From: Marinobacter sp. MDS2
GTDB taxonomy: Bacteria; Pseudomonadota; Gammaproteobacteria; Pseudomonadales; Oleiphilaceae
Assembly: GCF_030718085.1 (NCBI RefSeq)
Contig: NZ_JAVAJF010000002.1
Span: 477,011-541,010, forward strand
Reading direction: 5' to 3'
DNA: 64,000 nt
Shown here: positions 1 to 64,000 of the stretch, piece after piece
Layout: each line of letters starts with the position of its first letter
Numbering within the stretch: position 1 is the first letter of the stretch
The notes under the pieces: generated by a model
The model's input: the letters and a program-made list of their open reading frames with translations, nothing else
What the model was told of the DNA's origin: nothing
Databases searched by the model: none
Position numbers and translations under genes: made by a program

Positions 1-1
1 T

Positions 2-1150
2 CGTTACAACCTGCAAGATAAACGCTTGGGTGAAGTGGTTGCCGGCGCGGTTATCAAGCACTCCCGCGACTTTAACCTGACCCGAGAGGCGGTGCTTAGT
101 TCTGGCCTGGCGCCTGAAACCTCGGCGTATGACATCCAGCAGGCGTGTGGTACCGGCCTTGAAGCCGCTATTCTGGTAGCCAACAAGATTGCCCTGGGGC
201 AAATCGAGTGCGGTATTGCTGGCGGTACAGATACTACCTCCGACGCACCTATTGGTGTGGGCGAAGGCTTGCGTGAGATCCTGCTGGACCTTAACCGTGC
301 GAAAACCGCCAAAGAACGCCTGAAAATTCTGACCCGTTTCCGCCCCAGCCATCTGGCTCCGGAAATTCCGACCAACGGGGAGCCCCGTACCGGTTTGTCT
401 ATGGGGGATCACTGCCAGATCACCGCCAAAGAGTGGAGTATTGCCCGCGAAGATCAGGATCAGCTTGCTTACGAAAGCCATCAGAAGCTGGCGAAAGCCT
501 ACGAAGAAGGTTTCTTTGAAGACTTGATCACCCCGCTGGCGGGCCTGGATAAAGACAACATCCTGCGCCCTGATACCACGCTTGAAAAGTTGGCGACACT
601 GAAGCCCTGCTTTGATCGTGAAAACGGCACCATGACCGCTGCCAACAGCACCGCGCTGACCGACGGTGCGTCTTGCGTGTTGCTGGCGAGTGAAGAGTGG
701 GCCAAAGAGAATGGCCTGGAAGTTCGGGCGTGGCTGACCTTCTCGGAGGTTGCTGCGGTTGATTTTGTGGATAAGAAAGAAGGCCTGTTGATGGCGCCTG
801 CTTACGCCGTTCCGCGTATGCTGGAAAAGGCTGGCCTGACGCTTCAGGATTTCGACTTCTATGAGATTCACGAGGCCTTTGCCGCTCAGGTTCTGTCAAC
901 GCTGAAAGCCTGGGAAGATCCCGCGTTCTGTAAAGAACGCCTCGGCCTGGACAAGCCGCTGGGCAGCATCGACCGTTCGAAGATGAACGTGAAAGGCTCC
1001 AGCCTGGCAACCGGCCACCCGTTTGCTGCCACCGGTGGGCGCATTGTTTCGACGCTGGCGAAGTTGCTGGAAGAGAAGGGAAGCGGCCGCGGCTTGATTT
1101 CGATCTGTGCGGCCGGTGGTCAGGGTGTTACGGCTATTCTGGAGCGCTAA
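2..1150 (+). CDS. Thiolase, FadI-like acetyl-CoA C-acyltransferase (5' end outside window)
   Basis: Thiolase family enzyme that cleaves 3-ketoacyl-CoA, or condenses acyl-CoAs, in fatty-acid beta-oxidation; cytoplasmic. The reading frame is open from base 2, so the N-terminus lies upstream of the window. Visible catalytic elements are the nucleophile cysteine in QQACGTGLEAA, the HEAFAAQ histidine, the GHPFAATG histidine and the C-terminal cysteine in CAAGGQG. The central part (GIAGGTDTTS, PIGVGEGL, FDRENGTMTAANS) aligns by eye with E. coli FadI better than with AtoB. About 383 codons are present of the usual 430 or so. It is the last core-like gene before the tRNA and the accessory DNA. The thiolase call is secure; the FadI-versus-AtoB substrate class is not. 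Confidence 0.92.
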   Translation, partial: RYNLQDKRLGEVVAGAVIKHSRDFNLTREAVLSSGLAPETSAYDIQQACGTGLEAAILVANKIALGQIECGIAGGTDTTSDAPIGVGEGLREILLDLNRAKTAKERLKILTRFRPSHLAPEIPTNGEPRTGLSMGDHCQITAKEWSIAREDQDQLAYESHQKLAKAYEEGFFEDLITPLAGLDKDNILRPDTTLEKLATLKPCFDRENGTMTAANSTALTDGASCVLLASEEWAKENGLEVRAWLTFSEVAAVDFVDKKEGLLMAPAYAVPRMLEKAGLTLQDFDFYEIHEAFAAQVLSTLKAWEDPAFCKERLGLDKPLGSIDRSKMNVKGSSLATGHPFAATGGRIVSTLAKLLEEKGSGRGLISICAAGGQGVTAILER

Positions 1151-1247
1151 ATTCCAGGAATGTTGTAATTCCCTTTGACATAAGGCGCTTCACCTCGTAT
1201 TATTCGCGCCACGTTGATCAAGGCGACTTGGTTAACAACCAGTTTGA

Positions 1248-1324
<77 letters not shown>

Positions 1325-1333
1325 TATAAAAGA

Positions 1334-1368
1334 AAGGCAGATCAGTAACTTACTGGTCTGCCTTTTTT
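1334..1368 (+). terminator. Rho-independent terminator of tRNA-Met
   Basis: GGCAGATCAGTAA is followed by its near-perfect complement TTACTGGTCTGCC (one G:U pair) and then a run of six T. It ends the tRNA transcript. Confidence 0.9.
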
Positions 1369-1574
1369 GCGTTTGGGGTGAGGGAAAATCCCTGTGACAA
1401 ATATGTGACGTATTTGTGCCAAAACGTGAAAGCCCCAACTTGGGCTCATTTCCAAAAGTGACCGTAAGGCTTCTTGTGGCACAGAGTCTAACTGCGGCGG
1501 ACGTGCCCCCGCTTTCCCGCATTCTTTGGCCGGCTCCTTCCTTGGAATCGCTATGAAATGGGTTTCTTGTCTAT

Positions 1575-1781
1575 CTATTCGTCTTTCTGAAATTCCAGTA
1601 GATCACCGACCTCACATTCAAACAGTTTGCAGAGCTTATCGAGCGCGTCGAGCTCAATACGTTGGGCTGTTTCTTTGTAGAGAAGCGTCACTGTATTTCG
1701 GTTGAGTCCTGTTTCTCGAGCTACATCCACAATCTTCATTTTATGCTCGCCCATCAGTCGGGCTAGGTGGCATCTAATCAT
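1575..1781 (-). CDS. Small Cro/C1-type HTH regulator
   Basis: A 68-residue helix-turn-helix protein of the short YozG-like class (HTH_26). The core runs from MIRCHLARLMGEHKMKIVDVA through the recognition segment ETGLNRNTVTLLYKETA and ends in an acidic tail. The open frame extends 19 codons further upstream (to 1838), but the MIRCHLARLM start is the one usual for this family and is preferred. It sits between the tRNA and the divergent excisionase-integrase pair, so it probably controls excision or integrase expression of the element. Its target is not visible. Confidence 0.8.
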   Translation of the reverse strand: MIRCHLARLMGEHKMKIVDVARETGLNRNTVTLLYKETAQRIELDALDKLCKLFECEVGDLLEFQKDE

Positions 1782-1935
1782 TAATTGAGTCGTCCTTAAT
1801 GAACAAATGTCATCCAGAATGGCAAAAAGTTCTTGCAAATGTACTTTTATTGCCTAAAATGCCATTTAGGGTGACATTCTGATACGAGGAATGTCTTTTG
1901 TTGATCTAGAGTAGCGCAACAGAAGGAACAATTCG

Positions 1936-2181
1936 ATGGAAAATTCCTACACCTACCTGACTACTGAAGAATTGGCTGGTCGTATCAAATACGACTGCAG
2001 AACTATCCGTCAGTGTTTAAAAGACACGGTGCTGTTGGAGGGCAAGCACTACATCAAGCCGTTTGGTCGCAGGAAGATTCTTTTCCTCTGGGAGGAGGTT
2101 GAGAAAGAAATGTTGGTTAATGCTCGTGAGCATGAGCACTTGTCCATTCCAATGGCCAGTGGGGTGGTGTGTCATGGGTAA
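1936..2181 (+). CDS. Excisionase-like / MerR-fold small DNA-binding protein
   Basis: An 81-residue protein starting with LTTEELAGRIKYDCRTIRQCL, the winged-helix pattern of Xis/AlpA-type factors that bind next to attachment sites and bias the integrase towards excision. It overlaps the integrase start by 8 bp, which implies translational coupling. The last 15 or so residues lie in the overlap and carry little family signal. The role rests mostly on position next to the integrase. Confidence 0.7.
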   Translation: MENSYTYLTTEELAGRIKYDCRTIRQCLKDTVLLEGKHYIKPFGRRKILFLWEEVEKEMLVNAREHEHLSIPMASGVVCHG

Positions 2182-3403
2182 AGTGAGAGTGCGAAAAGAA
2201 ACCGGGAAGCTGTACCTGGATTTTATGTACCGAGGACACCGCTGCCGCGAACAGACAGCGTTGCCGAATACGGCAGCGAATCGTAAGCGTGTTGAAGCGC
2301 TCCTGCAGAAAGTTGAAGCGAGCATTCTGGTGGGTTCATTTGATTATGCAGAGCAGTTTCCGCAGAGTAAGAACCTTAAGAAATTTCAGCCGAAAACAGG
2401 GAGTGGTGAAGTTAATGGTTCCGTACAAGCGGGGCCTGATACTGGAGAGCATACTCCTATGTTTTCGGATTTTGCTGATCAATGGTTTGCAGAAAGCAAA
2501 ATTCAGTGGCGAAACTCCCACACTCGAAATGTGATCTCCATTCTCGAAAGCTCGCTCAAACCAGCTTTTAAGAACAAGCAGGTAGGCGAGATCACTAAGG
2601 CCGACATTCTTGCCGCCCGGAACAAGATGGCGAAGCGTAAGGGCAGGGGAGCAAACGGCCTGATGTCGCCTAAGACCATCAACAGCCACATGACGATCCT
2701 GCGGATGATTCTAACGGAGGCGGCTGAGCGGTTTGACTTCACGAATCCCTATCTGAACATAAAGCCGCTCAAGCAGCAGAGGGTACACATCGAGCCTTTC
2801 TCCCTGAATGAGGTAGAAAAGATTCTCGAAACGGTCAGAGAGGATTACCACAACTATTACCTGGTGCGTTTTTACACCGGCATGCGAACGGGGGAGGTTG
2901 ATGGCCTCAAGTGGGAGTACGTGGATTTTGAAAAGCGGGAAATCCTGGTACGTGAAACACTTATCCACGGCCAAACCGAGTACACAAAAACGGACGGCTC
3001 ACAAAGGGAAATTCCAATGTTTGGCCCCGTGTACCAGGCACTCAAATCCCAGTACGAGGCAACCGGCAAACTCAGCAAGTTCGTATTTTGTAACCGGCTG
3101 GGAGAGCCGCTGGACCACAATAACGTGACCAAGCGTGTTTGGTACCCTTTGTTGGAACACCTCAAGCTGAAGAAACGCAGACCCTACCAGACCCGGCATA
3201 CAGCTGCGACGCTACTCCTCGCGTCGGGAGAAAACCCGGAATGGGTCGCCCGCACTCTGGGCCATTCCTCAACGGAAATGCTGTTTAAAGTGTATTCCCG
3301 CTATATCCCGAACCTGACTCGCATGGATGGCAGCGCCTTTGAGCGACTGATTCAGAGTCGGGTCATCGAAAACGATAAGGAGGTAGGTGATGAAACTGAA
3401 TGA
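2174..3403 (+). CDS. Tyrosine site-specific integrase (arm-type DNA-binding N-terminus)
   Basis: A 409-residue phage-type integrase that recombines the attachment sites of the element. Residues 1-60 form the short arm-binding domain (MGKVRVRKETGKLYLDFMYR), the centre is a SAM-like core-binding domain, and the C-terminal catalytic domain shows Arg in TGMRTGEVDGLKW, the RHTAAT box, LGHSS and the Tyr nucleophile in VYSRY. The frame is open further upstream (to 2063), but the ATG at 2174 begins the family-typical sequence and overlaps the excisionase gene. It is oriented away from tRNA-Met, typical of tRNA-borne islands. No second copy of the tRNA 3' end was seen in the window, so the far attachment site is probably outside it or lost. 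Confidence 0.92.
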   Translation: MGKVRVRKETGKLYLDFMYRGHRCREQTALPNTAANRKRVEALLQKVEASILVGSFDYAEQFPQSKNLKKFQPKTGSGEVNGSVQAGPDTGEHTPMFSDFADQWFAESKIQWRNSHTRNVISILESSLKPAFKNKQVGEITKADILAARNKMAKRKGRGANGLMSPKTINSHMTILRMILTEAAERFDFTNPYLNIKPLKQQRVHIEPFSLNEVEKILETVREDYHNYYLVRFYTGMRTGEVDGLKWEYVDFEKREILVRETLIHGQTEYTKTDGSQREIPMFGPVYQALKSQYEATGKLSKFVFCNRLGEPLDHNNVTKRVWYPLLEHLKLKKRRPYQTRHTAATLLLASGENPEWVARTLGHSSTEMLFKVYSRYIPNLTRMDGSAFERLIQSRVIENDKEVGDETE

Positions 3404-4343
3404 TCTACGCCCGTTGATGCAGGAAACTTTTAAAGGCACCTACCGACTGACGGGGCGTGTTGCCTGTTTTGATGATGAAGGCATTCCGTATCTGAAACTT
3501 CGGTTAAGCAGCTGTGCCAGCGACATCGTGGTTCTGGCGGTAATTGGTTCTATATTGATTCCAGAGCACTTGGGCCACATGGATCTGGTCGTGGTCAAAG
3601 GGCAGGTGTGTGTGGGTGCGGAGGAAAGTGAGATCCTGCTGACCGATATCCGCCGCCCGTTGCAGGCAGACGTTGCCGGCTTGCCTGCATTGCAGACTTT
3701 GCCACGGACGTTCTGTCCGAGACCGGAGGCACTGGATCAGCTGGTGGCTGCGGTTCGGTCTTTGCAGTCAGCCCCGTTACAGATGTTCATTAAGCGAGTA
3801 TTGGAGCGCCGTGACAGGCTGGAAGTCTTTCTAAAAGCTCCGGCGAGCAGGAATTACCATCATAACGAGCCTGGCGGGCTGCTGGCTCATTCCTTGGACG
3901 TGGCGAAGAACGTAGTGGTCATGACGAAGACCAATGAACCAGACATGCCACGAGAACTTCAGGAACTCGGTTTCGTCGCTGGTTTGTTGCACGATATTGG
4001 CAAGACCTACACCTATGATACGTGGGGTAAGCCGACAGCAACTGCAAGGTTGTGCGACCATGCCGACATGACTTTAGAGGCCTGCGCCTACGGCCTGGCT
4101 TATCTTGACAAGGTAGACCCTGATGCGGCTCTTGCACTCCGGCACATTTGGACCTGTGCCTCGCCCGGTGCTCGCTACGGTGTCAGCCCTGCGATGACGC
4201 TTGCCCGCTACGTTCGGGACGCCGATGCCCAGAGTGCCATGGCTGACAATCAGCGGAAGGCCTATCGAAAGCGCCAGTCAATCGGTTTTGGGCGGCTCGG
4301 AAACAACACATATTGGCGGCCATCGATAGAAGCTCATGGATGA
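3390..4343 (+). CDS. HD-domain phosphohydrolase-like protein (YhaM/TraI_2-like layout)
   Basis: About 317 residues. The N-terminal 100 residues are beta-rich and could be an OB-like fold. The C-terminal part is an HD domain: a YHHNEPGGLLAHSLDVA segment, LLHDIGK (the His-Asp pair) and a later CDHADMTLEA histidine. The combination recalls the exoribonuclease YhaM and the HD part of MobH-type TraI proteins, so RNase, nucleotide hydrolase or a conjugation-related role are all possible. A good ribosome site (AAGGAGGT, 3377-3384) supports ATG 3390, which overlaps the integrase stop; the two are co-transcribed. A strong terminator follows. Confidence 0.75.
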   Translation: MKLNDLRPLMQETFKGTYRLTGRVACFDDEGIPYLKLRLSSCASDIVVLAVIGSILIPEHLGHMDLVVVKGQVCVGAEESEILLTDIRRPLQADVAGLPALQTLPRTFCPRPEALDQLVAAVRSLQSAPLQMFIKRVLERRDRLEVFLKAPASRNYHHNEPGGLLAHSLDVAKNVVVMTKTNEPDMPRELQELGFVAGLLHDIGKTYTYDTWGKPTATARLCDHADMTLEACAYGLAYLDKVDPDAALALRHIWTCASPGARYGVSPAMTLARYVRDADAQSAMADNQRKAYRKRQSIGFGRLGNNTYWRPSIEAHG

Positions 4344-4364
4344 GGCTGATGGAAACTACAGTGA

Positions 4365-4398
4365 GGGGTGTGAGCACATGGCGGCCACACCCCTTTTT
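4365..4398 (+). terminator. Rho-independent terminator after the HD-domain gene
   Basis: GGGGTGTG (4365-4372) pairs with CACACCCC (4386-4393), followed by TTTTT. It ends the xis-int-HD transcript. Confidence 0.85.
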
Positions 4399-4498
4399 CA
4401 TTAGATGGTGTGTGAGGAAAGCAGCTAGGCAGTGAAGCAGGCATTTACCCGGCAACGGTGCTAAGGTCAGAAAAAATATCGCGTCCAGAGCGAAGGAA

Positions 4499-5041
4499 AT
4501 GCTGAAAATATACTACCTCCATGGCTTCGCCAGCCGCTTCGATACCACCAGCGACAAACTTAAAGCGCTCGCGAAGCTTGGCCCTGTCTATGGTCACGAC
4601 ATCGATTACACTCAAGCCTCGGAAGACGTCATTGAAGATAGCCTGGACAAACTGATGCAAGTGAACCCGGACCTTCTGGTTGGGACCTCGATGGGGGGAT
4701 GGTTGGCGGGTATTCTGGGTGCCGAATCCGGCATTCCGTTTGTCGCCATCAACCCGGTGATGGATCCCGGTCACACTCTCAAGCCCTGGATAGGGCAGGG
4801 TGTTTATCATCAGGGGCACGCCTATCAACTGACGGACGAAGTGGTTTCAAGCTACTATCCCTTCACCCACTATGGCAGCGGGCTTGTGTTGCTGGATCAG
4901 GGGGATGAACTGATTCCGTGGAACGACACCGTCAGGGCGCTTGGGGATTATTTTCCGGTTCATAGTTTTGAGGGCGGCAGCCATCGGTTTGAGCACACGG
5001 AAGAAGCGTTGAAGCTGATTCGGGAACATGTGAAGGATTGA
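4499..5041 (+). CDS. YqiA/YcfP-type alpha/beta-hydrolase (UPF0227)
   Basis: A 180-residue small esterase-like hydrolase. It starts with IYYLHGFASRFDTTS (oxyanion region), carries the nucleophile elbow GTSMGG, an acid residue in LDQGDELIP and the catalytic histidine in EGGSHRFEH, in the usual order for the family. Length is typical. The natural substrate of this family is poorly known (short acyl esters for YqiA). It is separated from the preceding operon by a terminator, so it has its own promoter; neighbours give no functional hint. Confidence 0.85.
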   Translation: MLKIYYLHGFASRFDTTSDKLKALAKLGPVYGHDIDYTQASEDVIEDSLDKLMQVNPDLLVGTSMGGWLAGILGAESGIPFVAINPVMDPGHTLKPWIGQGVYHQGHAYQLTDEVVSSYYPFTHYGSGLVLLDQGDELIPWNDTVRALGDYFPVHSFEGGSHRFEHTEEALKLIREHVKD

Positions 5042-5080
5042 AACCGAAAACCCGGACTGGATGAACGGACGGACCGAACC

Positions 5081-5731
5081 ATGAATTACGACACTCTCAA
5101 ACAGCGCCACCGTGATGAGCGAGACGGCTACCCTGCCAATCTCAGCCTGCGGGTTCATCGGTCGCTGAGCTGGTTACAGCGAGCAGAGCAACTGGATGAC
5201 CCGGATAGCCGGTTCATCTTTCTGTGGATTGCGTTCAACGCGGCCTATGCCACAGAGATCAACGAAGAATACCGGACGACAGAGAAAACCGCCTTCCGTG
5301 GTTTTTTGGAGAAGTTAGTCTCTCTTGATGCAGACAAACAGCTGGATGAGCTGACCTGGACAGAATTCCCCCGGAGTATTCGGGTACTTCTCAGCAATCG
5401 TTTTGTGTTTCAGCCCTTCTGGGACCATCAGAACGGAAAGCTCAGTGAGGACGAGTGGCAGGACCAGTTTGCCCGTGCAAAAGTCGCCGCTCAGTCAGCC
5501 TTGGGCTCAGAGGATACCGCGACGGTACTGGGCATTGCGCTTAGCCGGATCTACACCCTGCGAAATCAGTTGATACATGGCGGTGCTACTTGGGGCAGTA
5601 AGGTAAACCGGGAGCAGGTTCATGACTGTGTGGCCTTGATGAGCCAACTGGTTCCCGTCATTCTGACGATCATGATGGATCACTCCGAGACACTGTGGGG
5701 CGATGCCTGTTATCCGGTAGTGAAGGAGTAG
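5081..5731 (+). CDS. HEPN-domain protein
   Basis: A 216-residue helical protein. Near the C-terminus it carries RNQLIH, matching the R-N-x-x-x-H signature of catalytic HEPN ribonucleases. An upstream helix (DSRFIFLWIAFNAAY) is typical of Apea-like HEPN proteins found in defence islands. It starts 40 bp after the esterase gene, probably in the same transcript. HEPN proteins often cut RNA in toxin-antitoxin or abortive-infection systems. No nucleotidyltransferase antitoxin partner is next to it, so a defence role is inference. Confidence 0.65.
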   Translation: MNYDTLKQRHRDERDGYPANLSLRVHRSLSWLQRAEQLDDPDSRFIFLWIAFNAAYATEINEEYRTTEKTAFRGFLEKLVSLDADKQLDELTWTEFPRSIRVLLSNRFVFQPFWDHQNGKLSEDEWQDQFARAKVAAQSALGSEDTATVLGIALSRIYTLRNQLIHGGATWGSKVNREQVHDCVALMSQLVPVILTIMMDHSETLWGDACYPVVKE

Positions 5732-5808
5732 TGGGCGACGAGTAAATGCATGCCTTCTAGTCCGCTTCGGCCTGATCAATGTCCAAGGAACGGTAAACAA
5801 CCCACACT

Positions 5809-6393
5809 ATGATCTCTATGCCGCACTACCTGAAAAAACTGTTTTCCCGGGCGTATCGCCGTCAGCTTGCTGCTGAAGAACGCCAGAACGAGCTGCAGGC
5901 CCAGATTCAAGAGCATCTGGCGACACTTCCCAGATGTGAAGGACAAATACTGGTTGCCACTACCGAGAACCGGGATGAGGGCTTTTTCTGCGACGTGACG
6001 GTCCCGGCAAGAGTGTTGTTGGCCTGGGCAAGGGAAGACGCCGAGAGAACGGTGATTCAAAGCGTCAGTGCCCAAGCGGCGAGGGAGGTGCTGCCAATCT
6101 GGCTCGCCAATTCCACCTTCGACACACGCAAGGTGAGTCGGTTGCCGGAGGGCCATTTCGGCCTCGTTGAAGAGCGGATTAATGACTGGGTAACCGATGG
6201 AACCGCTACGGTGTATTGCCCGGAATGCGGCCATGAAGTCCAAGACGTTGCGATCACGAAGGCAAATGAAATGAGAGCTGGCAGGGCGTACTACTGGTGG
6301 ACAGACATCTGGAGCTGCCCCCGTGGTCACCTGTTACGCCAAAAAGACCAGGAAATCCGGTTTATATTGAAGCCTCACCGACAAAGAGGTTGA
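5809..6393 (+). CDS. Unknown protein with C-terminal zinc ribbon
   Basis: 194 residues. A basic N-terminal helix (LKKLFSRAYRRQLAAEERQNELQ) is followed by a mixed region. Near the C-terminus the pair CPECGH (about residue 137) and CPRGH (about residue 170) forms a probable zinc knuckle. I do not recognise the family. It lies between the HEPN gene and the SOS operon with about 130 bp to umuD, which contains a LexA box, so it is not part of that operon. An ATG also occurs three codons downstream. Confidence 0.5.
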   Translation: MISMPHYLKKLFSRAYRRQLAAEERQNELQAQIQEHLATLPRCEGQILVATTENRDEGFFCDVTVPARVLLAWAREDAERTVIQSVSAQAAREVLPIWLANSTFDTRKVSRLPEGHFGLVEERINDWVTDGTATVYCPECGHEVQDVAITKANEMRAGRAYYWWTDIWSCPRGHLLRQKDQEIRFILKPHRQRG

Positions 6394-6496
6394 TTCGGCT
6401 CAGACTCCTCCCGCCTTCCTGGCAGCTGCACTAGTCCGAGTATAGAACACTAGGCCCAATGATGGGTTGACCCAACCGTATTGTCTCGCCAAAATG

Positions 6497-6512
6497 CTGT
6501 ATATTCAAACAG
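6497..6512 (+). promoter_or_regulatory. LexA (SOS) box of the umuD operon
   Basis: CTGT-ATATTCAA-ACAG, a perfect CTGT-N8-ACAG LexA operator with an AT-rich centre, ends 15 bp before the umuD start codon. It overlaps the likely -10 region (a TTGTCT -35-like hexamer lies at 6481), so LexA would repress the operon until DNA damage. Confidence 0.92.
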
Positions 6513-6527
6513 TATCCGGTGTAAAGC

Positions 6528-6971
6528 ATGTCCTGCATTCTGCTTGGTGACTACGAATCCGTCTCACGCCTGAACATCCCGATGTTTCTTGAACGGGTCT
6601 CGGCTGGCTTCCCATCGCCGGCGGAGGACTACGTTGAGAAAACCATTGACCTGAACGAGCTGTGTATTCAACACCCGGCTGCCACGTTTTTTGTGCGAGT
6701 GCAGGGAGAGTCTATGGTTGAGGCGGGCATCTATCCCGGCGATGTCCTGGTGGTGGACCGGTCGCTGAGGGCCAAGCACGGAGACATCATCATCGCCAGC
6801 CTGGAAAGCGAGATGACGGTGAAGCAATTGCATTTGACGCCACCGCCCGTTCGGCTCCTTCCACGGAATTCAGCGTACCGGCCTATTACCGTCGAGGGCG
6901 ATATGGTGATGGAGGTGTTTGGGGTGGTCACCAACGTCATCCGGTCACTCAAGCGGGGAGGGCAGGGATGA
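6528..6971 (+). CDS. umuD: DNA polymerase V autoproteolytic subunit UmuD
   Basis: A 147-residue LexA-like S24 peptidase. After RecA-stimulated self-cleavage the shorter UmuD' forms Pol V with UmuC for translesion synthesis. Visible are the cleavage site A-G at SAGFPSP, the catalytic Ser in GESMVEAGI and the catalytic Lys in MTVKQL. Length is usual. It is first in a three-gene operon under a LexA box and overlaps the next gene by 4 bp. Confidence 0.93.
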   Translation: MSCILLGDYESVSRLNIPMFLERVSAGFPSPAEDYVEKTIDLNELCIQHPAATFFVRVQGESMVEAGIYPGDVLVVDRSLRAKHGDIIIASLESEMTVKQLHLTPPPVRLLPRNSAYRPITVEGDMVMEVFGVVTNVIRSLKRGGQG

Positions 6972-7717
6972 CACCTGAATCGGCAGTATCCTTTGCCACC
7001 GTAAGACGACGGTTCGATTTTCGCAGCATCGAGGTCGGACGCTGGGTGACGCCTCAGGAGCGGGACCGGGCAGCCGGCCGGTTCTATCAGGCGCTTTGTG
7101 ATTTGATGACGATCCTGCGAGGACCGGAGCCATTGATCTCCCTGAGGAGCACGCTGGGCCTACAGTATGGCATCGGCGGCCGGTTGGGCGTGGCGGCGCA
7201 CTACATTCCCGCCACCCGGCAACTGGCGCTGGCCAAGAACGCTGGTGCGGGTAGCCTCGCTCATGAATGGTTTCACGCCTTTGATCACTACATGGGTGGC
7301 AAAGCTTACCGGAATGCCGGACCGTGCGGCTTCGCTTCCAGTGCCTGGCTGAACAGCGTAAGCAGTAAACCCCACCCACTGAATGAACGGCTAGGCGCCT
7401 GCTTCCAGGCCATCATGCTGACGGAGGGCGGCACAGCGCCGAGCACTTTGTTCCGAGCCGCCCAGGTGGCCGATCAGCACTTGAAAACGGTTTATTACGC
7501 CAAACCGGAGGAGCTGTGCGCTCGCGCCTTTGAAGCCTTCATTGAAGACAGCCAGCCGCGTAACCGATTTCTGGTAAACGGAACCGTTCACTCTGATGAA
7601 GCCAAGGCGGGTCTGTATCCGCAGGGCGAGCATCGCCAGCGTATCAATGACGCCTTTCAGTATTACTTTGCCGCTCTCGGGGCTGCGCTGTATCGGGAAC
7701 AGGCCAAAGCCGGATGA
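6968..7717 (+). CDS. Zincin-like (HExxH) protein inserted in the umu operon
   Basis: 249 residues with AHEWFHAFDHY at about residue 98, a His-Glu-x-x-His zinc-binding motif of metallopeptidases, and a downstream EELCARAFEAFIED segment that could supply a further ligand. It resembles LPD1-type zincin domains and, as far as I recall, the family databases label CLCA_X. It overlaps umuD by 4 bp and umuC by 4 bp, so it is translated together with Pol V and induced by DNA damage. A role in processing UmuD, Pol V or proteins bound to damaged DNA is inference. Confidence 0.75.
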   Translation: MTPESAVSFATVRRRFDFRSIEVGRWVTPQERDRAAGRFYQALCDLMTILRGPEPLISLRSTLGLQYGIGGRLGVAAHYIPATRQLALAKNAGAGSLAHEWFHAFDHYMGGKAYRNAGPCGFASSAWLNSVSSKPHPLNERLGACFQAIMLTEGGTAPSTLFRAAQVADQHLKTVYYAKPEELCARAFEAFIEDSQPRNRFLVNGTVHSDEAKAGLYPQGEHRQRINDAFQYYFAALGAALYREQAKAG

Positions 7718-9000
7718 GGAAGCCTGTGTTCGCCCTGGTGGACTGCAATAACTTCTATGCCTCCTGCGAGAAGCTGTTCCGTCCGGATCTTCGTCATACA
7801 CCGGTTGTGGTGCTGTCCAACAACGACGGCTGCGTCGTCGCCCGTTCCAAAGAAGCCAAGGCGCTGGGGATCAAGATGGGCGTGCCGGTTCATCACATTA
7901 AACCGGAAATTCGCCGATACGGCATCCAGGTGTTCTCCTCCAACTACACCCTCTATGGCGACATGAGCCGGCGGGTGATGACGACTCTGGAAGCCCTGGC
8001 TCCCAAAGTGGATGTCTATTCCATCGATGAAGCCTTTCTGGACCTGACCGGCATTGACCGGGTGGTGTCCTTTGAGGACTTTGGGCGAGAGGTCAGGAAC
8101 ACGGTGTATCAGAACGCCGGCTTACCGGTCTGTGTGGGCATTGCTCCGACGCGAACCCTGGCCAAGCTGGCCAACCATGCCGCCAAGAAATATCCAGCCA
8201 CTGGAGGCGTGGTCGATCTGACGGACCCCGACAGGCAACGGCGGCTGATGGTGCGGGTACCGGTTGAGGAGGTTTGGGGTGTCGGGCGAAAACTCAGTGC
8301 CAGGCTTCAGGCCATGGGTATTGTCACGGCGTTACAACTAGCGGATACCCATCTGGCAACGCTCAGAAAACAGTTCTCTGTGGTGTTGGAACGCACCGCC
8401 CGGGAGCTCAATGGCGTGCCCTGTGTTCCGTGGGAGGATGTGCCGGCCCCGAAGAAGCAAATCATGTGCTCGCGATCGTTTGGTCAGCCCCTTCAGAAAT
8501 TGAGCGACCTGGAAGAAGCCGTGGCGCACTTTGCGACTCGCGCGACCGAGAAGCTACGGGGAGGCCAGCAGTATGCTGGGGAACTGATGGTGTTCATCCG
8601 AACCAACCCGTTCAAAACCGCAGCGCCGCAGTATTCACGCAGTGCCAGCGTGAAGCTCATCCAGCCCAGCCAGGACTCCCGGATTATTGTGCAGCAGGCT
8701 CTGAACCTGCTTAGACCGATGTATCGGGAAGGATTTGATTACGCCAAGGCCGGCGTAATGTTGGGGGAACTGGTGGGTGAGTCGGGTGTTCAGGAGGATC
8801 TCTTCCAAGCCGCGCAGGAGCAGGCGCCAGACAGTGGCAGATCGGAACGCCTGATGGCGGTGATGGATACCATCAACAGGAAGTCCAGGGCGACGGTCTA
8901 CATGGCCAGAGAGGCCGGGTCTGCGGCCTATGCGATGCGGCGTGGGCATTTGTCGCCGGCGTATACGACAGATTGGGCAGCTTTACCCTGGGTAAAGTGA
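7714..9000 (+). CDS. umuC: DNA polymerase V catalytic subunit UmuC
   Basis: A 428-residue Y-family polymerase for error-prone bypass of lesions. The first metal site lies in ALVDCNNFYASCEKLF, the second in DVYSIDEAFLDLTG. Helix-hairpin-helix (EEVWGVGRKLSARL) and little-finger regions follow, with the UmuC-type C-terminus. Length is typical. Last gene of the LexA-controlled operon; its stop lies 5 bp from the convergent HNH gene. Confidence 0.95.
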   Translation: MRKPVFALVDCNNFYASCEKLFRPDLRHTPVVVLSNNDGCVVARSKEAKALGIKMGVPVHHIKPEIRRYGIQVFSSNYTLYGDMSRRVMTTLEALAPKVDVYSIDEAFLDLTGIDRVVSFEDFGREVRNTVYQNAGLPVCVGIAPTRTLAKLANHAAKKYPATGGVVDLTDPDRQRRLMVRVPVEEVWGVGRKLSARLQAMGIVTALQLADTHLATLRKQFSVVLERTARELNGVPCVPWEDVPAPKKQIMCSRSFGQPLQKLSDLEEAVAHFATRATEKLRGGQQYAGELMVFIRTNPFKTAAPQYSRSASVKLIQPSQDSRIIVQQALNLLRPMYREGFDYAKAGVMLGELVGESGVQEDLFQAAQEQAPDSGRSERLMAVMDTINRKSRATVYMAREAGSAAYAMRRGHLSPAYTTDWAALPWVK

Positions 9001-9004
9001 CCCG

Positions 9005-9652
9005 TTAAGTGGAGCGAGGTAGCTGCAGTAATGCTTTTATGTCGTCAGGGCTCTGTTCTTTGCCGCCATAGTGCAGTGCTGCGTGGCAGTTCGGGCATAC
9101 CGGGATCAGGTCATTAATGGGATCTACTTCATACTGCTCGCCGATTTTCGAGATCGGGACAATATGATGGACGTGTATGAAGCCTTGAAAGTCCGCTCCA
9201 TAGGTTTGCGCAAAATCGAAGCCGCAGATCAGACAAGCCGAGCCGTGGTGTTCGATACAAGCGGCCCTGGCTGCAGGGCTTCGTTCATAACGGTTTACAG
9301 TAACGGACCTCCGAGCGCCCTCCCAGACTGAATCGGGAACTTCTTCCGGTATCGAAGCCGTTTGTTCATCCAGCGCTAGGGCGACCACAGTGAACCCGAG
9401 CTCTTCGAGTTTTGGGACAACGGTGGCAAGACCACCGGAAAACTGCTTAGACGACAATGGCGTGCCAAATTGATAGCCGTGTGCGGCACCAACAATGGCT
9501 TTGGAGTCGTAGCTTCTCCCGCCATGAATAAGTGCAAAGGTGCGGGCTTTGCCAAAACCGTAACGCTTTAGAAACACCTCTTGTCCCAGCTGGTCGTACT
9601 CGGCTATCGCCTCCAGGACGGCCTTGGGATCATTTAGGTCTTTCAAACTCAT
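9005..9652 (-). CDS. HNH endonuclease, ScoMcrA/McrA-like
   Basis: About 215 residues. The N-terminal 90 residues (MSLKDLNDPKAVLEAIAEYD, then GRSYDSKAIVGAAHGYQFG) match the head domain common in McrA-like enzymes. The C-terminus is an HNH nuclease with HVHHIVPISKIG, DLIPVCPNCHAALH and a CLICGF zinc knuckle. McrA-type HNH enzymes cut methylated or phosphorothioated DNA. The open frame continues 41 codons upstream (to 9775), but MSLKDL is the usual start. With the next gene, same strand, about 290 bp upstream, it may form a modification-dependent restriction pair. Confidence 0.8.
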   Translation of the reverse strand: MSLKDLNDPKAVLEAIAEYDQLGQEVFLKRYGFGKARTFALIHGGRSYDSKAIVGAAHGYQFGTPLSSKQFSGGLATVVPKLEELGFTVVALALDEQTASIPEEVPDSVWEGARRSVTVNRYERSPAARAACIEHHGSACLICGFDFAQTYGADFQGFIHVHHIVPISKIGEQYEVDPINDLIPVCPNCHAALHYGGKEQSPDDIKALLQLPRST

Positions 9653-9941
9653 GGGACGAATCCTTTCAATTAGACGTTCACCGAAATACACCATGCCATG
9701 ATAACGCGTGACTGTGCAGACAAGTTTATTTCCTTCGATCGTCAGTAATCCACCGTCGAATCCAGTCCAAAGCACCTTCTGATGGCTGAATTACGCACAC
9801 CGCGAACCTCTCCAAGCACCACGTCTTGTTCTGATACTCAAGCGATCTGGTTAAACGCTCTGGGTGGACCATTCGGATTAAACGTAGACTGGAGACAGGT
9901 AACGTAATACCCTGCCTCCATTTCATCTTGCTGTAGCTGAG

Positions 9942-10868
9942 CTATCCTAGCTGTGTTAAGTCTTCAATAAACTCATCGCGGCTAGGATAGATGACTCCAA
10001 CGTTGCAGTGTCTTAGATAATCTAATAAATCTTTGCGTGGCATTTCTGGAACTAATACTGCTTTTCTTGGCCTTGACTCAATGAAACGCTCATAGTCCAT
10101 TAACTGACCAACAGCACTTCGTAGATACTCTCTTGCTGTGGAGCCTTTTGCTTCTATTAGAAGGTTGTCAGAATGGTCAAATATATCAGTAAATAGAGGT
10201 TTTTCCTCGCCTTTTGGTTTTATTTTGAGGCGTTCAAGAATGATTCCATTCTCCTTCTTCCATTTTACGTATTCTGTTACTAATGAAGACTCCCTTCTTT
10301 CTGCAGTAACCTCACCTTTGGCCGGAGTGTAGTAAGCCCTTTCAGTGTGGTTGTTTTCGATAGGCACGGTATCAGTCGTAGTTTCATCCGGTATGATCGG
10401 TAGGCCTTTGGAGTATTCTGGGGTCCTGTTCAGAGGCTTTAACCGAAACTTGATAACCTTTCTTAAGGCGCCTGTCCCTTTTTTGCCGTCCGGTCCATCC
10501 GTTTCGTAATAGTCGACGAGCTTAAACTGTCCCTCATAAGACACGGGTTTTCCTTTTGATGTGCCTAGAAATAGATGCAGTTCCTTGCCAAGCCTTTCGT
10601 GCTCGAGGATCGCCTTGTTACCCCTCTGAAATATTTGGTCGCCGTCTTGACCTTCACCGCAATAGTGGAAGTAGCCATCCTGAAACCAACCGTCGTAGTA
10701 GCCATACTGTTCGCCAGCGGTTGGCGTGCTAAACAGCATTACGATTTTTTCGACAGATGAAGGGCTAATACCGCTTCGGATTTGTCCCCCGATTGCTTCG
10801 TGGAGGTCGCTACGCTTGATTGTGCTACCGACTTTCAGATCTGGGAAGTGTTTTTCTAAGATATTCAT
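9942..10868 (-). CDS. SRA-like domain restriction endonuclease (type IV-like)
   Basis: 308 residues. The N-terminal half carries YYDGWFQDGYFHYCGEGQ and GDQIFQRGNKAI, the pattern of the ScoMcrA-like SRA domain that reads modified bases. The C-terminal half ends in a PD-(D/E)xK-like nuclease: FTDIFDHSDNLLIEAKGSTA with Asp, then Glu-x-Lys, and a following QLMDYER helix. It is therefore likely to cut DNA carrying modified cytosines. It lies upstream of the HNH gene on the same strand. The AT content is higher than that of the umu operon, consistent with separate acquisition. Substrate specificity is unknown. Confidence 0.75.
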   Translation of the reverse strand: MNILEKHFPDLKVGSTIKRSDLHEAIGGQIRSGISPSSVEKIVMLFSTPTAGEQYGYYDGWFQDGYFHYCGEGQDGDQIFQRGNKAILEHERLGKELHLFLGTSKGKPVSYEGQFKLVDYYETDGPDGKKGTGALRKVIKFRLKPLNRTPEYSKGLPIIPDETTTDTVPIENNHTERAYYTPAKGEVTAERRESSLVTEYVKWKKENGIILERLKIKPKGEEKPLFTDIFDHSDNLLIEAKGSTAREYLRSAVGQLMDYERFIESRPRKAVLVPEMPRKDLLDYLRHCNVGVIYPSRDEFIEDLTQLG

Positions 10869-11197
10869 AAATACTACCTCAAAATTACAATTAAAAGAGA
10901 CATCAAAAAATCACATCTTTTAGTATGGTGTTTTTCTTGAGGATTGCAAGCCTTGGTCTGATTTTGGTGAAATTTTCCAGGGGGTGATCGATATAGTGCT
11001 TTTGAGGGCCCTGTAAAACCTGTAGTTAGAACAGACAATTCGAGGGCCGAGAAGGGCAGTAGTGGTGCAGCCGTTGTTAAAGTGCCTTGAAACTCAAGGT
11101 AGTAACGGTGTCTACAGTTAGTTGACGTCCAGTAGCATCGGTAATTTTTTACAAGTTGATCGCCTCAATTTGTAGCTCACGCCGATTGATTCGTTGG
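10869..11197. other. Gene-free 330-bp spacer
   Basis: No open frame with coding character. It holds the AT-rich promoter side of the SRA-like nuclease gene and the downstream side of the WYL regulator. No clear terminator or known repeat was found. Confidence 0.5.
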
Positions 11198-12073
11198 TCA
11201 GAGAATCAGGTCTTTCAGCGTATGCCGATTGGCCAAAGCCAATTGATGAGCTTTCGGGTTAGCCCGGGTTTGTGCGGGCGTACCAATCTTTAGTGCAATG
11301 GCCATATACATTACTAGGGGCGAACGCACCCATATTCGTAGCGTATTGTCGGGCTCCATAGCGTAGTCATCAGCCACCAGTTGTTGTTGCTCCGGCTGCA
11401 GCGCGGGATTAGGTGTCAGTACCATCTCAACTTCTTTAAACCATTCAATATCATTGGACGGTTTCCCCAACTCCAGGCGTTCGCCTTCCAAATCGGGCAC
11501 ATCGACGAACCGGTGTAGCATGAAGTCCTTGAAAACCCGGTCTCGCTCGCAAAATGCCCGGACATGCCAGCGACCGTCGGCAAACACCAGTGTGTGAGGG
11601 GCAATCAGCCGCTCTTCGCCACAAGGGTTGGCGAAGGATCGATAACACACATTGATACGCTGGCCCTCACGAACTGCCTGCAAGATGACGCGAACGATCT
11701 CGGGATTAACGGGGCGAGTTAGGGATGGCAATCTGTCTATTGGGGCTCGCCCTGTTTGCAGGGCGTAGAAATAGTTGTTGTGTATGGATTCACTGTGCAG
11801 CAAATTCAGATACTCATGTACCTCACCGTGACTGAAACTGGGCCGAAACTGCGGTTCGAGGACGTAGCCCCTTGTCTGGCTGCAGTGACGGATATTATCT
11901 GGTACCGCTCTTTGGTATGACTTGATGATTTCTGAAGCTTTGCTTCGGCCAATGGCAAACGCCACTTTAAGATGGTTAGTCGTGAGACGCCCTTCCCAAA
12001 GGGCAACAACTTCGATCAGGTGGAACTGAGCAACGCGCTCCCAGGTAAGTGCTGTGTCGATGTTTGCATCCAT
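11198..12073 (-). CDS. BrxR/CapW-like WYL-domain regulator
   Basis: About 291 residues: an N-terminal winged helix-turn-helix (FHLIEVVALWEGRLTTNHL, then GRSKASEIIKSYQRAVP), a WYL sensor domain (QRINVCYRSFA, APHTLVFADGRWHVRAFCE, FKDFMLHRF) and a C-terminal WCX region. This is the arrangement of BrxR and CapW, repressors of BREX and CBASS defence operons. The frame is open to 12151, but starting at MDANIDTALTWERV (12073) matches the family and leaves a perfect dyad (12103-12119) upstream instead of inside the gene. It is divergent from the Argonaute gene and most likely represses it. Confidence 0.83.
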   Translation of the reverse strand: MDANIDTALTWERVAQFHLIEVVALWEGRLTTNHLKVAFAIGRSKASEIIKSYQRAVPDNIRHCSQTRGYVLEPQFRPSFSHGEVHEYLNLLHSESIHNNYFYALQTGRAPIDRLPSLTRPVNPEIVRVILQAVREGQRINVCYRSFANPCGEERLIAPHTLVFADGRWHVRAFCERDRVFKDFMLHRFVDVPDLEGERLELGKPSNDIEWFKEVEMVLTPNPALQPEQQQLVADDYAMEPDNTLRIWVRSPLVMYMAIALKIGTPAQTRANPKAHQLALANRHTLKDLIL

Positions 12074-12102
12074 ATAAACACACGGGTCTGCTTGAAATTT
12101 GG

Positions 12103-12119
12103 ACAGATTGTAAATCTGT
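12103..12119. promoter_or_regulatory. Dyad operator between WYL regulator and Argonaute
   Basis: ACAGATT-GTA-AATCTGT, a perfect 7-bp inverted repeat with a 3-bp spacer, lies 30 bp upstream of the regulator start and about 70 bp upstream of the Argonaute start. Position between divergent genes suggests autoregulation and control of the Argonaute by the BrxR/CapW-like protein. Confidence 0.65.
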
Positions 12120-12190
12120 TCAGTATCGCATGATCGGCAGCGCTTCGGCATCCTCAGGACGACTAGTTAATTCGAAAGGGATGCACTGAT

Positions 12191-14443
12191 ATGGCGTTAG
12201 CTCAGGAACAGGTCGGCCTTTTGGCGATGGGGCTTGATTGCGACCTGAACAAGGTCTCTGTTCACCGTTATCGCGTGATCGTTGAGTCAGGTCTCAATGA
12301 AAACGAATCTCAGGCTCAGCAGAGTCGAAAAGCGGCCAGGCTCACATCAATCAAGAACAACTGGCAACCCGTAACCGATGCGGGTCTCTTTCTGGTTGTT
12401 ACCCTGCAACCCCTAGAAATACTCAACATCGAAATCTATGGATTTAAATGCACTCTTGAGCCTGAAGGAGAAGGGGTACTCGAGGCAGCTAAAGAAGGGG
12501 AAAGGGCTGCGATTGAAAGGTTACTGAACCAGGATCTTTATCGCGCCGCCTTGAGTCTGGCAAAGGATCGAAACCCCTCTCATGGGCGAGCCCTGAAGGC
12601 ATCTCGGAATAGCTCTGGCTGGGTTGAGCTTGAAGAAACTAATCCATCAGACAGAGTCAGCACAAAGGCTGCTTATCTGGATTTGTTCAAAACTCTGCGA
12701 CTGATACCGGAACTTCTACCGTGCGGAAAGGTTATTCTTGGACTTACGCTTCGCCACAAAATATGCGCCCGGGATGGCATTACTGTCGACTGGGTGATCA
12801 ACAAACGTCCGGAATGGCTCACGGCTATCAAGCGTGTACGTCACCGTTACACTGACCATGGTAGACCGCGGGGTGTGGCCCATTTTCATGGAGTGGCGAA
12901 TGATAAAACTGTTAATTCAGCGGTGCCTGGTATGCCGCATACCCTTTATAGCTACCATGAAGAAAAGGGCCATATCCCCCCAGGGCAAGCTCAAAGTGTC
13001 CGGGCCAGCCATGTAGTTAAAGTGAGCTACGGGCGCAAGGACAGATTTGATCACCTGGGCGCGCTGCTGGAACCCATGTTTGACTTTGAAACCCTCCAGA
13101 AGATTGATAGCCCATTGCTCAATAGGATGGCCAGGGATCTAAAGTGGCCGATCATTGATCGACTGCAAGCCAGCGCCGGGATGGTAAAGGGCCTGAGGTT
13201 GCCGGGATTTGGGACAAAGGTTGTGCCGGTTACATCGCTGGAGAATGCTGCGGATAATATCTGTCCGCCATTCAGTTTGACCTTTCACAATGGCCGTACC
13301 AGCGACACTGAAAAAGCAGTATTAGCCCTAGGCGCTTTCCGCGGCATGACCCGTTCTCAGGTTGTTTGCCTAGCGGTCGGTACCAGCGTTACGTCAGATG
13401 TATTGAGTAGACACTTCTATAAGTTGCGAGAATCCTGCCAAAGATTGTCAGCCGGTCCATTACCTAAGTGGCTAGGTATGACCACACCTAAGCCACTGAA
13501 GGATGCCCAGGAGTTGGATAAACGACTGGCTGATACCCCGCCTGAGAATACGCTGTTAGTGGTTGCCATTGACAGGTCCGTTGACAAGGCGACGATCAGA
13601 GATGTGGCGTTTCGTCATAAGTTGGCCTGCCAATTCATGCTCACGGATCATAACCCAAAGACATACCAAAACAGCTATTACAACAACCTGGCGGCCGGAG
13701 TGTTCAGTAAAGGAGGTGGTTTGATTTGTGGCCTGGGTGAGATGCCGGGTGAGGTGGATCTGTTCATCGGTCTGGACATGGGTGGAGTATCGCAGCGAGC
13801 ACCGGGCTCAGCTTTTTTGTTTACCTGCAACGGGGCGCAGCTTGGTTGGCAATTGGCCGATTTGCAAAGCGGCGAACGCCTTGAAGACGAAGCTCTGAAA
13901 AGCCTACTGCATAAAAGCATTCAAGAGTATCGCCACCACCATAATGGAGAACCGCCACGCAAGATTACCATTCACCGCGATGGCCGATTTTTTGAGAGCC
14001 TGGAGGTCATAAGGGATATTGAGCAACAGTATGACATCAATATCAATGTGCTTGAGGTGATTAAAAGCGGTGCCCCGATCCTGTTCCGAAAATATCAGCA
14101 TTCCGGGCAGAGAAAGTACCGAAATCCCGAAGTGGGGGACGTCTATCGCTATGTCGGTCTCGACGAGCTCATTCTGGCCACCTATAGCGGTCAGGAGCTA
14201 GGCGTCTGGGGCGAAAAAGTCAGTGTGAGGCCACTTCGCTTGCGAAAACGCTACGGTAAACAATCGTTGGATATCATGGCTCAACAGGTTCTGCTTTTGA
14301 GTCGCATTCATGGTGCATCTCTGTATCGCCACCCAAGGTTACCAGTGACCACGCATCATGCGGATCGCTTTGCGACTCTGAGGCAATCGTGCAGCCTTGA
14401 CGCACTTTCTCATATGGACAGAGCCTGTCCGGTATATTTGTAG
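12191..14443 (+). CDS. Long prokaryotic Argonaute with PIWI catalytic tetrad
   Basis: A 750-residue protein of long-pAgo size (N, PAZ, MID, PIWI order expected). The PIWI domain shows the DEDX arrangement: Asp529 in FIGLDMGG, Glu562 in LQSGERLEDE, Asp597 in ITIHRDGRF and Asp725 in TTHHADRFATL. The spacings of 33, 35 and 128 residues are close to those of Thermus Argonaute, so guide-directed cleavage is plausible. Residues about 480-510 would form the MID guide 5'-end pocket. It probably uses small nucleic-acid guides against plasmid or phage DNA. No dedicated partner nuclease or helicase is fused or overlapping. ATG 12191 follows an AAAGGG ribosome site. Confidence 0.82.
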   Translation: MALAQEQVGLLAMGLDCDLNKVSVHRYRVIVESGLNENESQAQQSRKAARLTSIKNNWQPVTDAGLFLVVTLQPLEILNIEIYGFKCTLEPEGEGVLEAAKEGERAAIERLLNQDLYRAALSLAKDRNPSHGRALKASRNSSGWVELEETNPSDRVSTKAAYLDLFKTLRLIPELLPCGKVILGLTLRHKICARDGITVDWVINKRPEWLTAIKRVRHRYTDHGRPRGVAHFHGVANDKTVNSAVPGMPHTLYSYHEEKGHIPPGQAQSVRASHVVKVSYGRKDRFDHLGALLEPMFDFETLQKIDSPLLNRMARDLKWPIIDRLQASAGMVKGLRLPGFGTKVVPVTSLENAADNICPPFSLTFHNGRTSDTEKAVLALGAFRGMTRSQVVCLAVGTSVTSDVLSRHFYKLRESCQRLSAGPLPKWLGMTTPKPLKDAQELDKRLADTPPENTLLVVAIDRSVDKATIRDVAFRHKLACQFMLTDHNPKTYQNSYYNNLAAGVFSKGGGLICGLGEMPGEVDLFIGLDMGGVSQRAPGSAFLFTCNGAQLGWQLADLQSGERLEDEALKSLLHKSIQEYRHHHNGEPPRKITIHRDGRFFESLEVIRDIEQQYDININVLEVIKSGAPILFRKYQHSGQRKYRNPEVGDVYRYVGLDELILATYSGQELGVWGEKVSVRPLRLRKRYGKQSLDIMAQQVLLLSRIHGASLYRHPRLPVTTHHADRFATLRQSCSLDALSHMDRACPVYL

Positions 14444-14557
14444 ATATAGGTCGATCCAAGGTTGGGGCAGCGCAATCCAGCGATACGACAGTGTGGGTGG
14501 CCTAAGCCGTAAAGATTTGACTACACTGCCCCAGACAGGCCAGCCAAGGATGCAGCT

Positions 14558-15226
14558 ATGTGCGGACGGTACAACGTAAGCGACTCTCCGGAAGTCCAAA
14601 CGCTGATGGAACAACTGGGGCTGTCTGGCATTGCACCCAGGCCTCAACACAATGTACCACCAGGCGGAATCGGTGAGTTTGTCATAGAAGCGGCGGATGA
14701 CCGGTACCTGCTACAAGGGATCTGGTCGCTATTAATTGAGCCGAACCCGAACGGCTATGGTTTCCGGCCCAACCCGAAATTTCACACCTTCAATGCCCGC
14801 AGCGATCGGCTGACCAGCAGTCCGTTATGGAAAAAGGTGTATGCGACCAAGCGTTGCATTATTCCAGTCAGCGCATTTCACGAATGGAAAGGTAAGCAGG
14901 TTTACAACATTCACCCGCAGAATGAGGCCACGGCACTGGCGGGGCTCTGGCAATCCTGGCATTTCGGGGACGAGCAGGTGAATTCCTTCACCGTCATCAC
15001 ACTGCCGCCTCACCCGAGGTTCAGCCATATCCACCCGAAAAGCATTCCACTGATGCTCCGGCCAGAAGAGTTTGATTTGTGGCTGGATCCTGAGTTTCAC
15101 GAGACGGATGCCTTTCGGGGGCTGATGCGAGCGCATATTTCTGCACCGCTGGTGTGCGAGCCGGTGCGGAGTACTCATGACTTGAAGCCGGTAGGCGATA
15201 AGGAGGTTATCACTGCCGATGGTTAG
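14558..15226 (+). CDS. SRAP-domain protein (YedK/HMCES-like)
   Basis: 222 residues. The protein begins MCGRYN, giving the Cys2 that forms a covalent thiazolidine link to abasic sites in single-stranded DNA. Family motifs FNARSDRL, IIPVSAFHEWKG (catalytic Glu) and HPKSIPLML (His) are present. Some positions differ from E. coli YedK (GFYEW is AFHEW here), so it is a divergent member. The start is fixed by Cys2 and an AAGGA ribosome site. It follows the Argonaute gene by 115 bp; whether it is co-transcribed is unclear, and no LexA box was seen. Confidence 0.88.
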   Translation: MCGRYNVSDSPEVQTLMEQLGLSGIAPRPQHNVPPGGIGEFVIEAADDRYLLQGIWSLLIEPNPNGYGFRPNPKFHTFNARSDRLTSSPLWKKVYATKRCIIPVSAFHEWKGKQVYNIHPQNEATALAGLWQSWHFGDEQVNSFTVITLPPHPRFSHIHPKSIPLMLRPEEFDLWLDPEFHETDAFRGLMRAHISAPLVCEPVRSTHDLKPVGDKEVITADG

Positions 15227-15232
15227 GTGTTT

Positions 15233-15415
15233 TTAGCGAACCCACCAGGAAATAAAAAACACCGGCGCAACCACCAGAATCGGAATCTTTAACCACACCG
15301 GGAAGGCTTCCCATTCCTCCCAACCGACACCGTGGTCATTGAAATAGCTGATGCACAGCATCGACACCACAACCCAGAGCACCGCACCCAACGCAGCTAA
15401 AATCAGAATCATCAC
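15233..15415 (-). CDS. Small membrane protein, two transmembrane segments
   Basis: 60 residues with two hydrophobic helices (LILAALGAVLWVVVSMLCI and WLKIPILVVAPVFFISWWV) joined by an acidic, Trp-rich loop. Its start overlaps the stop of the next gene upstream (15412-15837) by 4 bp, so the two form an operon behind the 15877 palindrome. No family recognised. Confidence 0.55.
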   Translation of the reverse strand: MMILILAALGAVLWVVVSMLCISYFNDHGVGWEEWEAFPVWLKIPILVVAPVFFISWWVR

Positions 15416-15837
15416 GCACCTCGCTGGATGTTAAAGACAAACGTCATCGCATTGGCTTTGCTGATGGTTAGCACGTGAATGCTGGCGGCATCTTCGTGCA
15501 TCTCCAGATTGAGCAACTCCAGCACAGAATTCGAATAGCGAAGCTCCTCAAACCATCGAGCATAGAAATGCTGAACGGCTGCGGAAAGATCCTCTGACTG
15601 GGTGATGAGCTCGCAGCGCAATAGGGCATCGGGGCAATCGGGCTGCTCGCGAATGAATGATTGCTCGCTGAACACAGGGTCGTTGTGGATCAGGGCATTA
15701 AAGATGTCGTGCTGGAACCCCAGCATGGTGGAGTCGAAATCGTAGGTTTTTGGGGTAAACCCATGTTCTAGCAGGAGGGCGGCAAATTTGTGTTTGTTCA
15801 GGGCAGGGTTCCTTGTGTCGTTGGCAGAGTTGGCCAT
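15412..15837 (-). CDS. Unknown cytoplasmic protein, first gene of a two-gene operon
   Basis: About 141 residues starting MANSANDTRNPALN (an upstream start at 15870 would run close to the operator). The product is acidic with no clear motif and no membrane segment. It is divergent from the WYL regulator gene at 15932, and the shared 95-bp gap holds one of the four palindromes. It was likely controlled by that regulator together with the small membrane protein that follows. Confidence 0.6.
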   Translation of the reverse strand: MANSANDTRNPALNKHKFAALLLEHGFTPKTYDFDSTMLGFQHDIFNALIHNDPVFSEQSFIREQPDCPDALLRCELITQSEDLSAAVQHFYARWFEELRYSNSVLELLNLEMHEDAASIHVLTISKANAMTFVFNIQRGA

Positions 15838-15876
15838 TGGCTTTACTTGACCAGCACAAGAATCTAGCATGACGTA

Positions 15877-15893
15877 GCGTCAGAATGTGTCGC
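15877..15893. promoter_or_regulatory. Palindromic operator, copy 1 of 4
   Basis: GCGTCA-GAATG-TGTCGC, one mismatch from GCGACA-N5-TGTCGC. It is centred between the divergent starts at 15837 and 15932, about 40 bp from each. Confidence 0.75.
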
Positions 15894-15931
15894 TTAAGCT
15901 GTCGACTTCGAGAAAAGACAAAGATCCCGCC

Positions 15932-16939
15932 ATGTCCAGCACTGCCGTTCGCTACCTCACCATGCTCCGGATGGTGCCCCGGTACCCAAGATCCATCACC
16001 ACCACCGAACTGGCGAGCCGCCTGGAAGAGCAGGGCTTTTCGGTAACCATGCGCTCGATCCAGCGGGATCTGGAAAAGCTGAGTGCAGATTTCCCTTTGT
16101 TGGTTGATGAAAACTCCCGGCCTTACCGCTGGTCGTTTGATCGCAATGCGACCATGGACATCATACCGGCGCTGGATCTGCCGGCAGCACTCACGTTTGA
16201 GCTGGCGAAGGCCTACCTCTCACCAATGCTGCCCCCAAGGGCGCTGTCCCACTTAAAGCCTCACTTCGATGAAGCCCACCGCACGCTGTTGCGTGAAAAG
16301 AACCCCCTGGGCCAATGGCCAGACCGGGTCAGGGTGATCAATCGGGGGTTAGGAGGTGCGCGCCCGCCTGTTGATGTCGATGTTCTGGAAGCGGTCACCG
16401 AAGCCTTGCTCCGGGAATACCAGTGCAAACTTACGTATCAGGCTCGCAGCTGGCCGGAGCCGGAAGAGATTGTGGTGCATCCATTCGGGCTTATCTTCCG
16501 GGACCCGAACGTGTACCTGATTGGTACCATCGAAGGCAGGGAAGGGGTTCGCCAGCTGGTGTTGCACAGGGCCACGGCCGGTGAGGTAGTGGAAGAGCTC
16601 ATCGAGCGCCCGGAAGATTTTGATCTGGATTTGTACATCCACTCCGGCGCCATGGGTATTCTGAAATCCGATGAGCCGGTGTATCTGAAGTTACGCTGCG
16701 ACAAACCGGTGCTGAACCACCTGATCGAATCCCCACTGGGATTTGATCAGATCACCACCGAGATTGATGACCAGACCTTCGAAATGGCCGTCACCGTGGG
16801 CGACACCCAGGACTTGCGCTGGTGGCTTACCGCTCAGGCGGTGCATTGCGATATTCTGGAACCGGCTTGGTTGCGGGATGAGATTGAAGACACGCTCAAG
16901 CAGGGGCTGAAGCGGACGCGGCAGGCCAAGTCTTGTTAG
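15932..16939 (+). CDS. WYL-domain transcriptional regulator
   Basis: About 335 residues: N-terminal HTH (SSTAVRYLTMLRMVPRYP, TTELASRLEEQGFSVTMRSIQRDLEKLS), then the WYL sensor (QCKLTYQARSW, IVVHPFGLIFRDPNVYLIG, VLHRATAGEVVEE) and a WCX tail. WYL domains sense small ligands, often nucleotide-like or nucleic-acid signals. ATG 15932 is preferred over the earlier 15887 start because the latter would overlap the operator. The gene is convergent with the 5'-nucleotidase gene and their stops overlap by 4 bp. It is the best candidate to bind the four GCGACA-N5-TGTCGC sites. Confidence 0.88.
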   Translation: MSSTAVRYLTMLRMVPRYPRSITTTELASRLEEQGFSVTMRSIQRDLEKLSADFPLLVDENSRPYRWSFDRNATMDIIPALDLPAALTFELAKAYLSPMLPPRALSHLKPHFDEAHRTLLREKNPLGQWPDRVRVINRGLGGARPPVDVDVLEAVTEALLREYQCKLTYQARSWPEPEEIVVHPFGLIFRDPNVYLIGTIEGREGVRQLVLHRATAGEVVEELIERPEDFDLDLYIHSGAMGILKSDEPVYLKLRCDKPVLNHLIESPLGFDQITTEIDDQTFEMAVTVGDTQDLRWWLTAQAVHCDILEPAWLRDEIEDTLKQGLKRTRQAKSC

Positions 16940-17883
16940 CGACTATTCGTGTCGCTTTGAGCATGATTCGCCACCCCAAACGGAATATGTACCATCGGAA
17001 CATTCCCCGCATCCGACTGCAGATGGCTGCGCTGGTCATCAAAGAACATATGGGGCTTCAGCACATTCAAAATGCGGTCTTTCTTCATACCGCCCAGGAA
17101 AAACACCTCATTGGCATCCACGCCCCAGTGTTCCAGGGTGGTAATCACACGCTCGTGGGCAGGGGCGCTGCGGGCGGTGACGATGGCGGTGCGCAAGATG
17201 CGCTGGTAGTCCGGATCGGCTTTCTGGGCCTCATCTTCCAGTTGCTGCAGCAGTGACAGCTTTCTGAATAGGTTAGCCAGTGGGCCAGGGCTGTGGGGAA
17301 TGCGGGCCTTGGAGGTTTCGTGGGCATGGAATGCTTCCAGCTCACCACCTTTGTAAACCCGCTCTGACGCATCATCGGCAATCACCCCATCGAAGTCGAA
17401 AGCAATACGCAGCTCGAAATCGTCCTCGTCATCCACCACAGGGGACGGCAGCACCGTGCCTGCCGGGTATTTGTAGTCGATGGCTTTTAGAACATCCTGC
17501 TCATTGGACGACAGGAACAGCGACGCATTGAACGCCGGAATATAGGGGTAGGGTGACTTGCCCTCCAGAAACGCCGCCCGGGAGATATCCAGCCCATGGT
17601 ACTCAATCGACCGAAACACTCGTTTACCGGTGATTGAGGAGTTGCGGGACAGCAGTACCACTTCCACCGGCGAGGTCTCCGGAAACCGCTTGTTGATGTT
17701 CAGAAACCGCCGAACAAACGGAAACGCCACCCCCTTGTCCAGCGGGACCTCCAGATGCTCTTCCTGGTAATCCCGGTAGGCAATGGCACCCTGCTCCTGA
17801 AACACCCTGTCGGACTCAGACAGGTCAAACAGAGCGCTGGAAGCTACGGCGATAACGAGCTTTTCTTCTATGGGGTGGGGCAT
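16936..17883 (-). CDS. HAD-fold 5'-nucleotidase (NT5-type, PF06189-like)
   Basis: About 315 residues. The core motif IAFDFDGVIADDASE supplies the DxD nucleophile pair of HAD phosphatases. Further family blocks are EVVLLSRNSSITGKRVF in the N-terminal half, TARSAPAHERVI and the C-terminal FLGGMKKDRILNVLKP followed by FFDDQ. The family removes phosphate from (deoxy)nucleoside monophosphates. Start MPHPIEEK (17883) is preferred to the upstream 17919 start. An operator copy lies 53 bp upstream. Next to a WYL regulator and a SLOG protein, it suggests control of a nucleotide-type signal or pool. Confidence 0.85.
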   Translation of the reverse strand: MPHPIEEKLVIAVASSALFDLSESDRVFQEQGAIAYRDYQEEHLEVPLDKGVAFPFVRRFLNINKRFPETSPVEVVLLSRNSSITGKRVFRSIEYHGLDISRAAFLEGKSPYPYIPAFNASLFLSSNEQDVLKAIDYKYPAGTVLPSPVVDDEDDFELRIAFDFDGVIADDASERVYKGGELEAFHAHETSKARIPHSPGPLANLFRKLSLLQQLEDEAQKADPDYQRILRTAIVTARSAPAHERVITTLEHWGVDANEVFFLGGMKKDRILNVLKPHMFFDDQRSHLQSDAGNVPMVHIPFGVANHAQSDTNSR

Positions 17884-17935
17884 GGTGGTGTACTCTGGAA
17901 CTCGGTGATCAGTGACCAAACACTATCATCTGGCT

Positions 17936-17952
17936 GCGACACTTTTTGTCGC
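17936..17952. promoter_or_regulatory. Palindromic operator, copy 2 of 4
   Basis: GCGACA-CTTTT-TGTCGC, a perfect 6-bp inverted repeat with 5-bp spacer, 53 bp upstream of the 5'-nucleotidase start and about 140 bp upstream of the divergent unknown gene at 18091. Confidence 0.8.
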
Positions 17953-18090
17953 TTGCAAACCGTACCATGAAAAGTAAGTTGAAATGTTCCCGGGCGGCAG
18001 CCGTCGGTTCGCTCACATGAAAGAGGCTTTGCCTCGGGTTGAGGCCTTCCATGATCGCACCGAAGTAGTTTATGGACTAGGAGAGAATTA

Positions 18091-18669
18091 ATGGATGATC
18101 TAGAGCGGGTGCTTGAGCCCGAGTACATAGCGAAGCTTACTGTCGAGAACGCTTCGTACATTAGAAGCTACCCCCATATGCTCGAATATTTCCACGACAT
18201 ACCCCAGTTGACGGCGAAGGATGTCGTTGTCGGTGCACACATGGTCTACGGATGGATGCCAACCATAGTGCACCTCAATAAGAATGGCGCAAAGCTGGAA
18301 GATGTCATCCCAATTCTGCAATCCGCGAAGGACGGCGACGTTGCCCTCAACACGAACGAGCTTGAAGTGGTGAAGAAGTGTGTCAACAACTCTATAGTTG
18401 GAGCTTCTAAACTGCTTCACTTTATCAACCCCGAGCAGTATCCGATCTGGGATTCAAAGATCTTTCGATTTGCTTATCCTGCCACCGAGCCGCACCCGAA
18501 TCGGGTCAACAATGTAAAAACTTATACCGTTTACCGGGAAAGACTGCTGAAGCTAATGCATCATCCCCGATTCCTGGAGTTGCACTCGCACATCAATCAA
18601 GAGCTGGGGTATAGCGTCTCCGGGCTCAGAGCGCTCGAACTAGCGATGTTCGTCGGCGGAACTAAGTAA
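18091..18669 (+). CDS. Unknown protein, conserved-looking
   Basis: 192 residues, soluble, mixed helices. Distinct segments are VVVGAHMVYGWMPTI, SKLLHFINPEQYPIWDSKI and SGLRALELAMFV. The last two recall helical domains near DNA-glycosylase-like folds, but I do not recognise the family. A good ribosome site (AGGAGA) precedes ATG 18091. It is divergent from the 5'-nucleotidase gene, with operator copy 2 between them, so it may belong to the WYL regulon. It could have been inserted with the nucleotidase gene (see the fragment at 18750). Confidence 0.6.
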   Translation: MDDLERVLEPEYIAKLTVENASYIRSYPHMLEYFHDIPQLTAKDVVVGAHMVYGWMPTIVHLNKNGAKLEDVIPILQSAKDGDVALNTNELEVVKKCVNNSIVGASKLLHFINPEQYPIWDSKIFRFAYPATEPHPNRVNNVKTYTVYRERLLKLMHHPRFLELHSHINQELGYSVSGLRALELAMFVGGTK

Positions 18670-18749
18670 ACGCACTACTAAGAACTTGAGGGAAGTGGAG
18701 TGCACTGTCTGGTGCCCCCCCCCTGAGCTGCGCGGGCTCAGGGGAAGAG

Positions 18750-18785
18750 AGCAGGGGCTGAGGCGGACCCGAAGGACCGGTAACG
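18750..18785 (+). repeat. Vestige of a WYL-gene 3' end
   Basis: AGCAGGGGCTGA followed by GCGGAC and further matches resembles the last codons of the WYL gene (16899-16931) and would encode Q-G-L-R-R-T-R in the same frame order as Q-G-L-K-R-T-R there. It is preceded by a 9-bp GC hairpin (18720-18744). It suggests that an older WYL gene once ended here, directly before the SLOG gene. Confidence 0.55.
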
Positions 18786-18791
18786 CATGAG

Positions 18792-19136
18792 TCATTCCCC
18801 CACGGTTTCAACAATCACCGTTTTACCTTTTGCCCGGGCATAATTCAGGGCGGACGCGGTACCCCGGGATTTGCCATCCCAGAAGGCGATCACCAAATCA
18901 GCTGTATCAACGATGGTACGGTTGCGAATCGGGCCGGCCCCACGGCCGTATTGTTTCCAGTCGGGTTTGATCACGGTAATAGGCAGCTTATTTTCTCGGG
19001 CCAGTTGCTCCGCCAGAGCATCCGCGCCTTTTGCACCACCAGAAATGATATGTGCAGGTAGCCAGGGTTGAAGCACACGCTCCAGGCGGTCGTAGTCATT
19101 AAAGTGGCGAGAACCAATAACGGCGATCTTGCGCAT
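18792..19136 (-). CDS. YspA-type SLOG protein (DUF2493)
   Basis: 114 residues with a complete SLOG fold: IAVIGSRHFNDYD at the N-terminus, the ligand loop SGGAKGADALAEQLA, and PIRNRTIVDTADLVIAFWDG followed by KSRGTASALNYA. SLOG proteins bind or process nucleotides and their derivatives and occur as sensors or effectors in defence systems. ATG 19136 has a GGAG ribosome site at the right distance and is preferred over TTG 19148. Operator copy 3 lies 50 bp upstream. Same strand as the small gene at 19194. Confidence 0.85.
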   Translation of the reverse strand: MRKIAVIGSRHFNDYDRLERVLQPWLPAHIISGGAKGADALAEQLARENKLPITVIKPDWKQYGRGAGPIRNRTIVDTADLVIAFWDGKSRGTASALNYARAKGKTVIVETVGE

Positions 19137-19185
19137 GATGAGCTCCAAAGGCTTGTGTATTGGAGCGAAAGCTTAAGGTGTAGTG

Positions 19186-19202
19186 GCGACAAATTATGTC
19201 GC
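19186..19202. promoter_or_regulatory. Palindromic operator, copy 3 of 4
   Basis: GCGACA-AATTA-TGTCGC (with one more G:C pair outside), 50 bp upstream of the SLOG start. It overlaps the last codons and stop of the upstream gene, which gives the SLOG gene its own regulated promoter. Confidence 0.8.
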
Positions 19203-19538
19203 CTTGGCGTTAACTCTCCGCAACGCTTCTTCCCGGGCAACATCCCAGCTGGAATCGTCGGTACGCAATCCGTTAGCTCCCAGCGGTGGTACCCCGCGCT
19301 CTTTGCGTCGGGCGTTTACCTTCTCGGTGTAGTCCAAACTCATGGGATTAATACCACGGCGACGGTCATTGGCGTCTGCGATGGAATCCATCATGGCATC
19401 GTATTCTTCCGGGAAGAGTTCGTAGTGAACATCGTGGACCAGCTTGTTGAGCTCATCCAGCTTCCGGCACTCCTCCCCGGATAGACCCTCGCGTTCTGCG
19501 GTGCGCTTCTTGAGCATTTCTTTTTCGGCACGATTCAT
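19194..19538 (-). CDS. Small charged unknown protein
   Basis: 114 residues beginning MNRAEKEMLKKRTAEREG (preceded by a GGGAG ribosome site); the frame is open to 19592 but that start would overlap the operator. Highly charged, helical, no membrane segment, no recognised family. It is followed by the SLOG gene and has its own copy of the palindrome 48 bp upstream, so it belongs to the same regulon. Confidence 0.6.
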   Translation of the reverse strand: MNRAEKEMLKKRTAEREGLSGEECRKLDELNKLVHDVHYELFPEEYDAMMDSIADANDRRRGINPMSLDYTEKVNARRKERGVPPLGANGLRTDDSSWDVAREEALRRVNAKAT

Positions 19539-19585
19539 CGTTTTCTCCCTGTTGATTTCAACTCCGATAATTCTAGAGCAGAGAG

Positions 19586-19602
19586 GCGACATTCAATGTC
19601 GC
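19586..19602. promoter_or_regulatory. Palindromic operator, copy 4 of 4
   Basis: GCGACA-TTCAA-TGTCGC, perfect arms, 48 bp upstream of the small charged protein's start codon. Confidence 0.8.
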
Positions 19603-19826
19603 AGCGCCCCGTAAGAATAGCGAGGGGTCAAGGTTCTATGCCTCGACGATCCGAAAGATCACGTGATTGGCGAAAAACACTTTGCAACATGTAAACAATA
19701 GTTACGTTTGTTGGAATTGGCTCCAACTTCAAGCAGTATTGCTTATACTCGGAATGCAACGCAGCCTAACTTTTCTGAACTTTGCGGGCTGGCCGCGCAG
19801 AGAGATTTACCAAACAAGGACGAAAG

Positions 19827-20750
19827 ATGTACGACCTGATCGGTGATATTCACGGCCACGCCACTGAACTCAAAGCCCTCCTCACCAAGATGGATTACCG
19901 CGAAACAGACGGCGTGTGGCAGCACCCCGAGCGAAAGGTCATTTTCCTGGGTGACTTTGTAGACCGCGGCCCGGAACAGGTAGAAACCGTCACCATTGCC
20001 CGAAACATGGTCGAGAAGGGCCACGCTCTGGCGGTCATGGGCAACCACGAATTCAACGCAGTAGCCTGGGCTACGGAAGACCCGCAAAACCCTGGTGAAC
20101 ATCTTCGCCCCCATATCGAAAAAAACCTGAAGCAGCACAGAGCCTTTCTGGAGCAAGTAGGTGAGGGGAGCGAACTGCACCACAGCATGATCAAGTGGTT
20201 CAAAACCTTGCCGGTGTACCTGGACTTGCCGGAATTTCGAGTAGTACACGCCTGTTGGCACCCAGAGCATCTTGCGGCCATAGCCAAGCACACCGATAAA
20301 GAAAACCGGTTACTTCCTGGCACCTGGGAGGAGGCAAGCCGAAAGGGCTCAGAGGCCTATGAGGCGATTGAAACTCTTCTCAAAGGGTTGGAGATTCCGC
20401 TTCCGGGCGACCATCACTTCTTCGACAAAGATAAGAATAAGCGAACCAACATCCGCACTGAATGGTGGCGCGAGGGTGAGCTGACCTATCGCGATCTTGC
20501 CATGGTACCGGAAGAGGTCATCGATAAAATTCCCCATGAACCAGTAGCTTCTCACGTTTTACCCGGTTACGACGGTGAGAAGCCGCTGTTTGTGGGGCAT
20601 TACTGGATGAAAGGGGAGCCGGCTCCATTGAATGAGCGCATTGCTTGCCTGGATTACAGCGTTGCCGGTGGGCCCGGCGGAAAATTGTGCGCATATCGGT
20701 TCGATGGAGCACAAAGGTTGAAAGCAAAGTGTTTTACCTGGGTCCAGTAA
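19827..20750 (+). CDS. PP2A-like metallophosphoesterase
   Basis: 307 residues with the calcineurin-type metal motifs in order: LIGDIHGHATEL, FLGDFVDRGPEQVE, VMGNHEFNAVAW, and later VVHACWHPE and FVGHYWM. Such enzymes hydrolyse phosphoproteins or bis-nucleoside polyphosphates (PrpE/ApaH-like). ATG 19827 begins the family sequence; the longer frame to 19782 does not. It lies about 115 bp before druH on the same strand, so it could be read with the Druantia genes, but a functional link is not established. Confidence 0.85.
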   Translation: MYDLIGDIHGHATELKALLTKMDYRETDGVWQHPERKVIFLGDFVDRGPEQVETVTIARNMVEKGHALAVMGNHEFNAVAWATEDPQNPGEHLRPHIEKNLKQHRAFLEQVGEGSELHHSMIKWFKTLPVYLDLPEFRVVHACWHPEHLAAIAKHTDKENRLLPGTWEEASRKGSEAYEAIETLLKGLEIPLPGDHHFFDKDKNKRTNIRTEWWREGELTYRDLAMVPEEVIDKIPHEPVASHVLPGYDGEKPLFVGHYWMKGEPAPLNERIACLDYSVAGGPGGKLCAYRFDGAQRLKAKCFTWVQ

Positions 20751-20866
20751 CAGTAAGGCGTAGGTTATAAAAATTTTTTGCTGATTTAGTTGGCGAAAGC
20801 AGTAGCTATGGTCAATGAAATCGTCCAAAGCAAATGAAGAAGAAATGCTGTAAAAAGGACTTTCAA

Positions 20867-23800
20867 ATGGATATGGGTATGAGAAGTAAGTCAAAAGCCT
20901 GGGTGAATGAGTTTTTGTTCATTAGAGGTATGATTTCGGGGCCAGATGGAAGTCCGTTATACCTATACCACGTGACTGATGAAGAATTTGCCTATCTTCC
21001 GACTTTATTGAGACAGACTTTGCCCGATATCGAGAGTCCCGTGCATTCGGTATATTGGTCGGCTGCTTTCTGTCTTTTCGTTGCTGAAAAATATCGCAGA
21101 GAATACGACGGCACCAACCTCGGATGGTCTTGGGAGGGATTCGAGAAACCGCTTTCAATCAAGCTTCCAAGTTTGCGTCATTCAGAAATTGTCAGAAAAG
21201 GGCTGGAGTTTTGGCGACGTCCAATTCGCCTTAGAACCAATGGCCATGATTATCTTGGCTCTCTGTTTGATGAAGGGGGATTACCCTGGCGCCTGATTCA
21301 GAGTGACACGCACGGCTTCGGTCGGGCTGTTCGTGGGACGATTTCTAACTATTATCGAGTCCAGCAGTTAGGCGGCGACATAGCTTCGACTGTGTCGAAT
21401 TACGCCCAGTATTTTCCGCAGACATTCAGGACCCATGAAAAATATCTATTGATCGCATCCATTGTTGAGTGGCTGATGGGAATTGCAGAAGCCCATCCCA
21501 TTGCATCAATTGAAGATCCGACCGATTACCTTGACGAGCATGCACCCGACTGGCGCAAGCTTTCCCCTCTCCCTGTGAGTGAGGGTAATGCGCGCAATCT
21601 CATCAATGAATGGCTTAAAGATGCTAGCAAGAGTCGGTCTGAGAAAAAGCGGATTGAAGCAGACGAGAAAAACTTTACCTGTGATCACTGGTTAAAAGGC
21701 ACCTATGAAAATTGGGCGATCGAAACAGAGGTATTTCTGCCTTCAGAACTTTCGATTTCGCTTGAAGGTGCCCCCATTCAGAGCACCAGGGTTGAGGTCG
21801 CTTTCTACGAAGGCGATGAACTGCTAAGGCGATCGGGAATTGTTCATGGCAAAGTGAATGACGATCGTTCACAGATTACGTTAAAGATTAACAACCGAGC
21901 AATTCGAGTTGGCCGGGTGAATCCGGAGCTCCCTTTGACCGTTCAACTTCTATCGAACGGACAGCGAATCGATGTCTTTTATTTCGAGGGAAGCGAAGTC
22001 GATTTTGCATCATTGCCACTAATTTTCATTGAGGACGGAGAGCAGTTAAAACTAGCTTCAACAGCGTCTACAACTCTGGCGGCTTCATATGCGTTGGTGA
22101 GAGTGCCCCCGGCGATGAGCTCTGAGGATTTATCCAAGAGTGAGCTGTTAGGAAGTGATCAATTGGGCGCAGAGTGGATCCGCGTATCGGAAGACATCAC
22201 CTTCGTAGGTGCGGATTCGCGAGTGGTTGTGCGGTTTGACCCAAATGCAGTAATCACAAAGCCAACTCTGGCCGGAACGGTGTCGTTATACGACACACTT
22301 CCCAATCTTGTCTACAGAGGGTGGCCAAACCTCAGGGCTACTGGAAATGAGGATAATCAGGACATCAGTCTGTTCGCAAACGGTAAACCCCTGGAATTCG
22401 ATTATCAAAAAAATGAAGTTGGCAGTTTCAGTCTGAGCGCCGTTGCGAGGGGAGGAGAAACCGTTCTTCGCCGAAAGATTGGTGTTATACCCAAAGATCT
22501 GCGAGTAATTTCGGTTCCCGCTTCCACTCACAGTTCCGCCAAAATCATTCTGAGGAGTGGGAGGAAGCTTGCGGTTTGTATACTTGATGATTCTATGCGG
22601 GCCGAAACTCAATTAATAGACGATGGTTGTGAGATAACCCTGGAGCCGATTGTACGAGGGCAGGTTCCGCAAAAGGTTAGCGTTGCGCTCTCTGATGGCC
22701 TTAATCCTGGTGAACCAGTGATTTTGAGATTACCTTATCCAAGGACTGGGGCTCAGCTTTATGACGATGTGGGCACTGAAGTTAAAGGTGGCTTGATATC
22801 CCTCGATCAGCTTATAGGGATGTCTATGACGCTGACACCAAAGCCCGACACGAGAGAACAATTCTTTGTTTCTCTTGAGCTTGTGTGTCCGCAACTTCCC
22901 AATTTTCGTCGTTATTATCCTTTCACAGTGAATACCCAGGCGCAGAGAATTAGCCTCTATGCGTTCGAGGAAGATATTCAACAGATGTTGGGAACAACGT
23001 CCAATCAAGACGCATTTGTTCGCATTAGCGTCGAAACAGATCGCATCCTCAAACAGCTAAATATCGTTCGTTACAATGCCCGTCTTGAGGGCCCGTCATC
23101 GACAGGAAGGCTCGAAGTAGTTACAGATACTCTATGTGAATCAGAGAACTCCGTCAGAGTATCTGGTATGCGACTCGACGACCCCCGGGCACTTCCAGTT
23201 GAGGTACCAGAGAGGGTATCCGAGGGCGTGGGAATGGGGGTATTCGAAATCCCACCGAAAATGATGAAAAACGGTCCTTGGTTACTATTTCCCCCGGCTG
23301 AATCCAGCCTTAAGTTCCGACCAACGGTCTGGGTTACGGAGGACTCTGCTAACACATCCGAATCTCCTGTAAACACCCTGCATTCGGCCGCCAAAGCATT
23401 TCACCCAGTGCACAATCCTAATGCTTTTGATCAAGTCATCTCGGCGATGGCCCGGGATTTCTCTCACAGTGGTTGGGATTATCTTCGGGCCCTTAAAGAG
23501 CAATACAGCGCTTTGCCCTTGTCGGCATTCGAGAGTTGGAAGGCTTTGGCGAACAATACTTCAGCGATAGCAGCGGCAGTTTTTCGGCTAGAGTTTGATC
23601 CTGCGTTTTGTAGGCGGTTGAGTAACGAGCTTGCAGTGATCTGGGAAACGGTGAATGTGCAGACTTGGATCAATGTTCGGGCTGGTCAGAGCGATTTTCT
23701 TGTCGACCAGGGCATCCCCGAAGAATTAGCTGAAAAACTCGTAGAGGATCGGATAAGCAGCGTCGCTACCGCAATTCCCTGCTTTATGCATCTATCGAAC

Positions 23801-24187
23801 TATTTGCGAGAGCCAAAGCACGTGAACTTGGAACAGGTTCCTTACGTTTTTGCGAAGATATGCTTTGAAGATCTGCGACGTAATCATGCGGACGACCAGA
23901 GATGGCCCGAATGGTTCAAGGTGGAGCTCGCAAACTGGGTTCACCAGCAGAACTTCCCAGCGGAAATAACGACACTCCCCGATGTTGGTTTTTCGAGGGC
24001 AGTGGCCTACTTGCCTGTATTTATGGCGGCGGTGACTGCAGGAAAAGCGAGGTTTACGGATGTTTCAGAATCGCTTCCGGAACTGAGGTTTGCTGTTCGG
24101 GTTCTTTCGGACTTCGACCGTGACGCTTGGTATGAACCTACCTATTCACTGGTACTCTCAAATCTTTTGCTCGAAACAGAAGAATAA
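20867..24187 (+). CDS. druH: Druantia type III protein DruH (STY4851/ECs_5259-like)
   Basis: About 1,106 residues, no nuclease or ATPase motif visible. Size, order and pairing with a 2,088-residue DUF1998 helicase 9 bp downstream match Druantia type III, a two-gene anti-phage system (DruH, DruE). The N-terminal segment WVNEFLFIRGMISGPDGSPLYLYHVTDEEF and the long beta-rich centre fit the STY4851/ECs_5259 family. The start at 20867 has AAGGA at good spacing; an in-frame ATG lies at 20834. DruH function is unknown. Assignment by recognition, not by alignment. Confidence 0.75.
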   Translation: MDMGMRSKSKAWVNEFLFIRGMISGPDGSPLYLYHVTDEEFAYLPTLLRQTLPDIESPVHSVYWSAAFCLFVAEKYRREYDGTNLGWSWEGFEKPLSIKLPSLRHSEIVRKGLEFWRRPIRLRTNGHDYLGSLFDEGGLPWRLIQSDTHGFGRAVRGTISNYYRVQQLGGDIASTVSNYAQYFPQTFRTHEKYLLIASIVEWLMGIAEAHPIASIEDPTDYLDEHAPDWRKLSPLPVSEGNARNLINEWLKDASKSRSEKKRIEADEKNFTCDHWLKGTYENWAIETEVFLPSELSISLEGAPIQSTRVEVAFYEGDELLRRSGIVHGKVNDDRSQITLKINNRAIRVGRVNPELPLTVQLLSNGQRIDVFYFEGSEVDFASLPLIFIEDGEQLKLASTASTTLAASYALVRVPPAMSSEDLSKSELLGSDQLGAEWIRVSEDITFVGADSRVVVRFDPNAVITKPTLAGTVSLYDTLPNLVYRGWPNLRATGNEDNQDISLFANGKPLEFDYQKNEVGSFSLSAVARGGETVLRRKIGVIPKDLRVISVPASTHSSAKIILRSGRKLAVCILDDSMRAETQLIDDGCEITLEPIVRGQVPQKVSVALSDGLNPGEPVILRLPYPRTGAQLYDDVGTEVKGGLISLDQLIGMSMTLTPKPDTREQFFVSLELVCPQLPNFRRYYPFTVNTQAQRISLYAFEEDIQQMLGTTSNQDAFVRISVETDRILKQLNIVRYNARLEGPSSTGRLEVVTDTLCESENSVRVSGMRLDDPRALPVEVPERVSEGVGMGVFEIPPKMMKNGPWLLFPPAESSLKFRPTVWVTEDSANTSESPVNTLHSAAKAFHPVHNPNAFDQVISAMARDFSHSGWDYLRALKEQYSALPLSAFESWKALANNTSAIAAAVFRLEFDPAFCRRLSNELAVIWETVNVQTWINVRAGQSDFLVDQGIPEELAEKLVEDRISSVATAIPCFMHLSNYLREPKHVNLEQVPYVFAKICFEDLRRNHADDQRWPEWFKVELANWVHQQNFPAEITTLPDVGFSRAVAYLPVFMAAVTAGKARFTDVSESLPELRFAVRVLSDFDRDAWYEPTYSLVLSNLLLETEE

Positions 24188-24196
24188 GGAATCAAA

Positions 24197-27100
24197 ATGA
24201 GTGGTTATTTCAAGGATCTCATTAACCAATCACTAGAGCGTACCCGGGAGTCCACGCTCAGCATCTTGGGCTTGGCTGACCCCGGATTGCGAGCCCATTT
24301 GGCAAAGCAAATGAGCAACCAGTTGGGCGAGGAGGGCTGTTTTCTCGCGCCACCGGTCTTCGAGCACACGTTTGGATGGGAGCCGGGCAATATTACCTTT
24401 AAGGCCCTGGAGGGCGAACTGCTCAGCAGTGAAGTTATCTCTGCTTTGTCCGATGCGCCCAACGAAAACTATCGGTTTGACCCGAATATAAAACCGTATA
24501 CGCATCAGTTGACTGCCTGGCGAACTTTGCTCGCTGAAAAACCACAGTCTGCGGTAATCACCACCGGGACAGGGTCAGGTAAAACCGAGTGCTTCATGAT
24601 CCCGATCTTGCAGGATCTCGTCAGTGAATATCAGCAGACAAGGAAGCCACTTCAAGGCGTGCGAGCCCTGTTCCTTTATCCTCTTAATGCGCTGATCAAC
24701 TCTCAACGGGAACGTCTTGACGCCTGGACTCGGCCATTCGATCAGAACATCAGGTTCTGTCTTTACAATGGCAACACTAAAGAATCTAGAGCCTCCGTTC
24801 GGAAAGAACAAAAAGAGGCTCCCAATCAAACCCTCTCACGGGAGGAGCTGAGGGAGCATCCGTCGCCGATTCTAATGACTAATGCGACGATGCTTGAGTA
24901 TATGCTCGTCCGTCAGGTGGATGATCCAATCATTCGAAAGTCACGGGAAGCGCAATCTCTTCGCTGGATTGTCCTCGACGAAGCCCACACCTACATCGGA
25001 TCTCAAGCCGCTGAGCTCTCTCTGCTGCTTCGTCGTGTAGTCGAAGCCTTTGGCCGCGAAGCCTCAGATATCCGGTTTGTCGCCACATCTGCGACCATCG
25101 CTGATGAGAAGGCTGAAGAAAGGTTGAGAGAATACCTTGCAGGTCTGGCTGGTGTTCCTTTGCACCAGGTTGTAGTGATCGGTGGTCAGCGTCAGGTTCC
25201 GGAAATTCAGTTTGACGGCGATGACAGCGGCATGTCTTTGACACAGTTAAAGTCGATCGAGGAGGGAAGCACAACCTCGGCCAAGAGATTCGACGCCCTT
25301 TGCAAATCCAGAACGGCACAGCTGATACGGAATACGGTAGTCAACTCACCGAAGCCCGTCAGCCTTAACGATCTCTCCGGCTCTGTGGGGCCTCTGTTGG
25401 TAAGTAAGGACGCTGTTGAGCAACAGCAGGAGCTGTTGGAATGGTTGGATCTGCTGACCGATACCAAGCCGTCGGATAAACAGGAACCTTTCCTCAAATT
25501 ACGGGCCCACTTGTTTCAACGCATGCTTCATGGACTCTGGAGCTGCGTAAACCCCGGCTGCTCCGCAAAATCCGAGGATCTCAAAGACTGGCCATTCGGC
25601 CAGGTTTATGTTCAGCAGCGTGGGAAATGTGACTGTGGTTCGCCAATATACGAAGTCGGCTTTTGTGACGACTGCAAGACACCTCACCTGACGGCTGAGC
25701 ATGCTCATCCGTATCTGCGTCAGGCCAGCCCCTATGTCGGTGATGAGTTCTCACTGCAGGAAGATGACTCGGATGACAGCGGGCTTTCGGACAGCGCCGG
25801 GAGCTCATTGAAAGGGCGTACCGTCATTGCGCCCAAGCCCCACGAAGCCTTCGTTTCTGAAGATCTGGATCTGGACACGGCAGAGCTTGGGAAGCTGGAC
25901 GCCGAAAACAGCATCACGATTTCACAGGCGGACGAACATGAATCGATCTGCGTGAACTGTGGTAGCGCCGGCAAAACGCCAGGCGGCTTTCTGCGCAAGT
26001 CGTATCTGGGATCACCTTTCTACGTCAGTAACGCCGTGCCAACGGTTCTGGAGTTTTGTCCTGACCCTTCCCGCGAAGATTGCGATGGGGAATCACCCGA
26101 ATCCCTGCCGGGGCGTGGCCGCAAGCTGATCACCTTTACCGATAGCCGCCAGGGCACTGCTCGTATGGCGGTGCGTATGCAGCAGGAAGCGGAACGCTCG
26201 CGTCTGAGAGGGTTAGTATTTCAGATACTGAGAAATAAGCAGGCAAAGGCTGACGCCGGCCCTAAAAATGCTCCGACGGCTAGCTATGAAGAATTAATAC
26301 AGCAAGCCGAGCAGCTTGAGAAAATGGGAATGCACGCTGCTGCTTCGGGGGTAAGGTCTGAAGCTGAGAAACTCAATAGTGGGGGGAGTTCAGAAGACCG
26401 TTTGGAGGTTCCCTGGCCTGAACTGGTCGAGGATCTAGCCGCCACGAACGACCTCAAATACTCAATTCTGGATTACAACCGCTACGCCAACCCACAGTTG
26501 TTCAAAGGCAATGAGGGCAGCTATTCCATGGCGCGAGTTCTCCTCTTGCGCGAATTCGCCCGCCGGCCCAAAAACCAGAACAGCACGGAAACGCTGGGTC
26601 TCGTGTCTGTTGGCTACAAAGGCCTGGAGCAGATAACACACACACCCGACTTCTGGACCGAAACTCAGGCTCCGTCGGCAGATGGCAAAAGCGAATCCCG
26701 GCTAACCCTGGACGACTGGAAAGATTTTCTGAAAGTTGCCTTGGACTTCCACGTAAGGGAAAACACTTTTCTCCGGTTTGGCGAAACGGAGCGTTCATGG
26801 ATGGGCGCGCGGTTCGCGCCGAAAGAGCTATACGCTCCGGGCAGCGATGTCAGTGGCACCAGAGACAAGGCGTGGCCTCAGTTTCAAAAGGGTTCGCAGT
26901 CGCGCTTGGTCAAGGTGCTTTCTCTCGGAACAGGCTTGAACACCGAGCTGGAATCGCAACGAAACAAGCTGAACGGTTGGCTCAAGGCCGCCTGGCAAGC
27001 ATTGGTAAAATCACAGATTCTGCAAACTCAGGGTGGGGGTTATGCGCTTTCCCGCGAAACACTGACCTTTTCTCTGCCCAAGTCGGCTTGGGTATGCCCG

Positions 27101-30100
27101 GTTACAAACCGGCTAATCGACACTACATTCCGTGGGTTAACTCCCTACTTGCCCAACAAGGCCGAAGTAGAGAAGTATCGATGCACAAGAATTGATATGC
27201 CTGAATTCACCTCGCTTGCCCCGGAAGGGGAGACGGAAGGTGTGCTCCGGTCTATCCGAAACCGCGTTGCGGCAAATGACGTTGTTGCGTCTCTTCGTGA
27301 GCAAAACCTCTGGACGGACATTTCAGATCGAACCGCTGAGGGCGGCTTTTACTATCGCACCGCCGAACACTCCGCACAGCAAGCTGCAGAGCGCCTACAG
27401 AGATACGAGGATGATTTCAAAAAAGGCAAAATCAACGTTCTCAATTGTTCCACCACCATGGAGATGGGCGTTGATATTGGCGGTATTTCGGCTGTAGTCA
27501 TGAATAATGTGCCGCCCCACCCAGCCAACTACCTCCAGCGAGCGGGTCGCGCCGGCCGGCGTAGTGAGCCGAGAGCCGTTGCCTACACTCTATGTAAACC
27601 AGATCCCCACAACACCCGGGCCTTCCAGAATCCTCAGTGGCCCTGGGTAACGGCCATTCCAGCTCCGGTGATTACTCTCAGTGCGGCGCCGCTGGTACAA
27701 CGGCACGTGAATTCTTTCCTGCTAGCGAACTTCCTCAAGTCCGAAACGGACAGTGAGGATGATCGCACCCGATTAAATGTTCATTGGTTCTTCGGCGGTA
27801 ATCCCTCGGTGTGTGAAAGGTTTGTCGATTGGCTGGATACACTGGCCGCCGGATCAGCAGAAAACAACGTGGTGAAAGGAGTTGGCCGGATCACTCGAGA
27901 AAATACCGCGTTATCCGCCACATCCTTTGCCGTGTTGGCAGCCGACTGTAAAGAAGCGATCCAACGATTGTCATCATCCTGGCGGGAAGAATACCGTCGC
28001 CTCAATGAACGGCATCGCGAAGCGTCGGATGACGCATACAAAAAAGCGTTGGAACTCGAGAAAACGCGCCACGAAGAGGAGTACTTACTGCGCGACCTGG
28101 CGGCCCGCGCTTTCCTGCCGGGGTATGGCTTTCCCACAGACGTAGTGAACCTCAATACCTATAACGTCGAAGATTTCATCAATAAGACCGCCCGCAAACA
28201 GGAGAAGTCCCGCGAGGACAACATCTTTACTTACAAGGAAAAACCATCAAGGGGCCTACCGATCGCCATCCGCGAATATGCTCCTGGAGCCCAGGTTGTC
28301 ATCGATGGACGTGTATACCGCTCTGCCGGTGTGACCCTGTATTCCTATTACGACAGCGCGCAGGGTGGACCACAAAAGTTTGATCTGGCCTGGAGTTGTC
28401 AGAATTGCGGTGCACATGGCTACCGAGAGTATGCCTATGTGAACAGTGATGAGTTGTCATGCACACAGTGCCACAGCATGATCAACCCGAAATACGTCAA
28501 AAGGGTTCTCAGACCGGCTGGCTTCACCACGGATTTCTACGATTCGACGAGTAACGACGTTACTTCTCAGAAATTCATCCCCGTTGAAAAGCCCCGGATC
28601 AGCGTAGATGAGAATGTGATTTCACTGCCTGACGAACGCTGCGGTTTCATCCGGTTCGGAGACAAAGGCCATGTCTTCCACCATTCGGGCGGTGAAAACG
28701 GAACCGGATACGCTGTTTGTCTGAGCTGCGGACGCGCAGATTCTATGTCTGCCAACCACGAGAAACCAAAAGACCTTCAGCCTGACAAGTTTCACCGCCC
28801 CATTGGAGGAAATGCGGGTAGCCACAAAGAGAAAGATTGTTCGGGCGAGCAGGTTATGGCTGGGATCTACCTTGGGTACCAGGCTCAAACTGATGTCCTG
28901 GAACTCATACTCAAGAGTCCGATTACCGGTGAATGGATACCGGCCTCAGAAGACGGCCGGGTCATTGCCACAACCCTGGCAGTCGCGCTGAGGGATACCA
29001 TTGCAGACCAGCTCGGCATCGCGACCACTGAAATGGGCTTCGGGGTCCGGCAAGACAAAGACCTCGATACAGGAGCAACCCGTTTCGTCATCCAGGTATA
29101 CGATGACGTCGCCGGTGGCGCGGGCTTTGTTCTGACGGGATTAGAGAATCTGGCAGAACTGATCGAAAAGATGCTCAGAAAGCTTGAGTGCCCAGCCAAC
29201 TGCGACAATGTCTGTGCGGCCTGCCTTGCCAGCAAAGACAGCCGGGTGGAATTCGACGAGCTGAACCGTAAGGCAGCACTGGAATGGGTCGCTCACAGCG
29301 GTATCAGAGACCATCTATGTTTACCTGAACCTTTCGCTTCTGTTCCCGGCGCAGCCTACTGGCCGTATGATCCTGAGCGGTTTGTCCGGCATTGGATTAA
29401 CAAAGGCGCGAAAGCTGTCTCATTGCGTCTAAAAGGAGACCCCAGCGAATGGGATCTCGGAAACCCTGATTTTCGCCGGAAACTCATGGGATGGCGGGCT
29501 ATCGATGGCTTGCGAGTAACTCTGATCTTGCCGAAGGGCGCCACGTTGAGTGAGGAGATCAAACAGGAGCTCGCCAATCTCGGCCGATTCGGTATCAGCG
29601 TCTCAGAGACAGGCGAGGATCACCCAAATCCAGATATAAGAATGCCGCTTCAGTTCGAGTTTGAAAAGGACGGGCTCGTTACTCTGATCACCAACAGCAT
29701 CAACGCCCAGAGTCCCGGTAAAAACTGGCTGAGTGGCGATGATCAGGCCTTGTGGGTTTATTCACATCAGGAGCCTACTTTCTCAGCCAGCACCATAGAT
29801 ATGGCAGGTTGGTCGGCTCAGCCTAGCGGCGCCGCGGTGTTAGAGCTGACCACTGAACTGAACGGCTCCATTCAGGATTTGGCCCGAAACTTCTGGAGCA
29901 TACTCAAGCAAAAGGCTCCGAGTTATGCGGAAGCCATTGATCAAGAAAAAATTGTTTCGCTGCAGTACGAGGATCGCTATCTCAAGTCTCCCTGGGCGGT
30001 AGTAATGCTCGCCAATATTTTGAAAGCGGTGGAAATAGGCGATGAAACATCATTGTCTGTTATCACCATGCCTGGCGATGGCCGTCGGGATAGTCGAATG

Positions 30101-30463
30101 GCGTGGGACGATTGGGTAAACGCCGAAACGCAGCGCGTCGTCTCGGGTGCATTTCTGAGGGCCGCTCTAGGGGCCAAACAGGTAGACTTTCAAGTCAATA
30201 ATGATAGGCGTGAACTTACCCACCGTCGGATGCTTAGCATTGGATTGGCCTCGGGGCGTACGATCAAGTTGGCTTTCGATCAGGGCATGGGCTACTGGGA
30301 AATGAAAGCCTTCCGCCACGATCTGAAATATTTCAATTTTGATCTGGGCCTTGAAGCACAAGTACAAAGAATGTTGGAGCTTGATAAAGAGGGTCGGCTA
30401 GTCAATGCCGGTGGCTGGGCCACCGATATTGCGGTTTACGAAGACAGTAGTATGGATCATTAA
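24197..30463 (+). CDS. druE: Druantia helicase DruE (DEAD/DEAH, DUF1998)
   Basis: A 2,088-residue superfamily 2 helicase. Walker A TGTGSGKTE is at about residue 123, the DEAH box WIVLDEAHTY near 259 and the SAT motif FVATSATIADEK near 300. The second RecA domain shows STTMEMGVDIGG and QRAGRAGRR. Several Cys pairs (CVNCGSAG, CQNCGAHG) indicate zinc ribbons, and the C-terminal DUF1998 has DDVAGGAGFV and CDNVCAACLAS at about residues 1635-1680. This layout is typical of DruE, the common Druantia subunit. It starts 9 bp after druH. A terminator lies 45 bp downstream. Confidence 0.83.
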   Translation: MSGYFKDLINQSLERTRESTLSILGLADPGLRAHLAKQMSNQLGEEGCFLAPPVFEHTFGWEPGNITFKALEGELLSSEVISALSDAPNENYRFDPNIKPYTHQLTAWRTLLAEKPQSAVITTGTGSGKTECFMIPILQDLVSEYQQTRKPLQGVRALFLYPLNALINSQRERLDAWTRPFDQNIRFCLYNGNTKESRASVRKEQKEAPNQTLSREELREHPSPILMTNATMLEYMLVRQVDDPIIRKSREAQSLRWIVLDEAHTYIGSQAAELSLLLRRVVEAFGREASDIRFVATSATIADEKAEERLREYLAGLAGVPLHQVVVIGGQRQVPEIQFDGDDSGMSLTQLKSIEEGSTTSAKRFDALCKSRTAQLIRNTVVNSPKPVSLNDLSGSVGPLLVSKDAVEQQQELLEWLDLLTDTKPSDKQEPFLKLRAHLFQRMLHGLWSCVNPGCSAKSEDLKDWPFGQVYVQQRGKCDCGSPIYEVGFCDDCKTPHLTAEHAHPYLRQASPYVGDEFSLQEDDSDDSGLSDSAGSSLKGRTVIAPKPHEAFVSEDLDLDTAELGKLDAENSITISQADEHESICVNCGSAGKTPGGFLRKSYLGSPFYVSNAVPTVLEFCPDPSREDCDGESPESLPGRGRKLITFTDSRQGTARMAVRMQQEAERSRLRGLVFQILRNKQAKADAGPKNAPTASYEELIQQAEQLEKMGMHAAASGVRSEAEKLNSGGSSEDRLEVPWPELVEDLAATNDLKYSILDYNRYANPQLFKGNEGSYSMARVLLLREFARRPKNQNSTETLGLVSVGYKGLEQITHTPDFWTETQAPSADGKSESRLTLDDWKDFLKVALDFHVRENTFLRFGETERSWMGARFAPKELYAPGSDVSGTRDKAWPQFQKGSQSRLVKVLSLGTGLNTELESQRNKLNGWLKAAWQALVKSQILQTQGGGYALSRETLTFSLPKSAWVCPVTNRLIDTTFRGLTPYLPNKAEVEKYRCTRIDMPEFTSLAPEGETEGVLRSIRNRVAANDVVASLREQNLWTDISDRTAEGGFYYRTAEHSAQQAAERLQRYEDDFKKGKINVLNCSTTMEMGVDIGGISAVVMNNVPPHPANYLQRAGRAGRRSEPRAVAYTLCKPDPHNTRAFQNPQWPWVTAIPAPVITLSAAPLVQRHVNSFLLANFLKSETDSEDDRTRLNVHWFFGGNPSVCERFVDWLDTLAAGSAENNVVKGVGRITRENTALSATSFAVLAADCKEAIQRLSSSWREEYRRLNERHREASDDAYKKALELEKTRHEEEYLLRDLAARAFLPGYGFPTDVVNLNTYNVEDFINKTARKQEKSREDNIFTYKEKPSRGLPIAIREYAPGAQVVIDGRVYRSAGVTLYSYYDSAQGGPQKFDLAWSCQNCGAHGYREYAYVNSDELSCTQCHSMINPKYVKRVLRPAGFTTDFYDSTSNDVTSQKFIPVEKPRISVDENVISLPDERCGFIRFGDKGHVFHHSGGENGTGYAVCLSCGRADSMSANHEKPKDLQPDKFHRPIGGNAGSHKEKDCSGEQVMAGIYLGYQAQTDVLELILKSPITGEWIPASEDGRVIATTLAVALRDTIADQLGIATTEMGFGVRQDKDLDTGATRFVIQVYDDVAGGAGFVLTGLENLAELIEKMLRKLECPANCDNVCAACLASKDSRVEFDELNRKAALEWVAHSGIRDHLCLPEPFASVPGAAYWPYDPERFVRHWINKGAKAVSLRLKGDPSEWDLGNPDFRRKLMGWRAIDGLRVTLILPKGATLSEEIKQELANLGRFGISVSETGEDHPNPDIRMPLQFEFEKDGLVTLITNSINAQSPGKNWLSGDDQALWVYSHQEPTFSASTIDMAGWSAQPSGAAVLELTTELNGSIQDLARNFWSILKQKAPSYAEAIDQEKIVSLQYEDRYLKSPWAVVMLANILKAVEIGDETSLSVITMPGDGRRDSRMAWDDWVNAETQRVVSGAFLRAALGAKQVDFQVNNDRRELTHRRMLSIGLASGRTIKLAFDQGMGYWEMKAFRHDLKYFNFDLGLEAQVQRMLELDKEGRLVNAGGWATDIAVYEDSSMDH

Positions 30464-30507
30464 CGAAAGGACTCACCTATGACGAACGATGCACACGAAC
30501 TATAGCA

Positions 30508-30535
30508 GGACCCGGCGGATGTCGGGTTCTTTGTT
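30508..30535 (+). terminator. Terminator after the Druantia operon
   Basis: GGACCCG (30508-30514) pairs with CGGGTTC (30523-30529, one G:U), extended by further pairs and a GGAT loop, followed by TCTTTGTT. A moderately strong intrinsic terminator. Confidence 0.7.
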
Positions 30536-30863
30536 AGCCGTGGATAGGCAAAAATCTCAGGAGAGAGAAAACCTGGGAAATGCGAAGGTTCCGCACATTT
30601 GGAGTAATTACGACCCTTTGGGTGGAGCTTGGTTACGCTTACGCTTACGCTGGTCAAGATGGGAATATCGGACGGCTACTTATTTGTGCACTATCTGTGC
30701 AACTACATTATTACCAGCCTGGACCGGCTGGATCGGAACGCCAAACAGGGCCTCACGTGGGGTGTTTGCTGAAAAAAAACGGTCGTTTGTTGGACGCTCC
30801 CCGCTACCCCTCAAAAATATCCGATTTCGGTTTGTTTTGTGTCCAACAATCACGTACAACAAT
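30536..30863. other. Gene-free spacer upstream of the serine recombinase
   Basis: No credible gene. It includes a triple CTTACG run near 30640 and an A-rich tract near 30772. It probably contains recombination or regulatory sites of the recombinase gene, but I cannot identify a res-like site. Confidence 0.4.
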
Positions 30864-30887
30864 CTATGATCAGAAAAGGTACCTTTT

Positions 30888-30897
<10 letters not shown>
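30864..30897. promoter_or_regulatory. 34-bp palindrome across the recombinase start codon
   Basis: A 17+17 bp palindrome with a single mismatched pair, centred on GGTACC (30878-30883). The outer arms are CTATGATCA and TGATCATAG. The recombinase ATG (30888) lies inside the right arm. It could be an operator for self-repression or a recombination site. Confidence 0.75.
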
Positions 30898-32469
<1,572 letters not shown>

Positions 32470-32696
32470 ACACTCAAAGTCAGGTGGCCAGATTCACTAT
32501 GCCACTACAGATCATGCCAATCCTAATGGGGCCGCTCCGCCGTCAAGCCTACTCCTTAGCTGCATAAACCTATACTTTGATTGTGCGGGATACTCAGGCT
32601 TTTGCTGCCCCCAATATGGGGGGGGGGTGCAAGTGGTTAAGGAAAATGGTTAACTGAATTCTCTGTAGTCCGTAATTTTAAAAGGCACAAGACGCG

Positions 32697-34457
32697 ATGA
32701 ATTTAATCTGGATTAGCCGAAATCTAAAAAATTTGTTTATCAGCTCATTATTGATCTTCTTTGGAGGTTGCGCCAACCACACCATTCATGAAATTAGTGA
32801 TGAGTACCGTAAACAGTCTTTGGATTTATTAGCCAGTTATGAGGACGTAAATCAAAAAGAAGAGTTTTGGTGGGACGACTATTCGTTAACCCCACTCTCT
32901 TCGGCCATTCTTTTTTCTCCAGAGCGAGTCGAGGAACTGATAAAAGAAGGTGCAAGTGTGAGAGGGTATGTTAGAACTCCCTTCAGAGCCTGGGCAATAG
33001 AGGATGGTTATTCGACGTCCCCTTATACTGTTCTAGCAGTTAATCGTTCGCATTGGCTCCAAAAATATTGGGGGATAGATGCAGATCCCTCTATCGACTT
33101 GGAACTCACAGAGATTCTCATCAATGCAGGTGCAGACGTGGATGACTGGGGCGGCTATGGAATTACTGCATTTCTTTCATTAGTCCGAGAAGGTTGGGAT
33201 CACGAAAACAGCAAGGAACGAAATGATTCGGTCATACGAAGCATGAAAGTACTCGTTCTCAAATACGGTGCGGACCCATATCATTACACTAAAAATTGGC
33301 CATTTAGAGACAACGCCAAAAGCTTAATTGATAGACGAGTTGATATCTATGGTGACCGTTATTTAGAGCTGAGGGCCGAGTATGAAAAGCTACTTAAACT
33401 TCGGCGTCTTGATCAAGATGAAATCGTGAAATATCTTGAAAACGAATTAATCATAGATAGAAAAGTTGCCGCTATTCAAAAAGAGATTAATGGCAACTCA
33501 ACCCTAAAATCGGCCTTTCAACAAGTTGTTTCCTCGGGCAAAGATTGTAAAACAATAAAAGATATTATGGGTCCTGTCACCGAATACAGGTGCGGTGCTT
33601 TTATATCAGGTTCTGGTAGCTTCTTTTCCGAGAGCTGTGAAGCCATAAGGACTGAACTTGTCAAGCAGCTCAACACGGAATCTTCACGCTTCTGTCGAGT
33701 CTACAAAGAACAGAAGAACCAGTTGGCGAGCGTCTTGGGAGATAACGCCAATGCCATGAAGACCCTCATTGAAGATGAGGCCATAAAAGCCGGGAAGAAC
33801 AATGAGTTGTATAACATTTATTCCAGGGAGTTTTCTTACGTTAGGCGCGTGAAAGAGCGCGAAATACAAGCTGAAAAGTCCGCCGTGGCGCAAGACCGAC
33901 GACAAATGGCAGCTGATTTCAGGAATAACATCAAGAGATCTCTAGAAAGAACAAACCGAATGCTGGATAGAAGCATGTCACGAACCCAGAAGATGATTGA
34001 CAGGGCTTATGCGTCGCAGAGAGCATCTAGTTCTAGCTATCAAACACGGCCCAATGCCGCGACAATACAAGGATTGAATAAGAAACTAAAAGAAATTGAT
34101 CGTTCGTTTGAACCCTCAAATTCGGGGGCCGCGCCTTCAGCAGCTAATTCCGGGGCACCAGGCTCAGCGACAGGTAAACAAAACAAGGTATGCGCAGGGC
34201 CCTTCCACCGGCCCAAATTTGTGGAGGTGACCAAAAGCGTCCACGTCCCCGAGGGGCCGAAGTTGAAATGCCCTGCCGGAACTACGCCGATTTCAGCCGG
34301 GACAGCGAATTTGGATATCCCAAGTAAATATCTCCAAGGAGCCATGACACCTGTAGCACTGGATGACGGTTACAGACGTTTTACGCTTGAGGCTTGGGAT
34401 TACGAGTGTCTGTGTGGTGATGGCAAAAGTCAGGGCACTGGAGCTTATCAGCAGTAG
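32697..34457 (+). CDS. Large lipoprotein with ankyrin-like N-terminus
   Basis: 586 residues. A signal peptide with lipobox LIFFGGC (Cys at about 25) predicts a lipid-anchored envelope protein. Residues 60-220 contain ankyrin-like units (VEELIKEGASVRGY, LTEILINAGADVDDWGGYGITAFL, MKVLVLKYGADPYHY). A charged helical stretch rich in Arg and Ser follows (about 390-460), then a Ser/Ala/Gly-rich linker and a Cys-containing C-terminus (VCAGPFHRPK, KLKCPAGTTP, YECLCGDGK). The DNA is more AT-rich than its surroundings. First gene of the segment between the two IS copies. Function unknown. Confidence 0.65.
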   Translation: MNLIWISRNLKNLFISSLLIFFGGCANHTIHEISDEYRKQSLDLLASYEDVNQKEEFWWDDYSLTPLSSAILFSPERVEELIKEGASVRGYVRTPFRAWAIEDGYSTSPYTVLAVNRSHWLQKYWGIDADPSIDLELTEILINAGADVDDWGGYGITAFLSLVREGWDHENSKERNDSVIRSMKVLVLKYGADPYHYTKNWPFRDNAKSLIDRRVDIYGDRYLELRAEYEKLLKLRRLDQDEIVKYLENELIIDRKVAAIQKEINGNSTLKSAFQQVVSSGKDCKTIKDIMGPVTEYRCGAFISGSGSFFSESCEAIRTELVKQLNTESSRFCRVYKEQKNQLASVLGDNANAMKTLIEDEAIKAGKNNELYNIYSREFSYVRRVKEREIQAEKSAVAQDRRQMAADFRNNIKRSLERTNRMLDRSMSRTQKMIDRAYASQRASSSSYQTRPNAATIQGLNKKLKEIDRSFEPSNSGAAPSAANSGAPGSATGKQNKVCAGPFHRPKFVEVTKSVHVPEGPKLKCPAGTTPISAGTANLDIPSKYLQGAMTPVALDDGYRRFTLEAWDYECLCGDGKSQGTGAYQQ

Positions 34458-35085
34458 TTCCGCTTTTCTCATTACTCTGAGAGCGTGGGCTTTTCAGAAC
34501 GATGGAGGGGGCGAATGTGTAGTAATAGACTTTTCACTTTCGCTCCTCCCTCTGGTGAGATTGAAAGGAAACCTGGGGGTGGTTGAATTATCTCGTCTAA
34601 AAGGGCGTCAGAGACAGATTCGGCGGAAATCTGGTAATCAGAGCCGGCTGATGACCCCTGTAAAAAAATTCCCACAGGATATCGACGAGGCAATCCGTTA
34701 CGGGAGCATTTCTAGCAGAGAGGGCTTCAAAAAAGCCCCAGATTTATGGTTGTTGCACTCAGAACCACGAGGTGAAGCGCGTACCTGAACGTACGTGACT
34801 GGCTGGAGCTATCCCATCATATGAAATTCATTAGTGGTTGAGCTTCCAAGCTCATCTAATCTCATACTGCGCATAATCGGCGTTACGTTAAGGTCGCAAA
34901 GCGAACATTCAGACTGGATGATCAACCCTGAGAGCTAGGCCCGATAGAAAGTCCAAACAATAACGAACGCTACCTTGGGATCAACCGAGAAGGCCCGCTC
35001 CCAGAAACATCAACGGATCAACAGGTAATAAACCTGCTTCGGTTACAGCTCAACAGCGGTAGTTCGCGTGCCCCGATTCACTTTC
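34458..35085. other. Gene-free 630-bp spacer
   Basis: An open frame at 34363-34788 overlaps the lipoprotein gene but shows no family signal. A dispersed repeat copy lies at 34892-34910 and a small GGGCTT/AAGCCC hairpin near 34722. No RNA gene recognised. Confidence 0.45.
34892..34910 (+). repeat. Dispersed 19-bp repeat, type 1
   Basis: GGTCGCAAAGCGAACATTC. Near-identical copies occur at 36266-36284 and 38249-38267 (ends of the 270-bp repeats) and, inverted, at 46987-47004 and 49937-49955. Confidence 0.8.
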
Positions 35086-35487
35086 TCATAACTGACTTCT
35101 ACTGAAGACTTTTGAACGATGTGAACCATCGGAGAAAATTTCAGCAACAGCTATGCGATTACCTTGAATAGCGAACTCAACTTTAGGATCCCCGTTTCTA
35201 GTTCTCCATGGACCAGTTTCGGTTGCCCAAACAATGCGGTCACTTTTGAGTTTGCACCGAAAGTCCCAACGTGTGCCGTCTGACTTCCGATAATAATAGA
35301 GGTACTCAACCTCACCAAAACTTCCATCTGAAACGATGATTCCAGGATCCTTCCCCATGAAAGTAGCGATGCCAGCCTTGCAAACCTCTGCTACGCTAAA
35401 TTCACCAAGCTCAACCGGCTGACATGCAACCGTCAAAGTAGCCAAGAAAACCAAAAATACTTGCTTGTTTAAAAGCCTGGAACCCAT
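35086..35487 (-). CDS. Small lipoprotein, unknown function
   Basis: 133 residues with a signal peptide ending in a lipobox (LATLTVAC). The mature part is beta-rich (GEVEYLYYYRKSDGTRWDFRCKL). It precedes nothing obvious and has no recognised family. It is the downstream member of a same-strand pair with the lipoprotein at 35517. Confidence 0.6.
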   Translation of the reverse strand: MGSRLLNKQVFLVFLATLTVACQPVELGEFSVAEVCKAGIATFMGKDPGIIVSDGSFGEVEYLYYYRKSDGTRWDFRCKLKSDRIVWATETGPWRTRNGDPKVEFAIQGNRIAVAEIFSDGSHRSKVFSRSQL

Positions 35488-35516
35488 AGCCTACAGCCCT
35501 TGTTTAAAGGCTCATC

Positions 35517-35969
35517 TCACCAAAAGCTATAACGCTCAATCAGTGCTTCGCTCATCGCAATGGCCATATGACAGTCTGGGTAAGAATAGCCATGTTTTTT
35601 TAAGTAGTCATCCTGAGAGTCTTCATAAATCCCAGTTACTATCCGTTCGTGCTCATGTTTTTCAAATTGTGCAAAAATTCGCTCTAGGTCATCCTCAAGG
35701 GCTTCGTCCAGCCTTTGCCTAAAATCATCATTCCTATGGTCCGCACCAATCGACCTCAATTTCTCAGCCAACTGGTCGTGCTTATCGCCATTCAGCGCCA
35801 AGAGAGAAACCTGTCCAACCCGATACTTTACTAGAATCGAGCACATCACATTTGTGTCATACAGAACGGTCGCTTTCTTAAGATCCTCACCTTCAAGGCT
35901 CTTTGAACACCCAGTAAGTATGATCAATAAAAAACATGAAACTAGCGATTTCCTTGCCAAGCTCATCAT
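35517..35969 (-). CDS. Small lipoprotein, unknown function
   Basis: 150 residues with signal peptide and lipobox LIILTGC (Cys at 21). The mature part is helical and acidic, with two further cysteines (NVMCSILV and YPDCHMA). No family recognised. It lies directly beside the first 270-bp repeat and is on the same strand as the other small genes of this segment. Confidence 0.6.
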   Translation of the reverse strand: MMSLARKSLVSCFLLIILTGCSKSLEGEDLKKATVLYDTNVMCSILVKYRVGQVSLLALNGDKHDQLAEKLRSIGADHRNDDFRQRLDEALEDDLERIFAQFEKHEHERIVTGIYEDSQDDYLKKHGYSYPDCHMAIAMSEALIERYSFW

Positions 35970-36014
35970 GAGCCTCCTACAGCGATACGAATTGAGCCAC
36001 TTCTATCAATTAGG

Positions 36015-36284
36015 TACCGCGCTTTATGATTGCAGCAATCTGCCTGCGCCATTATTACTGACTTTAAACCATCAATCGCGCTGAACATAAATCGATAAAA
36101 CAATAGCTTAGCTGATCAAAGCCATCTCTGCTATGCAATCATTCAGCATCTGCAATTTGCTCCGCCAATCATACTGGATCAAATGGATGTGATGAGCTTG
36201 GAAGATCCGGAAGAAAGCCCTGATTCGCATGTCCGCTTTTATTTAGCTGAGTTCAGAGGATCCCTGGTCGCAAAGCGGATATTC
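36015..36284 (+). repeat. 270-bp direct repeat, copy A
   Basis: About three quarters identical to 37995-38267. Shared blocks include CGCGCTTTAT, ACATAAATCGATAAAACAA, CCGCCAATCATACTGGAT and TTAGCTG-GTTCAGAGGAT, ending with the type-1 dispersed repeat. Not coding in any frame I could support. Confidence 0.8.
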
Positions 36285-36319
36285 AAATGGTGCAATAATG
36301 CCAGTCCACGACGGCGCCT

Positions 36320-36757
36320 TTATAATTGAGACTTTTCCATTACCAGCGAAAAGGAAAAGCTTGAACGATCCTCAACATTCCCTCGCCCAAGGTTCCTGGA
36401 GGCGTCCCTATGTTTTGTGATATCGCTAAGCTTCATTTGATTGCGTTGAAAAATTTCGGTCGCAGCTCCCACCTTTAAAAAGTTTCTTAAAATGTCGGCA
36501 CGCCTATTTACTTCAGAACCATGCAGATACAGTGTCACGTAACAGGTGTAGGTCGATTGCTGACCTTTTCTTCCTTCAAAGACGATAGACGAGACCCTAA
36601 CTCTAATTAAATTATCCTTGGCGCCCGAGTAGCTTTTAAAAATATCAACAACTTTGTCATTAGTAGTTTGATCTGAAATATCACTCATAGCCATTATAAT
36701 TTTTAAAGTTATCTCCTTGAACAATTCAGATTCCGCAGCGATGTTTTTCAAGATCAC
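36320..36757 (-). CDS. Unknown protein
   Basis: About 145 residues, cytoplasmic, mixed alpha/beta, with an RVRVSSIVFEGRKGQQSTYTC strand-rich segment. No known motif. The start is uncertain: GTG 36757 touches its ribosome site, so a start a few codons further in is possible. It lies 11 bp after the gene at 36769 and is probably co-transcribed with it. Confidence 0.5.
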   Translation of the reverse strand: MILKNIAAESELFKEITLKIIMAMSDISDQTTNDKVVDIFKSYSGAKDNLIRVRVSSIVFEGRKGQQSTYTCYVTLYLHGSEVNRRADILRNFLKVGAATEIFQRNQMKLSDITKHRDASRNLGRGNVEDRSSFSFSLVMEKSQL

Positions 36758-36768
36758 CCCTTATAGAT

Positions 36769-37038
36769 TTAATTTGATAATTTAATGTAATATCTTGTTC
36801 CTGGCAACGCTTCCAGAGCATCGGAGCCCTTTTGCCTTAGGTCTTTCGAGAATACGATCGTTTTAACTTCATCTGTAAGCTCACAAGCGAAGGCAATTGC
36901 TGAGTTACGATCTACTGCAGTAGCCACCGGCGAACCTAAGAACTTCGATACTGCCTCACTTATAAACCTTCCCTCAACAATTTTGGTTCGATCGAACCAA
37001 TCAGAAACTAAGAATTGCTTCTGAATTACAGACACCAT
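36769..37038 (-). CDS. Unknown small protein
   Basis: 89 residues with a good ribosome site (GGAGGG). Segments SEAVSKFLGSPVATAVDRNSAIAF and VFSKDLRQKGSDAL are soluble-protein-like. No recognised family. Second-to-last gene of the minus-strand cluster between the two 270-bp repeats. Confidence 0.5.
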   Translation of the reverse strand: MVSVIQKQFLVSDWFDRTKIVEGRFISEAVSKFLGSPVATAVDRNSAIAFACELTDEVKTIVFSKDLRQKGSDALEALPGTRYYIKLSN

Positions 37039-37168
37039 TTCTCAGCCCTCCAGTAATATATGTAGCTTAGCTTGGGGCGCCCGGCGACCATCGGCTTTCT
37101 CCCTTTTCGCAGTTATCGATGCGAGTCTTTTTAAGTGGAGTAAGTACAGAGCAGACTCAATGGCTTGG

Positions 37169-37666
37169 TTATGTATTCTTCGATGGAAGAACTCGTTCAC
37201 CAGCAAACCACTTTCCCCAAAACAGGTAAGCATCGATAACACTGCTACAAATCGCCACTTTTTTTCCAGATTTATCCGTAAAAGACCATTCAGGCAAATC
37301 TGACCCATCCAAAAACGAGTCAGATGAAGTTCGTTTTCTGGTGGAAAAATTATGATCCAGTTTAGATTTATGTTTTACGTTGTTGGAAAACTGGCGAACT
37401 GCATCAATTGCGGCACCGTCTGCGGGATAGTGCTTGCATATGACGGGAATTAGCAATTTTGCCTCCCCATACCCAAGCTTAACCGCATTCTTATCAGCAA
37501 GGTGGTTCAGTGTAAGACAGAGATTCACCATTTTTCGGAAAACGCGGATCAACTTGACTTGATCACAGTCTTCGTCCGACTGAAAATCCCAGTAGAAGTC
37601 ACTGAAATTCGGATCCACTAATTCCCTAAAAAAGCCAAGCGGATCATCGAGATTTAGGGTTCCCAT
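37169..37666 (-). CDS. Unknown helical protein, possibly HEPN-like
   Basis: About 165 residues starting MGTLNLDDPLGFF. A helix pair ending in DAVRQFSNNVKHKSK has the look of HEPN or HEPN-like RNA-binding bundles, but the R-x4-6-H motif is not exact. It starts about 40 bp after the stop of the gene at 37707. Function unknown. Confidence 0.5.
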   Translation of the reverse strand: MGTLNLDDPLGFFRELVDPNFSDFYWDFQSDEDCDQVKLIRVFRKMVNLCLTLNHLADKNAVKLGYGEAKLLIPVICKHYPADGAAIDAVRQFSNNVKHKSKLDHNFSTRKRTSSDSFLDGSDLPEWSFTDKSGKKVAICSSVIDAYLFWGKWFAGERVLPSKNT

Positions 37667-37706
37667 CTGGCTTTTCCTCACACGTAGTATTTTTTATGCG
37701 AATCTA

Positions 37707-37967
37707 TTAGGACCAATACTGCTCAATGTGCTCTTGCAATCCAGTGCCTGAGAAACTGGCAACTAATTCCTGAGTGAGGGGCTCAACTATTACCTCAACA
37801 CCATACTGTTCATTTACTTTAGTAATAACCTGGTCAGGATCTAAACCCACTTCCCTAACTACAAACTGTGTATCAGACACGACGAAGCTGCCCGTCCGCT
37901 GCGCCTCATCGTGTAATGGATATTTTTCTACGCCTTTGGTAACCGAAAACAGATACATATGATTCAT
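37707..37967 (-). CDS. Unknown small protein
   Basis: 86 residues from MNHMYLFSVTKGVEKYP. Mixed alpha/beta, with a C-terminal QHEIEQYW-like acidic tail. No recognised family. First gene of the minus-strand cluster, immediately beside the second 270-bp repeat. Confidence 0.5.
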   Translation of the reverse strand: MNHMYLFSVTKGVEKYPLHDEAQRTGSFVVSDTQFVVREVGLDPDQVITKVNEQYGVEVIVEPLTQELVASFSGTGLQEHIEQYWS

Positions 37968-37994
37968 TAATCTCTCCTCACATAACAGCAATCA

Positions 37995-38267
37995 GGCAGC
38001 GCGCTTTATCAATGCAAAAATTGGACTGCGCCGTTATTGCTGACTTGGAACTATCACTCACGCTGCACATAAATCGATAAAACAAGAGCTTAGCCGAACA
38101 TAGCTAACTCTACCATGTAATCATTCAGCGTCTGCAAGTTGGCCCGCCAATCATACTGGATGAAATGACAGTGATTGGCCTTGAGGCTCTGGAGGAAAGC
38201 GCTGACTCGAATGTTCGCTTTTGTTTAGCTGGGTTCAGAGGATGCCCTGGTCGCAAAGCGGACATTC
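37995..38267 (+). repeat. 270-bp direct repeat, copy B
   Basis: Direct repeat of 36015-36284, 1.98 kb downstream. It ends with the same GGTCGCAAAGCGGACATTC block and contains a type-2 motif (38209-38227). Together the copies bracket the four-gene minus-strand cluster. Confidence 0.8.
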
Positions 38268-38576
38268 GGGGATAGAACAGAAGCGCTCTCTTTGGGTGCG
38301 TTAGAAGTCGTGTTGAAGCCATAAAACTACTGTCTGCATTGGAAGGCGGCCCTTGTTACCGCGCCGAGATGGGGTGGCCCCTCCTCTCAGGGGCAGTGGC
38401 AAGCCCCCGATACAGTAAGCACATGATAGCGGTTTGCTTTGATGCGGCGGGTGGTGATTTTAGATAACACTTCTTACTCGCAGTGCTGTGAACTTCAACC
38501 ATACGACGACTTTCGTTACTCTTAGCTATCCACCGACCCCATATTAGCCGCCACCCAAGCAGTCGAAGGAAACTAC
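38268..38576. other. Gene-free spacer before the SEL1 gene
   Basis: Holds a C/G-rich stretch near 38370-38400 and presumably the SEL1 gene promoter. Nothing else recognised. Confidence 0.4.
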
Positions 38577-40148
38577 ATGCAGTTGAAATCTATAAAATTA
38601 ATAAATGCCATGTTCCTTGCTCTGAGCTTGGGCATCACCTCTATAGCAGGGGCTTCAGCCTTTGATGAAGGTTTAAAAGCCTATAACAAAGCCGACTACA
38701 CAACGGCTCTTCAAAAGTTTCAACCGTTAGCCGAACAAGGCAATGCCAGCGCCCGGTACAATCTTGGGGTTATGTACAACATGGGGCACGGTGTTCCCCA
38801 GGACGCTGCCAAGGCAGCGTCCTTGTTCCGGCAAGCAGCCGAACAAGGAGTGTTTGAGGCTCAATACAATCTGGGGCTTATGTACGAAGACGGGCGCGGT
38901 GTACCCCAAGACGATACCAAGGCAGCGAGCTGGTTCCGGCAAGCAGCGGAACAGGGAGTGGCTGAGGCCCAATACAGACTGGGGTTTATGTACGAAGACG
39001 GACGCGGTGTGCCCCAAGACGATACCAAGGCAGCGAGCTGGTACCGGAAAGCAGCCGAACAGGGCCATGCCAGCGGCCAGAACAATCTGGGATATATGTA
39101 CATCGTGGGACATAGTGCTACCCAGGACCATGCCAAGGCGGCGAGCTGGTTCCGGCAAGCAGCAGAGCAGGGCCATGCTGACGCACAATACAACCTAGGG
39201 GTTGCGTACAACATGGGGCACGGCGCTCCCCAGGACGATGCCAAGGCGGCGAGCTGGTTCCGGCAAGCAGCAGAACAGGGCCATGCTGGCGCACAATACA
39301 ATTTGGGGCTTATGTATAAAAACGGTCGCGGTGTCCCCCAGGACAATGCCAAGGCGATGAGCTGGTACCGGAAAGCGGCGGATCAAGGCCATGCAGTCGC
39401 CCAGAACAACCTGGGCATTATGCACAGCAATGGCCTAGGTGTTCCCCAGGACGATGCCAAGGCGATGAACTGGTTCCGGCAAGCAGCCGAACAGGGCCAT
39501 ACCCTCGCCCAAAACAATCTGGGGATTATGTACGAGATGGGCCGCGGTGCCCCCAAAGACGCTGAAAAGGCGATGATCTGGTACCGGAAAGCAGCCAAAC
39601 AGGGCCATGCCAGTGCCCAGTACAACCTGTGGCTTATGTACGACAAAGGTCAGATTGCTCCTGAGGACGATGCTGAGGCGGCGAGCTGGTTCCGGCAAGC
39701 AGCGGAGCGGGGGCATGCCAGTGCACAGTACGATTTGGGGCTTATGTACATAAAAGGCCAGGGTATTCCCCAAGATTATTCTGGGGCAGTAACTTGGCTC
39801 CGGAAAGCGGCGGAGCAGGGTCATGCCGGTTCTCAATTAAATCTGGGGAATATGTACAATAATGGGAAAGGTGTTCCCAAGAACCATACTGAGGCATTGA
39901 CTTGGTACCGGAAGGCAGCACAACAGGACAATGCCATTGCTCAGATTCTTATGGGGGTTATGTACACCGAAGGAATGGGAACTCCTCAAGACTATATACA
40001 AGCTCACATGTGGTACAACTTAGCGGCGTCACAAGGGAATAAAAATGCTTCTGAAAGCCGTGATCTTTTAGCTGACCTAATGACATCCCAGCAGGTTTAT
40101 GAAGCTCAAGCTCTTGCCCGGAAGTGGGTGTCCACGAACCGGCAATGA
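38577..40148 (+). CDS. Secreted SEL1-repeat protein
   Basis: 523 residues. A signal peptide (MFLALSLGITSIAGASA) is followed by a TPR-like start and then twelve consecutive 36-residue SEL1 repeats of the pattern AEQGHA-AQYNLG-MY-GxGVPQD-AKA-WFRKA, plus a divergent C-terminal unit. SEL1 proteins act as protein-binding solenoids in the periplasm or envelope. The repeats are also very similar at DNA level (108-bp unit), so unit number may vary by recombination. It lies inside the segment bounded by the two IS remnants; the partner is unknown. Confidence 0.88.
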   Translation: MQLKSIKLINAMFLALSLGITSIAGASAFDEGLKAYNKADYTTALQKFQPLAEQGNASARYNLGVMYNMGHGVPQDAAKAASLFRQAAEQGVFEAQYNLGLMYEDGRGVPQDDTKAASWFRQAAEQGVAEAQYRLGFMYEDGRGVPQDDTKAASWYRKAAEQGHASGQNNLGYMYIVGHSATQDHAKAASWFRQAAEQGHADAQYNLGVAYNMGHGAPQDDAKAASWFRQAAEQGHAGAQYNLGLMYKNGRGVPQDNAKAMSWYRKAADQGHAVAQNNLGIMHSNGLGVPQDDAKAMNWFRQAAEQGHTLAQNNLGIMYEMGRGAPKDAEKAMIWYRKAAKQGHASAQYNLWLMYDKGQIAPEDDAEAASWFRQAAERGHASAQYDLGLMYIKGQGIPQDYSGAVTWLRKAAEQGHAGSQLNLGNMYNNGKGVPKNHTEALTWYRKAAQQDNAIAQILMGVMYTEGMGTPQDYIQAHMWYNLAASQGNKNASESRDLLADLMTSQQVYEAQALARKWVSTNRQ

Positions 40149-40739
40149 CAGTCGAGGTGCATGATCAGCGTGTGCCGCGCTGCGGCATACGCCGGTCTGA
40201 GCAACTTATTAGAAGTTTTACCGAGTGGTACCTAGCATTATTTTTTCCCGTTGGCAGCATGTTGCTCAAAAGATTGGGTGTGTAACCATCCCTGTTTAGT
40301 TGCATTGCTGATTAGAGGTTTCAGCCCTTTGGTGCTTTGCCAGGTATCTCCATTGCGTCAGGTCTTCAAGTGAATCGAGGGAAGGAAACGGGGTCACACG
40401 GCTCGGAAAAGGTCCTCGTAAATTCGATCATATCTGAATGTCTGCTTTTGTTTAATGGCGACTCTTTCATGCCCCTATAGCCAACTCGTCTCCGCTACGC
40501 CCATACTCTGAGGTTGTGGCAAACTTGCGCAGTCAGACGTGTCGTAGCGCCCTGTCGAAAGTCGGCTCCTCACGTTTGTCAAAGCCGGTCTAGCAACGTC
40601 TTTGGGTTGCTCAGAATGGGTTGCAGCCGTTATTCTCCGAAACATTTCGGCGGCCATGGATTGCAAAATCGGTCTAAATTCAGGCATATGACTGCACGTA
40701 TCAGTATTCTCTTGCCTCCCTTTCGAACCAGACGGATTT
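40149..40739. other. Gene-free 590-bp spacer
   Basis: Short open frames on both strands (40475-40864) lack any family signal. A small TGCCGC/GCGGCA hairpin lies near 40172 and a type-2 dispersed repeat at 40436-40454. The 3' part holds the promoter side of the truncated HNH gene. Confidence 0.45.
40436..40454 (+). repeat. Dispersed 19-bp repeat, type 2
   Basis: GAATGTCTGCTTTTGTTTA. Related copies are at 36227-36245, 38209-38227 and, inverted, 41554-41572. Confidence 0.7.
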
Positions 40740-41348
40740 ATGAACATCGTTGTAGTATTTTTCCACCTTGCAGTCTTCTCTTTTTTCTCCCTTGCCAGCG
40801 ACGCTGCGACAGCGAGCGCCATAAAGCACTCAGCCAGTGGCCTGTGCCATCCGCCACAAAGTAGCTGGTATGACAGGACTCGGACCTACAAGCCCTTCGA
40901 TACAGTTGAAGCGTGCCTAGATGCCGGAGGGCGGTTGCCCAAGGGAGTATCGTTAGCGTCCCTGGATCAGGCCAAAAGCTCCGCTAGAGCCTCTCCAGAC
41001 GCTATGGCGAGGTACCAGCGGTCCGCTTTCGGTTATGGATGGGGCGACGCGAATGGTGACTGCCAAAATAGTCGAGCAGAGGCTCTGGTCGCCAGCTCTA
41101 CCACCCAAGTTCGCTTTGCGACAGATAGGGGGTGTCGGGTGGTTGCCGGTCGCTGGGTGAGCACCTTCACTGGTAACGTTATCCAAAACGCCTCGAATAT
41201 CGACATTGATCACTTGGTACCGCTAGCCTGGTCGTGGGATCGTGGGGCCAACAAGTGGTCAGGCGAGAAGCGGTTACGGTTTGCTAATGACCCTGTGAAT
41301 TTGCTACCGGTCGAGGCAAGCCTGAATCGAAGTACTATAACAATATAA
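40740..41348 (+). pseudogene. Secreted HNH nuclease (DUF1524/GmrSD-like), C-terminally cut
   Basis: 202 residues with a signal peptide (MNIVVVFFHLAVFSFFSLASDA). The HNH core is visible: NIDIDHLVPLAWSWDRGANKW, then RLRFANDPVNLLPVEASLNRS. Secreted members of this family normally continue after SLNRSK with a KGP-WLPP segment and further helices; here the frame ends abruptly as STITI in AT-rich DNA. The metal-site Asn and His are present, but loss of the end probably weakens or abolishes activity. A broken gene next to the IS remnant. Confidence 0.7.
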
Positions 41349-41553
41349 AATATCCCAAATGATCGTATGAGTGAGTGAATGAGCGTTTTTAGGTTTAGTA
41401 AACATACTAATCTAAAATCCTAAAAGTTAGCTGAAAGAAACCATGGCGTGACTTCTGTTCATGTAGTAGCACGCAAAAAAATCACCCCACTTTTGCGTCC
41501 ACTCGGTTTTCAAAGCGGACCTTTCTGGACGTTCAGTTAAGCTCAAGCTCTTT

Positions 41554-41572
41554 TAAACAAAAGCGAACATTC
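41554..41572 (-). repeat. Dispersed 19-bp repeat, type 2 (inverted copy)
   Basis: TAAACAAAAGCGAACATTC on the plus strand, the reverse complement of the type-2 motif, 27 bp from the IS remnant end. Confidence 0.7.
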
Positions 41573-41598
41573 AGAAACGACCGAATTGACTATAAGAG

Positions 41599-42312
41599 TA
41601 GTGGCATAGTGAATCTGGCCACCTGATTTTAAGTGTATGATCACTCGTAGAGCAAGTCAGGTGGATTGGATGCCAAAGAAAATAAATTTCAGTCCGGAAT
41701 TCCGTCTGGAAGCGGCCCAGCTGGTGATTGACCAGGGCTACACAATGAAAGCGGCCTGCGATGCCATGGGGGTTGGTAAATCAATCATGGAGTATTGGGT
41801 GCGCAGGCTTCGAGCCGAGCGATCAGGCAAGGCACCACAAAAAGGTGAAGCTCGGACTCCCTGAGCAATTCTCGATAATCGAGCGACTTGAAGAGAGCTA
41901 TGCGGTGCAGCGCCTGCGTCGGGTGTTTGAGGTGTACCGCAGCAGCTACCGGGCCTGGCGTGACCGAGACAGAGAGCCTTGCGAGGCTGAGAAAGCGCTG
42001 CTGGACGAGGTTGTCGAGGCGCATGCTGTCAGCAACGGATCTGCTGGCGCTCGCAGCCGCTAGGGCACGCTTACAAGAAGGCGGATCAGCCACAGTTGGA
42101 TATCCCGAATCTTCTGGAGTCTGAAAGCAGAATGGGGGCCGGAAATCGGATGTCCATGCTTTGCCACGGCGAAGCAATCGGTCACGGACTATATGATCGG
42201 TTATTGCAGCGCACTGCGGCCTCATAAATACAACGGCGGATTGCCGCCAAATGAGGCAGAACAGGCCTATTGGAAAACTCAAAAGACGGTGGCCTAAAAC
42301 ACTTGACCACTA
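41599..42312 (+). mobile_element. IS3-family remnant, copy B (internally deleted)
   Basis: Both ends are kept: left repeat 41599-41623 (TAGTGGCATAGTG...GGCCACC) and right repeat 42288-42312, matching at about 18 of 25 positions when inverted. Inside are an orfA piece (41637-41864), an orfB N-terminal piece (41880-42063, SYAVQRLRRVFEVYRSSYRAW) and the orfB C-terminus (42180-42296, ALRPHKYNGGLPPNEAEQAYW). The DDE core is deleted and frames are broken, so it is dead but could be moved in trans. It is inverted relative to copy A. Confidence 0.88.
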
Positions 42313-42356
42313 CAAACCACCCTGACCACATTTTTGATGTGGCCAGGGTTTCATGT

Positions 42357-43745
42357 CTACAGTTGGTCGTAGGCCAATGACGTATAGGGCGCACAGCCCA
42401 AGTCTTCAAACTCAGCCTTGCTCATGTAGGTCGCTTTTGGCATAAAGTCACCCAATACTGACGCTTCATCGCCAGCGGTCATAGTGTTCTGGATTGCCTG
42501 GTTAAAATCATCAGCTGGCAGCATATTGCGCACAATCAGAAACGCGGAATCAGGGTCGTCGGTTTTTCCGTCAACAATGCTGAAACCGTCGCCTTTGTTG
42601 GGCCAGGGCAGATAGCCAACCCCGCAGTCAGAATCGGCATTTTCGGGGCGATTCTCGGGCTCGCTGGTCACGATGGTGTAAAAACCGTCAGGGTTGATGA
42701 AGATTTGCTCGTCATACAGGCATTCTTTCACCGCCTGGGAGTAGTATTCGTTCTGGCAAAGTGACCAGTAGCGCAGGTCGTTTTCGTTGAAAAATTCCTG
42801 ATCGTTCAGCGTTTCTGGGATTTCAGGAATTTTCCCCCTGATAACGACCACGTCCCCGAAATCTTGGTTCAGGAACGAGTAAAGGTACTGGTTATCTGCG
42901 TTGGCGTAAAAGGCGGTGTTCCGTGGGGGGTTGTTTTTACAGTTGCCCTGAAAGTCGCATTGAAACAAAAACGCCGTTCCATAGCTGGCCCTGAACGCCG
43001 GGGTTTCACGGGCCGGCTCGAAATTGGCGCGCAAGGTTTCATAAGTGTCCGCTGGCACAAATGGAATGCCAAGCGGGTCAGTGCCGGCAGACATGGCAGC
43101 ACAGGCTTCTTCGCCCTGAAGAGTGCTACCGTCGGCCAGGTGTAGCGTCACTCTTGGCAGCCCCACATCGCCGGTCCAATCGGCACCGATGTTGGGCACG
43201 TAGTTGCGGTAAATCAGTACCGCTTCCTCGCCCGCCGCGCTGGTTGCGTCATACAACGTGTTGTCTTCAGACGGGTTTGCCGGGTCGTTTGGGTCACCGG
43301 GTTTGACCGTGACCAGATAACGGCGGGACGGATCGGTGCGAACCGCGCCATCAATAAAAGGATTGATAGAGCCGGCTTCGGCAATGATGTTTTTGTCTGT
43401 CAACGATTGCGCCGGTGTTGTGTTGGCCCGGTAGCTGTTGAAGGACATGTATCGGGAGTAAGGGAAATCTGCTTCCAGGGTGATGTAGGCACCGTCCTCC
43501 GGAAGCGTATAGGCGGCAGACCAATAGATGGCGCCGCTATCCGGGTAGGCGAAGTTGAAACCCTCGTTCTCTTTGACGTAAGGCCCAACCCACAGACAAT
43601 CACTGGGCGGTGCTGAAAACGCCGTGGTATCAGACACCATGGTCGTGTCAGAACTGCTAGAGCCGTTGCAACCCATCATCAGGGCTGCTGTACCCGCAAC
43701 CAGAAGCAGACTCCTGGCGGGAAACCTGTTTTTCATTGTTTTCAT
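42357..43745 (-). CDS. Lipoprotein of unknown function (alkylsulfatase neighbour)
   Basis: About 462 residues. Signal peptide with lipobox TAALMMGC, then a long mature domain rich in aromatic residues (SRYMSFNSYRANTTPAQSL, RYLVTVKPGDPNDPANPSEDN, RYWSLCQNEY), which recalls DUF1214/DUF1254-like extracytoplasmic domains. It lies just downstream of the alkylsulfatase gene on the same strand (23-bp gap), so the two form an operon and it may act with it in the periplasm. Function not established. Confidence 0.65.
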   Translation of the reverse strand: MKTMKNRFPARSLLLVAGTAALMMGCNGSSSSDTTMVSDTTAFSAPPSDCLWVGPYVKENEGFNFAYPDSGAIYWSAAYTLPEDGAYITLEADFPYSRYMSFNSYRANTTPAQSLTDKNIIAEAGSINPFIDGAVRTDPSRRYLVTVKPGDPNDPANPSEDNTLYDATSAAGEEAVLIYRNYVPNIGADWTGDVGLPRVTLHLADGSTLQGEEACAAMSAGTDPLGIPFVPADTYETLRANFEPARETPAFRASYGTAFLFQCDFQGNCKNNPPRNTAFYANADNQYLYSFLNQDFGDVVVIRGKIPEIPETLNDQEFFNENDLRYWSLCQNEYYSQAVKECLYDEQIFINPDGFYTIVTSEPENRPENADSDCGVGYLPWPNKGDGFSIVDGKTDDPDSAFLIVRNMLPADDFNQAIQNTMTAGDEASVLGDFMPKATYMSKAEFEDLGCAPYTSLAYDQL

Positions 43746-43768
43746 GGTCATTTCATGGTCCTTTTGCT

Positions 43769-45778
43769 TTAGGGTACTACGATGTTGAATTCACTGTTCG
43801 GTGTCTCGAACAGCGACAGGAACCGCACCAGTTGAATCGTGCTGCCTTCCAGTTCCAGGGCGTCGGATGTCAGCATTTCGGTCACGCCGACTTCTCCAAT
43901 CAGCAGACGGGTGAACAGCTCCCGAGTGACTCTCAGCGTTGATTCGGCGTGGTCGAGGCTGGCATCTTTGTGGACATGCAGGACGGAATTCTTAACCGTC
44001 AGCAGATAGGATTCATTGAGGTCGGTAAACACAATGGCAATGCGTCGCTCCACGCCTTCGGCATCCTCCGCATTCAGGCGCACCGACATAGTCTGAAAGA
44101 ACTTTTCGACCGGTGTTTGCTGAAGAATCCCGAGTAGGGTGGACATATCCATCAGTGGTTCTTCGGGTGCGCCATGGCGCAATTCGTAGGCACCGCTGAG
44201 ATAGACGTCTCGCCAGGGTCCCGATTCGGCCTGATACCCCATCTGATCGTAGGTTTCGGCGAGTAAGGTTTTGGCCGATTCGTTGTCTGGCTCATCGAAG
44301 ACCAGATGGTTCAGAATTTCTGCGGTCCAGCGATAGCTACCCTCGTCAAACGCGGCACGCGCTTTTTCCAGCAGGGCATCAGCGCCACCGGCAAGAGCGA
44401 CATACCGGCTGGCGGCCTTCTCTGGCGGCAGCGGATCCAGGTTCGCGGGGTTGGCGTCGTACCAGCCCATGTAATACTGATAGACCGCCTTGCTGTTGTG
44501 TTTCAGCGTACCGTAGTAGCCTCGGTTGGAGAATGTCTGAGCCAGTTCTGGCGGCAGTTGCAACCGTTCGGCGATCTCCCTGGAGGTGAATCCGTTATTG
44601 AGCAGCCTTACCGTCTGGTCATGGATAAACTTGTAGGTGTCGCGGTGCAGCTCCAGGTAGTCAACGATTTCGGTGCGCCCCCACACAGGCCAGTGATGAC
44701 TGGCAAAGTAGACGTCGCTGTCGGCGGAAAGATCGATGATCTCGTCGATGTAGGCACTCCACTTGAGCGCATCCCGGACTTTCGTTCCACGCAGCGTGTA
44801 CAGATTGTGCATAGTCCGGGTTGCGATTTCGGCACCGCAGTATGCGGCCAGTTCGGGTATTCCGAAGGTCAGCTCTGCCGGTGCCTCAGAGCCGGGCGCA
44901 TTCTGGAAAACAAAATCCAGCCCGTCGATGTTCAGGCGCTGCCCGGTGGTGTCGATAATTTCGGTGGGTGTGGCAATGCCAAAGGTGCCGTAAGCAGGTG
45001 ACTTCCCCAACCCCGAGCCCACATGGCCATGGGGACCCTTCGCCAGTCGGCGGCCATACATAAACGAAGCTCGCCGCGCCATGGCCGTTCCAGCAATGAT
45101 ATTTTCACTGGTTGCCTCGTCCATGAAGCCAATCGGGGCAATCACGCGAACCTTGCCGGCATCGTAATCGTCGCGGTTGATAACACCCCAGGCACCGGCG
45201 AAGTGATCGATGTGGCTGTGAGTGAAAATCACGGCAACCACTGGTACATCGCCGAGGTGTTCCCGAACCAGCGCGAGTGCGGCCTCAGCGGTTTCCTCTG
45301 AGGTCAGAGGGTCGACGATGATCAGTCCGGTGTCGCCCTGGATGATGGTCATATTGGCCAGATCGAACCCGCGGACCTGGAAAATGCGGTCGGTAACCTC
45401 AAAAAGACCGTGAAGATTATTCAGGCCGGCTTGGCGCCAGAGACCAGGGTGCGTGCTGTCCGGTGATGCGCCGTCAATGAAGGTGTACTCGTTGAGGTCC
45501 CAGATTAGGTCGCCCTGCTTATTCCTGATGATGGCTTTCTCACCTTCGAAGGTACCGATGAAGCCACGATTTGCGGCTTCATGGTCGGTGGTGTCGCGTT
45601 GGGGCAAGCTTTCTATTGCCTTTTGATTGCTCGAGGCTGTGTAAGTGGAGGCCGCAGTGAAGCCTTGGGAGTGCTCGCTGAGCTCCCTGCCTGTCTCACC
45701 ACTGCAGGCTCCAAGTGTTGCTGCGAATAAACCGACAAATAATGCGGACAATCCGCTTCGAGCCGATACCTTTTCCAT
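43769..45778 (-). CDS. Alkylsulfatase (SdsA1/YjcS-like metallo-beta-lactamase fold)
   Basis: 669 residues with a lipobox (ATLGAC). The zinc site THSHIDHFAG and later ligands (CGAEIATRTMHNLY, FASHHWPVWG) belong to class III alkylsulfatases that release sulfate from SDS-like primary alkyl sulfates. A helical dimerisation part (YMGWYDANPANLDPLPP) and a C-terminal SCP2-like domain that binds the alkyl chain follow. Length matches SdsA1. Divergent AraC-type regulator 120 bp away probably controls it. Periplasmic or outer-membrane lipid-anchored. Confidence 0.9.
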   Translation of the reverse strand: MEKVSARSGLSALFVGLFAATLGACSGETGRELSEHSQGFTAASTYTASSNQKAIESLPQRDTTDHEAANRGFIGTFEGEKAIIRNKQGDLIWDLNEYTFIDGASPDSTHPGLWRQAGLNNLHGLFEVTDRIFQVRGFDLANMTIIQGDTGLIIVDPLTSEETAEAALALVREHLGDVPVVAVIFTHSHIDHFAGAWGVINRDDYDAGKVRVIAPIGFMDEATSENIIAGTAMARRASFMYGRRLAKGPHGHVGSGLGKSPAYGTFGIATPTEIIDTTGQRLNIDGLDFVFQNAPGSEAPAELTFGIPELAAYCGAEIATRTMHNLYTLRGTKVRDALKWSAYIDEIIDLSADSDVYFASHHWPVWGRTEIVDYLELHRDTYKFIHDQTVRLLNNGFTSREIAERLQLPPELAQTFSNRGYYGTLKHNSKAVYQYYMGWYDANPANLDPLPPEKAASRYVALAGGADALLEKARAAFDEGSYRWTAEILNHLVFDEPDNESAKTLLAETYDQMGYQAESGPWRDVYLSGAYELRHGAPEEPLMDMSTLLGILQQTPVEKFFQTMSVRLNAEDAEGVERRIAIVFTDLNESYLLTVKNSVLHVHKDASLDHAESTLRVTRELFTRLLIGEVGVTEMLTSDALELEGSTIQLVRFLSLFETPNSEFNIVVP

Positions 45779-45898
45779 GATTCAATGCGCTCCGGTCACG
45801 TTGGTCGTGTTATCGTTCTATGACAAACTGAAAATGATATAAGGGCGCAACCAGCTAAAGCTGGTTGAACGCCGCCAATCTTTGGTGAAATTACGACA

Positions 45899-46915
45899 GT
45901 GACAAAAACTCGACCCGTCGCAGACTTTTCCACGATTGCCAGTTGGGCACGTTTCATCCTTGCCGGTTTTAAGCTGAAAGGGCTTGATACCGATAAACTG
46001 CTTTGCGAAGCAGGTATACGTAGCAGCGATCTTGAAAATCCCAATGGCCGGATCAAGGTCGCTCACATGACCCAGTTGTGGGAGCTGGCTGCGCGCGACA
46101 GCGCCGACCCATTGTTTACTCTCCGTCTTGCGGATCTTGCGCGCGCCGATATGTTCAGCGGGCTCAGCCTGGCCATGATGTTCAGCGATACGACGGGTGA
46201 GGCCATCGAACGAATGTGCCGTTACAGCGGCGTTGCCAGTAGTGCCGCCCATCTAGAAACCATTCCCCGCAAGAACAACTCACTGGAGGTGGTTTTCCAC
46301 CTGCAGATGCCGGTGGCGGGCGAAGCCCTTGAGGCCTTCATGGCCTGTGGCAGCCGCATTCTGAAACAGATTACCGACGACAAATTCCGCCCTCGCGAGG
46401 TTCATTTCAGTCACGATAAGTCTGGGCTCAGGGCGCAATTTGAGGCTTTTTTTGAGGCGCCGGTTTTTTTCAATGCACCGGTCTGCAAGTTTGTCGTCGA
46501 TGAGCAGGTGCTGCGCTTGCCTTGCTACCAGTCAAATCCGGAGCTGGTTCAGAATATGGACCGCTGGATGAAGGAGTACCTTGAGCGCACAGACTCGCTT
46601 TCCATCACCGGCCAGGTTCAGAAGCTGCTCCTTGAAGGCACGATTGACGGGAACGTGGATCAGGGCACAGTCGCCCGCCGGCTGGGCATGAGCGCCCGCC
46701 GGCTGCAGAGGGCACTGGAAAAGGAGGGCTACAGTTTCCGCGAGCTTCTGGAAAAATCGAAGCGTGAAATGGCTGAGGAACTGCTGAGCCGCCCAGAACT
46801 GTCACTGACGGATATCTGTTATTTGCTGGGTTTTTCCGACCAGAGCAATTTCACGAAAGCCTTCAAGCGATGGACCGGAAAGACGCCCTCGGCTTATCGC
46901 ATAGCACCCCGATAA
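45899..46915 (+). CDS. AraC-family regulator (OruR/ArgR-type)
   Basis: 338 residues: an N-terminal Arabinose_bd-like effector domain (WARFILAGFKLKGLDTDKLL, SDTTGEAIERMCRY) and a C-terminal double HTH (TVARRLGMSARRLQRALEKEG, LTDICYLLGFSDQSNFTKAFKRWTG). It starts at GTG 45899. Divergent from the alkylsulfatase operon, so it is its likely activator; the inducer may be an alkyl sulfate or its alcohol. Confidence 0.88.
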   Translation: MTKTRPVADFSTIASWARFILAGFKLKGLDTDKLLCEAGIRSSDLENPNGRIKVAHMTQLWELAARDSADPLFTLRLADLARADMFSGLSLAMMFSDTTGEAIERMCRYSGVASSAAHLETIPRKNNSLEVVFHLQMPVAGEALEAFMACGSRILKQITDDKFRPREVHFSHDKSGLRAQFEAFFEAPVFFNAPVCKFVVDEQVLRLPCYQSNPELVQNMDRWMKEYLERTDSLSITGQVQKLLLEGTIDGNVDQGTVARRLGMSARRLQRALEKEGYSFRELLEKSKREMAEELLSRPELSLTDICYLLGFSDQSNFTKAFKRWTGKTPSAYRIAPR

Positions 46916-46986
46916 AAGGATGTATCAGTATTAACGGGGTAGAATCCGTCGGGCCCCACTGTGTTTCAGCGTCAACCCCAAATCTC

Positions 46987-47004
46987 AATGTTCGCTTTGC
47001 GACC
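46987..47004 (-). repeat. Dispersed 19-bp repeat, type 1 (inverted copy)
   Basis: AATGTTCGCTTTGCGACC on the plus strand, in the gap between the convergent AraC and desaturase genes. Confidence 0.75.
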
Positions 47005-47081
47005 TCCTGCGCTGTTTCTCCAAATAACGGTTCGCGTAGACTCCCATCTGATCAGGCCTGCCTCCTGGCGCTGTGTCCATT

Positions 47082-48698
47082 TCAATTTGGCCCTACTGGT
47101 AGCGTTTCGATAGTCTCTTTAAACCTTTTCAAAGACTGTTCTGATTTTTGCTCAATTGCGCCTTTGAAATGCACGACATTGGCCAATACAAGCGGGAAGT
47201 TTGGCATGGTGTATCGTAAAGTGCGTTCGAATTCGCTGTGCCCGTTGTCGAGTGCTTTGAAGCGGTAAGCCAATTCGATTTCGACATCATTGTCCAGATT
47301 GACGCCTCGTACGCGCCATTGGTTTTCAGCTGAATTGGCGATGACTTCCCAGCTGACACGACTGCGGCCCATGGGTGTATCGATTACTTCATGGAAACGG
47401 TCTCCTGCCTCCAGAGGGCCCTGATTCTCTGCTTGTACCACAGCGGATTGCGGGTGCCACTCGGGCCAGCGACTGACCGTACGGGCGTAATCCAGAGACT
47501 GGCTCGCAGGCCGCTCGATAACGATGGTATCGACAACCGTAGTCGCCACAGGAATAGACCAAAGGTTGGCGGCAAACAAGAGCATCAATGGCATACGAAG
47601 CCATTCGATCCAACGGTAACGGTCGTGACCTTCCAGAAGATCGTTGGCAATCACGAGGCCGCTCACCACCAAGAGCACGCCGGCGGCCAACTGCATTGCC
47701 GACAGCTGAGGCGAAAGGAAGATGAAGATCGTGGAAACCACAAAGGTCACGACCATGGCGAAGGCAACGTAAGCCTTCTTGCCCCAGGTGGTCTGAGGGT
47801 CATATTTTGGACGGTCTGCAGACCCATTTTTTTGCATGCCCGGATCGGCAGCATCCATCGCCAGGCAATCGTCCGGGCGCCAGCCGGTCGGCCGGAACCA
47901 CAGCATAATCTTGTCCTGCCAGCGTGCCGTTGTGCGGCTGTCCTTTGCCAACATTGACCAGTGCTGAAGGTTAGCTTTGATGGGGTTAAGGGTGTCCAGA
48001 GGGCGCGTGGTGCCATAGTGGCATGGATCCGAGGCGAGCTCGGGCTGCCAGGTACCGAAGAGGCGATCCCAGATCACCAGAGTTCCACCATAGTTTCGGT
48101 CGATATAGATCGGATTCTTTGCATGGTGCACCCGGTGGCTTGAGGGTGTAGACATAAAGCCTTCAATCAGCGGAATCCGTTTAATACTCTGGGTGTGAAG
48201 CCAAAACTGGTACATCTTGAGAAGGATGAACTGCATTACAAAGACCACAGGCGGACATCCCAGCAACGCCAATGGCAAGTAGAAAAGCCATGAGAATGCA
48301 TACTGAAAGGCACTCTGACGAAGAGCTGTCGTGAGGTTGTATTCTTCGCCCTGGTGGTGCCCGACATGCGCGCCCCAGAGGAAGTTGATCTCGTGCGCCA
48401 CCCGATGGAACCAGTAGTAACAGAAGTCGACACCAAGAAAGAAAACCACCCAGGTAATTGGATCGTTCACGGCAAATTCGAACAGCCGGTGGTTATCCCA
48501 CAACCAGATAAACACGGCAAAAGTGTAGGCCTTAAGCAAGGCATCGGAAATTAGAAGTAATAGCCCCATCGACAGACTGTTCACGCTGTCATTAAAGCGA
48601 TGGAGGCTCCGGCCCTGAAGGCGGAGAAGTGCATACTCGGCCAGCATCAGGATCATGAAAAGAGGAATGGCCAAGCCATTTATATTGTAGTCACTCAT
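47082..48698 (-). CDS. Sterol-desaturase-like di-iron hydroxylase fused to an SRPBCC domain
   Basis: About 538 residues. The N-terminal 300 carry membrane helices and the fatty acid hydroxylase histidine clusters HRVAHE, HVGHHQ and HRVHHAKN. Two further membrane segments follow (about 315-390), then a C-terminal START/SRPBCC lipid-binding domain (SRWPEWHPQSAVVQAENQGPL, WRVRGVNLDNDVEIELAYRF). Preferred start is MSDYNINGLAIPLF (48698); the frame continues to 48800. It may hydroxylate a lipid or sterol-like substrate presented by the C-terminal domain. Divergent from an AraC gene. Confidence 0.8.
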   Translation of the reverse strand: MSDYNINGLAIPLFMILMLAEYALLRLQGRSLHRFNDSVNSLSMGLLLLISDALLKAYTFAVFIWLWDNHRLFEFAVNDPITWVVFFLGVDFCYYWFHRVAHEINFLWGAHVGHHQGEEYNLTTALRQSAFQYAFSWLFYLPLALLGCPPVVFVMQFILLKMYQFWLHTQSIKRIPLIEGFMSTPSSHRVHHAKNPIYIDRNYGGTLVIWDRLFGTWQPELASDPCHYGTTRPLDTLNPIKANLQHWSMLAKDSRTTARWQDKIMLWFRPTGWRPDDCLAMDAADPGMQKNGSADRPKYDPQTTWGKKAYVAFAMVVTFVVSTIFIFLSPQLSAMQLAAGVLLVVSGLVIANDLLEGHDRYRWIEWLRMPLMLLFAANLWSIPVATTVVDTIVIERPASQSLDYARTVSRWPEWHPQSAVVQAENQGPLEAGDRFHEVIDTPMGRSRVSWEVIANSAENQWRVRGVNLDNDVEIELAYRFKALDNGHSEFERTLRYTMPNFPLVLANVVHFKGAIEQKSEQSLKRFKETIETLPVGPN

Positions 48699-48853
48699 AC
48701 CACGGGCCCTCATTGGGAATGGGTTGAACGCTCCCATTTTTGGCTTTTCGCCGACATATATCAGTGACTGGCCGCGACGATTACTGACATTAAGCGACAA
48801 ATTATGGGTACTATGGGTTTCGTTTTCTGTTAGCCAAATGTTTAGGGCCCGCC

Positions 48854-49900
48854 GTGAGTCATCTTTCCATTGCCAATGTCTGGATCAATTCACTCCTGCG
48901 AACCTTCCATAAACTGGGAGTCAATGTGGATGCTATCGTTGCGGGGCTACCTGGATTTGAGGAAGGCCCGCTCCACCATCGTGGTCGGCTCGACCTGATT
49001 TCGGCCCGTCAGCTCTGGCATAACGCAGCTAATATGTCGCAAGACTCACTACTGGGGGCACGTATCGGCCAATTACAGGACTATCGAAGCATTGGTGTAC
49101 TTGCCCCTCTTCTTTGGCACTCCCCTTCGGTTGGCCTGGCACTGAAGCATGTGGCCACGTTTCAAACCCTTATCAGTGAGAATGGCGTATTTAAGTACGA
49201 GGTGGATTCGGTGGAGAGTGGCAAATCAGCACGGCTCTATTGTCGTTATGAAGAAACCCCAGCGGCATTGCCGGCTAACGCGCAACAAATCCTTTCAGTG
49301 ACGGCTGGAACCATTCAGTACATTCGCGACTTATTTGACCAACAAGCCACAGTGCGCCAGATGGTTGTGCCGGACGGGCTGGCGTCAACCAGACGGGCGT
49401 TGTCAGAGCTACTACAACTGCCCGTGGCCACTTCTACGGAAGGCTTTGGGTTTGGGCTAGAGATCACTGACATAGATCGGCCCATTGCAGGTTGCGACGA
49501 CAACCTCTACCAGCTAAGCCTCGACTACGCTACCAGGCTTCTCAGCGCCAAACAGAAAGGTTCAGAGCAACTGTTCCGGATTCGTGGCTATATTGCCAAT
49601 CACGGCCTTGCACAAACGGGCCTGGCGCCTTGTGCTGCAGCCCTCGGCTTGCATCCTCGCAACCTGCAGCGACAGCTGGCGGAGCAGGGAACCAGTTTCC
49701 GACAATTGAAAGAAGAAGTTTTGAAAGACGTCATTCTTCGTGAGTTGAATCAACAAACGCCACTGGAAAAGATTTCCGATAAGTTGGGTTACTCCGAGTC
49801 CAGTGCGTTTTACCGAGCCTTCCGGAGCCTGTTTGGACTTTCACCGAGTCAACTGTCTAAGCATGACTATCTAGGCCCGAGGTCTAACCTCGAACGGTGA
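48854..49900 (+). CDS. AraC-family regulator (OruR-type)
   Basis: 348 residues starting at GTG 48854. Effector domain (SLLRTFHKLGVNVDAIVAGL, RSIGVLAPLLWHSPSVGLAL) and AraC HTH (LAPCAAALGLHPRNLQRQLAEQG, LEKISDKLGYSESSAFYRAFRSLFG). It is divergent from the membrane hydroxylase and probably regulates it. The same subfamily as the regulator at 45899, but only moderately similar. Confidence 0.86.
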   Translation: MSHLSIANVWINSLLRTFHKLGVNVDAIVAGLPGFEEGPLHHRGRLDLISARQLWHNAANMSQDSLLGARIGQLQDYRSIGVLAPLLWHSPSVGLALKHVATFQTLISENGVFKYEVDSVESGKSARLYCRYEETPAALPANAQQILSVTAGTIQYIRDLFDQQATVRQMVVPDGLASTRRALSELLQLPVATSTEGFGFGLEITDIDRPIAGCDDNLYQLSLDYATRLLSAKQKGSEQLFRIRGYIANHGLAQTGLAPCAAALGLHPRNLQRQLAEQGTSFRQLKEEVLKDVILRELNQQTPLEKISDKLGYSESSAFYRAFRSLFGLSPSQLSKHDYLGPRSNLER

Positions 49901-49936
49901 GTGCCTTTCCGAATGAGAGCGTTTCTCTATCCGCCT

Positions 49937-49955
49937 GAGTGTCCGCTTTGCGACC
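49937..49955 (-). repeat. Dispersed 19-bp repeat, type 1 (inverted copy)
   Basis: GAGTGTCCGCTTTGCGACC on the plus strand. It lies at the end of the GMT operon, followed at 49997-50024 by a further TCCGC/GGAC pair (GGTCCGCTT and AAAAACGGAC). Confidence 0.75.
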
Positions 49956-50007
49956 TCAGCGTGCTTAATCTCCCGGAATCTCGGCGACAAAAAAGGTCCG
50001 CTTCTTA

Positions 50008-50274
50008 TCAAAAAACGGACGTAGCCTCGATTTCAATTGAGGGCTCTGCCCTCTCGCCGCAAGCGGCGATTCGCCCGAGGTATTTAAGGACCAGCGATTT
50101 TATCGCCGGATTCTGGCGCACGGCGCTCTCTCCGATACCGATAGCGTTGGCGACTTCGCCACGGTTTAGCTGGCCCCGAAAGACGATTTGCTTTAAATCG
50201 TCATCGGTTTTCGTAGCGGCCCAACGCTGAAAGGCAACAAGGTTTTCGCGAGCTTTTTCTTGTCCGTTAGTCAT
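50008..50274 (-). CDS. Fourth gene of the GMT operon (VPA1267-like, short)
   Basis: 88 residues: MTNGQEKARENLVAFQRW, then RGQLNRGEVANAIGIGESAVRQNP, an HTH-like arrangement. It overlaps gmtX by 8 bp and is the last gene of the operon. It resembles the N-terminus of proteins found downstream of gmtX in Vibrio (VPA1267); those I recall are longer, so this copy may be shortened where it meets the dispersed repeat. Role unknown. Confidence 0.6.
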   Translation of the reverse strand: MTNGQEKARENLVAFQRWAATKTDDDLKQIVFRGQLNRGEVANAIGIGESAVRQNPAIKSLVLKYLGRIAACGERAEPSIEIEATSVF

Positions 50275-50902
50275 TCCCGATACTCAACGCTTTTTCAAGG
50301 GCATCCACAAAACCGTTTCTGAGGACAACCTTGCCGTTTTGGTCCTTGATGCTGCCGCGTTCTGTTTTAGTCCAGCCCTTTAATTTAAGGGACTCCTCAG
50401 AGATGGCGTCTCTCAATGCATCAATCTCGTGACTCAACAGGCTCGGTAACCTCGATTCAGATTTGTCTTCAGCACCCGCTCGGTAGTCAATTTCCAATTT
50501 CTTGATCGATGCAAACCTTTTATTTTCGGCCCTCAATTTACGGACCTTCGAAATCAGGTCGAGTATGAGGAAGCGGTGAGTTTTATTGCTTACCTCATCA
50601 ACCCAATCGTACTCGCCCGAGGGCGTGGTCTGTGCTTTGATCGCTTTCTTTTTCTGGTCTCCAAGCGCCTGCCAAGCCTCAATGACCGCTCTATAATGTT
50701 CTCCGGTTTTGTTTCGGATGGTCTGCTCGCTAGGAGCGCCACGACTGGCCCCAAGCTTCGCAATCGTTGAGATTCTGAAATCAACCGAGCCTGACTCATG
50801 ATGTTCCTTGCAAACGGCGTGAAGGGCCTCCAGGGACTTCCTGGAACGAGAATTTTTCAGTTGGCCCAGTATGGCCTCGTAGACTTCGTTCGGTTCACTC
50901 AT
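50267..50902 (-). CDS. gmtX: Gamma-mobile-trio protein GmtX
   Basis: 211 residues, helical and charged (KKAIKAQTTPSG, HRFLILDLISKVRKLRAENKRF forms a coiled coil). It starts inside the end of gmtZ (8-bp overlap) and overlaps the next gene by 8 bp. The family has no known catalytic motif; it is defined by its constant place after gmtY and gmtZ in GMT islands. Assignment rests on size, order and neighbour identity. Confidence 0.75.
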   Translation of the reverse strand: MSEPNEVYEAILGQLKNSRSRKSLEALHAVCKEHHESGSVDFRISTIAKLGASRGAPSEQTIRNKTGEHYRAVIEAWQALGDQKKKAIKAQTTPSGEYDWVDEVSNKTHRFLILDLISKVRKLRAENKRFASIKKLEIDYRAGAEDKSESRLPSLLSHEIDALRDAISEESLKLKGWTKTERGSIKDQNGKVVLRNGFVDALEKALSIGND

Positions 50903-53900
50903 TGCAGCTCTCGATTTCTAGCGGGAATTTCAAAGACCCGTTCATGGCTGACTCGATCTCTTGGCGCACATCACCTAGCTGTAGTGGTTCGGCGAGATCT
51001 TCCAAGGTGATTTGCCCATTGATCAACTGGTCAGCGACGTGCCAGTTATTCTGTGTCACTTGCATAATCAGCCGGACGACCTGATTGGCAGCTTTGAGCT
51101 GCTGATCCTCGGTCAACCGAAATATCGCGGGTGCAATCCCATTGGTGTCCGCCAATTTGTCGAGCATCTGACTGAGCAGGGGGCGTGCTCTGGAGGCACT
51201 GGCGCTCTCGTAAATCTCAGCGTTGGCACAGACCTCAGCGAGCAACCGAAATTCGCTGCTTTGCTCCTCCAAATGCATCTCCATTTCCACGTAATTGCCG
51301 CTGACGATCAGCTGGTGCTGGCCTGTCTCGGAGGTCTTCAGCAGTTCGGTAGATTGAGAAATCAGGCGGTATAAGTGCTGGAGATCCGTGAGAAGCATGT
51401 CGAGCTTTTTGGCTTTTTCCTCATACGCCGAGGTGATCTTTTTCAGCGTTCGCTCTTTACCAAAAAACTGTCCCGAAGACTCGGCATCGTACCGCTCGTC
51501 ATCGAGCGTCTGCCTTTTTTCTTCGAGTTCGTGGTATTCATTGCGGGTGACATTGATTTCCAGAATGATTTCGTTGGCAATGGCCGACAAACCGCCCAGA
51601 AACGCCGGGCCGGTAATGAAGAAGCGGCACTGGGGACAATTTCGAGTCCCAAGGTAGCCATTGGGCACGGGCGCGTACTGTGCTTCAACCTTCCGCTCAA
51701 CCAGTGCCATGCCACCTTCGTCACACTTGTTGCCGCTCATGGGGCAGATTCCGAAACTCATAAGTTGGAAGGCTCCAGAGGGCCAATTAGGTGTCAGACA
51801 CTGATCCATGATGCTTCGGTCTGTGGCGATTAATTCCGGACGCGCCTCTTCGATTTTCTTCTGGAGGATGAGGTCTTCGTAACGATAATGACTCTGCTCA
51901 AGTGCCCGTTTTTCAGCCGCCGCCATCTCCAGCCGCATTTTGCTGGCTCCTACCTTTGTGTAGTAAATCGTCATCACCAGAGAGGAATGACCAACCAGCT
52001 TTGAAATCACGGCTATGGGCGCTCTGCCGTCGACAATGTAGGCAGTGATAAGGCTGACGCGGAGAGCATGAGGTGTAAATTGGCTCTTGTAATCCACGCT
52101 GCTCTTTTTTTCGATTTTCTCAGCGAGGTCCGCGCCTGGCCTCTGACTATGGAACAACAGAGCAGGCAGGGTTCGTGTAAACGCGGTTGTCGTACGCATG
52201 GGCGACGCCTTCTCATCACAGGCGTGTGAGGCCGGGTCGCGGAACAGGAACGATTGTTTACCGCGCCTTTTGAGGATGTCTTTGTGTATCCTTTGCTGCG
52301 GGTTGATTTGCGTCCACAGTGTCAGTTCTTCGATTGGGTTGTATTTGGATTGCCACTCCCGAAGCTGGATAATCCAATACGCCAGATCTTCCGGCATGAA
52401 CGGAATATCGTAGCCGCCCAATTTCTTTCCGGTTTTGTTCGTCGTGATGTAGGCGCTCAACTCACCGTCATTGTTCCCTTTCTGAATAAAGCCCTTATTC
52501 CGCTTTCGGGTCGCAAGCGGACTTGGATTTTCGATCCAGTGAACCTTCCCATCACGCCATAACGGAACGAATTCATCTCCCTCTCCGCTGTCGAGCCAAC
52601 AGATTTGCTGTCCTCGCAACGGAATGGATAGCAATGTGTAGTTTGCGACAATTTTTACGGGCGACCATAACTCGTGCATCTCTTCAAAATAGCGCTTGCG
52701 ACCTCGCTTCCGCTCTTTTTTGACCACTCGATAAATGCAGTTTGGGTCATTGTCATCAATTAACTGTGGATCAACCCCGAACCAGCAGTCTTCGAGGAAG
52801 GGATGCAATTGATAGAGATCGCGAAACGACGTCGCCTCTAGCGGAATCAGATGCTGCTTGGCTCGTACAATGGCATCCATGGGCAATGGAGGCTTGTCTG
52901 ATTCACTGCGCTTGTAACTGGGTAACTGATCTAACAAACCCTTGAGAACGGTTCTAAGAGGATTGCGGTAGCCGGGCAGAACTATCAACTCACCGTTCTC
53001 GTCCTCGTCAGAGCAATAAGTCTCCAAAATCCACTCGAAAAAAGCGGAACAGGCGTTATGCCGTGGTTTTTTTACAGTATCTGCGGTGACATTTATGAAG
53101 TTTTCGTACGCTCGCTCATCAAACGGGATATCCCTTGACAGCATGGCTCCCGGGTCGTCAACCAAGCCCAGCTTGTCCACGTAAAATCTAAGGAGTGCTC
53201 TCAAATGTGAGTATTTGTTGGATTGGCCTGTACCAGCCTCTACATAACACTGAATGGCTTTCCAAAACTCGGGGTATTTGCTGGTCAGTTCTCGATTAAT
53301 GGCGTTTTCGTTGCCCAGGAAGTGAGGCCAAGATATCCAATGTTCGGAATAAGTTTTATTCGGCTGCGATGGCAACTTCGGGTCTTTTTCGTAGCCCCTG
53401 AAGTATTCCGCACCTGTTTTTAACCCCAAGCATTGAGCGGCTTCGGACGCCTCGGCGAGCGTCGCGTACCTCTTAACGGGGCGCTCAATGCCAAGGTAGC
53501 TGTACCAATCATCCCAATCTTCGGCATAGAAGTCGAAGGGACTTACTGTCAGCTTCGGGTCTTGTTTGTAGCCCTCGTAGAATTCCTTCTGTGTTTTGAA
53601 TCCCAAGCGCTGGGCTGCTTCGGACGCCTCGGCGAGCGTCGCGTACTTTTCTTTGGGACGCTCATTGCCAAGAAAACTGTACCAATCAGCCCAATTTCTG
53701 CGATACATTCCGTCGGGATGGCGTGGCAGCTTCGGGTCTTGTTTGTAGCCCTTAAAGTATTCTGTGGACGTTTTGAATCCCAAGCGCTGAGCGGCTTCGG
53801 ACGCCTCGGCGAGCGTTGCGTACTTCCCATCGGGGCGTCCAGTGCCAAGGAAGTTGTACCAACTACTCCAATCTTCGGCATAAAAGTCGTTGGGAGAACC

Positions 53901-54716
53901 TGGCAGCTTCGGGTCTTTTTGGTAGTCCTCATAGTATTCCGCCTGTGTTTTTAACCCCAAGCGTTGAGCGGCTTCGGACGCCTCGGCGACAGTGGCGTGC
54001 TTCTCACTGGGGCGTTCAGTGCCAAGGAAGCTATACCAATCATCCCAATCTTCGGCATAGAAAACAGAGGGTTGTGATGGCAGCTTCGGGTCTTTTTGGT
54101 AGTCCTCATAGTATTCCTGCTGCGTTTTGAACCCCAGACGCTGAGCGGCTTCGGACGCCTCGGCAAGCGCCGCGTACCTCTCGGGGCGCTCAACGCCAAG
54201 AAAGCTATACCAATCATCCCACTCTCCGGCATAACTTCGTTGGGGATTCGATGGCAACTTCGGGTCTTTTTGGTAGCCCTCATGGTATTCGGTGCGTGTT
54301 TTGAAGCCCAATCGCTGAGCGACTTCGGACGCCTCGGCGAGCGTCACGTATTTTTCTCTAGGGCGCTCATTGCGAAGGAAGTTGGGCCAATCAGCCCAAT
54401 CTTCGGCATAGTGTTTGTCGGGAGCTGCTGGCAGCTTCAGGTCTTTTTTGTAGCCCTTGTTGTATTCATCTCTTATTTCGAATCCCAAGCGTTGAGCGGC
54501 CTCGGACGCCTCGGCGACAGTGGCGTACTTCTCACCGGGGTGTTCAGTGCCAAGGAAGCTATACCAATCATCCCAATCTCCGGCATAGAGTTGGTTGGGA
54601 TTTGCTGGCAGCTTCGGATCTTGTTTGTAGCCCTTCTTGTATTCCGGCTGCGTTTTGAATTCCAAGCGCTGAGCGGCTTCTGAGGCTTCGGCGAGCGTGG
54701 CGTACTTAGTTGCCAT
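50895..54716 (-). CDS. gmtZ: Gamma-mobile-trio integrase GmtZ (VPA1269-like)
   Basis: 1,273 residues. Residues 1 to about 475 are eight tandem copies of a 59-residue phage-integrase repeat (core: YATLAEASEAAQRLGFKT, then DPKLP and DWDDWYSFLG). The middle is an integrase core, with Arg in SIPLRGQQICWLD, the HxxR box in FTPHALRVSLITAYI, LVGHSS and a Tyr in MTIYYTKVG. The C-terminal 300 residues have Cys residues (CPMSGNKC, CPQCRFF) and coiled coils. It overlaps gmtY by 11 bp and gmtX by 8 bp, so the trio is translationally coupled. Likely works with GmtY to move the island. Confidence 0.85.
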   Translation of the reverse strand: MATKYATLAEASEAAQRLEFKTQPEYKKGYKQDPKLPANPNQLYAGDWDDWYSFLGTEHPGEKYATVAEASEAAQRLGFEIRDEYNKGYKKDLKLPAAPDKHYAEDWADWPNFLRNERPREKYVTLAEASEVAQRLGFKTRTEYHEGYQKDPKLPSNPQRSYAGEWDDWYSFLGVERPERYAALAEASEAAQRLGFKTQQEYYEDYQKDPKLPSQPSVFYAEDWDDWYSFLGTERPSEKHATVAEASEAAQRLGLKTQAEYYEDYQKDPKLPGSPNDFYAEDWSSWYNFLGTGRPDGKYATLAEASEAAQRLGFKTSTEYFKGYKQDPKLPRHPDGMYRRNWADWYSFLGNERPKEKYATLAEASEAAQRLGFKTQKEFYEGYKQDPKLTVSPFDFYAEDWDDWYSYLGIERPVKRYATLAEASEAAQCLGLKTGAEYFRGYEKDPKLPSQPNKTYSEHWISWPHFLGNENAINRELTSKYPEFWKAIQCYVEAGTGQSNKYSHLRALLRFYVDKLGLVDDPGAMLSRDIPFDERAYENFINVTADTVKKPRHNACSAFFEWILETYCSDEDENGELIVLPGYRNPLRTVLKGLLDQLPSYKRSESDKPPLPMDAIVRAKQHLIPLEATSFRDLYQLHPFLEDCWFGVDPQLIDDNDPNCIYRVVKKERKRGRKRYFEEMHELWSPVKIVANYTLLSIPLRGQQICWLDSGEGDEFVPLWRDGKVHWIENPSPLATRKRNKGFIQKGNNDGELSAYITTNKTGKKLGGYDIPFMPEDLAYWIIQLREWQSKYNPIEELTLWTQINPQQRIHKDILKRRGKQSFLFRDPASHACDEKASPMRTTTAFTRTLPALLFHSQRPGADLAEKIEKKSSVDYKSQFTPHALRVSLITAYIVDGRAPIAVISKLVGHSSLVMTIYYTKVGASKMRLEMAAAEKRALEQSHYRYEDLILQKKIEEARPELIATDRSIMDQCLTPNWPSGAFQLMSFGICPMSGNKCDEGGMALVERKVEAQYAPVPNGYLGTRNCPQCRFFITGPAFLGGLSAIANEIILEINVTRNEYHELEEKRQTLDDERYDAESSGQFFGKERTLKKITSAYEEKAKKLDMLLTDLQHLYRLISQSTELLKTSETGQHQLIVSGNYVEMEMHLEEQSSEFRLLAEVCANAEIYESASASRARPLLSQMLDKLADTNGIAPAIFRLTEDQQLKAANQVVRLIMQVTQNNWHVADQLINGQITLEDLAEPLQLGDVRQEIESAMNGSLKFPLEIESCNE
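53290..54716 (-). repeat. Eight tandem 177-bp coding repeats in gmtZ
   Basis: DNA-level tandem repeats encoding the integrase-repeat units; copies are similar but not identical, the last one (53290 side) being most divergent. Possible site of copy-number change. Confidence 0.85.
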
Positions 54717-56085
54717 GAGTGAGTCCTTTCTTGATTGGAGAAATTAAGCCGTGCTCGGGCGACAATCTGCTCAAATGCGCACGCATCTGCTTATCAGTGA
54801 GTTCGGTGTAGACCTGCTGACTTTCTATCGATTTATGGTGTAGGGCGTTTTTAATGATCAGAGAATCAGCGTTTGCATCAGCCAGAGCTTGCCCATACGA
54901 GTGTCGGTGGGCGTGTGCTGTCGTTCCCGCTTCTTTTGAAAACGGTAAACCAATTCTCTCAACGGCTCTTTTAAGCGATTGGTTATAGCCTTTGATTGAG
55001 TGCGGAGCGCCTGATTGCGTCGTGAATGCAAACGGATGTTTACCGCCATCGGGGTATCGCTGGTAGGTCAGGTAAAGCCGCCAAAGGTCGTTAAAGGTTT
55101 CACCAGCACTTCTTGGAAACCACCAAACCTGAAGAAAGTGGCGACTTTCATTGTCCTCTTTGGGCGCTTTCCAACCTGCATGCAGCGTATGGGATTTCGA
55201 ATATTCAAATCGCGGTTGCATCCCATACTTGTTGAGCAACTCTTCGCGCCTGCTGGGGCCGTTTGGACGGGGCCGCCCTTTATCGGGATGAAAAATTTTG
55301 ACCAGTGCGGTTCCGTCCTCCCACGGCACGACATCTTCTACCCAAAGGTGAAAGCACTCGCTGAGCCTGAGTCCGCCGTAATGCATCAGCATGGTAATGA
55401 GCACATTCTTCAGGTCCAGGCGCTCATAAACTACGTCGCTCGTTTCAAAGCCATATCGCGTAAGGCCATTCCACAAGAGGTCGTCAATTCGTCCAGGAGG
55501 AAAGCTTTTCTTACCCTCATTGCCGTTAGAACGCGACACCGTCCTGGGCATAACCTTCCGGAAATAAGCAGGGGCTGGTTTGTTAGCCCAAAGGTGGGAA
55601 AGAAAAGCCCGCCGTTTCTTTTGGTAGAAGGCTGCGAGGCCCATCCACTCCTCGTAACGAGTCGGTTTCACCGTTGGGTTTATCTGAAGCTTTTTCTCTT
55701 CATACTGCTCAGAGAGCCAGTCTGTGTATTGTGTTATCAGGCTGATTAGAAAGTTCGCGTCCTTATCCTCGCGTGGTTTCCACCGCAGCCAACTCGGATC
55801 GCTACCGTCCTCGCCAATCGTTCCGGTGTAGAGGCTGTTTGAAAACTCCTGAAACAGTTGGTGAGGAGTTTCAAAGCAGTCTTTATTCTGATTCGTGTAA
55901 TCGATGAGGAGTCGAACCGCAAACGCGCTCCTGTCTTTCCAGCTCCGAGATTTGTATCGATGAACGATCAAATAATCCAAATAACTTTTCAGCAAACCAT
56001 CTTGGGTGACGATCACCGGAAGACTTATCTTCGTCCCCGTGTTGTCTACTTTGATATTTGCCTCTATGCAGACGCTGTTCAGCAC
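54706..56085 (-). CDS. gmtY: Gamma-mobile-trio recombinase GmtY
   Basis: 459 residues, tyrosine recombinase. An N-terminal core-binding region (LLKSYLDYLIVHRYKSRSWKDRS) precedes the catalytic domain with Arg in HYGGLRLSECFHLW, HAHRHSYGQALADAN (HxxR), LHHKS and the Tyr nucleophile in QQVYTELTDKQ. First gene of a four-gene operon in which every junction overlaps. In described GMT islands this gene marks one end of the mobile unit, so the island edge is probably in the AT-rich 56.09-56.24 kb stretch. Confidence 0.83.
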   Translation of the reverse strand: MLNSVCIEANIKVDNTGTKISLPVIVTQDGLLKSYLDYLIVHRYKSRSWKDRSAFAVRLLIDYTNQNKDCFETPHQLFQEFSNSLYTGTIGEDGSDPSWLRWKPREDKDANFLISLITQYTDWLSEQYEEKKLQINPTVKPTRYEEWMGLAAFYQKKRRAFLSHLWANKPAPAYFRKVMPRTVSRSNGNEGKKSFPPGRIDDLLWNGLTRYGFETSDVVYERLDLKNVLITMLMHYGGLRLSECFHLWVEDVVPWEDGTALVKIFHPDKGRPRPNGPSRREELLNKYGMQPRFEYSKSHTLHAGWKAPKEDNESRHFLQVWWFPRSAGETFNDLWRLYLTYQRYPDGGKHPFAFTTQSGAPHSIKGYNQSLKRAVERIGLPFSKEAGTTAHAHRHSYGQALADANADSLIIKNALHHKSIESQQVYTELTDKQMRAHLSRLSPEHGLISPIKKGLTHGN

Positions 56086-56336
56086 GCAATTTCCAATTGG
56101 TAAAATAGTATGTTCGTAATTCCACTATATATGCATGTATGCTCAAGAAAAACCAGATTTCGATTTCTGGCATAGGTTTTTGATGCTTTTTAGGATATTT
56201 TTTCTATTCCACTAAGTAGTAAGGGAGCTAAAGGACCGGATGAATGGCTGCCACCGGCTGGCCAGTGCGGCTATGTAGCCCGGTTTGTTCGGGTGGTAAA
56301 GTTGTACAAACTCGAGCCCTCGACAAAGGAGTCGGC

Positions 56337-56774
56337 ATGGTTTCAAGAGTTTCTCGAGGAGTGTCGCCGTTAAATCAGCCGCCCAGCATCACAAACCTCC
56401 ACGGAACCGCAGGTCTACTGTGGCTATCCAACCAGGCTGAAAGTTGGCATCTTTCTGGTGCCGAACTTGCGCATCTATTAGGCGTCACTTCGACGACACT
56501 GAACGACTGGCTAGCCAACATTGAAAATAATGGCGATCACAGCCCGGAGTTACCTAAATCCGTGATCGAACGGATCGGCCTGCTTCTGGGGCTCCATAAA
56601 GCCCTGGTCCTCCTGACCCCAGCAGATCATAGTGAGATGGCGACAGAGTGGTTCAGGAAACCCGTCAATCTTTGGGGTCTCACCTGCACCTCGATTCGGG
56701 AGCACCTATTGAGCGATACGCGCACTGAAACACTGATCACCCTAATTAGACAGATTCGAGCAGAAACGACCTGA
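56337..56774 (+). CDS. MbcA/ParS/Xre-type antitoxin-like protein
   Basis: About 145 residues. An Xre-like HTH (WHLSGAELAHLLGVTSTTLNDWL) and a C-terminal DUF2384 toxin-binding part (MATEWFRKPVNLWGLTCTSIREHLL) are the two halves of RES-Xre antitoxins. The ATG at 56337 follows AAAGGA. No RES-domain toxin gene follows; the next genes are a small unknown and a phosphatase fusion. A double dyad 40 bp downstream of its stop may be an operator for it. It could be an orphan regulator. Confidence 0.75.
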   Translation: MVSRVSRGVSPLNQPPSITNLHGTAGLLWLSNQAESWHLSGAELAHLLGVTSTTLNDWLANIENNGDHSPELPKSVIERIGLLLGLHKALVLLTPADHSEMATEWFRKPVNLWGLTCTSIREHLLSDTRTETLITLIRQIRAETT

Positions 56775-56814
56775 TTTATGAGGTCACTCAGCCCTAGGAC
56801 TGCCGCTTAGTATC

Positions 56815-56858
56815 AATTAGTAGAGCTAGTTACTAATTAGTAGAACGAATTACTAATT
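56815..56858. promoter_or_regulatory. Two overlapping dyads (operator array)
   Basis: AATTAGTA-N8-TACTAATT occurs at 56815-56838 and again at 56835-56858; the two perfect 8-bp-arm dyads share AATT (56835-56838) and are offset by 20 bp, two helical turns. It lies upstream of the gene pair at 57008 and 57187. Confidence 0.8.
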
Positions 56859-57007
56859 GGCACTAATCCGTGAACCGTGTTGAAAAAACAATTAGAGCCA
56901 GCGGTCAAATTTGACCACCTTTTTGGTTTGCGTGTTAGAAAATACGGAGCCAGTTCAGCGTTTCAGAGTTGGTATACACTGGTAGGAAATACGGAGCACG
57001 AATCGAT

Positions 57008-57190
57008 ATGAATACAAAGCGCCCAACCGAAAAAGAATTCTTGGACGGCCTAAATGCCCACACGGCCCATGCCGATGAACTGGCGGAACCACTGCCCCAA
57101 GAACTAAACCCGCTGGAGCGCCAAGAAGGTTCCGTTCAGGGTTATGCTCGGCCAACTAAAAAGGACGAGAATAATGGCTACCGACGATGA
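57008..57190 (+). CDS. Small antitoxin-like protein
   Basis: 60 residues from MNTKRPTEKEFLDGLNAHTAHADELA, then PLPQELNPLERQEGSV. Its charged, His/Ala-rich start resembles small antitoxin or AbrB-accessory proteins by memory only. It ends with basic residues (KKDENNGYRR) and may be shortened. Its stop overlaps the start of the phosphatase fusion by 4 bp (ATGA), so the two are translated together, and both lie downstream of the double dyad. Confidence 0.5.
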   Translation: MNTKRPTEKEFLDGLNAHTAHADELAEPLPQELNPLERQEGSVQGYARPTKKDENNGYRR

Positions 57191-57954
57191 GCATGCGACT
57201 GACTCCACATCGGTTTTTTGCGGCCAATCCGGTCGGGGTGGACTGGGTTTGTGGTGACCTGCATGGCGAGTTCGAGGCTCTTCAGGCCGCGTTATCGAAT
57301 GCTGAATTCGACACGTCCGTTGATCGTCTGTTTCTGTTGGGAGACACAATTGATCGCGGCCCAGAGTCCCGGCTTCTTCTGGAGTGGGTTCTAGGTACCG
57401 ACTGGGTATACAGCGTGATGGGTAACCATGAGCTGATGTTTATCGCCGGCGCTGAGGACAACCGAAACCGATACAAGCACCGGGGAATGGGCGGTCACTG
57501 GACTGCGGGCCTGGATGAAACCTCTTACAAAAATCTGGCAATCCAGTGTCGTTACCAGCTGCCGCTCACCATGACGCTCGAGTGCGATAACGGACAACTC
57601 GGGCTGGTACATGCTCAAAGTCCTTTCGATGATTGGCGAACCGTTCAGGAGACACCCTTTTCAGAGCGCTTTGCCATCGACTGCACGTGGCCCATCGACG
57701 ACATAGGCTATGTAAAAAAGACGGATGCAGAAACCCAGGTGCTGTTCGAGTTCATCGCTCACCGCTATGAGAGTGGCAGCTTGATCGTCACAGCCAACCA
57801 GCCCTTTAGCGAGTGGGATCAAATATTCCCGGACAGCATGATGACCGTAGCGGCTGTAGACCGACTGATACACCACGCCACCATTATCGAATTAGAGGGG
57901 GAAAGCTACCGACGACAGCAACAGCTTAAGCAGGCTGGAAAGAGTAAAAAGTAA
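57187..57954 (+). CDS. Fusion of PP2A-like phosphatase and IstB tail
   Basis: 255 residues. Residues 1-170 are a PP2A-like phosphatase: CGDLHGEFEALQAAL, LGDTIDRGPES, VMGNHELMF, GLVHAQSPFDDW. At about residue 170 (near base 57697) the sequence changes to the C-terminus of the IS21 helper ATPase IstB: DDIGYVKKTDAE, ERYE-like AHRYESG, PFSEWDQIFPDSMMTVAAVDRLIHH and SYRRQQQ. The phosphatase has lost its last metal-binding region (VHGHT). The joint is in frame and the product may be stable but non-catalytic. An IS21 insertion followed by deletion is the simplest origin. Confidence 0.82.
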   Translation: MSMRLTPHRFFAANPVGVDWVCGDLHGEFEALQAALSNAEFDTSVDRLFLLGDTIDRGPESRLLLEWVLGTDWVYSVMGNHELMFIAGAEDNRNRYKHRGMGGHWTAGLDETSYKNLAIQCRYQLPLTMTLECDNGQLGLVHAQSPFDDWRTVQETPFSERFAIDCTWPIDDIGYVKKTDAETQVLFEFIAHRYESGSLIVTANQPFSEWDQIFPDSMMTVAAVDRLIHHATIIELEGESYRRQQQLKQAGKSKK

Positions 57955-58478
57955 GACCACTCAACCGGCCATCATAGTTGTCGCGGACCGGACAAGATAG
58001 TTGACGCCAGACATCTCACCTTCTTACCAAAAACCCCGCAAAAAAACACCGTTTTGCGGCCAATCTAAGCCTGGCAACTCTGAAACAATTCAGTCACGCA
58101 CTGCTCACGTTGTGCCTGGACACACCCAAAATGTCGCGTAAATGACCCGACTTGGCGCGCGTTTGTGGCTCCTCGCCCAATTCGCGCCTGGGGTGTGGTA
58201 AAAATGGATTAAAGGGTAACCACCTAACGCTGCCATCGTTGTTTCGGTGGGGAACCAGAGGCAAAAAGATTCAGAGAGAAAAGATATGGCTGCGAATCAT
58301 TCATGCGAGACATTCGACACCACACTGCTGATTCTGCCGGTTCACACCAGCGCACAGATCGTTTCCCGACCCAAAGACTCAAATTGCACACCCACCATCT
58401 GGAGGCCCAGTTTATGAACACACACACCACCACACCCAAAGAAAGACACCCCAAGGTTACTAATGCTGAGGATCAGTC
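57955..58478. other. Gene-free 520-bp spacer after the IS21 fragment
   Basis: Begins with the right flank of the IstB fragment (possible IS21 end near 57970-58010, not proven). A CCGCAAAA/TTTTGCGG hairpin lies at 58036-58059 without a T run. The rest is the promoter side of the gene at 58479. The open frame at 58303-58512 has no family signal. Confidence 0.45.
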
Positions 58479-59339
58479 ATGCAGGAACTTCATCTGTTTG
58501 GAAGCACCATAACGTTTATCCGTCTTAAGAACAGCGCCTTTAGTCCGCTGTCAGATCATGTCTACACAATTAATCGGAAGCGCACCAAGAACCCTGCGCT
58601 CGATAATTTTCTGGGAGGAGTGCTTGGGTTATTCGAGGACTACGCCGAAACGTTTATTTTAGAGGACGAACTGATATTTACATCCCAGGACTGTCTGATA
58701 GAAGCCTGGGACCCGACAGACCCATTTTTCATCCTGCTCCTTGTAAAGTCGGCATCAGGGCACGTTGACGATGCCATGGTAGATGAGCTGCGCCAGGTCC
58801 TGCTGGAGTTTACCTCGTCGATTCTGGAATTCGGCGCAGATATCTTTTCAGCGCCTTCGACAATCCTTACCGCCGAGCAACGCACGTTTGTGAGGGAGGC
58901 AGCCACAGAGTACCGTCGGCAACATAAAAACCAGACAATCATCGCACCATTCGAATGCTCGTTTCCCGGTTCAGGTCTACAACCGCTTCCCATTCAGGGC
59001 AAAATCAAACCTGCACCGTCGGATGTCGTAGATTCAAGTGACGAGGTTTTTCTGGCGCTATCCGATGGAATCAAAGCGGATGATTTATCCATCTTTCTTC
59101 GGAAGCTCAACGACATGGGAAAACCCCAGACGGACCGCACAGATACATACACCGCTGAACAGGAAAAACAGCTGCGCATCGCCGCTGAAGCTTATCTTGC
59201 GCCCATCAAGGCCATCGAGGTTACCGTCTGCAAGAGACAAGACCTCAAGGGCGTTGTCAGACGCTATGTGAAGGATATCCGCCCCATTACTGACGCGGAG
59301 ATTCATACCAAAATCGCTAGCAATCAGTTGGCGCTGTAA
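58479..59339 (+). CDS. Unknown protein, convergent with the large recombinase
   Basis: 286 residues, soluble, acidic. Two parts: an N-terminal half (DHVYTINRKRTKNPALDNFL, LFEDYAETFILEDELIF) and a C-terminal half that begins after EVFLALSDGIKADDLSIFL and contains TAEQEKQLRIAAEAYLAP; TAEQ-R-VREAATEYRR occurs in both, so there may be an internal duplication. No family recognised. The stop is only 20 bp from that of the convergent recombinase gene. Confidence 0.6.
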   Translation: MQELHLFGSTITFIRLKNSAFSPLSDHVYTINRKRTKNPALDNFLGGVLGLFEDYAETFILEDELIFTSQDCLIEAWDPTDPFFILLLVKSASGHVDDAMVDELRQVLLEFTSSILEFGADIFSAPSTILTAEQRTFVREAATEYRRQHKNQTIIAPFECSFPGSGLQPLPIQGKIKPAPSDVVDSSDEVFLALSDGIKADDLSIFLRKLNDMGKPQTDRTDTYTAEQEKQLRIAAEAYLAPIKAIEVTVCKRQDLKGVVRRYVKDIRPITDAEIHTKIASNQLAL

Positions 59340-59358
59340 AGCGCCGCTGATTGTCGTC

Positions 59359-62300
59359 TTAGGCGGCACTGATGGTGGCGCATTGCATTTGAATCAGAAC
59401 ACCGACAGCGAGGAATACGAGAGCAAGCTCATAAGAATTGCGCACAGTTCCAGTCTTAGATCGCGAGAGTATCAGGCCACCATAGTCGCTCACGCGAGCA
59501 TTCGTGCCTCTATCCCTCATATACACCGGAAAGCCATCCAAGTTGGACCTGATTGAAGAATCCGGAAGCACATCGAAACCAGCCCCTCGCATTCCGGACA
59601 TGATCTCTTCATTTCCATTTTTTGCAACAACTTTAAATTGACTACTCGGCACCTGAAAAAGCTCAAGCACGTGTTTTACCAATGCGAAATGCGACGCCTG
59701 GTACATAAGCAGCTGGCGATTCGGGCTCACAACGTAGCTAAGCTCATCCAGGTAATCGGCCGAGACGCCGCTCCAACCAAGGACCTCGTCCTCACTTAAA
59801 GACTCAGCGTGATGGATCATTCTGCTCCAGGCTTGATCCGAGACGGTCTCCAGCAGAGCATTAGGACAATCCTCACCCTTCAATTTTACGTTTTTGTCAG
59901 TGGGTGAGCTGAACCTCATGCGATTGTTTGCAAGGTTGATGACGGACTTTAACTGCGTCTGAACGTTAGGATGAATCTTCATGAGCTCTGCGGCCCGCTC
60001 GTAGCGCTGCCCCAACCCCACAAGCCGAAGCGTTCTCAAGAGGGCACCTAACGTAGGGGCCGGGTAATCCAGTGCAGCTACCATTTCCGGAGAGGCCGTT
60101 GCCGGTCTCGTTGGCAGATCGGAAATTTGAACAACGCCGGCTAACTTGCGGGCTCGCTGGTGGACTACCGGAGTCAACTGATCGATCCAATCTGTCACCA
60201 GGTGACAGTAATTTTTGAGCCCTGTACTCGGAAAGCGATGCCCCATCAAGCGGCCTGCAGCCATTGCGCTTCGACGTGAGACACCATCCGCTTCACCCAG
60301 TATCAAACGTTTCAAGGCTGGATAATCGAGGACGTCAGTTAGCTTATTCGACAGAGGGCTATCGAGGCCGAACAGCGCTGGAACAATCCGGTTGTAAAAA
60401 CTGTGGCGACAGTGATGAAGAACCAGCGTGGGATTGCCCGTGACACTGCGAAGAATACGAATCAACGCCTCGGATATCCGCGGCGCAAGACTGGTGAGCA
60501 CCGGAACCCCTTTGTCCGAGGTTTCACAGAGAATGGGCCGGTTGGTTTCCGGCCAGGTAATCGTTTGATAGCGGGCCAGAACACCATCAATGAGATCCTT
60601 CTCGATCTCAGACAGCGAGAAGAGCAAAGGCACAGCACGGCGGCTTGGTTTGCTTTTCAGTTTTCGGTATTGATTATTTTGAACCAAAACCCAGAGGTAT
60701 CGGTCGTCTTCGCACCAATCTCTGCGCAATAGATTGATTGCCTCCTTGGCTCGCAAGCCAAATCGGTAGGTCAGGAGAAGCACAAATCCCAAAATCCTCT
60801 TATCATCGATCTTCAGGCTACCATCTTCCTGAATGACCTTTTGCGCAGCCTGGTACTCAGTTTCAGTGATCAGCCCAGGGCTCACCGACCGACAATCATC
60901 GGCGATATCCAACTCATCCCACTCAGGCGACGCCACGCCGTACCGTGAGGCCCACTGAAAAAAATCTTTGAGTCTTTTCCCGAACGCTCCGGTGTACCGG
61001 GAGGTTAGAGTTTTGTACTCCAGCATTTCGGCACACAGTTCCGTGATCTCATCGCCGTCGAGGCCGACCAAATCAACGTCATACAGCAAGCCCCTAACCG
61101 CCGGGGACAACAAGCTCCAATACGTCGTCAGCGTGTTCCTGGCGAAAGGATCAAATCTCTTTCGCCATTTCGCTTTTCCACGCCGAGCATGATCGGCAAT
61201 CCATAGTCCACTGAGAATCATGCTCGGGCTGATCAAACCGCGATAGTTCTCGCAAATCGTTTGAATACTATTATCGCACTCAAGGGCTTTGGACTGTCGC
61301 GGCTCATAATCATTCAATGCCGTCGTGACGAGTTGCGTGAAGGCTTTTGCGTTTTCCTGGAGTCGCGTCTTATCGGTTTCCTGATCTCGTAGGCGCGCAG
61401 GAAGTCTTGACGGAAGTTCGGCAGCCTGAGCCTCGTCACTTGGCAAATCAATAACGCGGTCATGAAGGATGCGTGCGAAATCCGACATTGAAGCACTGGT
61501 GGGTGGCGCGCGGTCACTCAACGCCGCCGCAACAATCCCAGGCATATCGACCAGGTTGGATTGATTGATGACATCGCACAACCAGCCAATCAGCTCCAAC
61601 ATTGACGGATCAGGATGACCTGAATGGTTGTCTTGATAGATCGCCAACAGCCCCTTGCATTCGGCTATCTCCTTGGGCGCCGGCAGAGTGGCTCCTCCCT
61701 TCTTACCACGCCCATAGGCCAGCAAGCTGGCGACCTTAAAACTGACTTCAAGCCTCTGAACCGGTGTCACGAAATCATCCGACGTGAGCGTTTCGCTGTA
61801 CTCAAAGAAATACTGACGTTTGTGTTGAATCAGACGAAAATTATCGCCGTTGATCACATCGAGCAATAACTGCTGGTATCCGAGCCGCTTTTCCACCGAC
61901 AACAGCACGGCTCCCAAGCAAAGGGCACGGGTTTTCGACAGCTTCGCCTTGTAAGAGGATTTGTTGGTTAACTCAGCCCAGTGTTGCAAGCGGTCACACA
62001 CCGTGAGAGACGCTGCAATGTCTGGACTCATCAACGATCGCTCATCGCTGACCTTGATGAGCCGTTTTTTCAGGATTTTCTGTCTTGCTGCACCAGAGGC
62101 CAGCGCCCCATCCCGTTCTTTGTGGTCGCTACCTTTGGGCTCAGGTATGGAATCGGTCTCTTGCTCGGGCTGTGTCAGCAGTTTGGTAAAGACCCGAAAA
62201 CGAACACTGGCCTGCGGGTGCGGCAAGTGATTCTCTCTTAACAGCATCCGATGACTCAGCCGGACCAGTTCGTCATCACTGATTTCGGTGATTGATCGCC

Positions 62301-62673
62301 CATTCAGGATCAGCTCAATATCTGCCCGGGCTTGTTGAATCGCGGCTTTCAATTTTTTCTTTCGCTCACGGGCTCTGGCTCTCTGCCCAAACACCTCGGG
62401 CTCTCTATAGCTTCCTGGTGGGGTTTCGGCTAGAACCAGCAGGGCCGGCTCCTGGAGTGATACTGGAAGCGCAAAGGGTAGTGAACGAAACACATGTTCA
62501 ATCACATCGCGACAATTCTTAGCGTCTTCTGCCCAACATCGGGCGGAATAGTCCCCGTAACTTGCAGCCCCCCGTTCCGCATGCCCCATCCACCCTTCGA
62601 TGACTTCCGGGTCAACCCCTTCTTTCAATAACCGCTGGGCATACCTGTGGCGAAACAAATTGGGGTAAGCGGA
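59359..62673 (-). pseudogene. Large tyrosine recombinase with two catalytic centres, 5'-truncated
   Basis: About 1,100 residues remain. The N-terminal end (LFRHRYAQRLLKEGVDPEVI, WMGHAERGAAS, YGDYSARCW) is the tail of one tyrosine recombinase catalytic domain (His-Arg, Gly-His, Tyr). At roughly residues 630-800 lies a second complete one: Arg in TYRFGLRAKEAINL, HHCRHSFYNR, RLMGHRFPSTG and Tyr in LKNYCHLV. An in-frame stop (62674-62676) lies directly upstream with no family start, so the 5' part was lost at the junction with the metal-resistance genes. A TTG at 62658 could allow partial expression. Likely a remnant of a mobile element. Confidence 0.75.
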
Positions 62674-62750
62674 TTAAATGGTTGATCTTACCTTTGCATG
62701 AGAGTGAGGCAAACCGACATCTCATCGGATTATCTGGTTGGTACTCCAAC

Positions 62751-63158
62751 CTACTGCTGATGCATGCTTCCCTCGCTAATTCCAGCAAGAACCCCACACG
62801 CCTCAACTTCCCGGTCATCGTTGCAACTCGCTCTCAGTGAAACGAGTTGTTTCTCAAGCGCTTGCAGAGCGGTTATCTGCGAGCGCACATGAGAGATGTG
62901 ATCATCGAGCAAAGCATTGACGGCGGTACAGGACTGATGAGGGTCGTCCTGATAGCGCTGTAGTTCGTGAATTTCTGCCAGTGACAGATCCAGGATGCGG
63001 CAGCGACGAATAAAGGCCAGCCGCTCAACGTGTTTCTCGGTATAGACACGGTAACCGTTCTCCTGCCGATCAGGCGGCGGCAACAAGCCCTGCCGTTCGT
63101 AGAAGCGGATCGTCTGTGTATCTACCCCTACTGACTGTGCCAACTGACCAATACGCAT
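62751..63158 (-). CDS. CadR/PbrR-type MerR regulator
   Basis: About 135 residues. N-terminal MerR HTH (MRIGQLAQSVGVDTQTIRFYERQGLLPPPDR), coiled-coil dimer helix and the Cys residues used for Cd/Pb/Zn sensing: CTAVNALLDDH, ASCNDDREVEACGVL, plus a His at the end (MHQQ). A GGAGG ribosome site supports the inner ATG at 63158. It is divergent from the cation transporter, with the MerR-type promoter between them. Confidence 0.9.
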   Translation of the reverse strand: MRIGQLAQSVGVDTQTIRFYERQGLLPPPDRQENGYRVYTEKHVERLAFIRRCRILDLSLAEIHELQRYQDDPHQSCTAVNALLDDHISHVRSQITALQALEKQLVSLRASCNDDREVEACGVLAGISEGSMHQQ

Positions 63159-63189
63159 CGGGTTCCTCCGCAACGGATTCTCTACGCTA

Positions 63190-63219
63190 TTGACCTTATA
63201 GCTACTATATAGTTTTAAA
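63190..63219 (+). promoter_or_regulatory. MerR-type promoter of the cation transporter
   Basis: -35 TTGACC (63190-63195) and -10-like TTTAAA (63214-63219) are separated by 18 bp and enclose the dyad TATAG-CTA-CTATA (63198-63210), where a CadR/PbrR-like regulator would bind and remodel the promoter. Confidence 0.7.
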
Positions 63220-63253
63220 TGAAAGCCCGATCACATTCAAGTGGAGTCATATC

Positions 63254-64000
63254 ATGAGTAAAAACTGCGGAGGCCCCTGTGGCGACGATGCAAGGCCTGC
63301 GGCGGATACCGATATGCAGGCCTCCTCCGATGCGTCGGGGGAATGGGTCAGTGTTTATGCCGTGCCGAAGATGGACTGTCCATCAGAAGAGCGCATGATT
63401 CGCCTGGCCCTGAACGGCGTTGAGGGGATTCGGGCACTGTCCTTCGACTTGTCGAACCGCCGGGTGAAGGTCGTGCATGACGGTGAGGTCGAGCCCGTCA
63501 CCTCGAAACTGAAGACCTTGGAGCTAGGCGCCTCGCTTCAGGAAAGCGTCGCTGCCGATCCGGAGACCATCAAGGCCGCCGAGTTTTCGGCAGCTTCTGC
63601 TAAGCAAGAATCCGGGACCCTGCGCTGGTTGCTCGGCATCAATGCACTTCTGTTCGTGGTGGAAATGACTGCCGGTCTGATCGCCCAGTCCACCGGCCTG
63701 ATTGGAGAATCCCTGGACAATTTTGCCGATGCGGCGGTGTACGGGCTTGCCCTTTATGCGGTTGGACATAGCGTGAAAATGCAGGTACGTGCCGCGCATC
63801 TTGCTGGTGTACTGCAACTGATCTTGGCTGTGGGCGTGCTCGTAGAGGTGGTGAGACGCTTTGTATTCGGTAGTGAGCCTGAATCGCTGGTGATGATGGC
63901 TATCGCATTCGTCGCATTGATTGCCAATACCAGTTGTCTGCTGCTCATATCCAAACATCGGGAAGGCGGGGCGCACATGAAGGCAAGCTGGATATTCTCG
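63254..64000 (+). CDS. HMA-CDF cation transporter (3' end outside window)
   Basis: 249 codons to the window end. A Cys-rich start (KNCGGPCGDD), a degenerate heavy-metal-associated domain (VPKMDCPSEERMIRLALNGVEGI) and then four or more membrane helices typical of cation-efflux proteins (LRWLLGINALLFVVEMTAGL, GLIGESLDNFADAAVYGLAL with the Asp metal site, LAGVLQLILAVGVLVEVV). It exports divalent metal ions, probably Cd, Zn or Pb, driven by the divergent MerR regulator. Such pairs are common on mobile elements. Confidence 0.85.
   Translation, partial: MSKNCGGPCGDDARPAADTDMQASSDASGEWVSVYAVPKMDCPSEERMIRLALNGVEGIRALSFDLSNRRVKVVHDGEVEPVTSKLKTLELGASLQESVAADPETIKAAEFSAASAKQESGTLRWLLGINALLFVVEMTAGLIAQSTGLIGESLDNFADAAVYGLALYAVGHSVKMQVRAAHLAGVLQLILAVGVLVEVVRRFVFGSEPESLVMMAIAFVALIANTSCLLLISKHREGGAHMKASWIFS

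Follow-up and report, generated by a model that had tools for sequence, protein, structure and literature searches.

Genes and operator copies of the block

The window, a stretch of 64,000 nucleotides from Marinobacter sp. MDS2, contains a block of genes next to a type III Druantia system. A WYL regulator of 335 aa with the architecture wHTH, linker helices, WYL, and WCX is encoded on the plus strand at 15932–16939 (Pfam WYL, 3.4e-12; WCX, 4.6e-12); the ATG at 15932 is the choice of a simple gene caller, and the GTG at 15887 is an alternative start. The minus strand carries a two-gene operon comprised of UnkA (141 aa, 15412–15837) and orf60 (59–60 aa, 15233–15412), the 5′-nucleotidase NT5 (315 aa, 16936–17883; PF06189, 3.7e-126), a YspA-type SLOG protein (114 aa, 18792–19136; PF10686, 2.8e-14), and a small charged protein, UnkC (114 aa, 19194–19538). 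NT5 also matches the PADLOC candidate model PDC-S08 (2.4e-139), and its defense role is putative. On the plus strand lie UnkB (192 aa, 18091–18669) and MPE, a calcineurin-like phosphoesterase (307 aa, 19827–20750; PF00149, 2.1e-10), which is followed on the same strand by both genes of Druantia III, DruH (20834–24187; PADLOC DruH3) and DruE (24197–30463; PADLOC DruE3). No promoter- or terminator-like site was found between MPE and DruH in the interval 20650–20950. Neither UnkA, UnkB, and UnkC nor the 85aa and 215aa proteins that precede MPE in relatives matched any Pfam family over the cut-off.

The initial annotation had reported four copies of the palindrome GCGACA-N5-TGTCGC, 38–53 bp upstream of start codons. 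All four are present with a 5-bp spacer: operator 1 (15877–15893, one mismatch) between the WYL gene and UnkA, and the exact operators 2 (17936–17952), 3 (19186–19202), and 4 (19586–19602), which are predicted to serve NT5 and UnkB, SLOG, and UnkC and the MPE operon, respectively. The nearest start codons lie at 39 bp (UnkA), 38 bp (WYL, start 15932), 52 bp (NT5), 49 bp (SLOG), and 47 bp (UnkC); UnkB starts 138 bp from operator 2. A fifth copy with one mismatch (16939–16955), which the initial annotation had not listed, is located within the 3′ end of the NT5 gene and has no good -10 box. It looks like a relic of rearrangement, because its counterpart in a close relative (L035, position 9019) is located 49 bp upstream of SLOG.

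In a search of the whole 3.45-Mb genome, as had been proposed, the exact palindrome was found three times, each time inside the WYL block. With one mismatch allowed, there are 14 places, namely five in the block, one in a resolvase gene (31010), and eight elsewhere. The resolvase site combines an operator with a -10 box at one mismatch, but it lies within the gene and was taken as a chance occurrence. Seven window matches at up to two mismatches were reached in 2 of 100 dinucleotide shuffles, which by itself is only mildly unusual; what makes the operator case strong is that three of the copies are exact, that the copies cluster, and that relatives carry the motif as well. A genome-wide regulon was not found in this strain, in which the composite of operator and -10 box at up to three mismatches gave 33 + 41 matches versus 39 + 48 for the reversed control.

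The WYL protein and the operator-bearing promoters

By sequence profile and fold, the WYL protein appears nearer to DriD than to the repressors BrxR and CapW. Profile searches gave E values of 1e-19 to 3e-20 for DriD and PafBC and 9e-4 or weaker for BrxR and CapW. BrxR and CapW belong to the same superfamily and are not the nearest members, although by structural Z score CapW is level with PafBC. The order and fold of the domains (wHTH, helical linker, WYL, WCX) are those of DriD-type proteins, and identity to DriD is 19% over the aligned fold. As regards the PafBC heterodimer, one WYL gene adjoins the symmetric palindrome here, and a second WYL gene lies in the window at 11198–12151.

The target promoters (68 rows, 62 after deduplication, one of them too short for a gap of 10) show a strict layout. 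In 59 of the 61 usable rows, the operator is followed at exactly 10 bp by a -10 box of the form NAnnnT. A conserved TTGACA-like -35 box at 16–18 bp is missing, and the operator is positioned where it would be. In the block, the boxes at 10 bp are TAGATT for UnkA-orf60 (15861–15866, minus strand), TAGTGT for NT5 (17920–17925, minus), TACCAT for UnkB (17963–17968, plus), TAAGCT for SLOG (19170–19175, minus), and TAGAAT for UnkC (19570–19575, minus), all of which conform to TAnnnT, and AAGAAT in the direction of MPE (19613–19618, plus). On the basis of this fixed distance, operator 2 is predicted to serve the divergent UnkB as well, by an exact composite where the initial annotation had offered only a "perhaps," and operator 4 also points toward the metallophosphatase and Druantia genes, with one mismatch. 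Since a conserved -35 box is missing, the target promoters should be weak without help, and the operator layout suggests an activator geometry, a feature that, like the defense operons behind the operator, the initial annotation had not noted.

The promoters of the WYL genes do not have the 10-bp arrangement. A promoter predicted from a consensus match only, TTTACT-N17-TAGCAT, lies at 15842–15870 on the plus strand, and operator 1 seems to cover its predicted start site. The same form occurs in 5 of 10 WYL promoters, four of which are near-identical, and the -35 search in these promoters constitutes weak evidence (mean best score of 8.3 versus 7.0 in shuffles).

An operator over the start site of its own gene looks repressive, and a site at about -39 to -23 of the targets could also block the polymerase. 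Furthermore, BrxR and CapW are described as repressors at defense loci, and one published passage states that such a regulator keeps transcription low until ssDNA is bound. The WYL protein might thus be a repressor of the island that is lifted by ssDNA upon infection. This reading is unlikely, however: CapW operators are described as overlapping the -10 box, whereas the target operators here end at a fixed distance of 10 bp before it, the promoters under such a repressor would be weak by themselves, and the protein appears to resemble DriD more closely. We favor, with a probability of about 0.72, a DriD-type transcription activator that controls the defense hotspot from the palindrome as its predicted binding site.

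Operator, regulator, and modules in relatives

The loci of relatives comprised 40 stretches, 30 around WYL matches and 10 around motif places (L065–L074, two with diverged WYL genes), in which genes were called by a simple purpose-written caller. At least one site with no more than one mismatch is present in 27 of the 31 Marinobacter WYL stretches (none in L037, L054, L063, and L064), which bears out the initial picture of a single WYL regulator, a common operator, and a local regulon beside defense genes, as well as the expectation that the motif recurs at homologous loci. The operator is also found near WYL relatives of 28–65% identity in other Proteobacteria, at half of the loci tested. The island is a mosaic whose units move together with their own upstream regions; the sites might accordingly be upstream DNA duplicated by cassette copying, with no regulatory meaning. 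That explanation is barely credible, because the operator and -10 box alone are conserved while the downstream genes and flanks are unrelated, even at WYL identities of 28–42%.

The genes under the operator bear on a further interpretation. It had been proposed that the nucleotidase makes or removes a nucleotide signal, and a small ligand handled by SLOG and NT5 could be sensed by the WYL domain, given that both domains are real and share the operator here. UnkC is present in 14 of the 21 genomes whose close WYL gene is full-length versus 3 of 79 others. NT5 (13/21 versus 24/79) is thus an optional cassette, and among the loci examined, three have SLOG behind the operator. In other Proteobacteria, the operator and the WYL gene persist without either, and the nearest characterized relatives, DriD and PafBC, are reported to be activated by ssDNA (PMC12340889, PMC11804915). 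As NT5 and SLOG are optional, nucleotide signaling was rejected as the main reading and is highly improbable.

In searched genomes, a strong WYL match was absent from 11 of 35 composite-positive genomes, and in one genome (G089) the composite precedes an sbcD-like gene and no WYL match was found. The palindrome and -10 box may consequently be read by a different regulator or by an alternative sigma factor, with the WYL gene traveling along by island linkage. The 35 positives exclude 12 composite-positive Marinobacter genomes whose islands had already been examined, and the 45 negatives were hand-picked from genomes already searched. The A2 alignment includes rows from four of the positives (G198, G889, G1171, and G080), without which the comparison stands at 20/31 versus 1/45; named A2 loci might stem from genomes that were also searched, and in a comparison confined to the DNA at the composite sites, none was identical. 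Composite and WYL gene share one contig in 18 genomes, and in 15 of these they are at most 12.8 kb apart, a limit that was set after the distances were known and with one genome (G331, approximately 488 kb apart) left out of the distance list. This proximity, the association of operator and WYL gene over divergent WYL lineages, and a half-site core and spacing that are the same as in the published DriD site make another reader of the motif very unlikely. The scans at order, class, and phylum level gave 2, 3, and 1 control matches, respectively, and several composite sites without an evident target gene. Little points to phages as carriers (three weak matches among 50,697 records). A WYL match was present in 18 plasmid and 3 phage records, of which 11 and 1 were examined; the one-mismatch site in the phage record examined (L251) was excluded from the tally. 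The locus is carried, for example, by plasmid pMAQU02 of M. nauticus VT8.

In beta-, gamma-, and delta-type proteobacteria, the operator also precedes recC-, ruvB-, and sbcD-like genes. The names SbcD, SbcC, and RuvA are putative; Pfam gives Metallophos for SbcD. In relatives, the operator furthermore heads a recurring operon, 85aa-215aa-MPE, which is often followed by a defense system: Druantia III, Zorya, a DrmD-like helicase, or a type I methyltransferase. MPE is its last gene, and the first two are missing in the present genome. Nineteen cases were counted, to which L159 contributed nothing, being the same DNA as L050 and dropped from the comparison; L057 was assigned to Zorya through identities of 75 and 84% to L051, and in L035 MPE is followed first by a gene unrelated to defense and then by the DrmD-like one. 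Because the operator-MPE unit of relatives precedes Zorya, the DrmD-like helicase, or the type I methyltransferase, the operator would be a shared on-switch with exchanged defense modules behind it.

A proposed activator and known WYL systems

By analogy with its relatives, the activator is probably fired by ssDNA. In the model, ssDNA produced when DNA is damaged or a phage attacks would bind the WYL domains, and the WYL dimer would then bind the operator and keep RNA polymerase at a promoter that lacks a -35 box. UnkA-orf60, NT5, UnkB, SLOG, UnkC, and MPE would thereby be switched on, transcription would continue from MPE into Druantia III, and the protein may limit its own synthesis via the operator over its own predicted start site. 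A broader proposal, to which we give even odds, is that a damage-sensing activator of the DriD type serves as the joint on-switch for a defense hotspot with exchangeable content. A single trans-acting activator and a standard cassette of operator, 10 bp, and TAnnnT would run many separate units, including the MPE leader operon with Druantia III, Zorya, DrmD-helicase, or type I RM swapped behind it, and the activator-operator pair, which occurs across beta-, gamma-, and delta-type proteobacteria, would amount to an SOS-like positive regulon joining DNA repair and phage defense.

Little is understood of what turns defense islands on, and BrxR and CapW, two WYL regulators described at such loci, are repressors. 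If the proposal is true, one activator turning on several defense and unknown units through a standard cassette with exchangeable modules would represent a different logic. The 33-bp signature is searchable and points to members of the regulon, among them unknown genes that are good candidates for new defense functions, and it opens the connection of DNA damage with phage defense to a direct test in a marine genus. No published description of this WYL-operator regulon was found in one library of openly licensed literature.

Several known systems share parts of this arrangement. BrxR and CapW are likewise WYL regulators with palindromic sites at phage-defense loci, and BrxR has two sites within its own island; by contrast, they act as repressors, and CapW sites overlap the -10 box (PMC9122601, PMC9122588). 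CapH+CapP and CapK+CapS also raise the expression of immune operons upon damage or ssDNA signals, but they belong to other protein families and act by relief of repression rather than activation (PMC13373217); a 2026 paper treats CapW together with both pairs as damage-responsive, repressor-based immune regulators. In mycobacteria, PafBC and SiwR are WYL activators that work through a -26 motif or through the region upstream of the -10 box, which in the SiwR promoter contains a 19-bp imperfect palindrome. However, PafBC is a heterodimer controlling the mycobacterial damage response, and SiwR controls adjacent genes, in one operon (PMC11804915, PMC10693628). The closest parallel is DriD of Caulobacter crescentus, an ssDNA-triggered WYL activator described in a preprint (PMC12340889). 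Its core, CGAC-N7-GTCG, is contained in GCGACA-N5-TGTCGC; the operator and the -10 box are at a fixed distance (a gap of 10 in the printed driD and didA promoters, not in bapE); the -35 box is poor or absent; one site separates the regulator gene from an operon that is transcribed divergently; and DNA-repair genes are among the targets (PMC12340889). For the Marinobacter protein, the ssDNA response is proposed by analogy. Moreover, the reported DriD targets are scattered damage genes (didA, bapE, recJ, and dnaG; PMC12340889), whereas those in Marinobacter are clustered and are mostly unknown or defense-linked cassettes in a mobile hotspot.

Operator copies and gene content of the block

The four palindromes GCGACA-N5-TGTCGC (the operator) with a 5-bp spacer reported by the initial annotation are present at 15877, 17936, 19186 and 19586, and a search of the 3.45-Mb genome located the exact palindrome three times, each time within the block. 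When one mismatch is allowed, the genome contains 14 places, of which five lie in the block, one in a resolvase gene (31010) and eight elsewhere. The fifth copy of the block, overlooked previously, is located at 16939 within the 3′ end of the 5′-nucleotidase gene (NT5). In L035, a stretch from a relative whose WYL regulator is 97% identical and in which the SLOG gene follows NT5, the counterpart of this copy sits 49 bp upstream of the SLOG gene. This correspondence suggests that units of the island travel with their own operator and leave relic copies behind.

Named from Pfam and PADLOC, the genes include an integrase (2174), a UmuD-like peptidase (6528), an LPD1 protein (6968), a UmuC-type polymerase (7726), an HNH gene (9005), a second WYL-domain gene (11198-12151, minus strand, 317 aa; PF13280, 4.6e-13) that directly adjoins the Argonaute gene (12191), and SRAP (14558). 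UnkA-orf60 is followed by the WYL regulator (15932..16939, plus strand, 335 aa), which carries WYL and WCX domains. NT5 (PF06189; PADLOC candidate PDC-S08) is separated by UnkB, a YspA-type SLOG gene and UnkC from MPE, a calcineurin-like phosphatase, after which come the Druantia III genes DruH and DruE. The whole genome contains three WYL matches in total. The peptidase, LPD1 and polymerase genes are consecutive (6528-9000, plus strand), and a trio of the same size (147-249-428 aa) recurs elsewhere on the island in relatives (L046, L049, L050 and L062).

Promoter geometry of the targets

Target promoters were aligned on the operator (62 after deduplication, 61 of sufficient length). A −10 box (NAnnnT) stands at a gap of 10 bp in 59 of the 61, with TAnnnT in 41, and the second-best gap reaches 14 NAnnnT; in 2000 shuffles no gap exceeds 14. 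The aligned promoters show no conserved TTGACA-like −35 element at 16-18 bp, where the operator stands instead. The geometry of the target promoters is fixed and activator-like. The composite of operator and −10 box is a clean signature: its exact form was located 32 times, in 19 of the 163 genomes searched from the family, and the reversed control gave no matches. In the window it marks the promoters of NT5, UnkB, SLOG and UnkC exactly, and those of UnkA and MPE with one mismatch. A further one-mismatch composite inside the resolvase gene (31010-31042, plus strand) is probably a chance match.

Ten WYL-gene promoters contain no case (0/10) of an operator with a −10 box at gap 10. In a different set of 10 WYL-gene promoters, a promoter is predicted just upstream, which would place its start site beneath the operator, on weak statistics; TTTACT-N17-TAGCAT is the predicted WYL promoter in the window and four relatives. 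The regulator may limit its own synthesis.

Operator-linked genes and defence modules in Marinobacter

A search of 100 Marinobacter genomes for the WYL gene gave matches at E 1e-20 or better in 25, and 21 of these contain a full-length close relative. Forty stretches of 10-20 kb were examined, 30 around WYL matches and 10 around motif places. In the window and the 30 WYL stretches, intergenic DNA holds all 23 exact sites and 43 of the 49 sites with one mismatch, whereas about 82% of the WYL stretches is coding; four of these 31 (L037, L054, L063 and L064) contain no operator site. Behind the operators the same unrelated gene families appear repeatedly, each at its characteristic spacing: an AAA ATPase of ~703 aa (43 bp, 7/7), SLOG (49 bp, 3/3), UnkC (46-49 bp, 7/9), an 85-aa protein (38-45 bp, 8/8) and a 157-aa protein (49-52 bp, 4/4), as well as a 383-aa PcfJ-like protein, a 215-aa protein, UnkA and ADP-ribosylglycohydrolases. 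Of the 21 WYL genomes, 14 contain UnkC and 13 contain NT5; among the 79 others the numbers are 3 and 24, respectively. The 21 WYL genomes contain 30 exact palindromes, and the 75 genomes without any match in the WYL search contain 24.

The double-AAA protein (~703 aa), which shows PADLOC likeness to IetA and TRIP13, recurs as a pair with a 317-aa OGFr_N protein (L044:8790-11873, L041, L047), a candidate undescribed defence system. In the 157-162 aa family, whose genes stand behind the operator (L055:7358-7831, L050:11749-12237), inspection by eye shows an HExxH motif; the family also weakly resembles metallopeptidase toxins, at a score below cut-off (0.0012). In L065 and L074, two adjoining diverged WYL-like genes and an ADP-ribosylglycohydrolase stand behind the same operator; the single such WYL-like gene scanned (L065:15001-15990) has a weak Pfam WYL match (0.01). 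In two Marinobacter genomes (G080, stretch L108; G089, stretch L111) the composite precedes an sbcD-like gene; a search of G089 for a WYL relative found none.

Defence operons stand behind the operator. In Marinobacter, an operon of 85-aa, 215-aa and MPE genes is frequently headed by it, and the window has lost the first two genes. Of 23 MPE genes, distant ones included, 18 are preceded within 1.7 kb by an operator of matching orientation that has at most one mismatch and NAnnnT at gap 10; for three more the operator has two mismatches, and two have none. Of the 19 callable genes downstream of MPE, 17 share its strand (p 0.0004), and in 12 of these 17 cases a defence-system gene is first or second, counts that are not independent because several loci are related. 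The systems comprise Druantia III (window, L040, L050, L053, L240), a DrmD-like helicase (L035, L038, L044), Zorya (L051 and L059 by PADLOC, L057 by likeness) and a type I methyltransferase (L065). A search of 20650-20950 of the window, around the gap between MPE and DruH, detected neither a promoter-like nor a terminator-like site, and transcription may read through into Druantia. In L053 an additional operator, exact and followed by AACAAT at gap 10, stands ~170 bp upstream of DruH. Plasmid pMAQU02 of M. nauticus VT8 (L240), typed as conjugative, carries a near-identical block (SRAP, orf60, UnkA, operator, WYL, UnkC, operator, MPE, DruH and a DruE interrupted by an IS element); therefore, the defence hotspot can be mobile.

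Distribution beyond the genus and relation to known regulators

WYL relatives of ~30-65% identity occur in Halospina, Vreelandella, Thioalkalivibrio, Desulfuromonas, Geobacter, Stenotrophomonas and Burkholderiales, among others, and relatives of 28-37% identity on plasmids of other genera. Among 36 distant WYL loci, including one phage record, 18 have an operator (at most one mismatch; eight exact) no more than 400 bp ahead of the WYL gene, and the other 18 have none there. At 39 operators from 30 distant loci, picked without regard to the −10 box, 30 have NAnnnT at gap 10 to one or both sides (next best gap, 14). The exact composite was counted 22 times across 390 genomes of the order, 17 times across 370 of the class and 11 times across 397 of the phylum, against 2, 3 and 1 control matches, respectively; each of the three counts includes the four places in the window itself. 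Strong members of the WYL family (E 1e-40 or better) occur in 24 of 35 composite-positive versus 1 of 45 composite-negative genomes, or in 20 of 31 when the four positive genomes that supplied profile rows are excluded; 11 of the 35 have none. The pairing of regulator and operator is, with near certainty, conserved.

Outside Marinobacter, DNA-repair genes lie behind some of the operators: recC type at two loci (PF04257), ruvB and the gene of a radical-SAM/helix-hairpin-helix protein; other operators stand ahead of unknown genes or have no evident gene. The composite before the recC-type, ruvB and radical-SAM genes was seen in L263, L271, L265 and L260, from other families of the class.

The fold and site of the WYL regulator are DriD-like. 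The protein would bind the operator and likely activates transcription of the target units (probability about 0.8). Its signal is moderately likely to be ssDNA or damage, with ssDNA as the putative trigger; the nucleotide signal proposed initially found no support. One review notes a WYL gene adjoining DdmDE in Vibrio, under study by others. A search of one open-licence library, as far as its text was available, found no account of a defence hotspot with exchangeable modules whose common switch is an activator of the DriD type. The regulator type itself is already known from DriD, the ssDNA-triggered WYL activator of Caulobacter.
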